Positions 1 to 64,000 of a stretch of 64,000 bases of DNA are shown piece by piece. Position 1 is the stretch's first letter; each line of letters starts with the position of its first letter. The notes beneath the pieces are model-generated. The model was not told where the DNA came from. It searched no databases and worked only from the letters and a program-made list of their open reading frames with translations. The translations under genes and the position numbers were made by a program. The stretch is from an uncultured Saprospiraceae bacterium. GTDB lineage: Bacteria > Bacteroidota > Bacteroidia > Chitinophagales > Saprospiraceae. The stretch is from positions 1 through 64,000 of the forward strand of contig CALJOK010000043.1 in the NCBI GenBank assembly GCA_937981555.1, read 5' to 3'.

Positions 1-1
1 T

Positions 2-160
2 CGAGCACAAATTTATTACAATGTGAGATCAACACCTTCTATGTTTATTTTAAATAAAGATAAAGAGATCATTATGAAAGGAATTGGAGCAGATCAATTA
101 GACGAAGTGATGGATGAAATAATCAAAAGGGATCAACAGAAAAACGCACCAAAGAGATAA
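2..160 (+). CDS. Thioredoxin-fold protein, C-terminal fragment
   Basis: This open frame enters from the left edge and ends at TAA 158-160, giving 52 visible residues. Residues VRSTPSMFILNKDKEII match the cis-proline region of thioredoxin/TlpA-like folds, where a Thr-Pro precedes a beta strand and a turn with basic and acidic residues; this is followed by a final helix containing GADQLDEV. The catalytic CxxC would lie upstream, outside the window. By family knowledge such proteins are usually periplasmic or lipoprotein thiol-disulfide oxidoreductases in Bacteroidota. The gene is closed by a strong hairpin terminator at 184-230. The fold assignment rests on a short tail, so the exact subfamily is unknown. 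Confidence 0.6.
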   Translation, partial: RAQIYYNVRSTPSMFILNKDKEIIMKGIGADQLDEVMDEIIKRDQQKNAPKR

Positions 161-183
161 TTTTTATTATATTTATGACAGGT

Positions 184-230
184 AAAAAAGTCATCATCAA
201 TTCAGCAATGATCGATGATGACTTTTTTTT
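184..230 (+). terminator. Rho-independent terminator of the thioredoxin-fold gene
   Basis: A perfect 9-bp stem GTCATCATC/GATGATGAC (190-198 with 214-222) is flanked by five A residues and eight T residues. It lies 24 bases after the stop codon. Confidence 0.85.
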
Positions 231-294
231 GCCTTATAGTTGTTTACCTATAAGCTAATAAAATTAAAATATTATTTCCCCTAAAATTTAATAA

Positions 295-1140
295 ATGATG
301 GAGGTTATCACCCTTGATAAAATTCCTATTTCAGATTTAACGGTCTGCTTCAATCAAGCTTTCTCAGATTATTTTGTGAAATTTAGTGCAACTGAATCCT
401 ATCTCGAAGAGCGTTGGAAGGGAGCAGGAATTGATTTTTCATTATCCTCAGGAGTTATGGATGAAGGTAAATTGGTAGGATTTATCGTCAATGGAGTTCG
501 AGATTGGAATGGTCTAAAGACTGCTTTCAATTCTGGAACTGGAGTTATTCCAACTCATCGAGGAAATGGATTGACTGAAAAGATGTATCAATCTTTAAAA
601 TCTAAGTTTATCGAAAATGGGATTCAATCACTTGCATTAGAGGTGATTCAAGAAAATATTAAAGCGATCCATGTTTATGAAAAAGCAGGATTAAAAATCA
701 GAAGAGGTTTCCATTGTTTTGGAGGTGAAATAAAGATTGACTCCACAAAATTGGCTCAAGGCTTAGTTATTAAAGAAATAAAAAATCCAAAATGGGAGTC
801 CTTCAAATCCTTTTATGATTTTGAACCAGCTTGGGAAAATAATAATGAGGCGATCAAAACATGTGAGGAACTTTACTCTTTTTGGGGAGTTGAAAATAAA
901 AATAAACTGATTGCATATGCAATTGTAAAAAATAAAAATGGGGATATTCCTCAATTTGGTGTCCTTCCTGAATTTCGTAGTCAAGGTGTTGGTAAGTTTT
1001 TATTTTCACATATTTCTACTCTTCATTCTTCCATAAGATCTAATAATATTGACGCTTCTGCACTTAGTGTATTAAAATTTTTGGAAACCATTGGATTGAA
1101 GAATACAGTAAACCAATACGAAATGGTATCATATTTGTAA
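295..1140 (+). CDS. Tandem GNAT N-acetyltransferase
   Basis: This 281-residue protein appears to contain two GNAT folds. The first (about residues 1-140) has an acetyl-CoA pyrophosphate-loop motif A in GVIPTHRGNGLTEKM, followed by a helix and the typical ALEVIQENIKAIHVYEKAGL segment (motif B). The second (about 150-281) has FGVLPEFRSQGVGKFLF, another motif A of R/Q-x-x-G-x-G/A type. Substrate cannot be read from the sequence; double-GNAT proteins acetylate small amines, antibiotics or peptides. ATG 295 is followed at once by a second ATG at 298, either of which could be used. The gene appears monocistronic, following a terminator and separated by 82 bases from the next gene. Confidence 0.85.
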   Translation: MMEVITLDKIPISDLTVCFNQAFSDYFVKFSATESYLEERWKGAGIDFSLSSGVMDEGKLVGFIVNGVRDWNGLKTAFNSGTGVIPTHRGNGLTEKMYQSLKSKFIENGIQSLALEVIQENIKAIHVYEKAGLKIRRGFHCFGGEIKIDSTKLAQGLVIKEIKNPKWESFKSFYDFEPAWENNNEAIKTCEELYSFWGVENKNKLIAYAIVKNKNGDIPQFGVLPEFRSQGVGKFLFSHISTLHSSIRSNNIDASALSVLKFLETIGLKNTVNQYEMVSYL

Positions 1141-1222
1141 TAAATAAATATGTAAATGGTTTGCTAGTAATTTATTACGCATTCCATAATTATTTATTTT
1201 ATAATTAAATTTTATTTACACT

Positions 1223-1555
1223 ATGAAATTTGAAGTTTTTCAAAGTCCAAAAGACAAAAAACACTATTTCCGATTAAGAAATAACAAAGGCGATATCGTA
1301 ATGAAAAGCCAAGGTTATTCTACAAAAAGAACTTGCATCAATGGCATCGAATCTGTACGAAAGAACAGTCAAGTGCCTGAACGTTTTGATGCTAAAGTTG
1401 CAAAGAATGGTAAACACCATTTTAACATCGTGGCTCGAAACGGTCAAGTTGTAGCAACTAGCTCTAGATGGGATGTTCAAAAAGCATGCAAAACTACAAT
1501 GACTTCTGTTAAGAAATCAGCAGTTAAAGCAAAAGTTGAAATGGTAGCAAAATAA
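1223..1555 (+). CDS. DUF1508 (YegP-type) protein with two repeats
   Basis: This 110-residue basic protein consists of two copies of the DUF1508 fold. The first has FEVFQSPKDKKHYFRLRNNKG and the second FDAKVAKNGKHHFNIVARNGQ, each with a phenylalanine strand, a Lys/His-rich turn and an N-G pair, followed by a helix with spaced Ser/Cys/Lys residues. YegP of E. coli has the same two-repeat layout at the same length. The family has no proven biochemical function. It is expected to be cytosolic because no signal peptide is present. A hairpin terminator follows directly at 1577-1618, so the gene is probably transcribed alone. Confidence 0.85.
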   Translation: MKFEVFQSPKDKKHYFRLRNNKGDIVMKSQGYSTKRTCINGIESVRKNSQVPERFDAKVAKNGKHHFNIVARNGQVVATSSRWDVQKACKTTMTSVKKSAVKAKVEMVAK

Positions 1556-1576
1556 TATTTTGCCCTAATACTGAAA

Positions 1577-1618
1577 TAAAAAAACCTTTCCAACTCATTA
1601 GAGGAGGAAGGGTTTTTT
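1577..1618 (+). terminator. Rho-independent terminator after the DUF1508 gene
   Basis: The stem AACCTTTCC/GGAAGGGTT contains one G-T wobble and is flanked by A- and T-tracts. It starts about 20 bases after the stop. Confidence 0.8.
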
Positions 1619-1690
1619 CGTTTTGGTGGAGGTCTCTTCCTAAAATAATGATACCTAAATATATCAGAAAGATGAAAAGTCAAATTAGTA

Positions 1691-1725
1691 AAGGCAGCTG
1701 CTAACCAAAAGTTAGCAGCTGCCTT
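1691..1725. repeat. Perfect 15-bp hairpin between convergent genes
   Basis: AAGGCAGCTGCTAAC (1691-1705) pairs perfectly with GTTAGCAGCTGCCTT (1711-1725) around a 5-base loop. It sits between the convergent genes ending at 1555 and 1789. It has no T-tract on either side, so it is either a non-canonical bidirectional terminator or a copy of a dispersed palindromic element. Confidence 0.6.
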
Positions 1726-1788
1726 ACGGTATGTATATTGTACTAAAATTATACGCTGGTGTACACTTAATATAGTTGAATATACGCC

Positions 1789-2817
1789 TTATTTTAAAAC
1801 TATTTCTACTCGTCTGTTAAGTGCTCTACCTTCCTCTGTTGTATTTATTGAAAGCGGTGATAATTGTCCAACCCCATGTGCTGAAACCTGAACAAGTGGA
1901 ATTTTATATTGAGTGGTTAATGCTTTTAAAACTGCTTTAGCTCTTCTCTGAGAAAGCGTTTGGTTGGTAGCTAAAGAGCCCACATTATCGGTATGACCGA
2001 CGATATAATACTTTTGGGTTGGATTAACTTTTAAATATTTTGATAAGGTTTCAATGATTACGTAGGAGTCTTGAGTAAGGTTATCGCTACCAAAATCGAA
2101 TAGAATATTATGAAAGACCTCTTTACCTTCATTTTTAATTTTCTCCTCAATGGATGCTGTCGTAACCTGTCCTGTTTCCATATCTTCTTTCTCTACGATT
2201 TGAGACAGGACAAAAATATTATCTTTTAATCCTTCCCATGAGGTTCTATTGAAATGAATGAATATGGCTATTGTATATATTTTACCACCACGTTTTCCCT
2301 TAGCTACAAAATAGGCATTATCTTTATCTATATTGTTGTTATGAGATGACATTGAAAATCTAAAGTAACTTTTAGGTTTCAAATATTGATATTCTGCAAT
2401 TACTTTTCCATCACCGAAGGTTTCGTAAACATCTTGAATCTTGTAATGTCCACCTATTTTCTTTTGACCAAAAGCAGAATATAGTATTTCAAAATTTCCA
2501 TTTTTTAAGGCTTGTTCGTAATTTCTTTGTACTTCAAGTACCGTTGCTCTTTCATTATTTTCGATACCATAAATTAAATTGATGATTTTTCCTTCTTCAG
2601 TTATTTCTTTAGAGGCACCTTCTAGTGAAGTTATTTTTGATAGGGGAAAAGTTACTGCATTGAACTTAGATTCTGAATAGGCAACAATACAACTGTTCTT
2701 ATATTTTTCCAATAAAGGATGATTAATGGCACCTGCTACATCGGGACATATAGTACGTTCTTGAGCTATAGCAATACAAGAAATGCATGCGAATAAAAAA
2801 GAAAAAATAAATTTCAT
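1789..2817 (-). CDS. OmpA-family outer-membrane/peptidoglycan-binding protein
   Basis: This 342-residue protein starts with a signal peptide ending near CIAIAQ. Residues about 25-235 resemble the DUF4892 region that precedes OmpA domains in proteobacterial proteins: DVAGAINHPLLEKYKNS, then an EGK-x-x-N-L-I-Y strand and an EVQRNYEQAL helix (tentative). The C-terminal OmpA/MotB domain (about 240-342) is clear: NILFDFGSDNLT, GHTDNVGS, LSQRRAKAV and NRRVEIVL. In this family the Asp of the HTDNxG loop and the Arg of LSxRRA bind diaminopimelate of peptidoglycan. The protein is probably periplasm-facing and anchors the envelope. It may be cotranscribed with the upstream DUF4412 gene, whose stop lies 42 bases before this start. 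Confidence 0.87.
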   Translation of the reverse strand: MKFIFSFLFACISCIAIAQERTICPDVAGAINHPLLEKYKNSCIVAYSESKFNAVTFPLSKITSLEGASKEITEEGKIINLIYGIENNERATVLEVQRNYEQALKNGNFEILYSAFGQKKIGGHYKIQDVYETFGDGKVIAEYQYLKPKSYFRFSMSSHNNNIDKDNAYFVAKGKRGGKIYTIAIFIHFNRTSWEGLKDNIFVLSQIVEKEDMETGQVTTASIEEKIKNEGKEVFHNILFDFGSDNLTQDSYVIIETLSKYLKVNPTQKYYIVGHTDNVGSLATNQTLSQRRAKAVLKALTTQYKIPLVQVSAHGVGQLSPLSINTTEEGRALNRRVEIVLK

Positions 2818-2859
2818 GTTGTGAATTTTTTACTATAAAAATAGAACTTGCTAGTTTTA

Positions 2860-3684
2860 TTAATGACTTCCAATATTTTGATAATCAGTTGAATTAATTT
2901 TAAAATTTGATTTTTCAATCGATAAGCAATTCATAATGATGGTATGTGATTTTCTTTTGGAGGTATCTATCATGATCATTTCCATAGCCCATCCATCTAA
3001 ATCCTTCATCCATTCCTGATTATTGTTTTTGTTTTGTTTTACGTTATAAAAAGTACTTGGAAAACGAATGTCCACCTCTTTGGTTACCCAGATAGTAGCA
3101 GTTATGTCTTCTCCTGTTACTTTATATTCTTTGCAGTTGTAGCCTATTATGTTTTTAGTATTTCCTGTAGCTTTAATATCAAAAGAGGTTTTGTTTGAAG
3201 TATCGTCAATAGTTTCATCTAGTTTAAAATCTATTGCCATCTTCATTTTCTTACCTTCACTTTCCATGAAGGTAAACATGGCTTCTTTGTCAATATCAAA
3301 AACAGTAAAATGATCTTCCTTAATTTTCTTATCCTTAATTTGAACACATAAAAAGTTACCAGAAATTGGTAGGAAATAATCAACATCAATCACCTCTTTT
3401 CCAGATTTCATTTGTATTTCCACTCTATGATTAAATACATAACTTTCAGCAGGGATTGCTTTTGATAGACCAGGGACTCCCGTTTCTCTTTTGTTTTTTT
3501 TCTTTTTGTTAAATGTAGAATCGAAAACTTTCTCAGTCTCTTTCTTAGTTTTTTGTTCTGCTTTTCGCTCCACCGTTTTTTCTGCAGCTCTGCTAATTCT
3601 CTTTCCTAATTTCTTTAGTAGTTGAGCCTGTACAGATCCTGAAAAACAAATAATTAGAGCAGTAAATAAAGTTATCTTTTTCAT
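2860..3684 (-). CDS. Secreted DUF4412-like protein
   Basis: This 274-residue protein has a signal peptide (KKITLFTALIICFSGSVQAQ) followed by a strongly charged, Lys/Glu-rich helical stretch at about residues 22-68. A beta-rich domain follows in which NIIGYNCKEYKVTG, a Thr/Ile strand and the WVTKEVDI segment match the DUF4412 pattern (a Gly-Tyr-x-Cys-x-x-Tyr core). The function of DUF4412 is unknown; it is a periplasmic or surface domain common in Bacteroidota. The gene lies 42 bases upstream of the OmpA-family gene on the same strand, consistent with a two-gene operon. Confidence 0.75.
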   Translation of the reverse strand: MKKITLFTALIICFSGSVQAQLLKKLGKRISRAAEKTVERKAEQKTKKETEKVFDSTFNKKKKNKRETGVPGLSKAIPAESYVFNHRVEIQMKSGKEVIDVDYFLPISGNFLCVQIKDKKIKEDHFTVFDIDKEAMFTFMESEGKKMKMAIDFKLDETIDDTSNKTSFDIKATGNTKNIIGYNCKEYKVTGEDITATIWVTKEVDIRFPSTFYNVKQNKNNNQEWMKDLDGWAMEMIMIDTSKRKSHTIIMNCLSIEKSNFKINSTDYQNIGSH

Positions 3685-3810
3685 ACGTTTACGTTTAAAT
3701 TATAAAATTCAAAGGTAGGATGAATAACTATGCAGAACACTAATTAAGGGGAGTGATTAGTTGACTTGTTGCGTCATTTCGCGAATTGACTTCCTGTAAA
3801 GAGTTGATAA

Positions 3811-5235
3811 TCAGTCGGTTATTCGCAAGATGACTTTGTAAGGTGTTTCATTGTATTTCGCTAAGAATACTCTTTCAAAACTTTTTTTAGACCCAAAACC
3901 ACTTTCTTTGGCTATTTCTTCAATTCTATAGTTTCGAAATTTACTGTCATTTTGAATACGATTATAAGCATATTCGATTCTCAAATCATTAACAAAAATG
4001 GAGAATGATTTTTTGTATTCGGTATTGATATAATGACTTAGATATCGTTCAGATTTTATTTTATGATTAATACAAAACGACTTTCTCGTAATTTTGGGAG
4101 TTAAAAATAATTGTTCGCTGGTCAGCAGATGGATGGCTTTTTTTATTTTTTCAATTTCAAAATCACTTATTACAATTTTTTTGGCTGGAGCTTTTTTAAG
4201 AATATCCAATGACTCATTTTTTAAATTTTTCTTTTTGAAAAAATAATAAATACCAAATGAAAATACCAAAAGAAAACTCAAACCAATCAATAGATAATTT
4301 CTTGAATTTTTAGTTTTAGCAATATTTAATTCTCTTTCTTTTTCAACATTGTATAAGTCTCTATATTTTTCAATGGAGAAACTCAAAGAATCGCTTACCG
4401 CTTCATTATAGATTTTATGATAAGTATTTGCCTTTTCCTGAATGCCTAGTTTTTCATAAACGTCAATTAGTTTTTTCGCTGCAATTTTAACTTGCTCTGG
4501 GTCATTTGTTTTAAAAGTAAGCTTTAGAAAATCTTCCAAATATTTAGTTGCTTCTAACAGAGAATCTTGTTTAATCAAACAATCTCCTATCATCGAGAAG
4601 GCATAACTTTTAGTATTTAAGAAACTAGAAGTGTCTTGGATTATTTTCAAATTTTGTTGTTTGCAAAGCTCATAGTTTTGACTGAAAAAATTGTACTGTA
4701 TGGAAACATGATTTTTAAGAGGATCATCTGAATTTGAAAGCGACGTAATGTTGTAAGCTGCAGTTAGTGATTTCCGAGCATTCGTAGAATCGTTTAATTC
4801 TAAATGAAGTTCAGAAGCTAGCAAATGCGTTTTTACCAACAAAGAGGAGTCTTTACTACCTTTGGCTACTAGATCGAAATATTCAATAGATTTGCCATAG
4901 TCTTTAATGGCAGAGTAAATACAACCAATTATAAAATTAAATTTTACACTTAGCTGTTTATCATCTATTTGGTCAAGTGAATTAAATGCTTGCTTTAAAG
5001 CTTCATTATAATTTGATTGAATAAAAAGAACCTTTACTAATTGGTAATTAAGTGAACCGATATTTTTCGCTTGATTTATATCATTTAACTTTGTTTGAAT
5101 ATAAATTTTGGCTGAATCAAATTCAGCTGTCGAGATATAGTAATCTATTTTTTGTTGAATAGAGTCTGGATTGGCAAAAGCAATATTTGCTAGAAAACTA
5201 AAGAATGATAATAGTATAAATTTAAATTTTGTCAT
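3811..5235 (-). CDS. Membrane-spanning TPR / AraC-type transcriptional regulator
   Basis: This 474-residue protein has a signal-type N-terminus (TKFKFILLSFFSFLANIAFA), then about 270 residues of helical TPR-like repeats. A single transmembrane helix follows (LLIGLSFLLVFSFGIYYFF, about 312-332), and a C-terminal AraC-type HTH domain (about 365-474) contains IEEIAKESGFGSKKSFERVF and NETPYKVI. The layout predicts a periplasmic TPR sensor coupled through the membrane to cytoplasmic DNA binding, a known Bacteroidota regulator type. An upstream ATG at 5271 would add 12 residues in front of the signal peptide, so 5235 is preferred. The gene is divergent from the epimerase gene at 5529, which makes that gene a candidate target. 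Confidence 0.8.
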   Translation of the reverse strand: MTKFKFILLSFFSFLANIAFANPDSIQQKIDYYISTAEFDSAKIYIQTKLNDINQAKNIGSLNYQLVKVLFIQSNYNEALKQAFNSLDQIDDKQLSVKFNFIIGCIYSAIKDYGKSIEYFDLVAKGSKDSSLLVKTHLLASELHLELNDSTNARKSLTAAYNITSLSNSDDPLKNHVSIQYNFFSQNYELCKQQNLKIIQDTSSFLNTKSYAFSMIGDCLIKQDSLLEATKYLEDFLKLTFKTNDPEQVKIAAKKLIDVYEKLGIQEKANTYHKIYNEAVSDSLSFSIEKYRDLYNVEKERELNIAKTKNSRNYLLIGLSFLLVFSFGIYYFFKKKNLKNESLDILKKAPAKKIVISDFEIEKIKKAIHLLTSEQLFLTPKITRKSFCINHKIKSERYLSHYINTEYKKSFSIFVNDLRIEYAYNRIQNDSKFRNYRIEEIAKESGFGSKKSFERVFLAKYNETPYKVILRITD

Positions 5236-5310
5236 CGGGAACAAAAGTCGTATTACTTGTCCATTTATCAAATTTTAAAAGGACTTTAAAATCAAAATAA
5301 TAATAGAATT

Positions 5311-5436
5311 ACTTGTAAAAAGCGCTTCTGTTGTATTTAAATTATGTCCCTTTTCCAAATGAAAAGACGACGATTAGCTTATAGAGGTAGATACTTTTCT
5401 TCCAAAAGCTTTTCTAATAACAATACATTTACAAGT
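5311..5436. promoter_or_regulatory. Inverted 9-mers in the divergent intergenic region
   Basis: ACTTGTAAA (5311-5319) and TTTACAAGT (5428-5436) are perfect inverted copies 108 bases apart between the AraC-type regulator and the epimerase gene. The second copy touches CAAAAATA (5437-5444), which read on the minus strand is TATTTTTG, a match to the -7 box TAnnTTTG. This is a weak operator/promoter candidate. Confidence 0.3.
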
Positions 5437-5528
5437 CAAAAATAAAATATGAAGAGGATTAAGATATTAATTTTTTTGGGTATCTTTCAGAGATGGATTT
5501 AATTTACTTAACATTTTAAGTTAATCAT

Positions 5529-6674
5529 ATGAAAAAAAGTAGACGAGAATTTCTAGAAATAAGTTTGGCTTTAGGATTAACACCTATCATAAATTCCGAA
5601 CCAATACAAAGCTTCTTTGATGCAAAAGAGGATGAAAAGAAATTAAAAATTCTAATTCTTGGAGGTACTAGTTTTTTAGGGCCACATCAAATTGCCTATG
5701 CTTTAGAAAGAGGGCATGAAGTATCTATTTTTACTAGAGGAAAAACGATCCCTAAAATTCATCAAGAACTTTTTTCTAAAGTTGAAAAATTGGTGGGAGA
5801 CAGAGAGGATAATTTGGAAGCTTTAAAAAATAGAAAATGGGATGTAGTTATAGACAACTCTGGTCGCAAAACCAAATGGACGGAAGACACCGCTCAACTA
5901 TTAAAAGATCAAGTTGATTTGTATATGTACACCTCTTCTATTAGTGTTTATTATCCTTATACGGGGAAGGATTTTTCAGAAAGTCGACCTTTGGTTACAG
6001 CTGTACCCGAAGGAACACCTGAGGAAGATAAACCAGTCTATGAATATGGAGTAATGAAAGCTACATCAGAATTAGCTACTATTAATGCTTTTGGAAAAGA
6101 GAAATCTATTATCGTGAGACCAGCTTTAATAGTTGGACCTGGTGATCGTACCGATCGCTTTCCTTATTGGTTGGCTAGATTAGAAAAAGGGGGAGACATA
6201 ATTATTCCTGGGAAAAAGGATGAAGTCATACAGTATATTGATGTTAGAGATCTGGCTGAATGGATGATAAGATTACTCGAAAATAAAACAACAGGTATCT
6301 ACAATGGTTCAGGTCCAGGTTTTGATATGACGACCAATGCCTTTGTTCATGGAATTCATGCTAGCTATAATTCGCCAGTCAATTATATACAGATTGATGA
6401 TCTTACTTTCTTAAAAGAAAATGAAATTATCGGTATTCAACCATGGGTTATTCAATTGCCACAATATGCTGGGATGTCTCAAAGTGAAAATAGCAAAGCC
6501 ATAGCGGCCGGTCTCCAATTTAGAACATTATCCGAAACAGTTATGGCGACTAAGGAGTGGTGGAATTCAGATGCTGTTACTCAAGAAAGACGAGACAATA
6601 TATTAACAGGTGAGGGATCATTTATGAAAAGAGAAAAAGATATTTTAGCAAAGTGGAATGATAGAAAAGGGTAG
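5529..6674 (+). CDS. Tat-exported NAD-dependent epimerase/dehydratase-family protein
   Basis: The 381-residue protein begins with a twin-arginine signal (KKSRREFLEISLALGL), implying export in folded, cofactor-loaded form. The Rossmann core starts near residue 38 with KILILGGTSFLGPHQI, a GGTxFxG nucleotide-binding loop of atypical extended SDRs. TSSISVYY provides the Ser region and YGVMK (about residues 173-177) the YxxxK catalytic pair. Later segments RPALIVGPGD and YIDVRDLAEWM are standard for extended SDRs acting on nucleotide sugars or related diols. The exact substrate is unknown. It is transcribed away from the TPR/AraC regulator, which may control it (inference). Confidence 0.82.
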   Translation: MKKSRREFLEISLALGLTPIINSEPIQSFFDAKEDEKKLKILILGGTSFLGPHQIAYALERGHEVSIFTRGKTIPKIHQELFSKVEKLVGDREDNLEALKNRKWDVVIDNSGRKTKWTEDTAQLLKDQVDLYMYTSSISVYYPYTGKDFSESRPLVTAVPEGTPEEDKPVYEYGVMKATSELATINAFGKEKSIIVRPALIVGPGDRTDRFPYWLARLEKGGDIIIPGKKDEVIQYIDVRDLAEWMIRLLENKTTGIYNGSGPGFDMTTNAFVHGIHASYNSPVNYIQIDDLTFLKENEIIGIQPWVIQLPQYAGMSQSENSKAIAAGLQFRTLSETVMATKEWWNSDAVTQERRDNILTGEGSFMKREKDILAKWNDRKG

Positions 6675-6736
6675 GGGAATAATAGAGTCAACTACTTTCT
6701 TTGTTGTGCGATACTGTCTCAAGAGAAAAAAAAGTA

Positions 6737-7342
6737 ATGAGAGATTATGATTTAGAATTCATTTTTGCATTTATTAAGCGAGCGGGTATGTACACCGGTT
6801 CACATGTAGATTGTGGTTATGATGGGATAGGTAAATTTTTGTCTGCATATCAAATGGGATCAAATGGTAAGTGTACTTTTATTCAATCCTTATCAAGGAG
6901 AATTGAGCGTAAATATAATATCAAAATTCCTAGTCAAGGATTAGAGCAACAATTAAAATTGGCAGCGAAAGAAATGGATCTTGAATGGTATGAATTATTT
7001 AAACAAGAGGGAAAAGAAACTCTAATTGAAATTTCTGATTCGTCAGGACAAAATCGATTTGTTTCAATAATCAGAAAAAACATTATTGCTAAACTTGAAC
7101 AGATTGGAGATCAAATAAATTCGAGTTGGATCATTAATTGGAATCATACCTTGGATCAAGTTAATGATTGGGAAGGTGTAAATCTTACAACAGCCGAAAA
7201 AGAATTATTTTTTAATTTACTAGAGTTATTAAAATTAGAAACACTTAATAATGGTGATGATAAAATAACAATTAGCATAAAATCAAAAACTAAGATAGTC
7301 AGTTTGATTAAGCTCTTGAAAGAAAAAAATGAAAGATCATGA
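6737..7342 (+). CDS. Unrecognised cytosolic protein
   Basis: I do not recognise a family with confidence. The 201-residue product has no signal peptide or membrane helix. Its N-terminus has RDYDLEFIFAFIKRAGMYTG followed by a Gly-rich GYDGIGKFLSAY helix; a similar 'MY-x-G ... FL-x-x-Y' opening occurs in small uncharacterised bacterial proteins. The C-terminal half is charged and helical. The open frame extends upstream to a TTG at 6701, but ATG 6737 gives the more natural start. It lies 62 bases after the epimerase gene and 40 bases before a small lipoprotein gene, so an operon is possible. Confidence 0.55.
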   Translation: MRDYDLEFIFAFIKRAGMYTGSHVDCGYDGIGKFLSAYQMGSNGKCTFIQSLSRRIERKYNIKIPSQGLEQQLKLAAKEMDLEWYELFKQEGKETLIEISDSSGQNRFVSIIRKNIIAKLEQIGDQINSSWIINWNHTLDQVNDWEGVNLTTAEKELFFNLLELLKLETLNNGDDKITISIKSKTKIVSLIKLLKEKNERS

Positions 7343-7382
7343 TTAATCTAATTATCGTTTGTGTCACACTTTACCATATCAA

Positions 7383-7712
7383 ATGAAATACTATTTTTTA
7401 TTGCTTATTATCATATTGGTAATCAGTTGTTTACCTAATTCAAAACCAATAGGGCAGGGGGTATTGGATTCTCCAGAGATATTATACCTGAATCATTTCA
7501 ACGCTGATGATACTATTTTTTGGGTTGGTAATGATGGGATGAACTATGGAGAGTTGGACAAGGGCTTCTACTATTATTTAGCAAAAAGAGTTATTACATT
7601 TCCCAACTTGAATAATATAAATACTTACGAAGCGGAAGTAAAGGATATAAAGAAGAAGGAAAAGTATATTAACCAACTGATTCTTAGAATCGAAAATACA
7701 ATTAATCCTTAA
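7383..7712 (+). CDS. Small putative lipoprotein
   Basis: The 109-residue product begins KYYFLLLIIILVISC, a lipoprotein signal with lipobox L-V-I-S-C, so it is expected to be lipid-anchored in the cell envelope. The mature part contains NADDTIFWVGNDGMNYGELDKG, then a Lys/Glu-rich helical tail. I recognise no domain. An in-frame TTG at 7359 would put eight extra residues before the signal, so ATG 7383 is chosen. Confidence 0.5.
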   Translation: MKYYFLLLIIILVISCLPNSKPIGQGVLDSPEILYLNHFNADDTIFWVGNDGMNYGELDKGFYYYLAKRVITFPNLNNINTYEAEVKDIKKKEKYINQLILRIENTINP

Positions 7713-7785
7713 GTTGTAAATACATAAAGCCTTTTGTATTTAGTTAAGTAAAAAAAGAATTCAATAAATAATACTATTCGAGATA

Positions 7786-8727
7786 ATGAAAAAACAAGAA
7801 AATTTACCCGCTGGTTTTATATCAGAATTTATTCCTTGCAATGGAATTACCCTTCATGTTATTCATAATGGTTCAGCTTACCAAGGTTCACCGATTCAAG
7901 ATGACCGCAAACCAATATTGTGTCTTCACGGCTTTCCAGAATTTTGGATTAGTTGGGAAATGGTGATGAAAGAATTGGGAGATGAATATTTTATGGTGGT
8001 GCCTGACCAACGAGGTTGCAATAAAAGTGATGCACCTAAGGGTAGTGAAAATTATACAGCCAAGACGTTGGTAGCTGACATGATGACTTTAGCCAACTTG
8101 TTTTTTGGTTCTCGCAAATTTAATTTAGCTGGACATGATTTTGGTGCATCGGTCGCATATGCTTTGGTTTTTAAATTTCCAGAGGTGATTAATAAATTTA
8201 TTATTGTAAATGGTGCTCATCCAATTTGTCTTCAAGAAGCATTAATTGACGACCCAGCACAAGCGGTGGCTAGCCAGTATTTTCATAATCTAAGAGAAGA
8301 GGGTGCAGGACTGAAGGCAGCAGCAGATGATTTTAAAAATTCCTTCGAAGTAATTACGGGACACAATACTGCCAACTGGATGACGGAAGAAGTCAAACAA
8401 AGGTTTCGTGATGCTTGGGATGGAGGAGAAAGATTGCAAGCCATGTTCAACTGGTATAAATCATCTCCGGTAATAGTTCCTGTGATAGGCCAACCTTTAC
8501 CTGAAGCTCCTTTATATGGAGCATCAAGAGATAACTTTAGAGTGACCGTTCCACACTTATTAATTTGGGGTATGAATGATACTGCTTTGTTACCCGAAGT
8601 TCGAAAATCCATTGTTGAATTTTGTGATGATTTGGTTGTCAAAGAAGTTGAAAATGCAGACCATTGGATTTTGCATACACATGCAGAATTAGCGACGGGT
8701 TATATTCGAGAGTATTTGAAGGATTAG
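7786..8727 (+). CDS. Alpha/beta hydrolase, epoxide-hydrolase-like
   Basis: The 313-residue cytosolic protein has the alpha/beta-hydrolase fold in full. LCLHGFPEFWISW carries the HGxP oxyanion-hole motif of epoxide and haloalkane hydrolases. GHDFGASVAY supplies an aspartate nucleophile in the Gly-x-Asp-x-Gly elbow rather than serine, which points to epoxide hydrolase or dehalogenase chemistry. LLIWGMNDTALLPE gives the acid residue and DHWILHTHAE the catalytic histidine. A cap domain of about 90 residues lies between the elbow and the acid. The substrate cannot be predicted. It is flanked by unrelated genes and is probably monocistronic. Confidence 0.85.
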   Translation: MKKQENLPAGFISEFIPCNGITLHVIHNGSAYQGSPIQDDRKPILCLHGFPEFWISWEMVMKELGDEYFMVVPDQRGCNKSDAPKGSENYTAKTLVADMMTLANLFFGSRKFNLAGHDFGASVAYALVFKFPEVINKFIIVNGAHPICLQEALIDDPAQAVASQYFHNLREEGAGLKAAADDFKNSFEVITGHNTANWMTEEVKQRFRDAWDGGERLQAMFNWYKSSPVIVPVIGQPLPEAPLYGASRDNFRVTVPHLLIWGMNDTALLPEVRKSIVEFCDDLVVKEVENADHWILHTHAELATGYIREYLKD

Positions 8728-8777
8728 AATAAAGATTGTTTTATTAGAGATTTTTTTTGCCTCAAAATAGTACAAAT

Positions 8778-10136
8778 ATGAAGCTACAAAAATTAAACAC
8801 TTTTGCATTATTTCTATTTTTTATCCTTTTTAATAGTTCCACTTTAATTGCTCAAAAAACTACAATCCAAGGTCGTGTTTTATTGGATGGGGGAGAAAAT
8901 GCGCAAGGTGCATTAATCACATTACAAGACAGTTTATATGATGTAGTAAATGAAAATGGCGAATATTTTTATGAACTCGATGTGCGATTAAAATCGTATC
9001 ATTTTTTTATTTCGTATTTGGGTTATGAAGTTTTAGATACGACTATTTCAAATAATTCACCCAACAGTTTAACATTCGACTTTTCCTTAAAAAAGAAAAT
9101 CAACGAAGCTCCTGAGGTTATCGTAACCGAAAAGAGGGAACTAAATTTATTTAAAAAAAATAACTGGACGATCTTAGATATGGTTCTGTTCGAAGGATCT
9201 TTTTTTTTGATAGCTATTGAAAAGGGAAAGCGATATTTATTTAGATATGATAAAGAGGGGATGTTTTTGGAAAAACAAAAAATGAAGAAAATTAATTCTT
9301 TTGATATTAGTTGTTTTGGGAGTTTATATGTGATGGCTAAGGTGAGTTGCTTTCAACTGAAAATAGAGGAAGAAATAAAAGTAGAAACAGAAATGCCTAT
9401 TTCCGAATTTAACGAAAAGTTGAAACCATGTATCGCATTTTATGATTCTAATGTGATTTTCAAATCTTTATCGAGACATAATAAAATGAAAAGATATGTT
9501 CGAATTTGGAATAAAGGAGAACGAAAAACTATTGCAAGAATCATTGATGAGCAAGCTGCAAAATTAGCTAGAACTAGTTATTATAAAATCATAGGCGCTT
9601 ATAACCAAGCTATCGCTTACCCAGATGAAAATAGTATAAACTATGCGTATGGATCTGAACCAGTTAACATCGTAGCGGATGGGACATGGGATGGTGATCT
9701 TACTCGATTAATAGTTAGTAATGCCCTTCAGCAGATGGTATCTAATTTTTTAAATGTTCAATCTAGGCCGATTCATGTGTTGGATTTTTTTTATGAAGGA
9801 AAATTATATCTGGTTGATTATGTGAATCAAGAGTTTTTAAGTTTTGATGCAAGAAATGAATTTTTAAAAGAAAAAATAAACTTTGATTTTGATTGGCAAA
9901 TTAAGTTAGAGGTGTTGTCTTCCAAATCAAATGAAACCGTTTTTTTCTATGCAAAAAATGATATTTATGAATTTGAAATGATTGATGTTGGACTTCAACT
10001 TGTTAAAGTTGCTTCTATCCCAGATGAGCTTTATTTTAATAAAATAGTGGGTGTTGATGACGATTTTGCTTATGTACTTGGGCAAGAAGATAGGATTAAT
10101 CCAAAAATGGTGGTGAGGAGATATGCTTTGGATTGA
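8778..10136 (+). CDS. Secreted protein with carboxypeptidase-regulatory-like domain
   Basis: The 452-residue product has a signal peptide (TFALFLFFILFNSSTLIAQ). Residues about 24-110 resemble the carboxypeptidase regulatory-like/CarbopepD_reg fold: TIQGRVLLDGGENAQGALIT, a turn with NENGEYFYEL and the strand ISYLGYEVLDTTI. The remaining 340 residues are beta-rich with repeated aromatic/Lys strands and could form a propeller-like domain, but I do not recognise it. No T9SS C-terminal domain is visible. A TTG at 8757 opens the frame seven codons earlier, but ATG 8778 places the signal peptide correctly. Confidence 0.6.
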   Translation: MKLQKLNTFALFLFFILFNSSTLIAQKTTIQGRVLLDGGENAQGALITLQDSLYDVVNENGEYFYELDVRLKSYHFFISYLGYEVLDTTISNNSPNSLTFDFSLKKKINEAPEVIVTEKRELNLFKKNNWTILDMVLFEGSFFLIAIEKGKRYLFRYDKEGMFLEKQKMKKINSFDISCFGSLYVMAKVSCFQLKIEEEIKVETEMPISEFNEKLKPCIAFYDSNVIFKSLSRHNKMKRYVRIWNKGERKTIARIIDEQAAKLARTSYYKIIGAYNQAIAYPDENSINYAYGSEPVNIVADGTWDGDLTRLIVSNALQQMVSNFLNVQSRPIHVLDFFYEGKLYLVDYVNQEFLSFDARNEFLKEKINFDFDWQIKLEVLSSKSNETVFFYAKNDIYEFEMIDVGLQLVKVASIPDELYFNKIVGVDDDFAYVLGQEDRINPKMVVRRYALD

Positions 10137-10347
10137 TAAGGTCAATCATGAATAGCATATTTAAGACTCATTTGTATCAGACTTTGAAAAGTTTAATAAA
10201 GATTGATCGTAACACTTAATAGTTTTTTCCAATCATAAATACTATGTTTTTTTCTTTAATAAAAACAATCTCCTTTTCTCATTGTTATGTACTTTTACCT
10301 GATCATAATTTTTTATAAAAGATAAATCCGTAAACATTTTACATAGA

Positions 10348-11835
10348 ATGAAGCAAGCAAAAACATTAGGAGAACTTAAGGCGACTAAATACCAACCTAA
10401 ATCAATCAAGGAAGAATTGAGAGCTAACTTGATTAAAAAATTGCAAAAGAAAGATACCATTTTTGAAGGGATCCTTGGGTTTGAGGATACTGTTTTGCCA
10501 GATTTGGAAAGAGCAATTTTATCCAAACATAATATTTTATTGCTAGGATTGAGAGGTCAAGCGAAAACTCGATTGGCTCGGTTGATGGTAAAATTGCTCG
10601 ATGAATATGTACCTGTTGTGGCGGGAAGTGAATTGAATGATGATCCATTGGCGCCAATTTCAAGATTTGCTTTTAATCTTATTGCCGAAAAAGGAGATGA
10701 TACTCCGATCGAGTGGTTGCACAGAGAAGATAGATATGTGGAAAAATTAGCAACGCCAGATGTAAGTATTGCTGATTTGGTCGGTGATGTTGATCCAATT
10801 AAAGCAGCGACGTTGAAATTACCTTATTCAGACGAGCGAGTAATTCATTTTGGATTGATTCCACGTTCGCACCGATGTATTTTCGTGATCAATGAGTTGC
10901 CTGATTTGCAAGCGCGAATTCAAGTTTCGTTATTTAATATTTTGCAAGAAGGGGATATGCAGATTCGAGGATTTAAGTTGAGATTACCTTTGGAAGTGCA
11001 ATTTGTTTTTACTGCCAATCCAGAAGATTATACTAATCGAGGAAGTATTATCACACCGTTGAAAGATAGAATTGAAAGTCAAATTTTGACGCACTATCCA
11101 AAGACAATGGAAATTGCTCGAACGATTACCAGTCAAGAAGCTAACCTAGCAGAAGAGCAAGAGAAAAAAATTGAAGTACCTGAAATGATGAAAATGTTGA
11201 TGGAAAGAATTTCATTTAAAGCTCGGGAAAGTGAATACATTGATGAGAAAAGTGGAGTCTCTGCTCGATTGAGTATTTCAGGTTACGAAAATTTAGTGAG
11301 TACTGCCGAGCGACGGATGTTGATTAATAATGATAAAAAAACTAGGGTACGAATATCTGATTTTTGGGGCGTGGTGCCGGCGATTACAGGAAAGGTGGAA
11401 TTGGTTTATGAAGGCGAACAAGAAGGGCCATATAATGTAGCAATGAAATTAATGTCTGCTGCGATCAAAGATGAATTTGTGGTTACTTTTCCTAATCCAG
11501 AGACATTAAAAAAGGGTCAAACGACTGATCCTTATGGCACTATTCGAGCTTGGTTTTCAGGAGGGAATGAAGTGGACTTTCTAAATGATATGGGAGAAAA
11601 AGAATTTAAAAAAGAAATAGAAAAAGTAGCCGGATTGAAAAAATTCGTGGAGCAATTTGGTTTGCCCAAAGAGGATCTTTATACCTACATGGAATTGGTT
11701 TTACATGGTTTAGCTGCGTTTAATATTTTGAGTAAAGATTACTTGGAATCGAGAATGTCCTTTACTGATCCATTGGCGAGTATGTTTGATGATGACGAGG
11801 ATGGTGAGGATAATCCATTTGGTAATTTTAACTAA
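10348..11835 (+). CDS. MoxR/Mg-chelatase-type AAA+ ATPase
   Basis: The 495-residue protein carries an AAA+ core. Walker A is LLGLRGQAKTRLAR (about residues 68-81); Walker B is the variant CIFVINELPDLQARIQ, in which Asn-Glu replaces Asp-Glu, as in the branch of magnesium-chelatase-like ATPases I know with INELPDL. FTANPEDYTNRGSIITPLKDR holds sensor 1 and the arginine finger region. Such ATPases usually remodel a partner together with a von Willebrand A protein, but no VWA gene is adjacent here. The C-terminal 30 residues are strongly acidic (FDDDEDGEDNPFG). A bidirectional terminator follows at 11874-11910. Confidence 0.82.
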   Translation: MKQAKTLGELKATKYQPKSIKEELRANLIKKLQKKDTIFEGILGFEDTVLPDLERAILSKHNILLLGLRGQAKTRLARLMVKLLDEYVPVVAGSELNDDPLAPISRFAFNLIAEKGDDTPIEWLHREDRYVEKLATPDVSIADLVGDVDPIKAATLKLPYSDERVIHFGLIPRSHRCIFVINELPDLQARIQVSLFNILQEGDMQIRGFKLRLPLEVQFVFTANPEDYTNRGSIITPLKDRIESQILTHYPKTMEIARTITSQEANLAEEQEKKIEVPEMMKMLMERISFKARESEYIDEKSGVSARLSISGYENLVSTAERRMLINNDKKTRVRISDFWGVVPAITGKVELVYEGEQEGPYNVAMKLMSAAIKDEFVVTFPNPETLKKGQTTDPYGTIRAWFSGGNEVDFLNDMGEKEFKKEIEKVAGLKKFVEQFGLPKEDLYTYMELVLHGLAAFNILSKDYLESRMSFTDPLASMFDDDEDGEDNPFGNFN

Positions 11836-11873
11836 TCTTTTTAAAAGACAGATAAACCAGAAGGTTGGTAATT

Positions 11874-11910
11874 AAAAAAAGCTCAGGAATATTATTCCTG
11901 AGCTTTTTTT
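11874..11910. terminator. Bidirectional terminator between convergent genes
   Basis: Perfect 10-bp stem GCTCAGGAAT/ATTCCTGAGC with a 3-base loop, preceded by seven A and followed by seven T, so it can serve both the ATPase gene and the exporter gene. Confidence 0.9.
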
Positions 11911-11956
11911 GAGGGATTCAAATTTTGAATTACAATATTTATTAATTAGCAATTTA

Positions 11957-12919
11957 TCAATTCATATCGTCAGTCTGTCCTCTGACAGGGAGTGGAACGA
12001 TCGATCTGTCTTCTGACAGCAAAGCGGTCTTCTTCCTCCTTGACCATCCAAATATTAATAATCCAAAAATAATAACTCCTCCTCCAACCAGCTGAATTGG
12101 AGTAACTATTTCCCCAAAAGGAAAAGCAGTCAGAACTGTAAAAAGTGGAATCAAATTCATATACAAAGAAGATTTAGTTGCACCCAAAACTACCACACCT
12201 TTATAAAAGAAAGCATAAGCGACACCAGTACCTAAAATTCCCATAAATAAGATACTTCCCCAAAATGCAAAATCTGTTGGAACTTCTGTTGAAATTAATT
12301 CAGGCAGGGAGCTTAATATAAATAGAACCAAAGCAATCAAAGAGGCAAACGAAGTTGTCACAATTGAATCCACGTGCGATAAATTCTTTTCAATAATTAC
12401 TTGAGAAAGTGAAAAAACAATTGCCATCATCAAAATATAAAAGTCTCCTTCTGCAATTTTTAAATCGAGTAATTGAGCCAAATTACCTTTGACTAAAATA
12501 ATCGCCACACCCAAAAAACTAATCAAAATGGCTAACCATTGAAGTTTAACTAATTTTTTTCCCATCCATAAAAAAGCTAAGATGGCAGTAAGAATCGTAC
12601 TTGTTGCAATAATCAAAGAACTATTGATCGCACTCGTCGTGGTAAGTCCTTTGTTGAAAAAATAGATGGTGAGAAAGAAACCAAAGAAACCCGTTAAAAA
12701 AATATTCCACCAATCTGTCTTGGAAAACTTTGTAGGAAGTTTAGGTGATTTATATTGAACCCACATGATTGGGAAAAGTATTAGTACTCCAAAGAAAAAT
12801 CGAATGGCAGCAACAGCCATAGGGGAGTAGTACTCCAAGGCAATTTTAGCCATATGAAAATTGACTGCCCAAAAAAGCATGGTAAAAATTACGAGGAGTG
12901 TAATGATTTTTTTATTCAT
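11957..12919 (-). CDS. EamA/DMT-superfamily transporter
   Basis: The 320-residue integral membrane protein has about ten hydrophobic helices in two homologous halves. The first half contains the EamA hallmarks FWAVNFHMAKIAL and AAIRFFFGVLILFPI; the second half contains VIIEKNLSHV and GILGTGVAYAFFYKGVVVLG. It probably exports a metabolite or amino acid; the substrate is not predictable. The C-terminus is unusual: the last 20 or so residues (LSEDRSIVPLPVRGQTDDMN) are encoded by DNA carrying two copies of CTGTCnTCTGACAG, suggesting that a dispersed palindromic repeat has been captured into the coding region. Confidence 0.85.
   Translation of the reverse strand: MNKKIITLLVIFTMLFWAVNFHMAKIALEYYSPMAVAAIRFFFGVLILFPIMWVQYKSPKLPTKFSKTDWWNIFLTGFFGFFLTIYFFNKGLTTTSAINSSLIIATSTILTAILAFLWMGKKLVKLQWLAILISFLGVAIILVKGNLAQLLDLKIAEGDFYILMMAIVFSLSQVIIEKNLSHVDSIVTTSFASLIALVLFILSSLPELISTEVPTDFAFWGSILFMGILGTGVAYAFFYKGVVVLGATKSSLYMNLIPLFTVLTAFPFGEIVTPIQLVGGGVIIFGLLIFGWSRRKKTALLSEDRSIVPLPVRGQTDDMN
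11975..12019. repeat. Pair of CTGTCnTCTGACAG palindromes inside the DMT gene tail
   Basis: CTGTCCTCTGACAG (11975-11988) and CTGTCTTCTGACAG (12006-12019) are near-palindromic copies spaced by 31 bases. They encode the C-terminal tail of the transporter and are not expected in a membrane-protein core. Confidence 0.55.
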
Positions 12920-13052
12920 TTATTACGATATTTGGATGTCCTTTTTCTCCAATGAAATAAGTGTTAAACCTACAAAATCCTTTTATGTTTTTTCTAAAAA
13001 AAAAAAATGGAAATAGGAGAAACAACACTACCTAATTTGTAAATTATTTTTT

Positions 13053-13475
13053 ATGAAAAATACGATCTTGTTTTTAGCTCTGGCATTTTTGATGTCATGT
13101 AATTCAAACTCCAACTCGAGTTCCACTCAAAAAAAACCTCCTGCAAAAGAGGAAGAAAAAACGCCTATCGAGCAACCAACCACCAAGCCAACTCCTATAA
13201 AAACGGATCGCATTTTTGAAGGAATGTATTCCTACATGGCTGATGCGAACATGTTTGTTTCTTGTGATCAAAAAATAAAAATGCCTGTAGAAATGAAAGG
13301 CAAATATTTGAATTTGGAGAGGCAATATTTACGTACAGTAGATGGAGGAATTGAAGTATATGTAAAGTTAAAAGGTTATGTCAAAAAAGTTCCAGCCATG
13401 GAAGGCGACAAAAAGATAGATGCCTTCATCCTAGAAGAAATATTGGAATTGACGAAAGATAAAAAATGTCCTTAA
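13053..13475 (+). CDS. Lipoprotein with NlpE-C-like domain
   Basis: The 140-residue protein has a lipoprotein signal (NTILFLALAFLMSC, lipobox L-M-S-C) and a low-complexity Ser/Asn then Lys/Glu/Pro linker to about residue 50. The folded part contains FEGMYSYMADANMFVSC, PVEMKGKYLNLERQYL and an acidic C-terminal strand. This resembles the OB-like C-terminal domain of NlpE/copper-homeostasis lipoproteins (a YMADA...C opening followed by an L-E-x-x-Y-L strand), assigned from memory. It is expected at the inner face of the outer membrane or on the surface. The gene is followed by a terminator shared with groEL. Confidence 0.6.
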   Translation: MKNTILFLALAFLMSCNSNSNSSSTQKKPPAKEEEKTPIEQPTTKPTPIKTDRIFEGMYSYMADANMFVSCDQKIKMPVEMKGKYLNLERQYLRTVDGGIEVYVKLKGYVKKVPAMEGDKKIDAFILEEILELTKDKKCP

Positions 13476-13482
13476 AAATAGA

Positions 13483-13518
13483 GAGACTATTGATATGAAA
13501 ATCAATAGCCTCTTTTAT
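13483..13518. terminator. Terminator between lipoprotein gene and groEL
   Basis: AGAGACTATTGAT (13483-13495) pairs with ATCAATAGCCTCT (13502-13514) with one mismatch and is followed by TTTT. It lies between convergent stops. Confidence 0.7.
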
Positions 13519-13553
13519 CTATAAATGATTTGCTTTCCAGCTAATCATTTTTA

Positions 13554-15215
<1,662 letters not shown>

Positions 15216-15283
15216 TTAATTAAAAATAAATGATCGCAACAATTTTTTGAAAATAGACAATCTCCATTTTCATTTAATTGTTT

Positions 15284-15547
15284 TTACAAAATGACTAAAA
15301 TGTCATCTTCTCTCATGATCAAATAATCTTTTCCTTCGTGGCTGATTTCTTGGCCTGAATATTTTCCATAAAGGACAACATCACCTTTTTTTACCGTCAT
15401 TTTGTGATCCTCTTTTCCAGGACCTACAGAAATAACTTTTCCACGTTGTGGTTTTTCTTTAGCGGTGTCAGGAACGATAATTCCTCCTTTAGTAACTTCT
15501 TCAGCAGGAGCTGGTTGAACTACTACTCTGTCGTTAATTGGTTTCAT
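15284..15547 (-). CDS. groES: 10-kDa co-chaperonin GroES
   Basis: The 87-residue protein matches GroES along its length. It opens with the usual LxDRVVV strand ([13 protein letters not shown]), has the mobile loop [17 protein letters not shown] that contacts GroEL, and the GKVISVGPG and [10 protein letters not shown] strands, ending REDDILVIL. It caps the GroEL ring. It is the first gene of the groES-groEL pair. Two small symmetric elements lie upstream (15589-15639), and the nearest perfect TAnnTTTG box on this strand is at 15736-15729. Confidence 0.98.
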
Positions 15548-15588
15548 ACTACAGTAATATGTTTAGTTTAGAAAAATTGTTTAATGCG

Positions 15589-15639
15589 ATGAAACATAAA
15601 GTTTCATGGTTACGTGTACCCTTTATCAGATAGTGTACC
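15589..15639. promoter_or_regulatory. Palindrome and direct repeat upstream of groES
   Basis: ATGAAACATAAAGTTTCAT (15589-15607) is a perfect 7-bp inverted repeat around a 5-base spacer. GTGTACC occurs twice as a direct repeat (15614-15620 and 15633-15639), 19 bases apart. Both lie 40-90 bases before the groES start and are candidate operators. No known regulator site matches. Confidence 0.4.
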
Positions 15640-15728
15640 ATTTGGAATTTACTGCCAAAATTGCTGATTTGAAAAGCCAAAATTTCGGGTTTGGATTTTC
15701 AAAAAGAACTACCTGACGAAAAGGCACG

Positions 15729-15736
15729 CAAAAGTA
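15729..15736 (-). promoter_or_regulatory. Candidate -7 box for groES-groEL
   Basis: Read on the minus strand the bases are TACTTTTG, a full match to TAnnTTTG. No good -33 TTG is found at the expected distance, and six fixed bases in AT-rich DNA occur often by chance. The implied leader is about 180 bases. Confidence 0.3.
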
Positions 15737-15819
15737 GTTTTTTTTTAGGAGAAAGAAGGATTGAATACTTATTTTTACAATGGATTTAAACTTTAATAAT
15801 TGTAAATTGTAAAAGAAAA

Positions 15820-16572
15820 ATGAGGAATATTTTAGTGTTATTTTTTACTGTATCTAATTCAATTTTAAGCTTTTGTCAAAATCCAATTGAAGGAACTTGG
15901 GTAAATCAAAATTTATTTCAGGTTGAAATAAACCCAAAAGAAAATAATTTCACCATTTCAACTAATCAAGTTTATAAAGGAGCTGTTCTTGGATTAAATT
16001 TAGTTTTGTTAGATTCTACTTCAAATGGAATATATCAATTTACCATCAATAAAATCACAAAAGATTCTATTCTTCTTTCGCCTCAAAATATATCCACCGA
16101 TCTAATTTGGGGTAATCAGAAGTTTTATAAAAAATCCTTTCTCGAAAATCAATTTGAGGATTTTGAGAAACTTACGATGATATATCAATCACATAATTCT
16201 TGTCCGACTTGCTCAGAGGAAATATTTGAGATAAGTAATGATGGAATGTTTAGAATAAAATTCAGATCAGCTGGGACAGGTTTGATAAAAGTAGTGGAAG
16301 GGAAATTACATGATTTAGATTTAAAGACATTCAAAAAGTTAGCTCAAAAAAGCCTTATTCATAAATATCCTCTTTTTGATTTATCGAATCGATTTGTTTT
16401 TACAGATTCAGATATTTATTATTTTTCAATTCATGTGAATGGTGCAAATCGAGAAAGTGGATTCCAAGGAATTCCTCCAAATAGTAAGGAGTTAATTTAT
16501 TTTCTTTTGAATATTGGAGAACTTGCTGAGCTTAAAACGATTGATGAAAATTATCTATTTGAAATAAGGTAG
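15820..16572 (+). CDS. Secreted protein of unknown function
   Basis: The 250-residue product has a signal peptide (RNILVLFFTVSNSILSFCQ). The first half is a small beta-rich domain beginning NPIEGTWVNQNLFQVEI, resembling lipocalin/DUF-type 'GTW' openings. The second half starts YQSHNSCPTCSEEIFEISND and contains a Cys-x-x-Cys pair and a following Asp-Gly strand; this resembles the DUF6438 pattern (Cys-Pro-containing turn then I-x-x-D-G), but the match is loose. No T9SS tail. Flanked by the groES upstream region and the LytTR gene, with no obvious operon. Confidence 0.55.
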   Translation: MRNILVLFFTVSNSILSFCQNPIEGTWVNQNLFQVEINPKENNFTISTNQVYKGAVLGLNLVLLDSTSNGIYQFTINKITKDSILLSPQNISTDLIWGNQKFYKKSFLENQFEDFEKLTMIYQSHNSCPTCSEEIFEISNDGMFRIKFRSAGTGLIKVVEGKLHDLDLKTFKKLAQKSLIHKYPLFDLSNRFVFTDSDIYYFSIHVNGANRESGFQGIPPNSKELIYFLLNIGELAELKTIDENYLFEIR

Positions 16573-16609
16573 GAATTTCGAATATTAGATTTTACAAAAA
16601 GAAACTATA

Positions 16610-16699
16610 CTAGTTCCCGCCTGATTCTAAACCAGAAGGAATAGCTCCACCGCCACCTGTAATTAATGTAGCAACTAGGGCTAGAGGCCATTCCACCGT
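16610..16699 (-). pseudogene. SecG-tail-like remnant
   Basis: On the minus strand an open stretch of 29 codons between TGA (16700-16702) and TAG (16610-16612) reads VEWPLALVATLITGGGG, then AIPSGLESGGN. SecG in this window ends IAAIVAGGGGPVSSGLESAG. Over 54 aligned bases (16622-16675 versus 23926-23979) I count 42 identical. It has no start codon. It is either a decayed partial copy of secG or the tail of another lost gene with the same ending. Confidence 0.45.
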
Positions 16700-16750
16700 T
16701 CATGTTTTTTCAATGGAGGCGGTTCCAGCGGGAGGCAATCCCTCCACCCT

Positions 16751-17515
16751 TTACTTATCATTACCAGAGTTCAAAGATGAATTCCTTTGAATGGTTAGGA
16801 AAAAACTTTTTCTATAACTTGATCCAATTGGAAGTGACTTGTTTTGGATTACCAACGAATTACCATCAATTAAATCTATTTGGTTGATGTTGATAATATA
16901 AGATTTATGAATTCGAATAAACTGATTGGAGGGTAGATTTTCCTCTAATGTTTTTAAATTTTGTAAAGTGATAATTTTTTCTTCTTTGCAAAAAAATTGA
17001 ACGTAATTTTTCAATCCTTCGATGTATAAAATATCATTTATAAGTAGCCTGTGAAATTTATTTTTAGCATCACCTTTTAGAAAGATATGGTCGGGAATAT
17101 TTTGTTGAACCTGTTCTTCTTTTGAAATAAAACTAGGAATGGAAATTTGTTTTTGTTGAACTTTGGTAACAGCTTTTAAAAAGCGATCGAAGGAATAGGG
17201 TTTTAATAAATAATCTTCCACTTGATAATCATAACCATCCAAAGCGAATTCTGAATACGCAGTCGTTAAAATAACAGGACATTTTTTTCCAATAATCTCA
17301 AGTAGCTGCAAACCCGTTAGGCCATCCATTTGAATATCTAGGAATAGAATATCTACAGGTTCACTCAGCAATATTTCCAATGCTTCCCAGGGTGAGGTGG
17401 TTGCTTTTTTTAATTCTAAAAAAGGTGTTTTTTCAATATAGAGATTTAATATTTTTAAGGCATGAGGTTCATCATCAACAGCTAAGCATTGTAAAATATT
17501 TGAAGACTGATTCAT
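16751..17515 (-). CDS. LytTR-family response regulator
   Basis: The 254-residue protein has an N-terminal receiver domain (about 8-125). It includes the acidic pair in LAVDDEPHAL (Asp14/Asp15), the phosphoacceptor Asp60 in VDILFLDIQMDG, the Thr switch in ILTTAYSEFA and Lys in YLLKPYSFDRF. The C-terminal LytTR DNA-binding domain (about 150-250) shows HIFLKGDAKNKFHRLLINDI, ILYIEGLKNYVQFF and FIRIHKSYIININQI. LytTR regulators bind pairs of direct repeats near promoters. The start codon overlaps the stop of the histidine kinase gene by ATGA (17512-17515), so the two are translationally coupled partners. Confidence 0.95.
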   Translation of the reverse strand: MNQSSNILQCLAVDDEPHALKILNLYIEKTPFLELKKATTSPWEALEILLSEPVDILFLDIQMDGLTGLQLLEIIGKKCPVILTTAYSEFALDGYDYQVEDYLLKPYSFDRFLKAVTKVQQKQISIPSFISKEEQVQQNIPDHIFLKGDAKNKFHRLLINDILYIEGLKNYVQFFCKEEKIITLQNLKTLEENLPSNQFIRIHKSYIININQIDLIDGNSLVIQNKSLPIGSSYRKSFFLTIQRNSSLNSGNDK

Positions 17516-18516
17516 AATTGTATTTTCATTGTTACATGAAATCTATTGTTGGTTTCCGTAATATTCAATTCATGTTTTGATGGGTATAATAATTCTAAAC
17601 GTCGTTTGACATTTTGTAAACCAATTCCACTTCCTGGGTCTTTTTTATGTTGATTAATAATATTGTTGGAGTGGAATTCTAAATGCTTATCTTCTACTTT
17701 TAATAGAATAATTAATGGGTTGTTTTTGTCAGAAACGACACCATGTTTAAATGCATTTTCAATAAATGGAATTAAGAGTAGTGGTTCAATTTTTTGATTT
17801 AATGCATGCCCTTCCACTTTCATATCAACAAAACATTTTCCCTCAAAACGATTGTTAAAAATACTGATATAATTTTGCAAAAGCTTAATTTCTTCTGCGA
17901 TAGTTTTTGATTCGTCTTTTGAACTTTGAAGAGAGTATCTTAAAATATCCGAAAGTGTTAAAATATTATTTGCCAAATTTTGATCTACAATAAATGCTTC
18001 GGTATATAGATAACTCAAGGTGTTAAAAAGGAAATGTGGATTTAATTGACTGCGTAAAAAATCCAATTCAGCTTTCTTTTTTTCTTGTTGCAATTCTGCT
18101 CTTTGACGATCCAATTCATTTTTGTTTTCAATTAAAAAAACGATTGCACTTGTTGCAATTGGTGGAATCGCTCTATAGTAATTATCGTTTACATAAAAAT
18201 TAAAATCTTTTATTTTATAATTATCAATACCTAGTGTTATTTCTAATAAAATTTCTTGAACAAAAAAACGAAAACCAATAAAAAAAGCAACTCCTAACAA
18301 TATGAAAACAATAAATAAAATAAAATCTTTCCGTTGCAAAACCTTTTCCCAAACTAAAAAATAGAACAAATAAAAAACTGTTGCTGATATTAGAATGAAT
18401 GAAGTATTTAAGATAATGGATTCATAGACATAATCCTTTTCAGAATATGAACCCCAACCATAATAGATGAAATAAAGTATCCAACCGAGAAAATGAAAGA
18501 ATAATTTTTTATCCAT
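17512..18516 (-). CDS. LytS/YehU-type sensor histidine kinase
   Basis: The 334-residue protein has four hydrophobic helices in the first 130 residues (such as ILISATVFYLFYFLVWEKVL and FILFIVFILLGVAFFIGF), then a short coiled linker. The His_kinase domain of the LytS family follows, with phosphoacceptor His161 in LRSQLNPHFLFNTLSYLY. The ATP-binding domain contains LLLIPFIENAFKHGV (N box) and GSGIGLQNVKRRLELLY (G box). It senses an unknown signal in or at the membrane and phosphorylates the overlapping LytTR regulator. The kinase start lies 237 bases from the divergent outer-membrane barrel gene. Confidence 0.95.
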   Translation of the reverse strand: MDKKLFFHFLGWILYFIYYGWGSYSEKDYVYESIILNTSFILISATVFYLFYFLVWEKVLQRKDFILFIVFILLGVAFFIGFRFFVQEILLEITLGIDNYKIKDFNFYVNDNYYRAIPPIATSAIVFLIENKNELDRQRAELQQEKKKAELDFLRSQLNPHFLFNTLSYLYTEAFIVDQNLANNILTLSDILRYSLQSSKDESKTIAEEIKLLQNYISIFNNRFEGKCFVDMKVEGHALNQKIEPLLLIPFIENAFKHGVVSDKNNPLIILLKVEDKHLEFHSNNIINQHKKDPGSGIGLQNVKRRLELLYPSKHELNITETNNRFHVTMKIQL

Positions 18517-18641
18517 TTTTTTTATTTGAAAAGGTACAAAAACCTTTTAATTACTATTTTTTTTTTACACAAATCTATCATTTTGTTACACGAACTATTG
18601 ATTATATGGGATGACTTTGCCATTCCTTTTGATGGCTCATG

Positions 18642-18669
18642 TTGTCCTTTTTTCGAAGGTGGTTGTCCT
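18642..18669. promoter_or_regulatory. Direct-repeat operator candidate, possible LytTR site
   Basis: GTTGTCCT is repeated exactly at 18642-18649 and 18662-18669, a 20-base period. The bases after each copy are also T-rich and nearly alike. Paired direct repeats spaced about two helical turns upstream of the -33 box are the usual arrangement for LytTR regulators. The site lies 33 bases before the promoter candidate at 18703. Confidence 0.5.
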
Positions 18670-18702
18670 ATTTTTTTTTTCAATATGCAAAAACACTTCA
18701 TC

Positions 18703-18733
18703 TTGCTGACATATTTAACGAATCATATTTTTG
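18703..18733 (+). promoter_or_regulatory. Bacteroidota-type promoter of the barrel gene
   Basis: TTG (18703-18705), 20 bases, then TATTTTTG (18726-18733): a full match to the -33/-7 consensus TTG-N(17-23)-TAnnTTTG, 20 bases before the start codon. Confidence 0.6.
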
Positions 18734-18753
18734 TAAACTTAAAAATAGATAAA

Positions 18754-19269
18754 ATGAAAAATTTAAAAGTAATTATTATTGCAAGTTTGTTTTTTATAAC
18801 AATACAATCACATGCTCAGGAACTAAGTGTTCGACTACTCGGAAGTGTACACGGGATTTCAGAATTAGATCAAACTTATATGAGCCCAGGGCTAAGCATT
18901 GAAGGTAAAATGGGTAAGAAATTTACGGTAGGAATCGATGCTACTCATACTATAAAACAACCGATTAAAATGCTAACGGTCAATCCAAATGTGAAATTTT
19001 ATTTTAATGAAAGTTTCCAAGGATTTTTTATTGGAGTTGGAATGGCAACTTTTAGATTTAAAAATGAAGTAGTGAATGAATTGGATGATAATTTTTCACA
19101 AGGAGATGGTTCATTTACTCCTGGTGTTGGGGTAGAAGCAATGATTGGTATAAATACAGTATTACAAGATGATATTTCTATTGGCTTTAAAGTTGGAGCT
19201 GGCCAGTTAATGAGTCCTGATGATTCACTTCTTTTCAATGGAAATGTTTCTATTGGGTTTATGTTTTAA
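18754..19269 (+). CDS. Small outer-membrane beta-barrel protein
   Basis: The 171-residue product has a clear signal peptide (KNLKVIIIASLFFITIQSHAQ) and about 150 residues of alternating amphipathic strands, such as FTVGIDATHTI, FQGFFIGVGMATFRF, DISIGFKVGAGQL and the final VSIGFMF, ending in phenylalanine as outer-membrane barrels do. The size suggests an eight-stranded porin/OmpX-like barrel. Function is unknown. A TTG at 18526 extends the frame by 76 codons but would bury the signal peptide and the promoter, so ATG 18754 is used. Its upstream region carries a promoter and a possible LytTR operator, so it is a likely target of the divergent two-component system. Confidence 0.75.
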   Translation: MKNLKVIIIASLFFITIQSHAQELSVRLLGSVHGISELDQTYMSPGLSIEGKMGKKFTVGIDATHTIKQPIKMLTVNPNVKFYFNESFQGFFIGVGMATFRFKNEVVNELDDNFSQGDGSFTPGVGVEAMIGINTVLQDDISIGFKVGAGQLMSPDDSLLFNGNVSIGFMF

Positions 19270-19281
19270 TAAAAAGAATTC

Positions 19282-19299
19282 CCCGATGCTTGCGTCGGG
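19282..19299. repeat. GCTTGC-loop hairpin after the barrel gene
   Basis: CCCGA...TCGGG stem closing on a TGCTTGCG centre, 12 bases after the stop. It has the same style as the hairpin at 19482-19502 and may be a dispersed small palindrome used as a terminator. Confidence 0.5.
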
Positions 19300-19335
19300 T
19301 GCAGAGAACAAAAGAATAGAAATTAGGTACTAGTA

Positions 19336-19439
19336 TTTTAGACGCTGACTTTTTAAGACTTTATGATGTTTTTTTTGCTAGCAAAAAATGGCTAGGATAG
19401 TGGTAAAAATAAAAGATCATAAAAAGTCAACGTCTAAAA
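19336..19439. repeat. 104-bp inverted-repeat element
   Basis: The left arm (19336-19355, TTTTAGACGCTGACTTTTTA) and the right arm (19420-19439) are inverted copies matching at 19 of 20 positions, with a 64-base centre containing no gene. Size and structure resemble a MITE-like or palindromic element. It lies between convergent genes. Confidence 0.5.
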
Positions 19440-19481
19440 AAACATTAAGCGGTATCTTCTTTCTCAGCTGAAATTTTAATT

Positions 19482-19502
19482 CCTCGTCAGCTTGCTGCGA
19501 GG
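19482..19502 (-). terminator. Hairpin at the end of the LRR gene
   Basis: CCTCG-T-CAGC-TT-GCTG-CGAGG forms a 9-bp interrupted stem immediately after the LRR gene stop. It has no long T-tract on the minus strand, so termination is only probable. Confidence 0.45.
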
Positions 19503-19506
19503 TAGT

Positions 19507-22500
19507 TTAATGAATTATAAATTTTCCTTCATTAACATATTTATTTTCAATAGTTAATTTATAGAAATATATTCCACTAGTGAGATCCCTTTTAGTTATT
19601 TCAAATTCATGATTATAAAAGTTGGTTTCTAACACTTTTTTTCCCATCAAATCATATACTTCAAAAACTCCAAAACGAACCGCTAGATTCTTAATTTGTA
19701 TAGTTGCTTTTGTCGAAAAAGGATTAGGAGTAATTAAGACAGTTGCATGATCAAATGCAACAAAATTATTTTTTAATGGATTTACCAAAATATTGACACT
19801 AACAATACTATCACATCCAAATTGATCAATATAATTTTCTATTAGGGTAGTGTCTACTACATATAAAATATCATTGTATAAATCTCCAAGGGGAATTATG
19901 GTATCGATTGATGTTTGCAAGCTAGGAATAATTTCAATATTGATATTATGTACCGTTTCCACAACACCAAAACTTGTAGTATCTCCAAGAGTGGTATTTT
20001 GAGTATAAACAACTCCCTCATAGTTTTCTCCTTCGCAAAGGATTACATATTCGTTTGTGAAGAAAGTATGAGTCCCAATTTTATGATGTGTTGCATTGGT
20101 AATGATCGCTTCATTAAAGTCGAAATAAATAGCTGCTGAATTTAGAAATTCAGAACCTGCAGGTAAATCTGGATTTTGTCTAATACTAAAAGAAACAAAT
20201 CCATTGGAAGCAAGTTGGTTTATATTGCTATCAGGTAGCATAATATTTTCAAATGTGAATTGAATTATATTTCCATTGAATACTTCCATATGATAGGGAT
20301 GGCTAGAGGCTCCTAATTCAATCGAAGTGGCATTTAAATTTTCGGGGAGCGTATCTAAAATGACTACTAGAAAAGCAGTATCGTTTCCAGTATTTTGAAA
20401 TCGGATATTATAATCAAGACGAGAATTAGCTTCAATAAAATGTTCATCTCCACACCCTAATGGGAAACCTCGTTTATCATTAGGGTCATAGCTCCCAGTA
20501 ATTTCTTTGCAAAAACGTTCAAAAGCATGGGCGTAATCTTCCGTCGGAAATTGAAGAAAGTATCCTGTAGAAAAGAATTCATTTCCATCTTTACAACCTT
20601 CAACAGTTACCCCAGGAGAAGTAATCAATGGATGTTCTGATACTTGATCTGTTTCTAGTCGATAAGTGTATCCATCTTTTGGGAAATATAAATTAAAAAC
20701 CTCATTAGCTAATAACTGAAAAGAACCCTCTTCAAAAGGAACAGCATCTCGAAACACTCGGTAACTTGAAGGCAAAGTCATATTTCCCGTTCCTTTATTT
20801 TCAATTGAAAAATTTACCTCTGTAGGATTGCACTCTCCTTTTACAAAGATATCTGCTTTGGACCAAGACTGGGAAGGATTGGTACAAATTGTATCAGGAA
20901 AAATATTAGCAGTTATACATAATGTTTGACCGGTTACTGCATCACAATCTACAAATGCTTCAAAAGTAAAACTTCCACAATCACCATAAGCCACATCACC
21001 CAATTCAAAAATTAATATATTATCACCATCATTAGTAAAGGGTAATGAAGAATTGGTAATATTTAGAAATGGATGTAAATATATTGTTACAAAAGCATCA
21101 GTTGCATCTATAGTACCTTCATTACAATAGTCGATCACATAATTTGTTTCTGTACATCTTCTAATTGGGGTAGAGTTTATACCAACATTCATCAATGGGC
21201 AATCTATTAAGGCTTGCGCAATTAAATCTAATTGGATAGTATCATAGGAAGAATCAATAAGGTAAGCTTGGTTATTAGAACAAGTATTCCACAATTCATT
21301 AGGAGAAATAAGGCTTAGAGAAAATTCACCGGTATCTACATTTAATATATAATTTCCGTTATGGTCAGAAAAAGTGATTTTTTCATATTCAGCAGAAGTA
21401 GCTTTAATTTTCCAACCTTCAAGAGTTGGCTCACCAAGATTTGGTAAACAAAAATCCTCTTCGTCTCTAATTATACTTCCAGTAAAAGTACTGAACCCAC
21501 AATAGTCGGTAAATGAATCGGTAGGATTATTACAGCCTTCCATATTATTGTTGATAGAAATAGGTTTGTTAGCCAATAAATGACGACAAATATAATTAAC
21601 ATGGCAAGTAGCTAATAATGGATTACCAGTTACTGCTATACTATTTTCGATGGTTGTCAGTTGATCCATTCCATCAATGTTTTGGATAACATCATTATTT
21701 AGGATTCTAAAACTTTGCCCGATCGTTTCTAAGTTTCTAAAACCATTGATCTTGTGTAATACATCATTATTATTTATAGTAATGTGACCACCAACAAAAT
21801 TTAATTTATTGAGGCCTCGAATATCATTCATAGAAGGATTGTTTTGAATGGACAGACTTCCTCCTACATGGTTTAGATTCCTTAATAATTTTAAATTTTT
21901 TAAAGCATCATTTTCATTAAGATTAAAATCTCCACCTACGGTTTCCAGTAAATGCAAGCCATTTAAATTTATCAGAGATTTATTTTCGCAAATTTTTAGT
22001 TCCTCTGGAATATGGGTGATTTTATTTAAACCAACTAAATTTTTGAGACTATCGTTATTTGAAATAGTGAGACTGGTTCCTATGGTGGCTAGATTTTGTA
22101 ATTCGTTTAAATCGTTTAAGGTTTGGTTATTCTCAATGTATAAATATTGATCAAGTGCAGTTAGATTTTCCAAACCAGTAAGGCTTTCAAGTGCATCATT
22201 ATTTCCTATATAAATTCCTCCTGCTTCAGTCAATTCGGATAATTGGGAAATATCGGACAACAACTCATTGTCGAATATGGATAAAATTTCAATAGAATTA
22301 TAGTTGGTAAAACCTGATAGAGAGGTCAATGAATTGTTATCAAAAATATTAAATCGACCTGTAATACTAGTCGAGCCATTTAACCCATTTAGATTAGTAA
22401 GATTTTCATTATCATTAATCCAAAAGTAAAGTACCTCTTCCAAACCACCTAAACCAGTTAAATCTTCCAGAGCATCACTTCGGGTAATATGAAAACTACT

Positions 22501-23514
22501 TCCCACCTCTTTTAAATTGGACAATGCTGAAAGATCAGTTAGTGTATGGTTATCTTTCATCAAAAAATTAAAACCAACCTTCTTTAAATTATTTAATCCG
22601 TTCAGAGATTCTAAGACTGAATTCTTTGTAAAGCCAATAGTAGTTACGGAATCTAAACTCTCTAATCCGGTCAAACTAGTTAACTGGGAATTGTAAAATG
22701 ATATACCATCAGCATAATGTAAATTGTCTAATCCAGTTAAATCTTCCAGTATCGGGTTGCCATCATCTGATGTTGCACTAATAGATCCGAATGCAATGGC
22801 TCCTGCCGTCTCTAAATTGTTTAATCCTTGGAGAGTAGAAAGACTATCATTGTTTTTTATAGAGAGGCCTTCAATACTAGTTAGTCCTTCCAATCCGATT
22901 AGGTTTTTTAATCTGCCTGCATACAAAATGGAAAGTGTATGAACGTCAGTCAAATTGGATAAAGCTTGAATGTTTTCTAATTTACTATTTCTTTCAATCA
23001 AGAATTCATCACTAACACTAGTCAGTCCTTCCAAGCCAGTTAAGCTTACTAAATTATAGTTTTCATAAATTTCTAAAACGGTTGCACTCGACAAATTTTG
23101 TAATCCATCCAAATTTTGTAAATCATAATTATGAGCAATCCGAACAAATGAACCACCCGCAGTATGAAGATTATTAAGTCCTGTCAAATCTATCAAGTTT
23201 GCATTCTTCTGAATGATGATCACACCAGTCACTTCTTCCAAACCCATCAAACCTGAAATATCTGAAATATCACAGGAATTTCCGACACCGCTATTTTTAC
23301 CAATAACTAAAGACCCTTCGATTTTTGTGCAGCCTCCCCATTGTGCTACCCAATCATCTACTTCTGCTTGAGTTGCCAAATTTACACTCCCGATTGGGCA
23401 ATTAAAATTATTTCCCTCTGGATGGTTATAATCTTTAGCTGAATAATAAAAACCAAAATTTAAGATGAGAACAGGTAGGAGAAGGAGGAGGTAAATAGAT
23501 TGTTTAGATTTCAT
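19507..23514 (-). CDS. Giant leucine-rich-repeat protein with T9SS sorting domain
   Basis: The 1335-residue protein has a signal-type N-terminus (SIYLLLLLPVLILNFGFYYS). Residues about 60-640 are more than 20 irregular leucine-rich repeats of about 23-24 residues with the pattern L-x-x-L-x-G-L-x-x-L (for example LIDLTGLNNLHTAGG, LVSLTGLEGLTSVSD), probably a solenoid for surface recognition. Residues about 1030-1190 match the conserved domain often placed before T9SS tails (YDPNDKRGFPLGCGDE, YNIRFQNTGNDTAFLV, AAIYFDFNEAI). The last 75 residues form a type A T9SS C-terminal domain: ITPNPFSTKATIQI, FEVYDLMGKKVLE, LTSGIYFYKLTIEN. It should be secreted and attached to the cell surface. It stands alone between intergenic repeats. 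Confidence 0.9.
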   Translation of the reverse strand: MKSKQSIYLLLLLPVLILNFGFYYSAKDYNHPEGNNFNCPIGSVNLATQAEVDDWVAQWGGCTKIEGSLVIGKNSGVGNSCDISDISGLMGLEEVTGVIIIQKNANLIDLTGLNNLHTAGGSFVRIAHNYDLQNLDGLQNLSSATVLEIYENYNLVSLTGLEGLTSVSDEFLIERNSKLENIQALSNLTDVHTLSILYAGRLKNLIGLEGLTSIEGLSIKNNDSLSTLQGLNNLETAGAIAFGSISATSDDGNPILEDLTGLDNLHYADGISFYNSQLTSLTGLESLDSVTTIGFTKNSVLESLNGLNNLKKVGFNFLMKDNHTLTDLSALSNLKEVGSSFHITRSDALEDLTGLGGLEEVLYFWINDNENLTNLNGLNGSTSITGRFNIFDNNSLTSLSGFTNYNSIEILSIFDNELLSDISQLSELTEAGGIYIGNNDALESLTGLENLTALDQYLYIENNQTLNDLNELQNLATIGTSLTISNNDSLKNLVGLNKITHIPEELKICENKSLINLNGLHLLETVGGDFNLNENDALKNLKLLRNLNHVGGSLSIQNNPSMNDIRGLNKLNFVGGHITINNNDVLHKINGFRNLETIGQSFRILNNDVIQNIDGMDQLTTIENSIAVTGNPLLATCHVNYICRHLLANKPISINNNMEGCNNPTDSFTDYCGFSTFTGSIIRDEEDFCLPNLGEPTLEGWKIKATSAEYEKITFSDHNGNYILNVDTGEFSLSLISPNELWNTCSNNQAYLIDSSYDTIQLDLIAQALIDCPLMNVGINSTPIRRCTETNYVIDYCNEGTIDATDAFVTIYLHPFLNITNSSLPFTNDGDNILIFELGDVAYGDCGSFTFEAFVDCDAVTGQTLCITANIFPDTICTNPSQSWSKADIFVKGECNPTEVNFSIENKGTGNMTLPSSYRVFRDAVPFEEGSFQLLANEVFNLYFPKDGYTYRLETDQVSEHPLITSPGVTVEGCKDGNEFFSTGYFLQFPTEDYAHAFERFCKEITGSYDPNDKRGFPLGCGDEHFIEANSRLDYNIRFQNTGNDTAFLVVILDTLPENLNATSIELGASSHPYHMEVFNGNIIQFTFENIMLPDSNINQLASNGFVSFSIRQNPDLPAGSEFLNSAAIYFDFNEAIITNATHHKIGTHTFFTNEYVILCEGENYEGVVYTQNTTLGDTTSFGVVETVHNINIEIIPSLQTSIDTIIPLGDLYNDILYVVDTTLIENYIDQFGCDSIVSVNILVNPLKNNFVAFDHATVLITPNPFSTKATIQIKNLAVRFGVFEVYDLMGKKVLETNFYNHEFEITKRDLTSGIYFYKLTIENKYVNEGKFIIH

Positions 23515-23860
23515 TTCGTTATTTTTGTTGTTTAGTTAAAGGAAGTTTTTTAGAATGATTTTTTTTCTTGATCATCTAATCGATTAAAAAAACTTCCATC
23601 TTCCAAATATAAAAAATAATTAAGGAAAATAAACTACTACGGTAGAATTCAACATCAAGCGTTTCTATGTTGAGTAGGTAAGAGTCCAATACCATTAAAT
23701 TAAGGAAAGCGATGATGATTTTTTTGGGAAACGTACCGCTGAGTTCACCGCTCCATCTCCAAGAAAATAATAGAGTACAGGCGAATTTACTCGCCTTTCT
23801 GATAGGCGAATGAATTCGCTTTTACTCTAGCCAACCGCTCGCTAACACTACCCAAAATTT
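23515..23860. other. Gene-free region with structured repeats
   Basis: This 346-base stretch between the LRR gene and the secG terminator has no credible coding frame. It holds CAAATATA (23604-23611; TATATTTG on the minus strand, a possible -7 box of the LRR gene). It also has an inverted pair TCAACAT/ATGTTGA (23649-23673) and a multi-stem element at 23771-23829. Confidence 0.5.
23771..23829. repeat. Multi-stem palindromic element
   Basis: The outer arms TAGAGTA and TACTCTA enclose GGCGA/TCGCC and GCGAAT/ATTCGC stems, allowing alternative foldings. No gene explains it. It may be a dispersed intergenic repeat. Confidence 0.4.
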
Positions 23861-23902
23861 AAAAAAAAACGGATGTGTCATTACAACACATCCGTTTTTT
23901 TT
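23861..23902. terminator. Bidirectional terminator after secG
   Basis: Perfect 10-bp stem ACGGATGTGT/ACACATCCGT (23869-23878 with 23886-23895) with A- and T-tracts on both sides, 17 bases past the secG stop. Confidence 0.9.
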
Positions 23903-23919
23903 ATAGAATGGAAATTTAA

Positions 23920-24186
23920 CTATCCTGCTGATTCCAAACCAGAAGAAACTGGTCCACCACCACCTGCAACAATTGCAGCAATGATACAAAGAACGAACAA
24001 AGCGACAGCTAAGCCCCAAGTTAATTTCTCAACAAAATCGGTAGATTTAGCTGCTCCAAAGATTTGGTTAGAAGCGTTTCCACCAAAAGTTGCATCAACT
24101 CCTCCTCCTTTCGGATTCTGGATTAATACTACTCCCATAAGCATAATACAAACAAGAGCGGTTAATACTGTAATACCTGATAACAT
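23920..24186 (-). CDS. secG: Protein-export translocase subunit SecG
   Basis: The 88-residue protein has the SecG two-helix layout. The first helix ITVLTALVCIMLMGVVLIQ is followed by the cytoplasmic loop NPKGGGVDATFGGNASNQIFG, the family hallmark, then DFVEKLTWGLAVALFVLCII and a short Gly-rich tail. It joins SecYE in the inner membrane and helps SecA-driven export. It is 6 bases downstream of the acidic/lysine-rich unknown gene, in the order lptE - unknown - secG, which I recall as common in Bacteroidota (though there often followed by groES-groEL, which here lie 8 kb away). Confidence 0.93.
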   Translation of the reverse strand: MLSGITVLTALVCIMLMGVVLIQNPKGGGVDATFGGNASNQIFGAAKSTDFVEKLTWGLAVALFVLCIIAAIVAGGGGPVSSGLESAG

Positions 24187-24192
24187 ATTGAA

Positions 24193-25626
24193 TTATTTTT
24201 TAAGTTTCGCAATTTTTTTTGCAAAGAAACTGCTTTTTTTAGGAAAAATCAAACTTAATCGTTTATACATCTGAATTGCTTTTTTGTGGCTGCCTTGTTT
24301 GGCCAGTAATTTTGCCAAAGTTTCTGATACGACATCATCACTTTGTTGAACACTTTTATTGGCTTCAGCTACCACTTTAGCTTTTTTCTTTTTGGTCTCT
24401 TTCTTTTCTTTTTTCTCTTTCTTCTCTTTCTTTGCCTTTTTCTTCATTTTTATTTTGGACATGAGTTTCTTCTTTTTCTTTTTCTTTTTAGATTTTTTCT
24501 TTTTGATGAACATCAATTCTACTTCTTCCTCGATTGCTTCATCAATCGCATTTGCCAACTCCTTTTCTTCTTCTACTTCTTCGATAAATCCAGCAGGTGG
24601 GTGAAATTCATCCAAGTAACTTTTAAACGAAGTTTTAGGTGTAGGGGCAGATGCTTCCAAAGGTTGTACGGAATCTTCACTTTTTGTTTCCTCTTTTGAA
24701 TCTAAATATCCTAAATCTTCATCAATTAACTCCTCCTCCTCCGATTGATTGGCCTTTTGCATTAAGGCATCCATTTCTTTATCCGTTTTGTTAGTTATTT
24801 CAAAAAGAACTTCTTTCCCAAACCTTGTGGTTTCTTTAATTGGGGTCAAATCTTTAAAGTCATTTTCGATAGGAGTGGGAGGAGACTCTAGCTCATCCTC
24901 TAGGTTGATTATATTTTCAGAAGTCAAAGAAATGATTTTGCCTTCTTGTTTTGAATCGTTTTCTTTTCCCACAAGTTGATCAATGACCGATTTACTTTTT
25001 TTAGGTTTCTTCATGTAGGAGATCAAGTCTGGCTCATCTGAAAGATTATCTGCGACTTCATCTGCTGTTGAATCTTCAGGAAGAGAAGAGGTAGGAATTT
25101 CCGAGTCAGATGATTTTTTTAATTCTAATTCACCATCAACTTCTTCCTCGTCGTCGTCATCTATATTATCATCAGATATTTCATTGATTGCTTCTTGTGG
25201 AATGTTCGATTCAACTAATGAGGAGGTAGATTCAACTCCAAGGTTAGATAATTCTAAAGCATCCTCTTGAGGGTTAATCTCTTCTAGGTTCGCTACAAGA
25301 GACAACTCATTCTTCTCTTCACCATCAGTTGAAAGATCTTTTAATTCTAAAAAATCCTCATTTAATACGAAGCTTTCAGCACTCTCCTCATTTTCTTTTT
25401 GGTGAACTAGTTGGTATAAATAACTTCGATCAACGTGGTAGGTAGCCGCAAGTGCTAAATCATTTTGATACTCTTCTGAGTTGTCAAGTTGACTTTTGGT
25501 TAGTAATAAATATCTTAGGTTTTGACAGTACGGATATTGCACTACCAAGCTCTTTAATTCTTGATAAGACACTCGATACAAGTGTCCTGGGTTTTTTAAA
25601 TAATATGAAAAATTCTCCGCTGTCAT
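24193..25626 (-). CDS. Acidic/lysine-rich protein of unknown function between lptE and secG
   Basis: The 477-residue cytosolic protein has three parts. The N-terminus (about 1-80) is a helical domain with FSYYLKNPGHLYRVSYQEL and VQYPYCQNLRYLLLTKS, a pattern I know from uncharacterised Bacteroidota proteins at this locus. The middle (about 85-375) is acidic low-complexity sequence. It is followed by a lysine block at about 375-420 in which most residues are Lys or Glu. The C-terminus (about 425-477) has one TPR-like helix pair, ETLAKLLAKQGSHKKAIQMY. It is not recognised functionally. It lies 6 bases upstream of secG, so the two are probably cotranscribed; a scaffold role at the membrane is speculation. 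Confidence 0.75.
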   Translation of the reverse strand: MTAENFSYYLKNPGHLYRVSYQELKSLVVQYPYCQNLRYLLLTKSQLDNSEEYQNDLALAATYHVDRSYLYQLVHQKENEESAESFVLNEDFLELKDLSTDGEEKNELSLVANLEEINPQEDALELSNLGVESTSSLVESNIPQEAINEISDDNIDDDDEEEVDGELELKKSSDSEIPTSSLPEDSTADEVADNLSDEPDLISYMKKPKKSKSVIDQLVGKENDSKQEGKIISLTSENIINLEDELESPPTPIENDFKDLTPIKETTRFGKEVLFEITNKTDKEMDALMQKANQSEEEELIDEDLGYLDSKEETKSEDSVQPLEASAPTPKTSFKSYLDEFHPPAGFIEEVEEEKELANAIDEAIEEEVELMFIKKKKSKKKKKKKKLMSKIKMKKKAKKEKKEKKEKKETKKKKAKVVAEANKSVQQSDDVVSETLAKLLAKQGSHKKAIQMYKRLSLIFPKKSSFFAKKIAKLKK

Positions 25627-25687
25627 TGAATGTTTTTTTCTACTAGTCTGCTAATCTTTTGCTCTTCAATGTATGTTTATTCAAACT

Positions 25688-25695
25688 CAAAGATA
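25688..25695 (-). promoter_or_regulatory. Candidate -7 box before the acidic/lysine-rich gene
   Basis: TATCTTTG on the minus strand matches TAnnTTTG 62 bases before the start codon. No clear -33 TTG accompanies it. Confidence 0.3.
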
Positions 25696-25773
25696 AATAA
25701 AAAGTTGTTAAGAAAACAGTTGTTAATATTTATATATGATTAAGTTTTTTTATTGTCTACTGACGAAATAATT

Positions 25774-26283
25774 CTACCAATCATTAAATGCTTTATTAAA
25801 AATTTTCTCAATCATCTCCTCTTGAATCGCATCAATTAAATCATCTTGCACATCAATAAGATTGACACTACTTCCAAAATCAGAGAATGATCTAAAGTTC
25901 TCTTTCCAATTTTTTTTCTCATCCAAATGATAAATATACTCTACAGAAAGAGTAATGGTCAAACGGTTAAATGCAGTCGTTTCACCTGCTTGAGGTGCTT
26001 CCGAACTCACATAATAATCGGTAACTACCCCCTTGAATTCAATGTCAGGATCGGTTTCAGTTTGATTTAAATTGGATTCTGCTCGGATTTTATCTTTGAG
26101 CGCTTCCGATAAAGTTTGACCTAAAGTGGGAATTGCATTGCTTGATCTAACATCAAATCTTTCTACAAAATAAGAATCCACTTCAGCTGGAATACTAGTT
26201 CCTTTAAAAGAGTAAAAGAAGCAGCCCGAAAATGAAATCGAGACTCCGATAAGAATAAGAAGTATTAGAAATTTATTATTCAT
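25774..26283 (-). CDS. lptE: LPS-assembly lipoprotein LptE-like
   Basis: The 169-residue lipoprotein has the signal NNKFLILLILIGVSISFSGC (lipobox F-S-G-C). The mature start FFYSFKGTSIPAEVDSYFVE and the later NAIPTLGQTLSEALKDKI, FNRLTITLSVEYIYHLDEKK and MIEKIFNKAFNDW match the Bacteroidota LptE-like family (order of strands and helices, length about 170). LptE plugs the LptD barrel and helps insert lipopolysaccharide in the outer membrane. A GTG at 26307 would add eight residues before the signal, so ATG 26283 is used. It lies 147 bases upstream of the next gene on the same strand. Confidence 0.85.
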   Translation of the reverse strand: MNNKFLILLILIGVSISFSGCFFYSFKGTSIPAEVDSYFVERFDVRSSNAIPTLGQTLSEALKDKIRAESNLNQTETDPDIEFKGVVTDYYVSSEAPQAGETTAFNRLTITLSVEYIYHLDEKKNWKENFRSFSDFGSSVNLIDVQDDLIDAIQEEMIEKIFNKAFNDW

Positions 26284-26309
26284 GATTTTGGTTTGATAGT
26301 TCACCACAC

Positions 26310-26359
26310 ATTACACGGATTTGTTCGCAAAAAAAAGAACCTGTGAAAATCCGTGTAAT
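26310..26359. repeat. 50-bp inverted repeat upstream of lptE
   Basis: ATTACACGGATTT (26310-26322) pairs perfectly with AAATCCGTGTAAT (26347-26359) around a 24-base loop. The motif ATCCGTGTAATCTGT is reminiscent of dispersed palindromic repeats I have seen in Bacteroidota. It separates lptE from the ferredoxin gene. Confidence 0.5.
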
Positions 26360-26446
26360 CTGTAGTGAGAAAAATAAGATCATAGTTTCGAGCATAAAAA
26401 CGAAAAAAATCAACTTCTCGTTGTTAAAAATTAAGTTAAAATACGG

Positions 26447-26490
26447 CAAAAAAAAACTGATAGCATGTTAAATACTATCAGTTTTTTTTT
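26447..26490 (-). terminator. Bidirectional-looking terminator of the ferredoxin gene
   Basis: ACTGATAG (26456-26463) pairs with CTATCAGT (26475-26482), with A- and T-tracts on both sides, about 20 bases past the ferredoxin stop. Confidence 0.85.
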
Positions 26491-26510
26491 CAAAAAGTTA
26501 AAATCCGGAA

Positions 26511-26858
26511 TTAAGCATGCAAAGTAGCTTGTCGAGCCAAAAGAACTTCTTCCGTTTCTTCTCGATCAGGATCAGGAACACAACAATCTACCGGACAAAC
26601 CGCCGCGCATTGAGGTTCTTCGTGAAAACCCATGCATTCCGTACATTTGTCAGGTGTGATAAAATAGTAATCTTCTTCGACAGGTGCATTTGAATCATCC
26701 GCCGCTACTTCTTTACCACCTTCGAGTGTATATTTTCCAGTTATGGTCGTTCCTTCCGAAATGGTCCATTCCACGCCTCCTTCATAAATTGCATTGTTTG
26801 GACACTCCGGTTCGCAAGCACCACAATTAATACATTCATCAGTAATTATAATTGCCAT
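26511..26858 (-). CDS. 2[4Fe-4S] ferredoxin
   Basis: The 115-residue protein has two cluster-binding sites. The first has Cys9, Cys12, Cys15 and Cys19 in [18 protein letters not shown]; the second has [19 protein letters not shown], the CxxC-x8-CxxxC spacing seen in Alvin-type ferredoxins with an inserted loop. An extended loop of about 40 acidic residues lies between the two sites. It carries electrons at low potential in the cytosol; the partner enzyme is unknown. A promoter candidate with both boxes lies at 26926-26956. Confidence 0.93.
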
Positions 26859-26925
26859 TATTTATTTTATTATTGTAAAAAATTAGGATCGACTTGTTTT
26901 AATGGTCAATCGTCTATTAAAACGG

Positions 26926-26956
26926 CAAAAATATCAGAAAGTTTAATCAAATACAA
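26926..26956 (-). promoter_or_regulatory. Bacteroidota-type promoter of the ferredoxin gene
   Basis: Read on the minus strand: TTG (26956-26954), 20 bases, then TATTTTTG (26933-26926), a full match to TTG-N(17-23)-TAnnTTTG, 68 bases before the start codon. Confidence 0.55.
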
Positions 26957-26965
26957 ATCGAATTA

Positions 26966-27859
26966 ATGAATAAAAAATTTTCTATTTCAACTCCAACAGA
27001 TTTCAACTTTAAGGAATGTCTAAGATTCTTGCAAAGATCAGATTCGGAATGTCTGTTTCGAGTAGAAAATGAGGTGGTTCAATTTGCTTTAGAAGTAGAA
27101 GATCAAATTTTTCTAATTCAAGTTTTTTGGGAAAAAGATAAACTGCAAGTCGAAATTTTAAAAGGTGAATTAACGACTAAATCCAAAAAAATCATTGCTA
27201 ATTATATTTTAGAATGGTTTGATGTAAAACGGGATTTGACCGATTTTAATAAAATTTGTAAAAAAGATAAACTGTTAAAAAACATTTGCAAGCAAAATAA
27301 AGGACTTCGATTAATTGGGGTGCCGAGTTTTTTGGAGGCGATCAGTTGGGCGATTATTGGTCAACAAATTAATCTTACGTTTGCTTATTCTTTGAAAAAA
27401 AGGTTGGTAGAAAATTTTGGTCAAAAGATCGAATTCGAAGGAAAAGACTTTTTTCTATTTCCAACTGCAAAAGTGATTTCCAAATTAACGGAAGATGATC
27501 TTCGACCACATCAATTTAGTCGAAGCAAAATAAAATATTTAACTGGCGTTGCTAAAGCCATTGACTCAGGGGAGATTTCCAAAAAAATGCTTCTAGAACT
27601 TCCATATGAAGCGGCTAAAGTCAAATTAATTGAACATAAAGGTGTGGGAAATTGGACGGCTGATTATGTTTTGATGAAATGTTTGCGATACCCTGATGCT
27701 TTACCTATTACCGATGTTGGCGTTCATAATGCGATCAAAAAGGAATTGAACTTGGAACAAAAACCGAGTATTGAAAGTATAGAGGAGATGGCTAAAAATT
27801 GGAATGGTTGGAAATCTTATGCTACTTTTTATTTGTGGCATTCGTTGTTGGTAGATTAG
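26966..27859 (+). CDS. DNA-3-methyladenine glycosylase II (AlkA-type)
   Basis: The 297-residue protein is an HhH-GPD glycosylase. An N-terminal strand-rich domain (about 1-105) is followed by the helical core with SFLEAISWAIIGQQINLTFA. The helix-hairpin-helix LIEHKGVGNWTADYVLMKCL (about 221-240) and the catalytic aspartate Asp250 in LPITDVGVH come next, equivalent to Asp238 of E. coli AlkA. It excises alkylated purines from DNA. No ada-type regulator is near. It is divergent from the ferredoxin gene, 107 bases away. Confidence 0.92.
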   Translation: MNKKFSISTPTDFNFKECLRFLQRSDSECLFRVENEVVQFALEVEDQIFLIQVFWEKDKLQVEILKGELTTKSKKIIANYILEWFDVKRDLTDFNKICKKDKLLKNICKQNKGLRLIGVPSFLEAISWAIIGQQINLTFAYSLKKRLVENFGQKIEFEGKDFFLFPTAKVISKLTEDDLRPHQFSRSKIKYLTGVAKAIDSGEISKKMLLELPYEAAKVKLIEHKGVGNWTADYVLMKCLRYPDALPITDVGVHNAIKKELNLEQKPSIESIEEMAKNWNGWKSYATFYLWHSLLVD

Positions 27860-28019
27860 TTTTTTTGGAATTTGATAACTTTCGAGTTGCCATCGCTTTA
27901 AGAGCTAAGAATTTTCCTCAAAAGACCTCACCAAAAAGGACGATTAAACCTTTATATTTTTTTCATTTCGAATGACAATATTTTTTTTTCAAGAAATTAA
28001 GAAATTCACATGTTTTTCC

Positions 28020-28027
28020 TACTTTTG
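28020..28027 (+). promoter_or_regulatory. Candidate -7 box of pdhB
   Basis: TACTTTTG matches TAnnTTTG, 23 bases before ATG 28051, followed by GCGG as often seen near the start site. No good -33 TTG at the usual distance. Confidence 0.45.
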
Positions 28028-28050
28028 CGGTTCACTAAAAAATCACATCA

Positions 28051-29031
28051 ATGTCTAGAACTTTAGCTTTAAGAGATGCCATTCGAGAAGGAATGACGGA
28101 AGAAATGAGAAGAGATGATAGTGTCTTTCTCATGGGAGAAGAAGTGGCAGAATATAATGGAGCATACAAAGTAAGTAAAGGTATGCTTGACGAATTTGGA
28201 GCAAGAAGGGTAGTAGATACACCGATTGCAGAATTAGGTTTTGCAGGAATCGGAGTAGGTGCTGCCATGAATGGATTGCGTCCAATCGTGGAATTTATGA
28301 CTTGGAATTTTGCTGTTTTGGCATTTGACCAAATCGTAAATAATGCGGCCAAAACACTTTCTCAATCAGCAGGTGAATTTAATTGCCCAATTGTTTTTCG
28401 TGGACCATCTGGAGCTGCCGGTCAATTGGCGCAGCAACACTCTCAAACTTTTGAGGCTTGGTTAGCGAATTGTCCAGGATTAAAAGTTATTTCTTGTATT
28501 GATCCAGCTGACGCTAAAGGTTTAATCAAATCTGCGATTAGAGATAATGATCCGATTTGTATGATGGAGTCGGAGCAATTTTATGCTTTGGAAGGTGAAG
28601 TGCCAGATGGAGAATATTTGACTCCAATTGGAAAAGCTGCCGTTCGAAGAGAAGGTACTGATGTAACGATTGTTTCTTTTAATAAAATGATGTTGGTAGC
28701 AAATGCTGCGGCTGATCAATTGGCGAAAGAAGGAATTTCAGCGGAGGTAATTGACTTACGAACGATTCGACCATTGGATCATGAAACGATTGTAAATTCT
28801 GTGAAAAAAACCAATCGAATTGTCGTTGTTGATGAGTCTTGGCCATACGCAGGAATTAGTTCAGAAATTACTTATCAGATTCAAAAACATGCTTTTGATT
28901 ATTTGGATGCACCAGTAGTGAGAGTAAATGCTCCTGATGTTTCTTTACCTTATGCAGCTGCATATGTGGAAGCATACATGCCGAATCCTAAGAAAGTAAT
29001 TGATGCAGTTAAATCTGTGATGTATAGATAA
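28051..29031 (+). CDS. pdhB: Pyruvate dehydrogenase E1 component, beta subunit
   Basis: The 326-residue protein matches the E1-beta family throughout. It has LALRDAIREGMTEEM, VFLMGEEVAEYNGAYKVSKG (the Glu that activates thiamine diphosphate lies in GEEV), VDTPIAELGFAGIGVGAAM, EFMTWNFAVLAFDQIVNNAA and the C-terminal VVRVNAPDVSLPYA. With the alpha subunit it forms the heterotetrameric decarboxylase that feeds acetyl-CoA production. The alpha subunit and E2 genes are not adjacent, as is frequent in Bacteroidota. A hairpin terminator follows at 29063-29098. Confidence 0.96.
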   Translation: MSRTLALRDAIREGMTEEMRRDDSVFLMGEEVAEYNGAYKVSKGMLDEFGARRVVDTPIAELGFAGIGVGAAMNGLRPIVEFMTWNFAVLAFDQIVNNAAKTLSQSAGEFNCPIVFRGPSGAAGQLAQQHSQTFEAWLANCPGLKVISCIDPADAKGLIKSAIRDNDPICMMESEQFYALEGEVPDGEYLTPIGKAAVRREGTDVTIVSFNKMMLVANAAADQLAKEGISAEVIDLRTIRPLDHETIVNSVKKTNRIVVVDESWPYAGISSEITYQIQKHAFDYLDAPVVRVNAPDVSLPYAAAYVEAYMPNPKKVIDAVKSVMYR

Positions 29032-29062
29032 TATTTAAAGAAAACCCTTTAAATATAAGATT

Positions 29063-29098
29063 TTAAGCCTGTTTCGTTTTTGTACGAAACAGGCTTAA
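29063..29098 (+). terminator. Terminator of pdhB
   Basis: Perfect 14-bp stem TTAAGCCTGTTTCG/CGAAACAGGCTTAA with an 8-base loop, 31 bases past the stop. Confidence 0.8.
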
Positions 29099-29356
29099 TT
29101 ATTTGATTATCAACCTGTTGTAAAATATTTTTTATTCGTATTTGAATAATAAAAAGGTTTTGAAAAAATGTTAAATATTTTGTTTTTGGAAATCAACTTT
29201 CTACTTTAGTCCTGACATACTAAAAGAGAATCCAAAAACTTCCCATCTCCGTTGACACTCAATAACACTATTTTTCTACATTAAGTTGGGAGTCAATTCT
29301 CTAATATTACTAATTAGGTAGTCTGACTAGCTATCGCTTATTTTCCAAAAACTATT
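29099..29356 (+). other. Leader region of the four-helix membrane protein gene
   Basis: Between the pdhB terminator and the next gene I see no coding frame. TTG at 29180-29182 and TACTTTAG at 29202-29209 form a near-consensus promoter (spacing 19, one mismatch in the -7 box), which would give a leader of about 145 bases. Confidence 0.35.
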
Positions 29357-29827
29357 ATGTTACTTGACGATCAATTACCGATTTATCGACACTATTCACC
29401 TACCAAAAAGGTGGATTGGTTGTTTAGCCTGACGGGCTTTTTCTTTATGTTTTTTTCACTTACCTGCATCTTCTTTTATCCCAAAAAAGTAGTTGGATTA
29501 TTTTTAGATGGAAATTTAATTATTACCCCTTTTTATTATATTTGGCTGGGAGTGGCCATGGTCTTTTTTACTTTCGGGGGAGTATATGCATTTATCAATC
29601 GAGGACTCAAGATTAAGACTGATTACAAGATGGGTATCTTGCATTTGGTGTTTTCTCTGCTGACCGTAATTGTATTGTTGTGGAAAATTTCAGATGAGAG
29701 TTTGTTAATTGAATTTTCGATTTACGATGTATTTAATTCGATTGTCTCTTTGATGACGTTGCTGATTTTAGCGCAAATGATATTTTTTGTAAATGCGTTT
29801 TTGGGGATGATTCGGAGGTATGATTAA
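29357..29827 (+). CDS. Four-helix integral membrane protein of unknown function
   Basis: The 156-residue product has four hydrophobic helices: WLFSLTGFFFMFFSLTCIFF, FYYIWLGVAMVFFTFGGVYA, MGILHLVFSLLTVIVLLW and MTLLILAQMIFFVNAFLG. A soluble N-terminal 25 residues contains LPIYRHYSPTKKVDW. No family recognised. It has no enzyme-type motif. It lies alone, followed by the large dyad element at 29875-30035. Confidence 0.6.
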   Translation: MLLDDQLPIYRHYSPTKKVDWLFSLTGFFFMFFSLTCIFFYPKKVVGLFLDGNLIITPFYYIWLGVAMVFFTFGGVYAFINRGLKIKTDYKMGILHLVFSLLTVIVLLWKISDESLLIEFSIYDVFNSIVSLMTLLILAQMIFFVNAFLGMIRRYD

Positions 29828-29874
29828 TTTTATTTGACACATATCAAAAAGATAAGAAATTAAAAAGTGGTCTG

Positions 29875-30035
29875 TGAGTTCTGATCTGAGAGAAACGTGG
29901 TGGCCTGCTTTAGCTGACCTTAAAAAAAGGAAGAGCGAAGCGATATTTTTCAATTAATAATTTTTAGGAAATCGCTTCGCTCTTTTTTTAGGTCAGCTAA
30001 AGCAGACCGCCACGTTTCTCCCAGGTCAGAACTCA
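29875..30035. repeat. Large 160-bp dyad element between convergent genes
   Basis: The left arm (29875-29944) and right arm (29971-30035) are inverted copies matching at all but four positions plus one 5-base gap. They share TTTAGCTGACCT and GAGCGAAGCGAT blocks around a short AT-rich centre. A further GGTCTRTGAG motif lies outside each arm (near 29868 and 30060). It has no coding capacity. It could act as a bidirectional terminator, but it is far longer than needed and looks like a dispersed palindromic or MITE-like element. Confidence 0.75.
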
Positions 30036-30081
30036 TAAACCAAAACTCATTAAATATTTCTCATAGACCATTTTTTATAGA

Positions 30082-31227
30082 TCAAATAATCTTTATTCCA
30101 TCCTCAATTTTGACCTCATGAATTTTACATTTCAAGCCAGTCAATTCCAAATATTGCTTTTTGATATTGGCGAGTGCTACTGATTTATTTTCATTGGCGA
30201 CTAAGTTAATCGTAGCTCCGCCAAAACCTCCACCCATTAACCTTGCTCCCAAAATGCCTGTTTCTTTTTTGGCTAAATCAACTAAAATATCCAATTCAGG
30301 AAGACTCACTTCATATTCCTTACTCAAACCATCATGACCTTGTAACAATATATTTCCAACTTCTTCCAATTCATTTTTCTCTAATAAATCAATCACTTGA
30401 TGAACCCTTCTATTTTCTTTGATGACGTAGCTAACTCTTTGAAAATCAATAGGTTGTATTTCGTTTTTATATTTTTTTAAAAGAGAAAAGTCAACATTTC
30501 GAAGCGATTTTATTTTAGGGGAATTCTTTGAAATTAACTCTACTACTTTTTCGCAAGAAGTTCTTCTTACATTATATTCTGAGTCAACCGAAGCTAATTG
30601 ATGTTCTATATTTGAGTTGATTAAAACGAGGGTGTGATTTTCTAATTGGAAAGGAATATATTTTATTTCTAAACTTTCGCAATCCAAGCAAAATACATGA
30701 TCTTTTTTCCCAAACAAAACGGCGTACTGATCCATCAATCCACAATTGAGTCCAATTCGATGCTCCGCTGCTTGACCAATTTTGGCTATCTCTTCTTTCT
30801 TAATTTTTAAATCAAACAATTCCGAAAGCCCAAAAATAAAACCACAACAAAGTGCCGCCGAAGAAGAGAGTCCTGCTCCAATCGGAATGTCGCCTCCAAA
30901 AACACATTGAACACCTTGAATCGAAAATCCTTTTTCGTGTAGAATTTCTAGAATCGCCTTAAAGTATTTTCCCCAACTTGGCGTATCTAATTTCTCTAAA
31001 TTTTTAAAAATGATAGACTCCTCATAATTGAAAGAATGAATTTCTAAAATTGAATTTCCATTTTTCCCAATGGCAAAATACATCGCATTGTCGATGGCTG
31101 CAGGCATCACAAATCCATTATTGTAATCAGTATGTTCTCCAATCAAATTGATTCGTCCAGGAGATTTGATTAGTAATGGTTCGCCTGAGAATTGAGTTAA
31201 AAATGATTGTTTGATTTCATTTACCAT
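30082..31227 (-). CDS. galK: Galactokinase
   Basis: The 381-residue protein is a GHMP kinase. The galactokinase signature GRINLIGEHTDYNNGFVMP is at about residues 24-42, the ATP-binding loop in PIGAGLSSSAALCCGF at about 112-127, and the third motif in GARLMGGGFGGATINL near the C-terminus. It phosphorylates galactose to galactose 1-phosphate in the Leloir pathway. No galT or transporter gene adjoins it on this side. It converges on the membrane protein gene across the large dyad. Confidence 0.96.
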   Translation of the reverse strand: MVNEIKQSFLTQFSGEPLLIKSPGRINLIGEHTDYNNGFVMPAAIDNAMYFAIGKNGNSILEIHSFNYEESIIFKNLEKLDTPSWGKYFKAILEILHEKGFSIQGVQCVFGGDIPIGAGLSSSAALCCGFIFGLSELFDLKIKKEEIAKIGQAAEHRIGLNCGLMDQYAVLFGKKDHVFCLDCESLEIKYIPFQLENHTLVLINSNIEHQLASVDSEYNVRRTSCEKVVELISKNSPKIKSLRNVDFSLLKKYKNEIQPIDFQRVSYVIKENRRVHQVIDLLEKNELEEVGNILLQGHDGLSKEYEVSLPELDILVDLAKKETGILGARLMGGGFGGATINLVANENKSVALANIKKQYLELTGLKCKIHEVKIEDGIKII

Positions 31228-31312
31228 AGAGTAACTTTTTGGTAAAAATAATTAGAGTTTGGAGTTTTCCAATTGAACAGGGGAAAAAAAGAGAGAAATG
31301 ATTTTTTTTTTA

Positions 31313-31415
31313 ACAGAGTAAACAGAGTAAACAGAGTAAACATAGGAAGGACACAGAGATAACGGAAGTCTCTGTTTGCTTTTTGTCCTTCCTTTGTTTA
31401 CTCTGTGGTTGAAAA
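31313..31415. repeat. Nested inverted-repeat element with tandem ACAGAGTAA units
   Basis: Three tandem ACAGAGTAA-type units lead into an arm CAGAGTAAACATAGGAAGGAC (about 31334-31354) that pairs, with one mismatch, with GTCCTTCCTTTGTTTACTCTG (about 31385-31405). An inner perfect hairpin ACAGAGA/TCTCTGT is nested within it. It lies between divergent genes. Such CTCTGTG-type palindromes recur in Bacteroidota intergenic DNA. Confidence 0.6.
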
Positions 31416-31423
31416 TACTTTTC

Positions 31424-31431
31424 TAACTTTG
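31424..31431 (+). promoter_or_regulatory. Candidate -7 box of the SnoaL-like gene
   Basis: TAACTTTG matches TAnnTTTG, 35 bases before ATG 31467. The -33 position is not well matched. Confidence 0.4.
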
Positions 31432-31466
31432 TCCTTTACTCAGAAGAATAGTAAAAAAAAAGTAAA

Positions 31467-31880
31467 ATGAATAAAGAGACTTTTTTACGAAATTTTATGG
31501 AAGAGGTTTGGAACAAGAAGAATTTTGAAGAGGTGGAAAGATACGTTCATGAGGAGTATAAAATTCATTTAGATAATGCCGATCCTTGGGAAGGAAAAAT
31601 ATTATCACTTCCAGAATTTAAGGAACGTTTAAAATTTTCATTTGGTAGTTTTCCAGATATTCATTTTGAAATAACCAGCGCGATTCATGATGACAACCAA
31701 GTAGCCATAACTTGGATAATGACTGGGACGAACCTTGGAAAAATTGGAGATTTTCCACCGACCAATCGAAAGATAAAAACTAATGGGATGACTATTTACC
31801 ATTTTTATAACAATAAAATTGCAGGACATTCTCAAGTGTTTGATCGATTAACAATTATGAAACAATTAGGATTTGTTTAG
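31467..31880 (+). CDS. SnoaL-like / ester-cyclase-family protein
   Basis: The 137-residue cytosolic protein matches the NTF2-like SnoaL fold. It starts with the helix TFLRNFMEEVWNKKNFEEVE and a His/Asp-containing segment VHEEYKIHLDN. The strand FPDIHFEITSAIHDDNQVAITW and GDFPPTNRKIKTNGMTIYHF, followed by GHSQVFDRLTIMKQLG, are characteristic. Family members act on varied small molecules, and many are uncharacterised; the substrate is unknown. It is preceded by an inverted-repeat element and a -7 box, and is followed 101 bases later by a lipoprotein gene. Confidence 0.82.
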   Translation: MNKETFLRNFMEEVWNKKNFEEVERYVHEEYKIHLDNADPWEGKILSLPEFKERLKFSFGSFPDIHFEITSAIHDDNQVAITWIMTGTNLGKIGDFPPTNRKIKTNGMTIYHFYNNKIAGHSQVFDRLTIMKQLGFV

Positions 31881-31981
31881 GTTAGAAAAAATAAATATTT
31901 TACATCAAATCAGTATTGGCGTTTTTGTCAATTTATTCTTTTAGGAAATAGAAAAATTGAAATAATAAAATAAAACAAAAC

Positions 31982-32845
31982 ATGAAAAACCTAATTGTAA
32001 TTTTTGCTTGTCTACTTTTTTTATTTGGATGTGAATCTTCCGATAAACAAGTTGATACTTCGAGCGTTGAAGAATGGTCTCAACTCTTTAATGGAAAAGA
32101 TATGGACGGTTGGACTCCTAAGTTAGCAGGTTACAAAGTGGGTGACAATTTCAATAATACCTTCCGAGTGACGGATGGAAATTTGCAAGCGAACTACTCA
32201 GAATATGATACTTTTCGAAATGAGTTTGGACATCTTTTTTATCAAGAAAAATTTTCTCATTATCGACTTCGAGCAGAATATCGAGCTGTAGGAAAACAAA
32301 TTAACGGAGGAGCAGGTTGGGCGGTGGCCAATAATGGTTTGATGTTGCATTGTCAGTCAGTAGAGTCGATGACATTGGATCAAGGATTTCCATTGTCGAT
32401 TGAATTTCAATTGTTGGCAGGAAATGGAAAGGACGAACGACCAACTGGAAATCTCTGTACACCAGGTAGTCATGTGACTTTGAAGGGAGAATTATTCGAA
32501 CCACATTGCGTGAATTCAAATAGTAAAACGTACCACGGTGAACAATGGGTAACTGCCGAAGCGATCGTTTATGGCGATTCAATAATCCATCATGTGATCG
32601 AAGGAGATACGGTGATGACTTATTCGAAACCTGTGATCGGAGGTGGGGAGAAAGGACTAGATACTTTGAAATTTCCTGCAGGAAAAAGAATGCTGGATGG
32701 TTATATTTCAATTCAAGCGGAGAGTCAAGGTTTTGATTTTAGGAAAATAGAAATACTTGATTTGTGTGGATGTATGGATAAGAAGGCGAAGAATTATAAG
32801 GAGTATTTTGTTTGTTCGAAAGGGGAGAGTTGTGTGTATGAATGA
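31982..32845 (+). CDS. DUF1080 (3-keto-disaccharide hydrolase-like) lipoprotein
   Basis: The 287-residue protein has a lipoprotein signal (KNLIVIFACLLFLFGC, lipobox L-F-G-C). The DUF1080 domain starts WSQLFNGKDMDGWTPK and continues with FRVTDGNLQANYSEY, HYRLRAEYRAVGKQINGGAGWA and SIEFQLLAGNGK, a concanavalin-like jelly roll. Family members are reported to act on 3-keto sugars or bind glycans. The C-terminal tail CGCMDKKAKNYKEYFVC...ESCVYE resembles the Cys-rich GCxDxxAxNY...C motif found repeatedly in marine Bacteroidota surface proteins. Expected on the outer membrane. Confidence 0.85.
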   Translation: MKNLIVIFACLLFLFGCESSDKQVDTSSVEEWSQLFNGKDMDGWTPKLAGYKVGDNFNNTFRVTDGNLQANYSEYDTFRNEFGHLFYQEKFSHYRLRAEYRAVGKQINGGAGWAVANNGLMLHCQSVESMTLDQGFPLSIEFQLLAGNGKDERPTGNLCTPGSHVTLKGELFEPHCVNSNSKTYHGEQWVTAEAIVYGDSIIHHVIEGDTVMTYSKPVIGGGEKGLDTLKFPAGKRMLDGYISIQAESQGFDFRKIEILDLCGCMDKKAKNYKEYFVCSKGESCVYE

Positions 32846-32870
32846 ATGATAATGTATTAAAAAAATAAAA

Positions 32871-33635
32871 ATGCAGGAAATAAAAAACACAACATTTTGG
32901 GCATTAGTAATTTCAATATTGTTAGTTGTTATTAATATTAAATTTTTATCAGGCAATGATAATATTGATGTACCATTTGATGTGAAATATGTTTCGTCAT
33001 TACAAAGTAAATTGGATACTATAATTTTATCAGATTTAGATATTAATAAATCATACGAACTTAGCTTGAGGGCAATTAATAAAAATAGTGAAGTTTACAA
33101 AATAAATCCAATAGAGGAGTTTACGTTAAAAACGTATAATATTAATTCTAATACTTATATAGTGCCTTCAAGGATAACACAGGTTGGTATGTATAAATTG
33201 CCAAAGAATGTAGAATTTGAGAGATTAGAAAAAATAAAATTTTATTTGAATAAAGAGAATTTAATTAATTCAGAAGTCGAATTATGTTATCATACCAAAA
33301 GACCTACAGGTATTTATCTTGACCGTACATTATACAAAATTAATCGACAAGATATTTTTAAAAATCTTAAAAAGATCATAGTTGAAAATGATATTGATAC
33401 ATGTGAGTTCTGGCAGCCACCGAAATTTAGTCTGAATAATTATGACATAACTGTTTGTCGTTTGTTTGAATTTAAACATACTAACAATAAAATAATTGTG
33501 AGTATGAAACAAGATGATGAGTTTAATGAAAAACATTTTAATGGAAGAATTATGATTAAGGAGAAAGGTGATATTACAGATTCACTATGCGTAGAAGAAC
33601 TTATTCTGAACAATTTTGGAATCATTGATATGTAA
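32871..33635 (+). CDS. Membrane-anchored protein of unknown function
   Basis: The 254-residue product has one N-terminal hydrophobic helix (FWALVISILLVVINIKFL, residues 9-26), probably an uncleaved anchor, and a periplasmic domain without recognisable motifs. That domain contains SYELSLRAINKNSEVY, PSRITQVGMYKLPKNVE and NFGIIDM at the end. Codon use is more AT-rich than in the neighbouring glpD gene, which could reflect weak selection or recent gain. It lies 25 bases after the DUF1080 lipoprotein gene, so cotranscription is possible. Confidence 0.55.
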   Translation: MQEIKNTTFWALVISILLVVINIKFLSGNDNIDVPFDVKYVSSLQSKLDTIILSDLDINKSYELSLRAINKNSEVYKINPIEEFTLKTYNINSNTYIVPSRITQVGMYKLPKNVEFERLEKIKFYLNKENLINSEVELCYHTKRPTGIYLDRTLYKINRQDIFKNLKKIIVENDIDTCEFWQPPKFSLNNYDITVCRLFEFKHTNNKIIVSMKQDDEFNEKHFNGRIMIKEKGDITDSLCVEELILNNFGIIDM

Positions 33636-33736
33636 ATTTTAATCACCAATTATCAACAAAACCAAATAGTGTAACACATTCACATTTTTATATACCTATT
33701 TTAAAAATCAGAAAACTTAAAAAAATAAATCACAAA

Positions 33737-35434
33737 ATGGATTCAGGAAATTCCATCTTTTCGATTCTAGATCGAGAAGAACATATCGAAAAATTAAAAA
33801 CCGAAACCTTTGACTTACTCGTCATTGGAGGAGGTGCAACTGGAGCAGGAATCGCACTAGACGCATCAGCACGAGGACTCAAAACAGCCTTAGTAGAAAT
33901 GCGAGATTTCGCTTCAGGTACCAGTAGTAAATCCACCAAATTGATTCACGGTGGCTTGCGATATTTAAAACAATTAGACATTGCTTTAGTGCGAGAAACT
34001 GGTACCGAAAGAGCGATCGTTCATCGTTTAGCACCACATTTAGTTTTACCCGAAAAAATGTTGATGCCATTAATTAAAGGAGGAACTTATGGAAAATGGG
34101 CGACCTCTTTTGGCTTGATGGTCTACGATATTTTGGCAGGAGTAAAAGGTGATGATCGACGAAAAATGTTATCAAAAAAGCAAACCTTAGCACTCGAACC
34201 TTTGCTTGACGAAAATGGATTGAAGGGTGGCGGTTACTATGCAGAGTATCGAACTGATGATGCGCGACTAACGATTGAGTTATTAAAAACTGCAGTAACA
34301 CATGGAGCAACTGCTTTGAATTATTGTAAGGTAAAAGATTTTACTTACGCCAATAATACGGTGAATGGAGTTAACTGTCGAGATGAAAATGATGAAACTG
34401 AATTTTCCATAAAAGCAAAAATGGTCGTCTCTGCAGGTGGGCCATGGGTAGATCGAATTCGGAAAAAAGATGGAGCGGTAACAGGCAAAAGATTGCATTT
34501 GACGAAAGGGGTACATGTCGTTTTTCCTCACGAAAAATTACCTTTGAATCACACTACATATTTTGATGGACCTGATGGACGAATGATTTTTGCCGTTCCA
34601 AGAGGTCGAGCAACTTATGTCGGAACCACCGATACTAATTATACTGGAGACCTTAATCGGGTTGTCTGCACGAAGAAAGATGCGGCGTATTGTTTGGCAG
34701 CTGTACATCATGCATTTCCGTCGATAAAAGTTTCGGAAGAAGACATTATTTCTAATTGGGCAGGCTTGCGACCGTTGATTCATGAAGATGGAAAATCACC
34801 TTCGGAACTATCCAGAAAGGATGAAATTTTTGTTTCCGAAAAAGGATTGATTTCCATCGCTGGTGGAAAGTTGACAGGCTATCGAAAGATGGGACAAAGA
34901 ATTGTGGATTTGGTTTTGAAAAAAATGGAAGGTGTAACGAAGAAGAGTTTTAAGAAATGTAATACTCGAAAAATTCCTTTGACTCCAAAGCCTTTAGCCG
35001 ATTACAAAGCGGTCGAAAAATATATCAAGAAGTTGGAAGAAGTAGTCGACTTTAAAGGTTTGGATAAATATTATGCTTGGTATTTGACGACTAATTATGG
35101 GACTCAAGCCGATTTGATTTTATTAAAAATGATTGAGTTTTCAGATGCTCCAGAAATTTCCTTAGCGCGAGCGGAGGCTTGGTTTGGAATGCATTATGAG
35201 ATGGTGTCAAGTGCAGAAGATTTTTTAGTTAGACGAACGGGGAGATTATATTTTGACATAAAAAGTATTCCGATGATTCGTGAAAAAGTGATGGAGGATT
35301 TCAAAAATACTTTAAAATGGAGTGATGAAAAAACACTTGCGGAAAATAAAAAAATGGATGAATTGATTTATGATGCGACCCATTATTATGACAAAGAATT
35401 AGAAAGTGCAGCCAAAGAAAAATCAACCATGTAG
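33737..35434 (+). CDS. glpD: FAD-dependent glycerol-3-phosphate dehydrogenase
   Basis: The 565-residue protein carries the FAD Rossmann fold at FDLLVIGGGATGAGIALDA (GxGxxG at 31-36) and the family hallmarks SSKSTKLIHGGLRYLKQ and YADYR-like YYAEYRTDDARLTIELLKTA. ATYVGTTDTNYTGD, NWAGLRPLIHEDG and ISIAGGKLTGYRKMG follow. It oxidises glycerol 3-phosphate to dihydroxyacetone phosphate and passes electrons to quinone at the membrane. The SSS symporter gene follows 59 bases downstream, suggesting a glycerol/polyol uptake and use operon (inference). Confidence 0.96.
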   Translation: MDSGNSIFSILDREEHIEKLKTETFDLLVIGGGATGAGIALDASARGLKTALVEMRDFASGTSSKSTKLIHGGLRYLKQLDIALVRETGTERAIVHRLAPHLVLPEKMLMPLIKGGTYGKWATSFGLMVYDILAGVKGDDRRKMLSKKQTLALEPLLDENGLKGGGYYAEYRTDDARLTIELLKTAVTHGATALNYCKVKDFTYANNTVNGVNCRDENDETEFSIKAKMVVSAGGPWVDRIRKKDGAVTGKRLHLTKGVHVVFPHEKLPLNHTTYFDGPDGRMIFAVPRGRATYVGTTDTNYTGDLNRVVCTKKDAAYCLAAVHHAFPSIKVSEEDIISNWAGLRPLIHEDGKSPSELSRKDEIFVSEKGLISIAGGKLTGYRKMGQRIVDLVLKKMEGVTKKSFKKCNTRKIPLTPKPLADYKAVEKYIKKLEEVVDFKGLDKYYAWYLTTNYGTQADLILLKMIEFSDAPEISLARAEAWFGMHYEMVSSAEDFLVRRTGRLYFDIKSIPMIREKVMEDFKNTLKWSDEKTLAENKKMDELIYDATHYYDKELESAAKEKSTM

Positions 35435-35493
35435 TATTTTCTAAAATAGATAGACCAATACTTTTTTACAAACAAAACGAAAAAACAATTTTT

Positions 35494-37113
35494 ATGAATC
35501 CAATTTCCAATATTGATATCGGAATTATCATAGCCTATTTTGCCCTTGTGATGGGAATTGGGTTTTATGTTTCGAGGAAAACGAAAACAAGTGATGATCT
35601 TTTTTTAGGAGGAAGATCTTTTACCTACGGACTCATCGGTTTATCACTTTTTGCTTCCAATATTTCAAGTGCTACTTTGGTTGGATTGTCAGGAGCTGCC
35701 TATAGCACGGGAGTTGTTCAATCTGTTTATGAATGGTTATCAGGAATTCCGTTGATCATTGCTGCTGTGATTTTTGTACCACTTTATTTGCGATCAAAAA
35801 TTACGACGATTCCAGAATTTTTGGAAAAAAGATTTGATCGACGATCGCAAGTTTTCTTTTCTATCGTGACTATTTCCAGTAGTGTCTTAATCGAAATGGC
35901 TGGAGGATTATACGCCGGAAGTATAGTGTTACAAGCATTTTTTCCAGGATTAGTTTTATGGCAATCAGCACTTGGTTTGGCCATCGTTGCAGGAATTTAT
36001 ACGGCATTTGGAGGACTGAAAGCGGTCGTTATTACCGATGCGATTCAGTCCGTTATTTTGATTATTGGATGTACTGTGTTGACTTGGATTCTTTTTGGAA
36101 AATTAGATTACTCTTGGTCAAACGTAGTCGCAAGTGCACCCGAAGGACATTTTTCTATGATTCGACCGTTGGATGATGAGAGTATGCCGTGGTCAGGATT
36201 GTTCCTAGGGGTTCCGATTTTAGGATTTTGGTATTGGACCACGAATCAATATATCGTGCAAAGAGTGCTTGGTGCAAAAGATATTAAACATGCACGTTGG
36301 GGGATGATTTTCGCAGGATTTTTAAAAGTGATTCCATTGTTTGTGATGGTGATTCCGGGAGCGATGGCGATTAGTTTATTTCCAATTGAGCAATACCCAG
36401 AATTAGCGAATTCAGATAAAGTTTTCCCAACCATCGTTACGCAAGCATTACCAGTTGGAATGGTTGGAATCGTTTTAGCAGGTTTGATTTCGGCAATTAT
36501 GTCGAGTGTAGATTCTACGTTGAATTCTGCTTCAACATTGGTGGTAGTAGATTTTGTCAAACCTAATAATCCAAATTTATCAGATCGAGACATTCTGAAA
36601 TATGGTCGAATAACTACGATCGTTTTAATGTTGGTAGCTGCATTTTGGGCACCAAATATTGCGCATTTTGAAGGACTCTGGAGTTATTTACAAAAAATGT
36701 TTTCCATCCTAGTTCCTCCTATTGCAGTTATCTTTTTGGTTGGTGTTTTTTACAAAAGAGGAAATGGAGATGGTTCATTTTGGACATTGGTGATTGGAAC
36801 GTTCTTAGGATTGTTATTATTTTTAGTAACCGATACTGCACCTTGGGAAGCGATAATGGGAGAGGGGACAGAGAAATTATTGAACCTTCACTATACTACT
36901 AATGTTGGAATTATGACTGCGTTGAGTACGGTGATTTTTGTAGTAATTAGTAAAATGACACCACCTCCAAATGCGGAACAAGTTGCGTTGATGACCTTCA
37001 GAAGAGAGTTGTTGAGTGATGGAATGGAGGGGTTGCCTTGGTATAAAGATTACCGATTCCACATGGTGTTATTGGTGATTTTAATGACGGTGATTATGAT
37101 TTATTTTTGGTAA
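35494..37113 (+). CDS. Sodium:solute symporter (SSS family)
   Basis: The 539-residue protein has about 13-14 hydrophobic helices in the SSS arrangement. Hallmarks include TSDDLFLGGRSFTYGLIGLS, ATLVGLSGAAYSTGVV, IYTAFGGLKAVVITDAIQSV, WYWTTNQYIVQRVLGAKD and ISAIMSSVDSTLNSASTL (the sodium-site helix). It imports a solute with sodium; the substrate may be a sugar or polyol, given the glpD neighbour and similarity to the sugar branch. It is the last gene of its operon, ended by the terminator at 37144-37180. Confidence 0.93.
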   Translation: MNPISNIDIGIIIAYFALVMGIGFYVSRKTKTSDDLFLGGRSFTYGLIGLSLFASNISSATLVGLSGAAYSTGVVQSVYEWLSGIPLIIAAVIFVPLYLRSKITTIPEFLEKRFDRRSQVFFSIVTISSSVLIEMAGGLYAGSIVLQAFFPGLVLWQSALGLAIVAGIYTAFGGLKAVVITDAIQSVILIIGCTVLTWILFGKLDYSWSNVVASAPEGHFSMIRPLDDESMPWSGLFLGVPILGFWYWTTNQYIVQRVLGAKDIKHARWGMIFAGFLKVIPLFVMVIPGAMAISLFPIEQYPELANSDKVFPTIVTQALPVGMVGIVLAGLISAIMSSVDSTLNSASTLVVVDFVKPNNPNLSDRDILKYGRITTIVLMLVAAFWAPNIAHFEGLWSYLQKMFSILVPPIAVIFLVGVFYKRGNGDGSFWTLVIGTFLGLLLFLVTDTAPWEAIMGEGTEKLLNLHYTTNVGIMTALSTVIFVVISKMTPPPNAEQVALMTFRRELLSDGMEGLPWYKDYRFHMVLLVILMTVIMIYFW

Positions 37114-37143
37114 TGTAAATGTGTTAGCGCTAGCGTTATAAAT

Positions 37144-37180
37144 AAAAAGGTCATCGGATTAATTTTAGATGACCTTTTTA
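37144..37180 (+). terminator. Terminator of the glpD-symporter operon
   Basis: AAAAAGGTCATC (37144-37155) pairs with GATGACCTTTTT (37168-37179) around a 12-base loop, 30 bases past the stop. Confidence 0.85.
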
Positions 37181-37208
37181 TTTTGTTATTTTTAGGGAAA
37201 GTATGATT

Positions 37209-37571
37209 ATGAAAAATGAAATTTTAGACGAAATTGAAAGAGAAATTATATTACCAAGCTTTGCATTAAAATCCTATGAGCAATTTTGGAAATCCATAAT
37301 AATTTATATTGGAGTCCTCACCATATTATTTTTATTGGTTAGTTTGGAAATAAACATCCCCAATACTCTGGCTTTGTTAATTAGTTTAATTGTAGGAATG
37401 ATAGGTTTCATTTTTAATTTTTTTGGAATTTTAAATTTCCAAAAGAGTGTACAGAACAAAGAATATTTTACATGGAAGCTATTAGTTGGAGGCTTCGGAA
37501 ATCTACTATTTTTTCTTTCTTGGATTTGGATGTTGTTTATACGAGATAATTATGTTTCAGGATGTTTTTAA
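37209..37571 (+). CDS. Small membrane protein, copy 1 of a tandem triplet
   Basis: The 120-residue product has a hydrophilic N-terminus KNEILDEIEREI and hydrophobic helices at SIIIYIGVLTILFLLVSL, TLALLISLIVGMIGFIFNFF and LLFFLSWIWMLF. It shares the motifs K/N-N-E/N-ILDE-I/M-E, FG-I/M-x-N-x-x-KS and W-K-x-x-V-G-G/A-x-GN-L/M-L-x-F with the next two genes. No known family recognised. An ATG at 37203 precedes by two codons, but 37209 aligns with the paralogues. The three genes are close-packed and probably cotranscribed. Confidence 0.65.
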   Translation: MKNEILDEIEREIILPSFALKSYEQFWKSIIIYIGVLTILFLLVSLEINIPNTLALLISLIVGMIGFIFNFFGILNFQKSVQNKEYFTWKLLVGGFGNLLFFLSWIWMLFIRDNYVSGCF

Positions 37572-37601
37572 AGACTATCATTTTTTTATAGAAAAATAAT
37601 T

Positions 37602-37994
37602 ATGGAAAATGAAATTTTAGATGAAATTGAAGATCCTATTCAAGAAAGAATTGAAAAGGATGGCTCACCAATTTATGCGAATAAATCGTTTAATCAATTC
37701 TTATTTTCCATCCTAGTTTATATATTAATTCTCGTTAGTCAAATACCTGCATATGAATTTGTTGGAGGAAATTATCTTATAAATTTTATCCTTGGTATTG
37801 GCTTAGGTTTGGCAGCTTTTCTGCTTAATTTATTTGGGATGATCAATGCTTCAAAAAGTGAACGATTTCAAGAATTGACTACTTGGAAAAAATATGTTGG
37901 AGCTGTAGGGAACATGTTATTGTTTCTTCCTTCAGCTATCGGTATTTTAGGATTATCACTTAATGCAATCGTTGATATTCTTGAGTTATTTTAA
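37602..37994 (+). CDS. Small membrane protein, copy 2 of a tandem triplet
   Basis: The 130-residue product starts ENEILDEIEDPIQERIE, then has NKSFNQFLFSILVYILILV, a Gly-rich central helix FILGIGLGLAAFLLNLFGM and LLFLPSAIGILGLSLNAIV. It is the most diverged of the three but keeps the FGMINASKSE segment and the W-K-K-x-V-G-A-V-GN-M-LLF motif. Function unknown. It starts 30 bases after copy 1 and ends 3 bases before copy 3. Confidence 0.65.
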   Translation: MENEILDEIEDPIQERIEKDGSPIYANKSFNQFLFSILVYILILVSQIPAYEFVGGNYLINFILGIGLGLAAFLLNLFGMINASKSERFQELTTWKKYVGAVGNMLLFLPSAIGILGLSLNAIVDILELF

Positions 37995-37997
37995 ATT

Positions 37998-38387
37998 ATG
38001 AAAAATAATATTTTAGATGAGATGGAAAAAGAAATCGAACCACCAAAGTTCGCTCTAAAATCATTCGATCAATTTTGGTATTCAATAATCTGCTACATGA
38101 TTGTACCGATCCTTTTTGAAATATTAAAAAGGTTTAACCTGTTTGATTTTAATACTATTTTATCAAGCTTGGGAGGTTTCCTTTTCCTAGCTACTTTATT
38201 TTTTGGAATGATTGGATTTGGATTTAATTTTTTTGGAATGCGAAATGCGCTTAAAAGTAGAAGGCAAAGTGAACACTTTAACTGGAAAGTTTTAGTCGGA
38301 GGGTTTGGAAATTTATTTTTATTTATTTTATGGATAGTATTAATGTATTACTACGTTTCTACCTTTTTAATTGCTGGTCGATTGTAA
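37998..38387 (+). CDS. Small membrane protein, copy 3 of a tandem triplet
   Basis: The 129-residue product starts KNNILDEMEKEIEPPKFALK and has DQFWYSIICYMIVPILFEI, LATLFFGMIGFGFNFFGMR and LFLFILWIVLMYYYVSTFL. It is closest to copy 1 (both share FALKS-Y/F-E/D-QFW and F-N-FFG). Function unknown. Its end lies 4 bases from the stop of the convergent DUF1456 gene, so the triplet is squeezed between convergent genes without a visible terminator. Confidence 0.65.
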   Translation: MKNNILDEMEKEIEPPKFALKSFDQFWYSIICYMIVPILFEILKRFNLFDFNTILSSLGGFLFLATLFFGMIGFGFNFFGMRNALKSRRQSEHFNWKVLVGGFGNLFLFILWIVLMYYYVSTFLIAGRL

Positions 38388-38391
38388 AAAA

Positions 38392-38853
38392 TTATGATGG
38401 ACGATACTTCTTTTGTATCCCATATAAAAAATTTCTTAAAAACTGATCCTTACAAAACCGAAATTGACTCTGCGTTGGCTTTCTAAAAAACGCATTAATT
38501 TCATGTTTACTAATTCTCATATCTACCAAATCAAAAATCTCCACCATCTCATCATCTCTAAGATTGAGTGCAATTTTTAATTTTCTAAGAATCAAATTAT
38601 TATTTAAAGTCTTCTCCGGTTTAGGTTGTTCGCCTTCTCGTTTTCCTCTTTTTAGATTGATAAATCCATTGAGGAAGCTAGCCAAATCCTTATCATAGAT
38701 TCCTTTGAAGAGAGGATCTTCATCTTTTTTTAACCATTCACTTATTTGCGCTCGAGTTACCTCCACCTCAGCCAGTTTAAAAATTTCAATCATTTTATCA
38801 TCACTAAAATCAAAAGTGTATCGTACTCGTCGAATGACATCGTTATTATTCAT
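38392..38853 (-). CDS. DUF1456 (YehS-type) protein
   Basis: The 153-residue protein consists of two similar helical halves, the DUF1456 pattern. The first has NNNDVIRRVRYTFDFSDDKM, IEIFKLAEVEVTRAQISEWL and the acidic DPLF segment; the second has NNNLILRKLKIALNLRDDEM and VEIFDLVDMRISKHEINAFF. E. coli YehS has the same layout. Function is unknown; the two halves look like helix-turn-helix-type repeats and might bind nucleic acid (inference). Likely monocistronic. Confidence 0.9.
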   Translation of the reverse strand: MNNNDVIRRVRYTFDFSDDKMIEIFKLAEVEVTRAQISEWLKKDEDPLFKGIYDKDLASFLNGFINLKRGKREGEQPKPEKTLNNNLILRKLKIALNLRDDEMVEIFDLVDMRISKHEINAFFRKPTQSQFRFCKDQFLRNFLYGIQKKYRPS

Positions 38854-39203
38854 ATATATTTAGACTTAAGTTAGAGTTTGTTGTGCAATTAAAATAAGGA
38901 TGGAAAATCATAACTATTTTCTTCCCCTGATTTTTCATTTTTTTATTAGCAATTGGAAAAAGCTATTTTATCAACTTTTCCAAAGCATTTAAATATCGCT
39001 AAAATTACTAAATTTCATTCGCATTTTAATTTGAAAAAAAATCAAATATGGTAAGTGGCTATTCTAAGAAATCGTCATTTATTATTGAACCATTCTTTAG
39101 ACTCCATTAATTAAAAAGCTGGGGATTAAATAGAGGGGAGATGTAAAAGTTTGTGCGGTGGATAAGCTAGTTTGGTGAAAAGAAAATGGACTTTGAAAAT
39201 AGA
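38854..39203. other. Gene-free AT-rich region
   Basis: I see no coding frame longer than short shadows, no tRNA-like structure and no consensus promoter with both boxes. It separates the DUF1456 gene start from the hairpin at 39204-39259. Confidence 0.5.
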
Positions 39204-39259
39204 AAACATGAATTTTCACAAACCTTTTAGATATTTGAGTTTTGTGAAAATTCATGTTT
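39204..39259 (-). terminator. Long perfect hairpin at the end of the sigma operon
   Basis: A 19-bp perfect stem starting AAACATGAATTTTCACAAA (39204-39222) pairs with 39241-39259 around an 18-base loop, 15 bases past the stop of the gene at 39275. It is followed on the minus strand by a T-rich stretch. It is probably the operon terminator, although its length also fits a palindromic element. Confidence 0.65.
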
Positions 39260-39274
39260 AAAGTTTAGGAGGAA

Positions 39275-40306
39275 TTAAAATCCAAAACCGAAACTTATCG
39301 AAGGAAAAGCATCAATAGAATCGTCATCAAAAAAATCACCAAAATAAAAATGTCCAGATACAGAAACCCCTTTGGTAGGATATCCTGTAAATGTTAATCT
39401 ATATTTTAAGTCATCGAATCGTGTTTCGGATTCTAATGTTTTAAAGTCCTCTGTCTGAACGAGGCCAAAACTTATACTTCCACGTTTATTTGGCTTAAAT
39501 CCTACTCCGTAGATGTTCGCCATTTCAGGTCTTTCTAAATCAGAATTATATTGATATAATTGTCCTAAAAATAAATAGGCCATACGTTTATTTTTTACAC
39601 CAAAATTATATCCTAATCCAGTATTTATTTCATAAACAGGATTAGACTTAAAGAAACCGATAGTACCACCAATCACCAAACTAAATCGATTGGCAAATTT
39701 TACTTTTTCATATCCATCGACCAATTTACCTTTGGAATAAGAGTAGAAAAATTCATTACGAGGTGAGTTAATTTTTTGACGGAAATTTGCGCCTCTTTTT
39801 ACTTTGGCAAAAGCGCTTTTTATCATGGAGTTGTAGTTTCTTGTTTGAAGATCTTCCAACTCATTTACATAAAAAATCACGTGTAAATTTTCTGTTAATA
39901 AATGAACTGTACTCTGATTATGAGCTTTGACCATTTCGCTATTTTTAACTTGGTATTTTACAATCCCTTTTACCTCTTCAACTTTTAAACTTTGATTTTT
40001 TATATATGTTATGGTGAAAATATCATATCTAGGAACTTGATTGATGACAGAACTTAGGTTGGTTTTAAAATCTGAAATCAAATTGTAAATGTCTGCTGAA
40101 TGTTTAAGTTTTTGAATGTCAGAAGTACCAATTGTTATAAATAATTCATCTTGATTAAATATGTTTAAGGTGTCACCTAAGGTGTTTTGATTAGGAGAAA
40201 AAATTTGATTATATGCGTTTTCAATATAAAGATCCAAGTCTTGAGCTGTAGAATTGGGCAAGAGTATTCCAGCCCACAGAATAACTGTAGTGATTAAATA
40301 TTTCAT
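39275..40306 (-). CDS. Putative outer-membrane barrel protein in the sigma operon
   Basis: The 343-residue product has a signal peptide (KYLITTVILWAGILLPNSTAQ). The N-terminal half (about 25-170) is mixed helix/strand without recognised motif. The C-terminal half (about 200-343) is a series of amphipathic strands such as RFSLVIGGTIGFF, YEINTGLGYNFGV, RMAYLFLGQLYQY, GSISFGLVQTEDF and the final ISFGFGF ending in Phe, typical of an outer-membrane barrel. It is the third gene of the sigma/anti-sigma operon, starting 11 bases after the second, and may be the cell-surface part of the signalling chain. Confidence 0.65.
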   Translation of the reverse strand: MKYLITTVILWAGILLPNSTAQDLDLYIENAYNQIFSPNQNTLGDTLNIFNQDELFITIGTSDIQKLKHSADIYNLISDFKTNLSSVINQVPRYDIFTITYIKNQSLKVEEVKGIVKYQVKNSEMVKAHNQSTVHLLTENLHVIFYVNELEDLQTRNYNSMIKSAFAKVKRGANFRQKINSPRNEFFYSYSKGKLVDGYEKVKFANRFSLVIGGTIGFFKSNPVYEINTGLGYNFGVKNKRMAYLFLGQLYQYNSDLERPEMANIYGVGFKPNKRGSISFGLVQTEDFKTLESETRFDDLKYRLTFTGYPTKGVSVSGHFYFGDFFDDDSIDAFPSISFGFGF

Positions 40307-40317
40307 TTTATATTATT

Positions 40318-41028
40318 TTAATTTTTAATAGGAATCTTAATTAAACTGCTATTGGTTTTTATAGTTTTTTTAGCTACTTCATTTTCATTAATAATGATTA
40401 ATCTATTTTGTTTAGTAGGTTTCTTTAATGGTTTTTTTCCAAAAACAAATTCTATTTTAGAAGGTAATTCTTTTTCATTTGGAGCTTCTTTTTTGTTTTC
40501 AAATTCTGTCATTTTAAAAGGTACTTTGACAGGAACCTCAATGAATACAGTATCTTTTACTATTTGAACCAACTGTTGCGGAGAAATATTTTGACGAATT
40601 AAAATAGTGTCATGTACCAAAACTATTTTTTCAATCACCTCTTTTTGACTAGGAGTAGAAGAAATTATTTTCTCATTTTCTGTTGATTTTGTTGGCTCCA
40701 GTTTTTCAGTTTGAGCAATTGTATTGATTTGGTCAAGTTGAAATTGAATAGAGGTTAATGAACTTTTCACCTCATCATAATCTTTTTGTAACTGTGAATA
40801 ATTTAAATTTTCTTGATCTATTTTATTGGAAAAAAACCAAGCAGTTCCTCCCCACAGAAAGAATAAAATAACTGCGGCAATTTTCCAAAAGTGAAAATTA
40901 TGTTTCCGTTCGGGCACGTCGATCTGATTCCAAATTCCTTTCATCGAAATTTTTTCCAAATCATTTAATTCAGCATTATCTTCCTCAATAATTTTTCTGA
41001 ATAATTTATCCATTTCATTATGTTCCAT
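40318..41028 (-). CDS. Putative anti-sigma factor with one membrane helix
   Basis: The 236-residue protein has a short cytoplasmic N-terminus (MDKLFRKIIEEDNAELNDLE, MKGIWNQIDVPERK), as in sigma-binding domains. One membrane helix follows (WKIAAVILFFLWGGTAWFF, about 46-64), then a coiled periplasmic segment (about 70-110) and a long Lys/Glu/Pro-rich tail. It lacks the HxxxCxxC zinc motif of ZAS anti-sigma factors, so the assignment comes from topology and position. Its start overlaps the end of the sigma factor gene by 11 bases, implying coupled translation. Confidence 0.65.
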   Translation of the reverse strand: MEHNEMDKLFRKIIEEDNAELNDLEKISMKGIWNQIDVPERKHNFHFWKIAAVILFFLWGGTAWFFSNKIDQENLNYSQLQKDYDEVKSSLTSIQFQLDQINTIAQTEKLEPTKSTENEKIISSTPSQKEVIEKIVLVHDTILIRQNISPQQLVQIVKDTVFIEVPVKVPFKMTEFENKKEAPNEKELPSKIEFVFGKKPLKKPTKQNRLIIINENEVAKKTIKTNSSLIKIPIKN

Positions 41029-41551
41029 ATTCTTTTCCTTTATTAAGTTCTTGAATAATGAATTTTCTAGCTTTGAGTAGTTGTGATTTTGAAGTGTTTC
41101 TACTGATGTTTAAAATCTCTGCAATTTCGCTATGACTATATTCGTCAATGGCGTAGAGATTAAAAACGGTGCGATAACCTTTGGGCATTCGCTCTAAAAT
41201 CTTATTCACTTTTTCGATATCCAAACTATGGTTTTCAAAAACAACTGGCTCATCAATAATTATCTCATCTTTGTAATGTATGACTCTAACTTTTTTTATT
41301 GCTTTGATACTTTCGTTGATCGTGATGGTATTTAACCATTTCTTTAAACTACCTGCGCCGCGATATTCAAAGTTCGAAATATTTTTTAGCGCTTTGTTAA
41401 ATACGATGATGACGACATCTTCAGTTTCATGGTGGTCTACCAAATACCTTTTTGCCAATCGAAAAACCGATTTGTAGAAAGTCTCAAAAAATAGCTTTTG
41501 AGCTTTTCGATTTTGGTTGGAACAATCTTGTATTAATAGTTTTTCATCCAT
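41018..41551 (-). CDS. ECF RNA polymerase sigma factor
   Basis: The 177-residue protein has sigma region 2 (about 15-85) with FFETFYKSVFRLAKRYLVDH and ETEDVVIIVFNKALKN, a linker, and sigma region 4 (about 110-170) with LERMPKGYRTVFNLYAIDEY and HSEIAEILNISRNTSKSQLLKARKF, the helix-turn-helix that reads the -35 element. It belongs to the extracytoplasmic-function class and directs RNA polymerase to envelope-related promoters. It heads an operon with the putative anti-sigma factor (overlap 11 bases) and a barrel-type surface protein. Confidence 0.92.
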   Translation of the reverse strand: MDEKLLIQDCSNQNRKAQKLFFETFYKSVFRLAKRYLVDHHETEDVVIIVFNKALKNISNFEYRGAGSLKKWLNTITINESIKAIKKVRVIHYKDEIIIDEPVVFENHSLDIEKVNKILERMPKGYRTVFNLYAIDEYSHSEIAEILNISRNTSKSQLLKARKFIIQELNKGKEYGT

Positions 41552-41704
41552 TGTCTAAAATAGGAATTGATTACGTTTATAAGGAAGAACCATGAAAAAG
41601 ATGTTTTGGGTGTCTGGGTTTTAATTTTTTTTGAAAATAAATAAAAAGAAGTTCGGTACCGATTTTTTTTGACTAAACTTAATGAAAAACAATAATTGAA
41701 TTTT

Positions 41705-42427
41705 ATGAGAAGCATTTTGATTTTGTTGATTTTAGTTTTTTGTAATTGTATTGTTTTTTCTCAAAGTAAAAATACGAAAATGATAATTTATTATATACCT
41801 GGGCAAGGTGCCGATCACCGACTTTTTAATAATATTGAGTTGGGAGAAAATCATGAAGTGCGATTTGTGAAATATGAAATTCCAAAGCGAGGAGAAAAAA
41901 TGGAAGCCTATGCTCGAAGGTTAGCGACTCAAATTGATACGACTCAATCGTTTGTTTTGATGGGAACTTCGCTCGGTGGAATGTTAGCAACGGAGATGAC
42001 CGATTTTTTAAATCCTGAAAAAACCATCATCATTTCGAGTGCAAAATGTCGGAAAGAATTACCTCAACGTTATCGTTTTCAAAGAGTGATTCCTTTGCAT
42101 AAACTTGTTCCTAAAGGAATGATGAAATGGGGCGCAAAAGTAATGCAACCGATCGTCGAACCTGATCGAAATAAAGAGAAGGAAACGTTTAAAAGTATGC
42201 TGAACGATAAGGATAAACGATTTATGAAACGCTCGGTAAATATGATAATCAATTGGAAACGAGATAGTTATAATGAAAAAATAATTCATATACATGGAAA
42301 TAAAGACAACACACTTCCCATCAAAAAAGTGAAATACGATTACTTAATCAAAGATGGTTCTCACATGATGACGCTGACGAGAGGAGAGGAATTGAGTAAA
42401 CTTTTATTGAATATCTTAGCGGAATAA
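41705..42427 (+). CDS. Secreted alpha/beta hydrolase
   Basis: The 240-residue product has an N-terminal signal peptide (RSILILLILVFCNCIVFSQ). The fold shows IIYYIPGQGADHRLFNNI, the nucleophile elbow MGTSLGGMLATEM with Ser in G-T-S-L-G, the acid residue in HGNKDNTLPI and the catalytic histidine in DGSHMMTLTRG. This is a serine-hydrolase triad for an esterase or lipase-like enzyme acting in the periplasm or outside; the substrate is unknown. A TTG at 41696 would add three residues, so ATG 41705 is preferred. It is divergent from the ECF operon and convergent on the cyclase locus. Confidence 0.78.
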   Translation: MRSILILLILVFCNCIVFSQSKNTKMIIYYIPGQGADHRLFNNIELGENHEVRFVKYEIPKRGEKMEAYARRLATQIDTTQSFVLMGTSLGGMLATEMTDFLNPEKTIIISSAKCRKELPQRYRFQRVIPLHKLVPKGMMKWGAKVMQPIVEPDRNKEKETFKSMLNDKDKRFMKRSVNMIINWKRDSYNEKIIHIHGNKDNTLPIKKVKYDYLIKDGSHMMTLTRGEELSKLLLNILAE

Positions 42428-42473
42428 TTTTTAAGAATTAGATGAATTCACTTAGAACCTGATTTTAATTACC

Positions 42474-44519
42474 CTAATTTTTTTGTACAAAATACATTTC
42501 CATTTTCCCTTTTCCTTTAACTTCTATTTGACCTCTATTTTCAAAAGTGAAATCAGCATTTTCCTGAAGCAATTGAAAAGTGTTCTGACTAATATTAACT
42601 TGATTAACATCACTATTGCTTTCCATTCTTGCAGCAATATTTACGGTATCTCCCCACAGGTCATATTGAAATTTTTTAACACCAACTACTCCAGCTACCA
42701 CAGGGCCGGTATGAATACCCACTCTCATTTCAAAGGCTTCCTTACCTGCTGAATTCAATTTCTTTTTTCTATTAAATATAAATTCTTGCATTTCCAAAGC
42801 AGCTAATACTGTTCTTTTTACGCTTTCTTGAGAAGAAGTTTGTAACCCTCCGGCAGCCATATATGCATCACCAATGGTTTTAATTTTTTCAATTTGATAT
42901 TTGTCTGTGATTTCATCGAAAGCCTCAAAACAAGTATTTACTTCTGAAACTAATTGTTGAGCATCCATTTGTTCTGCTGCATTGGTAAACTCCTTGAAGT
43001 CAGTAAAAAGAATTGATACCTTTTGAAAATCTTTAGCAACAGTTTTTCCATTTCTCTTTAATTCTTGTGCTACTTCATAAGGTAAAATATTCAATAACAA
43101 ACTTTCTGAACGATCTCGCTCTGCTTGCATTTTAGCACGAGATTTTCGAATGTATCGTAGGCGGGAATAAAAACCAAGGGTAATCATTAAAAAGAATATT
43201 CCTAGAATTATCAAATTTCTTTGATTCGATTTTCTTCTTTCTTTACTAAGAGCAATTTGCAGTTGAACTTCTTCATCGATTTTTTCCATCTCATATTGGG
43301 CAACTACATTTTTATTATTGGCATTGGATATGGAATCCGAAAGCATGATATATTGCGAGGAGTATTTCTTTGAGTTTTCATAATCTTTTCTTTGGTCATA
43401 GAAATGAGAAAGTTCTTTTTAATACTTTTTTGTTAATGGACCGTTTTCAATTTTAATAGCTTTGTTTAGTGCTTCGTTTAATTTTGATTCTGCAATTTCA
43501 AAATTTCCGAGTTGGTTATGGTAACGATAATAAGCGTAGTCAATTTCATATTCTGTAAAACTTCCACGAATTTTTAGACTTAAAGAGTCTCCTAGTTTTT
43601 TTGCTTTTTTAAGATATGGAAGGCTCTTTATAGGATTTCTTTTTTCCAAATGAATTTGTCCGAATTCTAATATAGTGAGTACTTCCAATTCTAGTAAATA
43701 ATTATCTTGAAGACCAACTCTTTCTATTATTTTTAGATTTTCAGCTAAACTAGCAAAAGCTTTACTATATTCTTTTTGCTTTTTATACAACTGGGCAAGA
43801 GATATTCTTGAAAAACATAAAATTTCATAAAATTTCACTTTTTCTAATATTGGGATAGCTTGATTAGAATAGAATAATGCTTTGGAAGAATTTCCCCATC
43901 TCCCATAGAGATATCCAACAACTGCTAATTCATTACCATAGGCAACTGGTGAAAATTCTTTAAATATTTCTGCTGATTTAAGAAAATAACCAATGGCTGT
44001 ATTATAGTTTCCTTTGCCGAAATAATATCCTCCTAGACGATGGTAGCATGCCCCCAAATTTTCATATGGCCCATTCTCTTGATAGTATTGTAGTTTATCT
44101 GAATAATATTGAAGTCTTTCCTCAAGTGAACTTTGGGTAGAAGTAATTAATACCAGCGGGCTTTGTAAACCCATGACAGCTTTTACTTTATCTTGTTCGT
44201 TAATATATTTTTTAAAATATTCATTGGCTTGTGGTTTGTTTCCAGCAAGAAAAGATTCAACACCTATTTTGAGAATATGGTATTTTTGCAAATCATCTCT
44301 GTCGTAATTTTCAATTTCATTTAAAACCTTTAATAATGTGTCCATCACTCCAACCGTTGTTACAGCTGTTTTTAATACTTGTAATCTTTCTTCTCCCTCA
44401 AGAGGTAATGCCAATAATTGGTATGTAGAATCAGGAGAGCATCCAGGGCAATAATATTGTTGGGAAAAACTAAAAAAGGAAAATAATAGGAAAGATATAA
44501 GTAAGAGGAGGTGTTTCAT
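42474..44519 (-). pseudogene. TPR-membrane-adenylyl/guanylyl cyclase split by one in-frame stop
   Basis: Read as one frame of 682 codons, the gene encodes a signal peptide (KHLLLLISFLLFSFFSFSQ) and about 340 residues of TPR repeats. A membrane helix (NLIILGIFFLMITLGFY) and a class III nucleotide cyclase domain follow, with RSESLLLNILPYEVAQELKR, VSILFTDFKEFT, GDAYMAAGG and VGVKKFQYDLWGDTVNIAARM. A single TAA at 43419-43421 interrupts it after GPLTKKY. Translation downstream of the stop stays in frame (KELSHFYDQRKDYENSKKYS, then MLSDSISN), reading as an ordinary TPR continuation. Current products would be a 366-residue TPR protein (43419-44519) and a 290-residue membrane-linked cyclase (42474-43346). 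A nonsense mutation, readthrough or sequence error are possible. Confidence 0.75.
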
Positions 44520-44669
44520 GTTTAGGTGTTTTCATTTTAGTAAGATTTTATAGCGACAAATTGGTTTGCTAAAATCTTAGATTTTTGGTTTTTACTTTTC
44601 CAAAATAGGCATAAGATTAAATATCTCATAATGTTTGAGAGGGAAAAGATTGAAGTGAATTTTTGAAAA

Positions 44670-45131
44670 CTATTTTTGAGTAATTTTCCTAACTTCATTT
44701 CTTGCCAACTGATCTACCACTCGATTATAATTAATTTCTGTAGTCGCTTTTTGATGCGCTTTTATTTTTGTAAAAATAAGTGGAAGCGTTTCGATTCGTT
44801 CAATTAGTTTTTTTACTAAATCAACATTTCGAATGGGATTATTTTTTTTAGTCAAAAAATTATTTGCCTTTAGTTTTTCTTTTCTTTCTAAAATTCTCAC
44901 CACATATTGACTGTCGGAAACAATTTCTATTTTTGTAAAAGTATTGTTATATTCTTTTTCTAAAAAATCTAATGCCTTAAGCACCGCTAAAATTTCCATC
45001 GCATTGTGAGTAGTATCTTTCACAAAACCTTTAATTTCAATATTTTTTTCTTTTCCTAAGATAATTGCAGCCCAACCTCCAATTCTTTCTTGAGTATGAC
45101 AACTGCCGTCTGTATAAATTTGAATCTGCAT
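44670..45131 (-). CDS. rnhA: Ribonuclease HI
   Basis: The 153-residue protein has the RNase H fold and active site: Asp8 in IYTDGSCHTQ, Glu46 in THNAMEILAVL, Asp73 in IEIVSDSQYVV, His126 in IKAHQKATTE and Asp140 in VVDQLARNE. These correspond to Asp10, Glu48, Asp70, His124 and Asp134 of E. coli RNase HI. It degrades RNA in RNA-DNA hybrids. It is divergent from the GH109-type gene at 45184, only 52 bases away. Confidence 0.93.
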   Translation of the reverse strand: MQIQIYTDGSCHTQERIGGWAAIILGKEKNIEIKGFVKDTTHNAMEILAVLKALDFLEKEYNNTFTKIEIVSDSQYVVRILERKEKLKANNFLTKKNNPIRNVDLVKKLIERIETLPLIFTKIKAHQKATTEINYNRVVDQLARNEVRKITQK

Positions 45132-45183
45132 TTTTGATGAATATTTTAAACCGTTTTTTTATCTTGCCCAAAACTAACAAATT

Positions 45184-46560
45184 ATGGAAAAGAAAATCAA
45201 CAGAAGGAATTTTATTACTACCTCTGCTTTGGCAGGTGCAGGATTAGGTTTGCCAATTAGCGCTGCAGGAGAAGCTCCCAGTTTTTTGCAAAGAAAGGAT
45301 GATCGGAAAGTGAATATAGGAGTGATTGGATTGGGGGAACGAGGGACTGGTTTGACAGGTTTATTATTGCGAAGAGACGATTGTAATGTTGTCGCACTTT
45401 GTGATATTCATCCACCTTCTTTACAGCGAGCGAAAGATCGAGTCGTGAAAGCTGGACAAAAAGCACCTACGACTTTTGGCGATGGAGAAGAAGCTTATCT
45501 TAAAATGTTGGAAATGCCAGAAGTTGATGCAGTATTGATTGCAACACCTTGGACATGGCATGTTCCGATGGCGGTGGCTGCGATGCGTGCTGGGAAATTT
45601 GCGGCGACAGAAGTTTGTGGAGCAACTGATATTCAAGAATGTTGGGACTTGGTGAATGCTTATGAAGAGACAGGAGTGCCTTGTATGTTTTTGGAAAATG
45701 TATGTTACCGACGAGATGTGATGGCTATATTAAATATGGTTCGGAAAGGAATGTTTGGGGAAATGATTCATTTGGAAGGTGGCTATCAGCATGATTTACG
45801 ACATGTGAAATTTAATGATGGGAAAACACCTTATGGCTCAGGAGTTGAATTTGGGGAAACTGGTTTTAGTGAATCAAAATGGCGAACGAATCATTCCGTT
45901 TATCGAGATGGAGATTTATATCCGACTCATGGAATTGGACCAGTAGCGATGTATACGAATATTAATCGTGGAAATCGGTTTATGCATTTGACTTCAACTT
46001 CTTCAAAAGCAAGAGGTTTGCATAACTATGTAGCAGATCATCCAAAAGGTGGGAAGGATCATCCTAATGCTAAAGTGGAATTTAAGTTAGGTGATGTAAC
46101 GACGACGGTGATTAAAACTTTTAAAGGAGAGTCGATTATTTTGAGTCATGATACCAATTTACCAAGGCCATATTCGTTAGGTTTTAGAGTGCAAGGGACA
46201 AAAGGAATTTGGATGGCGGTAAATAAATCTTTGTACCTCGAAGGCGTGAGTCCAAATCCACATCGATGGGATGAGGCCAAACCTTATTTGGAAAAATATG
46301 ATCATCCGCTTTGGAAAAAATTCGAAAGCCAAGCTGCTGGAGCTGGACATGGAGGAATGGATTTTTTCGTGATTAATGATTTTGTGGAGTCAGTAAAAAA
46401 TAAAAAGAATCCACCGATTGACGTATATGACGCAGCTTCATGGATGGCGATTACTTGCTTGTCTGAGCAGAGTATTGCGACGGGAAGTCAGCCGATGAAT
46501 TTCCCAGATTTTACTAGAGGGAAATGGATGAAGCGGAAGCCTGATTTTGCGATGATTTAA
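45184..46560 (+). CDS. Tat-exported Gfo/Idh/MocA oxidoreductase, GH109-type
   Basis: The 458-residue protein has a twin-arginine signal (KINRRNFITTSALAGAGLGL) for export with bound NAD. The Rossmann start NIGVIGLGERGTGLTGL is followed by VVALCDIHP, and DAVLIATPWTWHVPMAVAAM is followed by the ATEVCGATDIQECW segment. ENVCYRRDVMAILNMVRKG and RDGDLYPTHGIGPVAMYTN are diagnostic of glycoside hydrolase family 109, the NAD-dependent alpha-N-acetylgalactosaminidases. Expected activity: removal of alpha-linked GalNAc from glycans in the periplasm. No neighbouring glycan genes are present. A terminator shared with the TonB receptor gene follows. Confidence 0.87.
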   Translation: MEKKINRRNFITTSALAGAGLGLPISAAGEAPSFLQRKDDRKVNIGVIGLGERGTGLTGLLLRRDDCNVVALCDIHPPSLQRAKDRVVKAGQKAPTTFGDGEEAYLKMLEMPEVDAVLIATPWTWHVPMAVAAMRAGKFAATEVCGATDIQECWDLVNAYEETGVPCMFLENVCYRRDVMAILNMVRKGMFGEMIHLEGGYQHDLRHVKFNDGKTPYGSGVEFGETGFSESKWRTNHSVYRDGDLYPTHGIGPVAMYTNINRGNRFMHLTSTSSKARGLHNYVADHPKGGKDHPNAKVEFKLGDVTTTVIKTFKGESIILSHDTNLPRPYSLGFRVQGTKGIWMAVNKSLYLEGVSPNPHRWDEAKPYLEKYDHPLWKKFESQAAGAGHGGMDFFVINDFVESVKNKKNPPIDVYDAASWMAITCLSEQSIATGSQPMNFPDFTRGKWMKRKPDFAMI

Positions 46561-46569
46561 ATAGGATGA

Positions 46570-46616
46570 AGGTATCGGTAACCTTAAAGGTATCCGATAC
46601 CTGACCTGTTTTTTCA
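46570..46616. terminator. Bidirectional terminator between convergent genes
   Basis: AGGTATCGG (46570-46578) pairs perfectly with CCGATACCT (46594-46602), followed by a T-run at 46608-46615. Confidence 0.75.
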
Positions 46617-46617
46617 C

Positions 46618-48957
46618 TTAAAACGTATAATCTCCTCGGAGCGTAAAACTTCGTGGCGCTTCCAAAGTTCCAGGACGAACCATATATTCGTTATTCAAGA
46701 CATTCTTAGTTATCAATGCTAATTTGAAGTTTTTGCTAAATGAATAACTAAACCTGAAATCCAGATTACCATACCCATTGTCATTTTCTTCTCTATATTG
46801 AGCAATTCCAAAAAGCGGTAATTGTAAAGCTCTGTCAATCGATTCCACATTGGAATTGTAAATATATCCAGTACCAACGATGAATTTTTTATATCGAAAT
46901 TCGAGATCAAATTTAAAAGAATGTTTATTTCGATATTTAAGAATATTAGTTTCAGAACTTGATTGAACATCTATCGTGGTGTCTCTATATATTGGATCAA
47001 TATATGTATAACCTGCTAAGAGGTAAGTGGTTACGTTTCCTATTTGCCCAAACCCATTGACACTTAATTCAGTACCAATAATTCGAGTATCACCAACATT
47101 TAGTGATTGGAAGGCAAAGAAACCAAGTGGGACTGATTGAAATTCCATCATGCCTTGATACTCTGACCAAAAGGCTGCAACATCTACATACCCATTCCAG
47201 TTCGCGATTTTGAAACCTTGTTTTATTCCAATTTCAGAAGACCAACCAGTCTCAGATTTTAAACTAGGATTTGGAAAAATATTTAATCCACCAGCATTAG
47301 TAAAAATAAATTGCTCAGCAATAGTAGGGTAGCGATAGCCTTGTCCCCAAGAGGCACGCAGAAATGTTGCTTCACTAAGTTGATAATTTGCTCCAATTCG
47401 AAAGACTGGTTTTCCTTCTGAAATTTTTCCATTAGGAATCGTATCTCTAAAATTTCCTGCAACTATTTCTTCAGGACTACGAGTTGTATTTTGTTCATAC
47501 CTAGCTCCAAATGAAATATTTAATTTGTCAAAAAACTTTTTATCAACTTGAAGATAAGTGGCTAAATTTTGACTTCGATAAGTGGTATCTCCATATAACT
47601 CTGCTTCAACAAAAACAGAATTGGAAACCAAACCTGCCGACATAACTAAATCATGTTCTGACCATTTTTTCTGAAACTGGTATTCACCATAAAAAAGTTT
47701 AGACGTGTTAGATCGATTATCATTATTGTTGTTATTAGCATTGTACCATCTTCCTGTCAGCCGATGTCTGTTTCCTGAGTTATCAAAATAATTTATAAAT
47801 GGATCAATGGTAAATCGAAATCTTTTTGAAGTACTAATGGAACCTCCTAAAGGAGAAGGTCTATATGCTCCTTCGTTTCCATTTTTCCACAAGAAAAAAC
47901 TTGCACTTTCTCCAGGGTTAAAATTTGAATTAAGACCAATGGTCAAATTATCAGTTATTCGATAACGAGTCCCCAAAGAGAATCTTCCATATCTTGAGAA
48001 TGTCTCTTTCCTAAAACTTGATCGATCAAGATAATTACCTCCCAAAACTAAATCTAGTTTATTAAACTTTTGGCGATGAGCAAAATTAAAACCGAATTCG
48101 AATGGTTGATCGGAAAATTTATTTGATTGTTTGCTATAGGTTGAGTCTTCCAAATTTAACTGAATACTATCCCACCAAATTTTTGAAATATCTTTTGGAT
48201 CATCATACATTGTATAAAATGCAGATAGTTTAGTATAAGGTTTTGAAGTAGCGTAAGCAGTTCGCACATTGATAATTCCGTTTAGTGCAGACGAGCCATA
48301 TAACGCAGAAGCGGCTCCTTTTACCACCTCGATTTGAGCAATATTTTCGACAGGAATATCATCCCATTGAGCTAAACCAGCATCAGCTTGCAAGGCAGGA
48401 ATATCATCCAATAATAATAATACCCGACTACCAGCACCATAAGACCAACCTGAACCACCTCTAATATTAGGTTGATTGGATACCATGGTAACTCCAGGGA
48501 TTTTCCCTAATAAGTCATCTACAGAGGTACTATTGGTACTTTCTAACAAACGAGGCTTGAGAACTTCAAGAGAAATAGTAGCTTCTGCTAATGGTTTTTC
48601 ATATTTGCCACTAGTAACTGTGGCCGTTTGAAGGAGGTTAGTTTCGATTCCTAAATCAATATTTAGGACAAGAGTTTCGTCAGCGGAAAGATTTATTTCT
48701 TTAATTATTGTTTTGAATCCGACATAACTAAAAGAGATATTATTTTTCCCAGGAGATAACTTAAGCTCATAATTTCCATCCATGTCTGATGTAACACCAT
48801 TACCATTTTGATCAGAAACGGTTGCAGAGATAAGAGGTTCATTTAGTTCTCTATCCATAATTACACCCTTGATGGTTGCCATTTGCGCAAAAACACTCAA
48901 AGTGGAGAGTAGGAGTAATGTGCTGATAATCAGCGACTTATAGGAGTTGTGATGCAT
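46618..48957 (-). CDS. TonB-dependent outer-membrane receptor
   Basis: The 779-residue protein has a signal peptide (YKSLIISTLLLLSTLSVFAQ) and an N-terminal CarboxypepD_reg-like domain (about 25-105: ATIKGVIMDRELNEPLIS, GNYELKLSPGKNNISFSYVG). The plug domain comes next (VDDLLGKIPGVTMVSNQP, NIRGGSGWSYGAGSRVLLLL, IEVVKGAASALYGSSALNGI), then a 22-strand barrel ending RSFTLRGDYTF. It imports a substrate through the outer membrane with energy from TonB. The absence of an adjacent SusD gene suggests siderophore, cofactor or metal uptake rather than glycan use; the substrate is unknown. Monocistronic. Confidence 0.93.
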   Translation of the reverse strand: MHHNSYKSLIISTLLLLSTLSVFAQMATIKGVIMDRELNEPLISATVSDQNGNGVTSDMDGNYELKLSPGKNNISFSYVGFKTIIKEINLSADETLVLNIDLGIETNLLQTATVTSGKYEKPLAEATISLEVLKPRLLESTNSTSVDDLLGKIPGVTMVSNQPNIRGGSGWSYGAGSRVLLLLDDIPALQADAGLAQWDDIPVENIAQIEVVKGAASALYGSSALNGIINVRTAYATSKPYTKLSAFYTMYDDPKDISKIWWDSIQLNLEDSTYSKQSNKFSDQPFEFGFNFAHRQKFNKLDLVLGGNYLDRSSFRKETFSRYGRFSLGTRYRITDNLTIGLNSNFNPGESASFFLWKNGNEGAYRPSPLGGSISTSKRFRFTIDPFINYFDNSGNRHRLTGRWYNANNNNNDNRSNTSKLFYGEYQFQKKWSEHDLVMSAGLVSNSVFVEAELYGDTTYRSQNLATYLQVDKKFFDKLNISFGARYEQNTTRSPEEIVAGNFRDTIPNGKISEGKPVFRIGANYQLSEATFLRASWGQGYRYPTIAEQFIFTNAGGLNIFPNPSLKSETGWSSEIGIKQGFKIANWNGYVDVAAFWSEYQGMMEFQSVPLGFFAFQSLNVGDTRIIGTELSVNGFGQIGNVTTYLLAGYTYIDPIYRDTTIDVQSSSETNILKYRNKHSFKFDLEFRYKKFIVGTGYIYNSNVESIDRALQLPLFGIAQYREENDNGYGNLDFRFSYSFSKNFKLALITKNVLNNEYMVRPGTLEAPRSFTLRGDYTF

Positions 48958-49329
48958 GTTGTAAAAGATTTGAAAAATTAAGAATTAGATAAACGGATGT
49001 TCATGCTATAGGGTAGGATTTAGGTAATTAGAAAACAAAAGTAGAAGAAAATTTGAATTGTAAAATGTTTTTACCAAAAAAAAGTATCATTTATTTTTTT
49101 AATATTTTTTACTTGAACCAATTTTTTTAAAATAAATTGCCATTACACATCATATTTTTTTCTAACTTTGCGTTACTTATATTAGATTTACCTACCTAAC
49201 TTCACCCAATACTATTTATTGGGCAACCCACATTACAAAATTTATCATCTCATAAATATATCTCCATAATAAAATGGGGTGTGTGTTTATTTTTTAATTC
49301 ATTTATTTAAAAATCTTTAAACTATTCAC
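48958..49329. other. Divergent promoter region of the TonB receptor and T9SS gene
   Basis: No coding frame. CAAAAGTA at 49036-49043 is TACTTTTG on the minus strand, a possible -7 box for the receptor gene. TAACTTTG at 49163-49170 with TTG at 49137-49139 (spacing 23) is a promoter candidate for the plus-strand gene. The resulting leader of about 155 bases contains a small perfect hairpin CCCAAT/ATTGGG (49205-49223). Confidence 0.45.
49137..49170 (+). promoter_or_regulatory. Promoter candidate of the first T9SS gene
   Basis: TTG-N23-TAACTTTG, fitting the Bacteroidota -33/-7 consensus at the upper spacing limit, followed by GCG. The leader would be about 155 bases. Confidence 0.5.
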
Positions 49330-50163
49330 ATGAAAAAATTATTACTATTTAGTTTATTTTCATTCTTTTTGATGAACTCTACCAATGCGCAATCAGATGG
49401 TTGTGTGCCAAATGTACAATATCAAGATTCTACATTTGGAGTATATCCTGCTCCTTATCATGTGGATAACAATCCTGACGGAGGTATTCAAGATACAGCT
49501 TGTGTGAATACTCCTTACTATTTTACATGGACTATTAAGATTCCCGAGACGATTACTATTGCAGGATTTACTGCAACAATTGACTCTATCGTGGTAGCCG
49601 AAACTGGAGCAATCGTTAATTTGCCAGCTGGAATGGAGTATAGTTTTAATCCGACTTTGGGTGTATTTCTTCCTGCAGATTCTTTGGCATGTATCACTAT
49701 ATTTGGATCACCACAAGTAGTTGATCAATATGATTTAAAAATTACGATGACTATTTTTAGTCAAGATTTAGTATTGATTGGAAATCCACAAACGGTGACT
49801 TTACCTGATCCTTTATTTCCACAAGCAGATGGAAATTACTATTTAGAAGTAGTGGAAGAAGGTAATCCTAATTGTTTTGTTGATTCGGCTGATGATCTTT
49901 TGGCAGAATCATTTTCAATTCGAAACTTACCGAATCCATTTAGTGATTTTACAAATATTGAAATTACAGCTGAGAATTCAGATGAATTAATTTTCCGAGT
50001 TTTTGATTTAGTTGGAAATGAAATTCACCGAGAAGAAATTTTCGTAACTCAAGGAATTAATAACCATGAGTTTGATGGTGGTAGATTGGCGAATGGAATT
50101 TATATGTACACGATTGAGAAAAATGGTGCACTTGTTTCAGAGAAGATGATTATCAACCGATAA
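49330..50163 (+). CDS. T9SS-exported surface protein, copy A
   Basis: The 277-residue protein has a signal peptide (KKLLLFSLFSFFLMNSTNAQ). A beta domain follows containing IVNLPAGMEYSFNPTLGVFL and PADSLACITIFGSPQVVDQY, resembling the Ig-like domain that recognises 'LPPG' turns (He_PIG-like), also found in the next gene. The T9SS type A C-terminal domain (about 195-277) reads IRNLPNPFSDFTNIEI, LIFRVFDLVGNEIHREEI and LANGIYMYTIEKNGALVS. It should be secreted and anchored at the surface. It is separated from the next T9SS gene by a strong terminator, so the two are transcribed separately. Confidence 0.85.
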   Translation: MKKLLLFSLFSFFLMNSTNAQSDGCVPNVQYQDSTFGVYPAPYHVDNNPDGGIQDTACVNTPYYFTWTIKIPETITIAGFTATIDSIVVAETGAIVNLPAGMEYSFNPTLGVFLPADSLACITIFGSPQVVDQYDLKITMTIFSQDLVLIGNPQTVTLPDPLFPQADGNYYLEVVEEGNPNCFVDSADDLLAESFSIRNLPNPFSDFTNIEITAENSDELIFRVFDLVGNEIHREEIFVTQGINNHEFDGGRLANGIYMYTIEKNGALVSEKMIINR

Positions 50164-50172
50164 GATTATTAG

Positions 50173-50210
50173 AATTCAGGCGGTCAACCTGACCGCCTGA
50201 ATTTTCAAAA
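50173..50210 (+). terminator. Terminator of T9SS gene A
   Basis: Perfect 14-bp stem AATTCAGGCGGTCA/TGACCGCCTGAATT with a 3-base loop (50173-50203), then TTC and an A-tract, 9 bases past the stop. Confidence 0.8.
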
Positions 50211-50273
50211 GAAAAAAACCTAGCAACTTACCTTCCCTAATTTTTATTTCTTAAAAAATAAAAACCGTTTTAT

Positions 50274-52091
50274 ATGTTGCATAAATTTATACCCCCATAT
50301 TTTTTCTTATTACTTTCTTTCATTTTTGCTTTTCCAATAACTTCACAAAGTCAATGTCCAGATTGTCAAATTTCGCTACCAGGAAATTTAGGGATAGATA
50401 CTATTTATTTAGATACTGTTCCGACTGGTTCAGTTAATTTGGCGTACGCTGAAGATGTCAGTTTTAGATTACCTAAAACAACTACACCAGTTGCTGCGAA
50501 TGATTCTACGATTCAAGGAGGAATTACTTTGGACGAAATTAGAATTTTATTTATTTCAAATTTACCACCAGGGTTGGAATGGGAAACAAACGAAGATGTT
50601 TATTTTCCAGCGGACGAAACTGATGGTTGTGTACGAATTTGTGGAACTCCTTTGGCACCTGGAACATATGTTTTGGATATCGTATTGGAAGTAAAAGTGT
50701 TATTTATTACGCAAGAATCTACCTTTCAAAGAACGATTGTAGTTTTACCAAGTACCACAGTTAATGATGGTTTTACTATGACCAATAGCGCAGGTTGTGG
50801 CGAGGTAACAGTTTCGTTTGAAAACAATGTTCCATCCAATGGGAATAGTGGGTTTTCTTACGACTGGGATTTTGGAAATGGAAATACTAGCAATAGTGAA
50901 AACCCAGCAGATCAGACCTATTCAACTCCGGGAACATATCCTATTGATTATCAGACTGTTATAGATACGTCTGGTTACGTTTTGACAAAAATTAGAGTGA
51001 TTGAATCTGATTGTGCAGATATTTTTGGAGGTGCTCCAGATATTTATTTGGATATCATTGACCCAAATGGAAACTCGACAGTAACTGCTTCAATTGATAA
51101 TACTGATCCACCAGTCGAATTTAATTTTAATATGCCATTGATTGATGGGAATTATACTTTGGTCGTCAAAGATGAAGATGGCGGACTAGGCGGACTTGAT
51201 GATGAATGTGATTTCTATTCCTTTAATAAATTTTCTAATGGAATTTTGGTCAATGGAAGTTCTTCTGTTGAATTAAGCATCCTTCATCCTGTGGATACGA
51301 TTCGGACGACGGATTCTGTTTATGTTTATCCTGTTCCAGATCAACCACAATTAAGTTATGAAGTGCCATTGGCTTGGTGTGAAGGAGAGAATGTATTTTT
51401 TAGTTCTTCCTACTCATCAGGTAATCAATGGATGTTAAATGGTGTGCCAATTAATGGAGCAACTGAGTCATTTTATCAAGCTTGGGAGACTGGTTCTTAT
51501 TCTGTTGTTTACACGAATGGTTTTGGTTGTAAGGCAGAATCCGAGGTGGAAGAAATCATTTTGAATGCTTTGCCAGCAGTACCAACTTTTAATGATCAGG
51601 ATAATATCTTAGAAGTGGTGGTGCCAGGAAATTTGCCAGCTGATTACTCCTTGCAATGGTATTATGAAAATACACTTTTGCCTGGTGAGACTGAATTGAC
51701 TTATTGTATGACTCAATCAGGAAATTACATTTTGGAGGTGACAGATAATGAAACGGGTTGTACGAATTCATTTGCGAGTGATGAAATTTTTAATTCCGAG
51801 TATAATTGTGGTGTTTTAGGAATTGAAGATTTAAGTCAGGGGAGTTTGAAAATATTCCCAAATCCATTTAAGGAAAATATTTATATACAATTTGCTTTGA
51901 CTGAAAAATCTGATTTTAAAATAACAGTAATTGATTTGTTGGGAAGAAGAATTGAATTAGATGCTAGATCAGAATTTGGTGGAGAATTTAAACAATCATA
52001 TTCCTTTACAGATTGGAATGCAGGAGTTTATTTATTAGAAATCGATTTTGGCGATGATCGAATTTATCAAAAAATTGTGTTGCAAAAATAA
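50274..52091 (+). CDS. T9SS-exported surface protein with PKD domain, copy B
   Basis: The 605-residue protein has a signal peptide (FLLLSFIFAFPITSQSQ). Its N-terminal domain (FISNLPPGLEWETNEDVYF, FPADETDGCVRICGTPLAPG) is homologous to that of the preceding gene. A PKD domain follows (about 170-230: NSGFSYDWDFGNGNTSNSEN, ADQTYSTPGTYPIDY), then a further beta region and Ig-like segments (GSYSVVYTNGFGCKAES). The type A C-terminal domain closes the protein (IFPNPFKENIYIQF, DFKITVIDLLGRRIELD, AGVYLLEIDFGDDRIYQKI). It is expected on the surface. ATG 50274 is at the head of the signal peptide. Confidence 0.85.
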   Translation: MLHKFIPPYFFLLLSFIFAFPITSQSQCPDCQISLPGNLGIDTIYLDTVPTGSVNLAYAEDVSFRLPKTTTPVAANDSTIQGGITLDEIRILFISNLPPGLEWETNEDVYFPADETDGCVRICGTPLAPGTYVLDIVLEVKVLFITQESTFQRTIVVLPSTTVNDGFTMTNSAGCGEVTVSFENNVPSNGNSGFSYDWDFGNGNTSNSENPADQTYSTPGTYPIDYQTVIDTSGYVLTKIRVIESDCADIFGGAPDIYLDIIDPNGNSTVTASIDNTDPPVEFNFNMPLIDGNYTLVVKDEDGGLGGLDDECDFYSFNKFSNGILVNGSSSVELSILHPVDTIRTTDSVYVYPVPDQPQLSYEVPLAWCEGENVFFSSSYSSGNQWMLNGVPINGATESFYQAWETGSYSVVYTNGFGCKAESEVEEIILNALPAVPTFNDQDNILEVVVPGNLPADYSLQWYYENTLLPGETELTYCMTQSGNYILEVTDNETGCTNSFASDEIFNSEYNCGVLGIEDLSQGSLKIFPNPFKENIYIQFALTEKSDFKITVIDLLGRRIELDARSEFGGEFKQSYSFTDWNAGVYLLEIDFGDDRIYQKIVLQK

Positions 52092-52119
52092 ATAGCCCTA
52101 TAAGTAGGAAAGAACAATT

Positions 52120-52158
52120 GTCCTGAATTTTCATTTTGAAGATTCGGGACTTTTTTTT
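52120..52158 (+). terminator. Terminator of T9SS gene B
   Basis: GTCCTGAAT (52120-52128) pairs with ATTCGGGAC (52142-52150) with one wobble and is followed by eight T. Confidence 0.85.
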
Positions 52159-52305
52159 GACGAGATTGAAAAAGATCAGTTTATTCTAGATCGATGTTAC
52201 GCAAATAAATTTTTTGAGGAGTTATGAATTACTAAGTAGAAATATACTGGCATGTGATTTGTTTTTGTTAGGTGTTACATCTTTCCCAAAAGAATTAATA
52301 ATATC

Positions 52306-52947
52306 ATGAAGCAACAATTATCCGCGTCTGTACATCCTGTCAATTCTAAAAAATCTAGAAGAGTATTTCTTTGGTTTTTATTGTCATTAGCTTTAGTAGC
52401 TATGCTTTCATTGCCTAGTTTTTCGAATCCGGAACTAACAGCTAGTTCTTCTATTTTGCCATTTTCCAAATCTACTTCCTTTGAAGCAACAACTATTAAT
52501 TGTAAAATTAATAATACGATAGCAAAAGGTTTTTCATCAAAAGAAGCCAGTTTCTTTAAGATGGAACAATCAGAAGGTGTTTTTGCAAAAGTGCTAAATA
52601 TGAGTTTAGAAGATGGAGATGGAAATTTATTTGCATTGAGTTTGACGGACTTAGAAAATGCGAAAATGGATTCTTGTTTGACTTCCAATATTTTTTATGG
52701 AAATGAACATGATAATAGTGATCTAAATTTTTCTAACGATATAGGCACTACTAATTTTACGAATAATAGTAGTTTGATTTTTGAGAAAAATGATGGAGTT
52801 TCATTTATTAGTCGAGATGGTTGGATAAAAATTAACCGTTGTGAAAATGGAAGAATATCAGGCAGTTTTAATTTTAAAATGGAGGAGGAGAAGTCAACTA
52901 AAGTACTAGAGGGAGATTTTGTAAATGTATTGTTAAATGTAGAGTAG
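52306..52947 (+). CDS. Secreted or membrane-anchored protein of unknown function
   Basis: The 213-residue product has a 20-residue hydrophilic N-terminus (KKSRRVF at its end) then a hydrophobic helix FLWFLLSLALVAMLSLPSF, acting as a signal anchor or long signal peptide. The mature part has short beta-like segments, such as ASFFKMEQSEGVFAKVLNMS, LFALSLTDLENAKMDS and ISGSFNFKMEEEKSTKVLEG, the last resembling edges of small beta-sandwich proteins. No family recognised. It ends 53 bases before a terminator shared with the OmpA-SPOR gene. Confidence 0.5.
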   Translation: MKQQLSASVHPVNSKKSRRVFLWFLLSLALVAMLSLPSFSNPELTASSSILPFSKSTSFEATTINCKINNTIAKGFSSKEASFFKMEQSEGVFAKVLNMSLEDGDGNLFALSLTDLENAKMDSCLTSNIFYGNEHDNSDLNFSNDIGTTNFTNNSSLIFEKNDGVSFISRDGWIKINRCENGRISGSFNFKMEEEKSTKVLEGDFVNVLLNVE

Positions 52948-53000
52948 AACTTACTCAACCATTACATTAATTGATATTGAACAGTCCAATTAATTTATAA

Positions 53001-53045
53001 AAAAAACATCCCGTATTTTTCGAAATGAAAAATCGGGATGTTTTT
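53001..53045. terminator. Bidirectional terminator
   Basis: AAAAACATCCCG pairs with CGGGATGTTTTT, and an inner ATTTTTC/GAAAAAT stem extends the hairpin. It lies between convergent stops at 52947 and 53078. Confidence 0.9.
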
Positions 53046-53077
53046 ACTTTGATGATGATTATTAAAGTGTTCTGAAT

Positions 53078-55300
53078 TTAGCTTTTTACAAATGCTCTCA
53101 CATTTTGAGATTTCAATTTTCTTACGGTATTAGTAGCTGATGAACTTGATCTATATCTACTTACAACTACATGAAATAAATCACTACCACCAAGTTTTAG
53201 AATATCTGCATTATTGAATCCCAAGGCTCTCACTTCAATCAATCTTTTTTCTGCATTATCCATATTGGCAAATACTCCAGCAATAACTTTATAATTCCCT
53301 TCAGGATCATATTCATCATTTCCTTCATTCAAATCAATTTCGGTTGTTGAAGGATTACTTGGTGAAATATTGGTTTTATTTCTTCCAGTATATTTTGTAG
53401 AAGTAGGTGCTTCAGAAATATAGGAAGGAAGATTGTTGATAAATTTCACAGTAATCGGTGCATCCATTTTAGTGATTTTTACCTCAGTTCTACGATTGAA
53501 TTGATGATCCTCTTCACTACAATTATTAAAATCATTACAAGTATTTCTAAGTTGAGATTCACCGTAACCTAATGGCACCATTCTATTTCGATCAACTCCT
53601 TTTTTGATTAAAAAGTCAACTGCATTTTCAGCACGTCTTTGAGAAAGTCGATTGTTATATCGATCATTTCCTCGAGAATCGGTATGTGAAATTAATTCTA
53701 TTTCAGTTGCTGGATATTGGATTAAGAAATCAGCTAAAGAATTTAAATCAGTTTGTGCATCAGGTCGAATAGCAGCATCATTGAAATTATAATAAATATT
53801 TGGCAACTCGATAACTGTTCCTTCTTGAATAGTTGTTACGACTCCCTCTTCTCCAAATGCTTCTCCAGATGTTCCATTTCCATTGGAATTATTGTTTCCG
53901 CTTCCTGTCCCATTTCCATTATTACTTCCATCACTATTTCCGCTTCCATTGTTATTTCCATTTCCGTTATTATTTCCATTCCCAGTATTGGCTAGGGTAG
54001 GGTCATATTTGGAGAGAACGATAGAATATTCAAGGATGTCGCTTTGAGAATTTAACGCAATCTGTTTTGACTGCATTCCTGATTTCTCAACCTTTACAAC
54101 ATAACTTCCCCGATTAAGTCTAAGTGGAATTTGTCCATTAAAATCAGTTAAACCAGTTTTTGCATTTTCATCAATTGGTAACTTTAAGACTAAATCGTTT
54201 GGATCTCTTTCTTCCCCATTCGAATTTGAAATTCCAGTAATTGCTCTACCCAGAGTCAACTCATCCAATTTCATATAAGTTACAATTGCTTCTTCAATGA
54301 TAGCTCCAGTTGCTTCATCTTTGACATTGATGGTAATGATTTTTTCAAAATCAGGAACTTCTTCCACATTTTTTTCCAAACCATTTAAAGCATAGAAACT
54401 ATAGATATCATCACCTCCAATTCCTCCACCTCGGTTAGATGAAAAATATCCATTTCGTTTATCACGATCGATGATGATACCAAAATCGTCTTTTCCAGAA
54501 TTGAAAGGAGCACCCATGTTTTCAGGAATTCCCCATTCGCCATTTACTTTTTTTACGGTAAAAAGATCAAGGTCAGCTTCTTTACCTGCTTCTTTGGATG
54601 AAAAATATAAGGTGCCATCTGCATGAATAAATGGAAAAACATCGTCTCCTTCAGTATTCACTTTTGGGCCTAAATTAATTGGTTCACCCCAAGTGTCACC
54701 AGACTTAATACTTACCCATAAATCCATTCCACCTTGTCCACCAGGACGATCAGATGAAAAATAAAGTTCATTATTTTCGACTGAGATACTTGGATGAGCA
54801 GCGTTGCTATTTTTATCATTGAAAGATAATTTCTCTACATTCTTCCAAACATTATCCATGCGCTGTGCTGAATAAATTTGAAGTTTGACGATCCCATCTT
54901 TTCCTTTGATTTGTTTTTTGCCTTTTAAATTATTTCTAGTGAAAAACATGTTTTCGGCAGTACGATCAAAAGTTAATGGGCCTTCGTGAACTGTTGATAA
55001 CAATTCAATTGCAAATGGCACAGGCGCTTGAAGTTTACCTTCTTCATCTCTAGTTGATCGAAAAATTGACATAATATTTTTGTCAATTCGAGTATCTTTT
55101 ACTTTGAATCTTTTATTGACAGGATTGGTAGAGATAAATAAAATACCATCCTCCAAAAAGGTAGGACTAAACTCCAAATGGTTAGAATTAATACTTACTT
55201 CATTGTTAACGAAAATATCATTATTTGGAGTAGGTACCTCTTGACCAAAAGTAGAAAACCAAGAAAGCAAAAATGTTAATTGTAAAATTGTATGCTTCAT
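53078..55300 (-). CDS. OmpA-family protein with PD40 repeats and SPOR domain
   Basis: The 740-residue protein has a signal peptide (ILQLTFLLSWFSTFGQ). A region of PD40/WD40-like beta-propeller repeats follows (about 40-310: ELYFSSDRPGGQGGMDLW, TLYFSSKEAGKEADLDLF, NGYFSSNRGGGIGGDDIY). A carboxypeptidase-regulatory-like segment and a 40-residue Asn/Gly linker (about 440-480) come next, then an OmpA domain (about 500-620: YYNFNDAAIRPDAQTDLN, ISHTDSRGNDRYNN, LSQRRAENAVDFL) and a C-terminal SPOR domain (about 665-740: YKVIAGVFANMDNAEKRL). Both end domains bind peptidoglycan. It is the last gene of a PorP/SprF plus T9SS-cargo cluster, the known position for such partners. Confidence 0.92.
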   Translation of the reverse strand: MKHTILQLTFLLSWFSTFGQEVPTPNNDIFVNNEVSINSNHLEFSPTFLEDGILFISTNPVNKRFKVKDTRIDKNIMSIFRSTRDEEGKLQAPVPFAIELLSTVHEGPLTFDRTAENMFFTRNNLKGKKQIKGKDGIVKLQIYSAQRMDNVWKNVEKLSFNDKNSNAAHPSISVENNELYFSSDRPGGQGGMDLWVSIKSGDTWGEPINLGPKVNTEGDDVFPFIHADGTLYFSSKEAGKEADLDLFTVKKVNGEWGIPENMGAPFNSGKDDFGIIIDRDKRNGYFSSNRGGGIGGDDIYSFYALNGLEKNVEEVPDFEKIITINVKDEATGAIIEEAIVTYMKLDELTLGRAITGISNSNGEERDPNDLVLKLPIDENAKTGLTDFNGQIPLRLNRGSYVVKVEKSGMQSKQIALNSQSDILEYSIVLSKYDPTLANTGNGNNNGNGNNNGSGNSDGSNNGNGTGSGNNNSNGNGTSGEAFGEEGVVTTIQEGTVIELPNIYYNFNDAAIRPDAQTDLNSLADFLIQYPATEIELISHTDSRGNDRYNNRLSQRRAENAVDFLIKKGVDRNRMVPLGYGESQLRNTCNDFNNCSEEDHQFNRRTEVKITKMDAPITVKFINNLPSYISEAPTSTKYTGRNKTNISPSNPSTTEIDLNEGNDEYDPEGNYKVIAGVFANMDNAEKRLIEVRALGFNNADILKLGGSDLFHVVVSRYRSSSSATNTVRKLKSQNVRAFVKS

Positions 55301-55442
55301 GAGAAAATTTTTACGGATACTTTTTTAGTGTATAAATCTTAATGTGTATTTTGAATGATTCATAATTTTTTTGAATGTCAAGCAAAACATATTATTTAAA
55401 ACGATTTTTACGAAAAAAGAATTATTGGGAAATTATTTTTTT

Positions 55443-56378
55443 TTAAAAGAAAAATCTTGGGTTCGCAATATTTATTTGCTCCTTGACAAAATCATAAACC
55501 ATAATAGCTTCAATACTTCCATTATTATAATCATTCAATTCTGACAACGTGTAATCGTATGCAATTCCAAGTCCAATATTATTAATTCTGTAATGCAACA
55601 AAAAGTCAACGGACTCTCCAATTCCATTTCCACCAAGTCGATAACTAGCACCAACGATAAAACTTTTATTGAAAACTAAACTAAGATTAAGGTCCAAATC
55701 GAAAGGTGCATTTTTGACCACCTTTGCTAAAGCAGATGGACGCAAAGCAATTTTGTCATTCGACAAAGGAATGAGTGCTCCAGCCATTACATAAAAGTGC
55801 GGAACCTCTACTGCAGCAAAAGAAGTTGTTTTATCAATTCCAATAGTGTTTGGAAAAAAATTAGGGACAGATGCTCCGAAGAACATTTGTTTGACATTCA
55901 TAAAAATTCCAGCTCCAAAGTTGCCTAAGTATTTTTGATCAAGATCATTGTAAACGATAGACGGGTCTCCAGTTTGTCGGATTTGTTGATTTCTAAAATC
56001 AAGTCCGAAATATTTCATAGAACCTTGAATCCCTACTTGTATAGTAGTTTCTTCATCAATTTTTATTCGGTAGGCATAAGCCATAGATCCTGACCAAGCA
56101 TTTGAAATTCCAATTTTATCATTAGAGATAGTTAATCCAAGTCCAACTCTTTTGCCAAGAGGTGTGTGGAAACTAATCAATTTACTGTCAGGAGCACCAT
56201 CAAAACCAATCCATTGTTTTCGATAAAGTGCCAGTAGAGAAGGGTGCCCTTTTGATCCAGCAACGGCTGGATTGATGGACAAATTGTTATACATGAAGTG
56301 AGTATAGTGAGCTTCTTGTTGAGCCAACAATACTACAGAGAATGTCATGAAAATAAGTGTGAAAATTATATTTCTCAT
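55443..56378 (-). CDS. PorP/SprF-family type IX secretion membrane protein
   Basis: The 311-residue protein has a signal peptide (IIFTLIFMTFSVVLLAQ) and the PorP/SprF signature throughout. It has EAHYTHFMYNNLSINPAVAG, LALYRKQWIGFDGAPDS, FHTPLGKRVGLGLTISNDKI and the late KSFIVGASYRLGGNGIGESV, with beta strands for an outer-membrane barrel. By family knowledge, SprF-type proteins help attach or secrete particular T9SS cargo, usually the adjacent large type B protein. It begins 48 bases after the stop of the giant HYR protein, so the two are probably cotranscribed, and it precedes the OmpA-SPOR gene by 142 bases. Confidence 0.93.
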   Translation of the reverse strand: MRNIIFTLIFMTFSVVLLAQQEAHYTHFMYNNLSINPAVAGSKGHPSLLALYRKQWIGFDGAPDSKLISFHTPLGKRVGLGLTISNDKIGISNAWSGSMAYAYRIKIDEETTIQVGIQGSMKYFGLDFRNQQIRQTGDPSIVYNDLDQKYLGNFGAGIFMNVKQMFFGASVPNFFPNTIGIDKTTSFAAVEVPHFYVMAGALIPLSNDKIALRPSALAKVVKNAPFDLDLNLSLVFNKSFIVGASYRLGGNGIGESVDFLLHYRINNIGLGIAYDYTLSELNDYNNGSIEAIMVYDFVKEQINIANPRFFF

Positions 56379-56426
56379 TTTTAAATATTTTAATTTTGAA
56401 AATTACTTTTTTTTAAAAAACTTAAT

Positions 56427-59400
56427 TTATCTGTAAATGTTAACTGTTCCTTTGAATGGATTAGGATCATTTGCAGTTGTTTTGAAAATATAAAAGTAAG
56501 TTCCATCAGGTAGTTCTTCATTATTGTACGTGCCTTCCCAATCATTGTTGTAGGGGGCAGCCCGATATACTTCATCTCCCCATCGGTTTAAAATAACTAC
56601 TTCGTTCTCTGGGCTATCTTTGATACAAGAGATTTCCCAAGTGTCATTCATTCCATCTCCATTAGGAGTAATTACAGTAGGGATGATGCATTCGTCCGTC
56701 TCAATTGAAAGGGTAACAATTGCCCACCGACAAACTTCTTGTCCGTCGCAATCCAAGCATATTTCATAAATAAACTGGTCGTCTCCAAGGAATCCATTAT
56801 TTGGTGTGTAATCAAACGTTCCATCACCATTGTTGATTAAGATTCCATCGCTGACATCAGAAGTAACATTGATGGTGAAAATTCCAGGCAATGATCCAGG
56901 AATTGTTTCATTAGCAATTACTGAAAAGTCAGTTAAGGGAGTATTTAATTCAACTGTGAAAAAATCTGGTTCTACATTCGCTGGAGAGCTAACGATGACT
57001 CCTTCGCTTGAAGAACTTTCACAGCCATTTACGAAGACAGTATAGGTATAGAGATTAAATCCGTTTTGAGTAGGAGTGATGGTAATTTCGCTTTGGTTTA
57101 CATTTGTAGGGAGTCCAGGTCCATTTCCAGTTGCTGTCCAAACCATAGAATCTACAGGCACAGAAACACCAGTTAAAGTACATGATTCTCCAACACAAAC
57201 ATGATCTCCACAAGTTGAAACGATAATTGGTGCAGTAGGGATATTAGTAATTTGAATAAACTCGCATATTTTGTTGGAACATCCATCAGCCTCAAATACT
57301 TCTACACAATATTGTCCTGAAGCAGAATCGGTTGCATTAAAAATTAAGGTATTTTGATCATTACTAAAAACTGTTCCCGCAGGATTTGTCCAAATAAAAC
57401 TATCAACAGTTACTGCATTGGTTACTTGAACAGATAATGGAATATTGGTTGTTCCATCAACACAATTAGTAGTATTAGCAATCATGGCTAATTCTGGCCC
57501 TTGTGAAACGACAATCGCCACACTATCAATCGAAGTACAATTAGTTACTGGATTAGTTACTGTTACAATGTATGTTCCTGCATCTTCCAAAGTTAAATTG
57601 TCAAGAAGTGGATTTGCAATACAAGGAATCGTTCGATTAGGATTCGGACCAGTCCAACAAATAATTGCTCCAGGGACCGAAGTAAAAGGATCAGCAAAAA
57701 GCTGTGTGCTTCCTGCTGTACAAACTGTATCAGGAGTAGCGGTAACATTTAATCCTACAAATGAAGTAACTGTAATAGTGGTTTCGCAGAGAGTGGTACT
57801 CATATTTCCAGAATCATCCGTTGCGATGAATTGAATTGTATGTTGTCCAATTCCCAAAGTATCTCCACTTTCAATTATACCACTTGATGTGATTGTAGGA
57901 ATACCACAATTATCATTACCTGCTGGGTTATTAAAAAAGACAATGACAGAGTCACATCCTAGAGGGGTTGTTGCTATTGGATCAATAAAATCAGATGAGT
58001 TAGGATCGATAATATCTCCATTGGTAGAAATTGTTACATCAATAGGACAAAACACACTTGGTGCTAAGGTATCCAAAACGGTTACATTAAAAGTACAAGT
58101 TGAAACATTTCCACTTGCATCAGTTGCAGTTATTTCTACAGGGAAAGTTCCTAATGAAAAAGTATTTCCTGAAGGAGGAATTGAAACAACTGTTGGATTT
58201 GCATCGCAATTGTCCATAACTGTTGGCATATCCCAAGTTATAGAAGCAGTACAGCCATATAAAATAGTATCAATTGGACAATCTGTCAAAACTGGTGCCT
58301 CAGTATCAGCTACTGTAATATCAAAAGAACAATTGGAAACATTTCCACTTGCATCAGTAGCGGTATAAGTTACGGTAGTTGTTCCTATCGTAAAGGCAGT
58401 TCCCAAAGGTGGAACAGCAACAATGTTTACATTATTATCACAATTATCAGTAATTGTTGGTTCTGTCCAAATTGCAACAGTATCACAATTAATACCTGAA
58501 GGAATAGTCATATCAGTAGGGCAAGTGGTAAATACTGGAACCTCTATATCACTAACTACAATATTAAATTTACAAGAATCAATATTTCCTGCATTATCTT
58601 CAGTATAGTAAGTAACTACTGTAGTTCCTAAAGGGAAAAAATCATTAGGAGCAAACGAACTCGTTACTTGAGGATTTGAATCACAGTTATCAATTGCTGT
58701 AGGAATCGTCCAAAAAACATTAGCTCCACAAATAGGAGAAGTAGTAGAAAATGTTGAAACGTCAGCAGGACAGGTTATAGTTGGTGCGGTAGTATCAATT
58801 ACTGTAATGGTCTGATTTGCTGTAGCGATATTTCCTGCGACATCAATTGTAAACCAAGTTCGAGTTATAATAGAAGAACCTGGTATTGGCCCAGCAGCTA
58901 CTGATTCACTTATTAAACTGACATTAGTTACACCATCACATTGATCCAATGCAGTTAGTGTTGCGACTGAAGGAACGTTATCACATTCCACCGTGGTGTC
59001 AGTTGGAATGTTAGATATTACTGGGCTCTCTTGATCAGTAATCGTTACATCAAATGAACAAGTTTCTGTAGCTCCAAAGTTATCTGTTACAGTATAAACA
59101 ACTGTAGATGTTCCTAGGCTAAAAGCAAGATTTGAAATATTTCCAGTTCCAGATACCGGGCCACTTGTCCCAGTTATATTCCAAGAAATAGTATTTATAT
59201 TATTTGGATCAGAAAGAATGGTCACAGGCAAATCTAAAGTTGCTGAACAAACATTTGCATCAGTACTTTGATTAATAGCCATTGGGCATTCAATCATCAA
59301 TTGATCTTGAATTACCGTTACATTAAAACTACAACTAACACTATTTCCTCCTTCATCTGTAGCGGTGTAAGTAACCATGGTCGTACCTACAAAAAATGAA

Positions 59401-62222
59401 TTACCACTTGCATCACCTGTTCCTACTGCTGGAGGTGTTCCTAAAATTACATAGCTGATTGCAGGTGTTCCACAATTATCTGTAGCGGTAGCTTCAATAT
59501 TATTTACGACTACACTTGGAAGCCCACCTGAATTAACAGTTAAGTCAGCTGGACAAGTAAGTACAGGATCAGTATTATCTATGATTTCTATATTTCCTGG
59601 TTCTGAGATTGCATTGGGAACACTCCCCGGAAATGAAGATTGAGTAATTACGGAGTAAGGTGCTGGCGCAGGTATAAAATTAATATCATAATCATTGCCA
59701 GGAGTTTGGTCTAGAATATTAAATTCCAAAACTAAAATATTATCTCCATCATTAAAAGTAGTTGGATTACTAATGTCAAACCAAGAGAAGTTAAAACTTC
59801 CATTAGCTATTTGTCCTAACCCTGGAGTTCCATCCGGATCAAAATTATCTTCGACTATTGAAACAAATTCTATTTTCGTTGGATCCCATTCTAGTGTAAA
59901 TTGAACACCAATTACATCGATGAAATTTTCGACAGGTAATCCAATAGTTGCTGTACCCGTTTCACAATTCACTTGAATACTATCAACAGTAACAGTAATT
60001 ATTCCTGCCACTTGAACGGTAACATTAAAGTTACAAGTAGCAATATTTCCGCCAAAATCAGTTACGGTATATTCGACAATAGTTGTTCCGACTGGGAAGG
60101 TTGTACCACTCGCATCACCTGTTCCATTTCCAATATTATTCGAAGTAGCAAGATCAGTTAGAGTATATGTGGTATCCATGATTCCACAATTGTCAGTTGT
60201 AGTTGGAGCAATTCCATTGACCACTACATCAGTTCCGTTGGTCGAATTAACAGTTAAATCAACTGGACAGGTAATTACAGGATCAGAATTATCTATGATT
60301 TCTATATTTCCTGATTCTGAAATTGCATTGGGATCGTTCCCCGGAAATGAAGATTGAGTGATTACAGAATAAGGTGCTGGCGCAGGTATAAAATTAATAT
60401 CATAATCATTGCCAGGAGTTTGGTCTAGAATATTAAATTCCAAAACTAAAATATTATCTCCATCGTTAAAAGTAGTTGGATTACTAATGTCAAACCAAGA
60501 GAAGTTAAAACTTCCAGTAGCTACTTGTCCTAACCCTGGAGTTCCATCTGGATCAAAATTATCTTCGACTATTGAAACAAATTCTATTTTCGTTGGATCC
60601 CACTCTAGTGTAAACTGAACACCAATTACATCTATAAAATTTTCGACAGGCAATCCAATGGTCGCTGTACCCGTTTCACAATTCACTTGAATACTATCAA
60701 CGGCAACAGTAATCACCCCTGGAGTTTGGACAGTAACATCGAAATTACAAGTAGCAGAATTTCCGTCAAAATCAGTTACGGTATATTCAACATTAGTTGT
60801 TCCTAAAGGAAATGTTGTACCACTTGCATCACCTGTACCACTTCCTATATTATTTGAAGTTGCCACATCAGTTAAGGAATAAGTGGTATCCATGATTCCA
60901 CAATTATCAGCTGTTGTTGGAGCAATTCCATTGACCATGGCATTAGTTCCATTAGTTGAATTAACGGTAACATCTGCCGGGCAAGTTATCGTTGGATCAA
61001 CATTATCAAAAATATAAATTGATCCATTGACCATAGAATATAGAGAAGGATCAATAGGAAGAAATGGAAAAGTAGTTGAGGCATTATTAGTAAATTCATC
61101 TGACCCAGGTACAAATGTAATCGGGATACTCAATCCTGCAGAAGAACTTAAGTTGAATTCAATAGTAAATAGAATAGTACCATTTGGTAATGAAATTTCA
61201 TCAGAATGGTTCCAAGAATAAACTAATTGACCATTGGAAATATTCGTTGTCCCAAATGCAGTATTCCCAACTGTAATAGCATAGTTAGAAGTATCAATAT
61301 ATTGTAAAGCAGATACTGGCCATGAAATAGTAAATTGACCACCTCGAATATTTTCAAATGCATCAGCATAAATATTAAAACTCACGGTATTGTCTTCACA
61401 ATTTACTTGCAAATTATTATCCATGGAAATAGTCATCATGGTTGGAGCAGAGTTATTGGTCACAACAACATCAAAAGAGCATGTCTCAGTATTTCCGCCA
61501 AAATCATTAGCGGTATAAGTTACGGTTGTAGTTCCTATTTCAAAATCGATATTGCTGCTTACATCTCCAGTTCCAACTCCAACATTAGTTCCATTCATAG
61601 TTAATTCATAACTAATAAAATCTATATCGCAATTATCATTTGCCGTAGGCGCAGCACCAGTTATTTGAGTAGTAGTAGCACCACCAGTATCAAAAGTGAG
61701 CGGTCCAGTTGGGCAAGTGATAGTTGGATCAGTTGTATCAGTAATAGTAAATGATCCATCTGTTAAAGTATATTGAGTATCATCTAATGCCATTCCATAT
61801 TGCGCAAGATTGATAAATGTAGGTATATCATCAAATGTGAATCCAGAGGTTTGGCTAGCATTTCCAATTAAATCGAAATTTAATGTTACCATTGCTCCAT
61901 TTGCAACAGTAGTTCCTCCACTTGTTGAAAACCAAGAAAAGGTTAGACCACCAGTAGCAGCTCCATTTTGACCAATCACAACACTTGGGACTAACCCATT
62001 ATCATCAATAGATGTCAATGTTAAAACTGTTGGATCCCAATGAAAAGAATAATCAAAGGCGTTCATTTGGATAAAATCAGTTACCTCAATATCAATGCTC
62101 AATGAATTGGTAGCACAATCAACCGTAGTAGATTGGGCAGTAAATTGAACAAAAGGTTGTGCAAAGGACTTTAAGGGCAAGGCAAAAAGCGCTAGCAATA
62201 GAAAGTATTGGAACTTCTTCAT
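56427..62222 (-). CDS. Giant HYR/cohesin-like protein with type B T9SS domain
   Basis: The 1931-residue protein has a signal peptide (KKFQYFLLLALFALPLKSFAQ). It alternates cohesin-like jelly-roll domains (such as FVQFTAQSTTVDCATNSL, GVQFTLEWDPTKIEFVSIVE) with HYR domains (repeating DPTITCPADVTV, GTTNVEYTVTDFDGNSATC). There are four cohesin-like copies in the first 900 residues and a run of HYR domains to about residue 1500. Ig-like segments follow, then the gliding-motility C-terminal domain (CIIPTVITPNGDGMNDTWEI, VVILNRWGDEVYRAAPY, GTYFYIFKTTAND). It should be a long surface filament. ATG 62264 gives 14 extra residues ahead of the signal peptide, so 62222 is used. It heads a PorP/SprF-OmpA cluster. 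Confidence 0.9.
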   Translation of the reverse strand: MKKFQYFLLLALFALPLKSFAQPFVQFTAQSTTVDCATNSLSIDIEVTDFIQMNAFDYSFHWDPTVLTLTSIDDNGLVPSVVIGQNGAATGGLTFSWFSTSGGTTVANGAMVTLNFDLIGNASQTSGFTFDDIPTFINLAQYGMALDDTQYTLTDGSFTITDTTDPTITCPTGPLTFDTGGATTTQITGAAPTANDNCDIDFISYELTMNGTNVGVGTGDVSSNIDFEIGTTTVTYTANDFGGNTETCSFDVVVTNNSAPTMMTISMDNNLQVNCEDNTVSFNIYADAFENIRGGQFTISWPVSALQYIDTSNYAITVGNTAFGTTNISNGQLVYSWNHSDEISLPNGTILFTIEFNLSSSAGLSIPITFVPGSDEFTNNASTTFPFLPIDPSLYSMVNGSIYIFDNVDPTITCPADVTVNSTNGTNAMVNGIAPTTADNCGIMDTTYSLTDVATSNNIGSGTGDASGTTFPLGTTNVEYTVTDFDGNSATCNFDVTVQTPGVITVAVDSIQVNCETGTATIGLPVENFIDVIGVQFTLEWDPTKIEFVSIVEDNFDPDGTPGLGQVATGSFNFSWFDISNPTTFNDGDNILVLEFNILDQTPGNDYDINFIPAPAPYSVITQSSFPGNDPNAISESGNIEIIDNSDPVITCPVDLTVNSTNGTDVVVNGIAPTTTDNCGIMDTTYTLTDLATSNNIGNGTGDASGTTFPVGTTIVEYTVTDFGGNIATCNFNVTVQVAGIITVTVDSIQVNCETGTATIGLPVENFIDVIGVQFTLEWDPTKIEFVSIVEDNFDPDGTPGLGQIANGSFNFSWFDISNPTTFNDGDNILVLEFNILDQTPGNDYDINFIPAPAPYSVITQSSFPGSVPNAISEPGNIEIIDNTDPVLTCPADLTVNSGGLPSVVVNNIEATATDNCGTPAISYVILGTPPAVGTGDASGNSFFVGTTMVTYTATDEGGNSVSCSFNVTVIQDQLMIECPMAINQSTDANVCSATLDLPVTILSDPNNINTISWNITGTSGPVSGTGNISNLAFSLGTSTVVYTVTDNFGATETCSFDVTITDQESPVISNIPTDTTVECDNVPSVATLTALDQCDGVTNVSLISESVAAGPIPGSSIITRTWFTIDVAGNIATANQTITVIDTTAPTITCPADVSTFSTTSPICGANVFWTIPTAIDNCDSNPQVTSSFAPNDFFPLGTTVVTYYTEDNAGNIDSCKFNIVVSDIEVPVFTTCPTDMTIPSGINCDTVAIWTEPTITDNCDNNVNIVAVPPLGTAFTIGTTTVTYTATDASGNVSNCSFDITVADTEAPVLTDCPIDTILYGCTASITWDMPTVMDNCDANPTVVSIPPSGNTFSLGTFPVEITATDASGNVSTCTFNVTVLDTLAPSVFCPIDVTISTNGDIIDPNSSDFIDPIATTPLGCDSVIVFFNNPAGNDNCGIPTITSSGIIESGDTLGIGQHTIQFIATDDSGNMSTTLCETTITVTSFVGLNVTATPDTVCTAGSTQLFADPFTSVPGAIICWTGPNPNRTIPCIANPLLDNLTLEDAGTYIVTVTNPVTNCTSIDSVAIVVSQGPELAMIANTTNCVDGTTNIPLSVQVTNAVTVDSFIWTNPAGTVFSNDQNTLIFNATDSASGQYCVEVFEADGCSNKICEFIQITNIPTAPIIVSTCGDHVCVGESCTLTGVSVPVDSMVWTATGNGPGLPTNVNQSEITITPTQNGFNLYTYTVFVNGCESSSSEGVIVSSPANVEPDFFTVELNTPLTDFSVIANETIPGSLPGIFTINVTSDVSDGILINNGDGTFDYTPNNGFLGDDQFIYEICLDCDGQEVCRWAIVTLSIETDECIIPTVITPNGDGMNDTWEISCIKDSPENEVVILNRWGDEVYRAAPYNNDWEGTYNNEELPDGTYFYIFKTTANDPNPFKGTVNIYR
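59570..59995. repeat. Tandem duplication within the HYR gene, copy B
   Basis: This block is nearly identical to 60284-60709, offset 714 bases (238 codons). It encodes one cohesin-like domain; the adjoining HYR-coding stretches (60000-60290 and 60714-61004) are also similar but more diverged. Confidence 0.8.
60284..60709. repeat. Tandem duplication within the HYR gene, copy A
   Basis: Near-identical partner of 59570-59995 at a 714-base offset. Both encode GVQFTLEWDPTKIEFVSIVE and NPTTFNDGDNILVLEFNILD. The duplication is recent relative to the other domains of the protein. Confidence 0.8.
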
Positions 62223-62407
62223 GTGTTGGAAAATTACCGATGAAATTATTTTTTTTGAAAACATGTTCGGTCGGGATTAATTTAATTAAAATAATGTCGA
62301 ATATGATCGACAAGTTATACGTGAAAGGTTAAAGGTAGGTTAGCGCTTATTTGTTTTTTTTTGAAAAAAAAATCTAAGCTATCAAGGTTTCGTTTCAATT
62401 TTAAAAA

Positions 62408-62449
62408 TGTGAAAAATAAGCATATTAAAAAATATGCCTATTTTTCACA
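62408..62449 (-). terminator. Terminator of the dockerin-like gene
   Basis: TGTGAAAAATA, one mismatch, GCATATT, then the reverse AATATGC and TATTTTTCACA around a 4-base loop: an 18-bp stem with one mismatch, 22 bases past the stop at 62472. Confidence 0.8.
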
Positions 62450-62471
62450 AGTGTATTATTTAATGAAATTC

Positions 62472-64000
62472 TTATTCAAGAATAATCATTTTCTTAGTAT
62501 CAATATGTTCAGCTGACTCTAGTTGATAATATAAAACGCCTGTTGAAGATAAATCGTTGCTTTGGATTCTTACTTCGTTGTATCCTTTAGCAAAATCACC
62601 TTCAATAACTTTTAAAGTTCGACCAGAAATATCTGAAATAGTCATTGTTGCAAAACCAGCAACCGGTAAGTTGAAACTAATTAAAGTTTCTCCATTAAAC
62701 GGATTTGGTCTATTTTGATGTAATTCAAAATCAGTAGCTGTAGTTACAGTAGGAGAGAAGAAAGCTAAACTTACTTCGCCAGTTGCTCCGCTCATTAATG
62801 AACTTTGAGACTGAACTGTTCGTGAAGTAACGTCAATCAAACCACTCAATGCATCTGCATCATCTAAAGCTGTAAATTGAAGCGTAAATAATACGTCATC
62901 AGAATTTACGGAATTAGGAGTTCCATACCAAACAGCTCCAATGATTCCTTCTTCTACTGCATTCAAACCTAATTTATTTTCTTCAAAACCTTCGATTACA
63001 CCTGGAACAATACCTTCGTAAGCCAAGTAGTTCTCGTCAAATTCTAAAGTAAATTGCCAAGCAATAAATGCCGCATAATCTTTTGCATAAACTGGAATTG
63101 AAATCAATTCGCCATTACTTACTTTTTGATTTTCAACACTCATCACAAAGTTTTCACCTGTTCGAGAGTCAACATCATTAGTCGTTAATGTACTTGTATT
63201 TAATGCTCCGAAAATTTGTCCAACTTTTACAGCAATCCAATCTACATTAGCCATTGGTAAAACCGCTGGATTATTATAAATGTTCTGCGCACTTGCAGGA
63301 ACTATAGGTGCAGATGGCTGTGAAGGTAATGAAATAGAAGGATCTAAATCATAAGGATCAAGAGTCATTTCGGCATAATCACGTTGGATAAATCTCCAAG
63401 GATTATATGCATCAATCACAGATGATGGAATTGGTGAAATTTCAGGGTTTACAATAACATCCTGAATCAATACCAAATCAAGTGTAGTAATAGTTCCACT
63501 TTGATTTACATCAGCTGCGATATAATCATAAATAGAATTAAGTGGAATATTATTCACAATATGCTGTTGAATAAAGAATAAGTCACTAGAGTTTACATCT
63601 CCATTGTTTAACCAGTTTGGATTGTTCTTTCTAGGAGTTAAGTCGATTGCAACTCCTCCTACAACATTAGCAACTTGAACAGAATAATCTCCATTCACAT
63701 CAGTCATATCAAAATCGGTAGTATCAGGATTATTCGAAATCAATGGCAATAATGTTTCGATTTTCACCATGCTTGCATTTTCTAATCCTTGACCAGCAAC
63801 TAAGATTACGGTATCTAAATTATATGTATAAGTATTAGGAGTAACCATAAAGTTAGTATCAATACTCATGGTATCAATTCTAGTTCTATTCCAAGTACTT
63901 ACATTTCCAGAAATAGGAAGTGTAGCGTTATCTCCAACTTCGAAAAAACCAATCGGAGCTACACATAGAGGTGGGGTGTCTTCCAAAATATCATTTCCAT
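62472..64000 (-). CDS. Dockerin-like/cohesin-like T9SS protein, partial at right edge
   Basis: The open frame runs off the right edge; about 509 residues are visible. Residues about 115-170 contain two EF-hand-like repeats, NNGDVNSSDLFFIQQHIV and AADVNQSGTITTLDLVLIQD, a type I dockerin pattern with calcium-binding Asp/Asn/Ser positions. Residues about 275-410 are a cohesin-like domain (GENFVMSVENQKVSNGELIS, FIAWQFTLEFDENYLAYEG). The end is a type A T9SS C-terminal domain: LHQNRPNPFNGETLISF, GFATMTISDISGRTLKV and TGVLYYQLESAEHIDTKK. It should be exported to the surface. No start is visible, and the codons at the edge remain open. Confidence 0.85.
   Translation of the reverse strand, partial: GNDILEDTPPLCVAPIGFFEVGDNATLPISGNVSTWNRTRIDTMSIDTNFMVTPNTYTYNLDTVILVAGQGLENASMVKIETLLPLISNNPDTTDFDMTDVNGDYSVQVANVVGGVAIDLTPRKNNPNWLNNGDVNSSDLFFIQQHIVNNIPLNSIYDYIAADVNQSGTITTLDLVLIQDVIVNPEISPIPSSVIDAYNPWRFIQRDYAEMTLDPYDLDPSISLPSQPSAPIVPASAQNIYNNPAVLPMANVDWIAVKVGQIFGALNTSTLTTNDVDSRTGENFVMSVENQKVSNGELISIPVYAKDYAAFIAWQFTLEFDENYLAYEGIVPGVIEGFEENKLGLNAVEEGIIGAVWYGTPNSVNSDDVLFTLQFTALDDADALSGLIDVTSRTVQSQSSLMSGATGEVSLAFFSPTVTTATDFELHQNRPNPFNGETLISFNLPVAGFATMTISDISGRTLKVIEGDFAKGYNEVRIQSNDLSSTGVLYYQLESAEHIDTKKMIILE

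Follow-up and report, generated by a model that had tools for sequence, protein, structure and literature searches.

A premature in-frame stop codon in a TPR-membrane-cyclase gene of an uncultured Saprospiraceae bacterium

Two neighboring open reading frames (ORFs) on the minus strand of a Saprospiraceae contig raise the question of whether they are two genes or the two halves of one gene broken by a stop codon. The window that we analyzed is a stretch of 64,000 nucleotides (nt) from a draft genome of 7.25 Mb (117 contigs, 96.95% complete). An ORF caller reports here a protein of 366 aa (44519-43419) and another of 290 aa (43346-42474), separated by 24 sense codons. Translation of minus-strand positions 44519-42474 confirmed the original prediction that both lie in a single frame of 682 codons, which consists of 366 sense codons, a TAA, 314 sense codons and a terminal TAG. 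With the terminal TAG counted among the codons there are two stops in this stretch, one of which is premature, the TAA at 43421-43419 (minus strand, codon 367), and the frame has no other premature stop. The 24 codons from this stop to the next ATG, at 43346, are all sense codons (43418-43347), as had been claimed.

The whole interrupted gene (42474-44519; all features of the gene are on the minus strand) encodes a class III nucleotide cyclase that is preceded by a TPR region and a probable transmembrane helix. Its upstream half, the 366-aa ORF (43419-44519), holds the TPR region up to the premature TAA, with the best Pfam TPR match to TPR_12 at residues 159-227 (43839-44045, E 8.5e-13), and its first residues (about 1-20, 44460-44519) have the appearance, judged by eye from the sequence, of a likely signal peptide. 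The downstream half, the 290-aa ORF from ATG 43346 (42474-43346), contains a linker helix, a probable transmembrane helix (about residues 436-455, 43155-43214) that was recognized by eye as a hydrophobic stretch, and a class III cyclase domain that spans residues 104-288 of this ORF (42483-43037; PF00211, E 4.6e-61). Neither half matches an NCBIfam model above the cut-offs.

In a predicted structure of the full frame, for which the TAA was read as a residue (mean pLDDT 74.3, pTM 0.52), the upstream part is a helical solenoid. The premature stop falls inside modelled helix 360-376 (block pLDDT 87), close to where the TPR solenoid ends and directly before the long helix toward the membrane segment. 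A low-confidence helix modelled between the TPR and cyclase parts (residues 439-478, block pLDDT mostly <70) overlaps the hydrophobic stretch noted above. When solved structures were compared by sequence, mammalian adenylyl cyclases 5, 8 and 9 came out nearest to the cyclase domain (8sl3, E 6.8e-64), and the bacterial structure 5o5k was also matched (phmmer E 1.5e-44); the first Foldseek matches of the domain were 5o5l (E 8.6e-15) and 5o5k (E 3.6e-14). Six positions, D507, K547, D551, D620, N627, and R631, do not vary among the 31 aligned sequences, the window copy included, and we take these to be the metal, nucleotide and transition-state residues of class III cyclases. Assignment of the enzyme as adenylyl rather than guanylyl is presumptive, being based on specificity residues. 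The likeness to bacterial membrane cyclases of the Cya / Rv1625c kind (PDB 5o5k, 5o5l, 7yzk) lies in the cyclase domain, whereas the window gene has a TPR region and one probable helix where those proteins have a membrane part that is presumably multi-pass.

An intact 682-aa orthologue, in a single uninterrupted frame, is present in a sister species (G001, contig C274, positions 9714-11762). The two copies are 79% identical over residues 1-681, with exactly one TAA within the window copy, and this alignment over residues 1-681 indicates that the 682-codon frame is not a chance opening. The TPR and cyclase parts are thus in one frame in G001, but not in one open frame here. In a DNA comparison that covered positions 10001-64000 of the window, the G001 contig was collinear with window positions 39254-54130 at 81% nt identity, and in both genomes the cyclase gene has an RNase H gene as one neighbor and a UPF0227-like gene as the other; the collinear block and the shared neighbors show that the two genes occupy one and the same locus. 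The nucleotide alignment is gap-free across the break (219 of 270 positions identical), and the difference is therefore a substitution within one frame and not an insertion or deletion; on the same ground a frameshift or indel was rejected as the cause of the split. The orthologue was found in one of the four other genomes of the genus. The remaining three (G002-G004, of which G004 is only 66% complete) yielded no orthologue and gave cyclase-domain or generic TPR matches only. Since a single orthologue was found, the change is placed on the window lineage by one relative together with the family consensus. A contig scan with the upstream half alone pattern-matched 47 stretches and there was no relative among them.

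We surveyed more distant homologues in two sets, both composed of best matches and thus biased toward full-length relatives. The first was a survey of 199 genomes drawn from the larger family, with at most five candidates scored per genome, in which 135 genomes were matched at an E-value of 1e-40 or lower. At 28 of the 29 best-match family loci one frame aligns across residue 367, the lone exception being L074, whose N-terminal part is of a different kind. One stop is also present in G048:C86 and in G112:C164, among the family matches listed. The second set came from named genomes, where at least 570 relatives were confirmed and the best 80 analyzed. In 67 of these 80 a single frame reaches from query residue 360 to within the cyclase; eight others have at least 350 aa ahead of the cyclase that show no upstream similarity, four have a shorter N-terminal part, and one is cut by a contig end, leaving 79 that could be judged. 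At the loci of the 12 complete exceptions, no separate frame similar to the first 400 residues was found (E 1e-3). L192, one of the 12, is a protein of 305 aa that lacks a TPR region and begins with a signal-like segment of its own. A naturally split pair of ORFs was found at none of the 29 family loci and none of the 79 judged named-genome loci. Homologues that are normally two proteins divided at this place, which the original prediction had named as the observation that would speak against it, were not seen in these sets.

The fused TPR-membrane-cyclase is the usual form among the homologues examined, which bears out the claim of one gene split by an in-frame stop. It is also common in named Bacteroidota genomes, and the original prediction had described the architecture as established in that phylum. 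Its carriers, among the best 80 of at least 570, include Saprospiraceae, Flavobacteriales, Spirosoma, Runella, Chryseobacterium, Tenacibaculum, and Algoriphagus, and a small number of the 80 carry record titles that name Chlorobiota, Ignavibacteriota or Desulfobacterales. Examples from Ichthyenterobacterium magnum (L160), Spirosoma fluviale (L165), and Chryseobacterium defluvii (L167) have the same order of parts in one protein and are 36-37% identical to the G001 orthologue, from residues about 70-133 to 681-682. Each of the three has one frame across the break point, whereas the window gene is cut in the last TPR. The 31 aligned sequences that share the six catalytic positions checked are family members other than these three. 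In a literature search there was no paper on the TPR-class III cyclase architecture in Bacteroidota among the matches listed, which were judged in part by title.

The residue at codon 367 varies among relatives. In 30 of them the column holds Cys 11 times, Tyr seven times, Phe six times and leucine once, and none of the 30 has a stop there. The original prediction proposed a change from TTA or TAT to TAA. A leucine ancestor is unlikely, since leucine occurs in one of 30 and the column is mainly Cys, Tyr or Phe.

Both halves appear to have evolved under constraint. Against the G001 orthologue (NG86), dN/dS is 0.241 for the upstream 366 codons and 0.120 for the 290 codons from ATG 43346, with codons 392-480, ahead of the cyclase, at 0.195. 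For the 24 spacer codons (43347-43418) dN/dS is 0.083 (dN 0.052, dS 0.622), with 21 of 24 residues the same as in the orthologue (amino acid identity 0.875). Only seven of these 24 codons differ from G001, four silently and three with a change of residue, which is too few for a test; a binomial comparison (five silent of eight base differences, p 0.027) is fragile, as one of the "silent" bases lies within a residue-changing codon, and we give it no weight. Counts of lineage-specific change, summed over 28 non-independent homologues (L074 of the 29 was omitted because its N-terminal part is of another kind), gave 166 window-unique and 179 G001-unique sites in the C-terminal part and 261 and 306, respectively, in the N-terminal part. 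With these 28 outgroups and the low dN/dS there is no excess of change on the window lineage and no indication of relaxed constraint after the lesion. None would be expected if the break were very young, and so the constraint test does not decide whether the gene is dead. Because the stop is the only mark of a dead gene, the break is either young relative to the species split or not real. The original prediction of a recent break agrees with the low dN/dS, the retained catalytic residues and the lack of acceleration on this lineage, with the same proviso.

The frequency of such lesions was gauged from six G001 stretches, using ORFs of at least 100 aa and matches of at least 45% identity. Of 39 G001 ORFs, 34 have a match in the window and the TPR-cyclase alone is interrupted inside the window gene; in a second flagged case (L148:5154-5741) the stop is upstream of the window ORF start at 13053. 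In the reverse direction 35 of 52 window ORFs, with the two halves counted as two, match the G001 stretches. The window ORF at 49330-50163 is frameshifted in G001 and the doubtful ORF at 23873-24274 has two stops there. Isolated lesions are thus present on both sides.

The frame and its stop, the syntenic intact orthologue, the fused form usual among homologues and the catalytic residues kept in the window copy were all read directly from the sequences. We consider it likely that the locus carries a recent nonsense allele that disables a TPR-membrane-cyclase, in a genome with other cyclase genes.

The explanation that survives best beside this one, although we regard it as unlikely, is a consensus error or a strain mixture, in which case the base would be absent from most cells and the gene intact. 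It is consistent with the fact that no decay is seen beyond the single base, with the near-normal constraint on both halves, and with the draft state of a genome in 117 contigs. However, the difference is a substitution in a gap-free alignment, whereas consensus errors in draft assemblies are more often indels, depending on the platform. Real in-frame stops are also widespread in bacterial genes according to Belinky et al. (2021; PMC7918605), which speaks against an error, although the same source expects that a substantial share of raw in-frame stops may be artefacts.

It is very unlikely, in our estimation, that low-level readthrough or restart at ATG 43346 yields the full-length enzyme or a membrane cyclase without the TPR region. 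As this explanation would have it, constraint appears to persist in the downstream half and in the 24 spacer codons, the catalytic residues are intact and the linker helix, hydrophobic segment and cyclase are all still within the downstream ORF. Against readthrough, there is no anticodon TTA or CTA among 50 tRNA genes called by ARAGORN (one has TCA); these genes come from the regions containing the 47 Rfam tRNA matches in the assembly, which is about 97% complete; 150 of the 613 first-look candidates were scored in that search. In the 64-kb window itself, neither the Rfam scan nor the tRNA scan gave a match. Among window ORFs of at least 100 aa, TAA terminates 33 of the other 51 (34 of 52 with the premature one), and it closes both members of 10 equal-length orthologue pairs, and a recoded TAA was rejected on this basis. 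Against restart, the ATG lies 72 nt after the stop, and its codon (392) is Q in the G001 orthologue and M in only two of 30 relatives; it is therefore not an ancestral start, and a conserved internal start at 43346 was rejected. The absence of a stop from the codon-367 column of all 30 relatives counts against both routes, and the readthrough and restart alternatives raised in the original prediction thus gained no positive support. A related idea, that the stop serves as a switch, regulatory or separating, which releases a free exported TPR protein and leaves the cyclase to be made by restart at 43346 or rare readthrough, is in our opinion very doubtful; if it were true, sensing would be uncoupled from the enzyme and the enzyme kept.

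That two natural genes, for a TPR protein and a separate cyclase, happen to share one frame is almost certainly wrong. In favor of this reading, both ORFs start with ATG and exceed 250 aa, but the orthologue is a single protein, 28 of 29 and 67 of 80 homologues are fused, and the 12 complete exceptions lack a separate frame resembling the TPR half, so that a naturally split gene was rejected by orthologue and homologue architecture.

If the locus is a recent nonsense allele, then the ancestral gene would have encoded one membrane-spanning sensor-cyclase, with an N-terminal TPR region that was probably exported, one transmembrane helix and a presumably cytoplasmic cyclase. A single substitution in the window lineage would have turned codon 367, inside the last TPR motif, into TAA. 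Translation would then be expected to end with a 366-aa TPR fragment that has neither membrane anchor nor enzyme, and the cyclase output of the interrupted gene would probably be lost or nearly so. The break itself appears to be recent. The genome has 10 further matches to the cyclase half, eight of them with E below 1e-13, and therefore loss of the interrupted copy may be tolerated.

A nonsense allele of this type is ordinary gene decay and nothing new is needed to account for it. On its own it is of little weight, as one recently broken copy in a large TPR-cyclase family, and its immediate consequence is for annotation, which should have one interrupted gene here and not two proteins. It is possibly a clean case in which to follow how fast bacteria lose redundant second-messenger enzymes. 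The gene resembles the nonsense-interrupted genes of Belinky et al. (2021; PMC7918605) in having a single in-frame stop with flanks at dN/dS <1; that study reports dN/dS below 1 around shared stops (0.74 for TAA) and that such stops tend to be short-lived. The large-scale part of that work centers on stops common to two or more species, whereas the stop in the window is known from one genome.

Several other features were observed in the course of these comparisons. Among housekeeping-like genes at L259:3800-7602 (G000:C12, about 122800-126600) there are 25 tRNA genes in 3.8 kb. The member of this array with anticodon TCA is 73 nt long, is called SeC by ARAGORN and has a predicted fold with an unpaired acceptor stem; it might read UGA. 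TGA still terminates seven of 46 ORFs across the array and its flanks (three stretches of 20 kb).

In the window itself, the ORF at 49330-50163 encodes a 277-aa Por_Secre_tail protein whose G001 orthologue (L083:4057-4880) is split in two frames, with the C-terminal sorting tail in another frame. Positions 23896-24300 had no Rfam match and align over 409 columns with the end of G001 contig C444 at 89% identity, within a block that is 81% identical as a whole; because G001 has two stops in the 133-aa ORF there, this may be conserved non-coding DNA. A short sequence at 29888-30000 recurs in both orientations across many G001 contigs (identity about 69-97%), in the manner of a dispersed palindromic repeat. 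Three consecutive small ORFs lie at 37203-38387; two of them have G001 matches of no more than 47% and 53%, and at the DNA level contig C441 is matched in swapped order, like a small duplicated family. Finally, positions 58060-58590, within a 1945-aa ORF (56427-62264), match at least seven consecutive places in G001 (L108-L114, G001:C343), which suggests that this ORF encodes a repeat protein of differing copy number.
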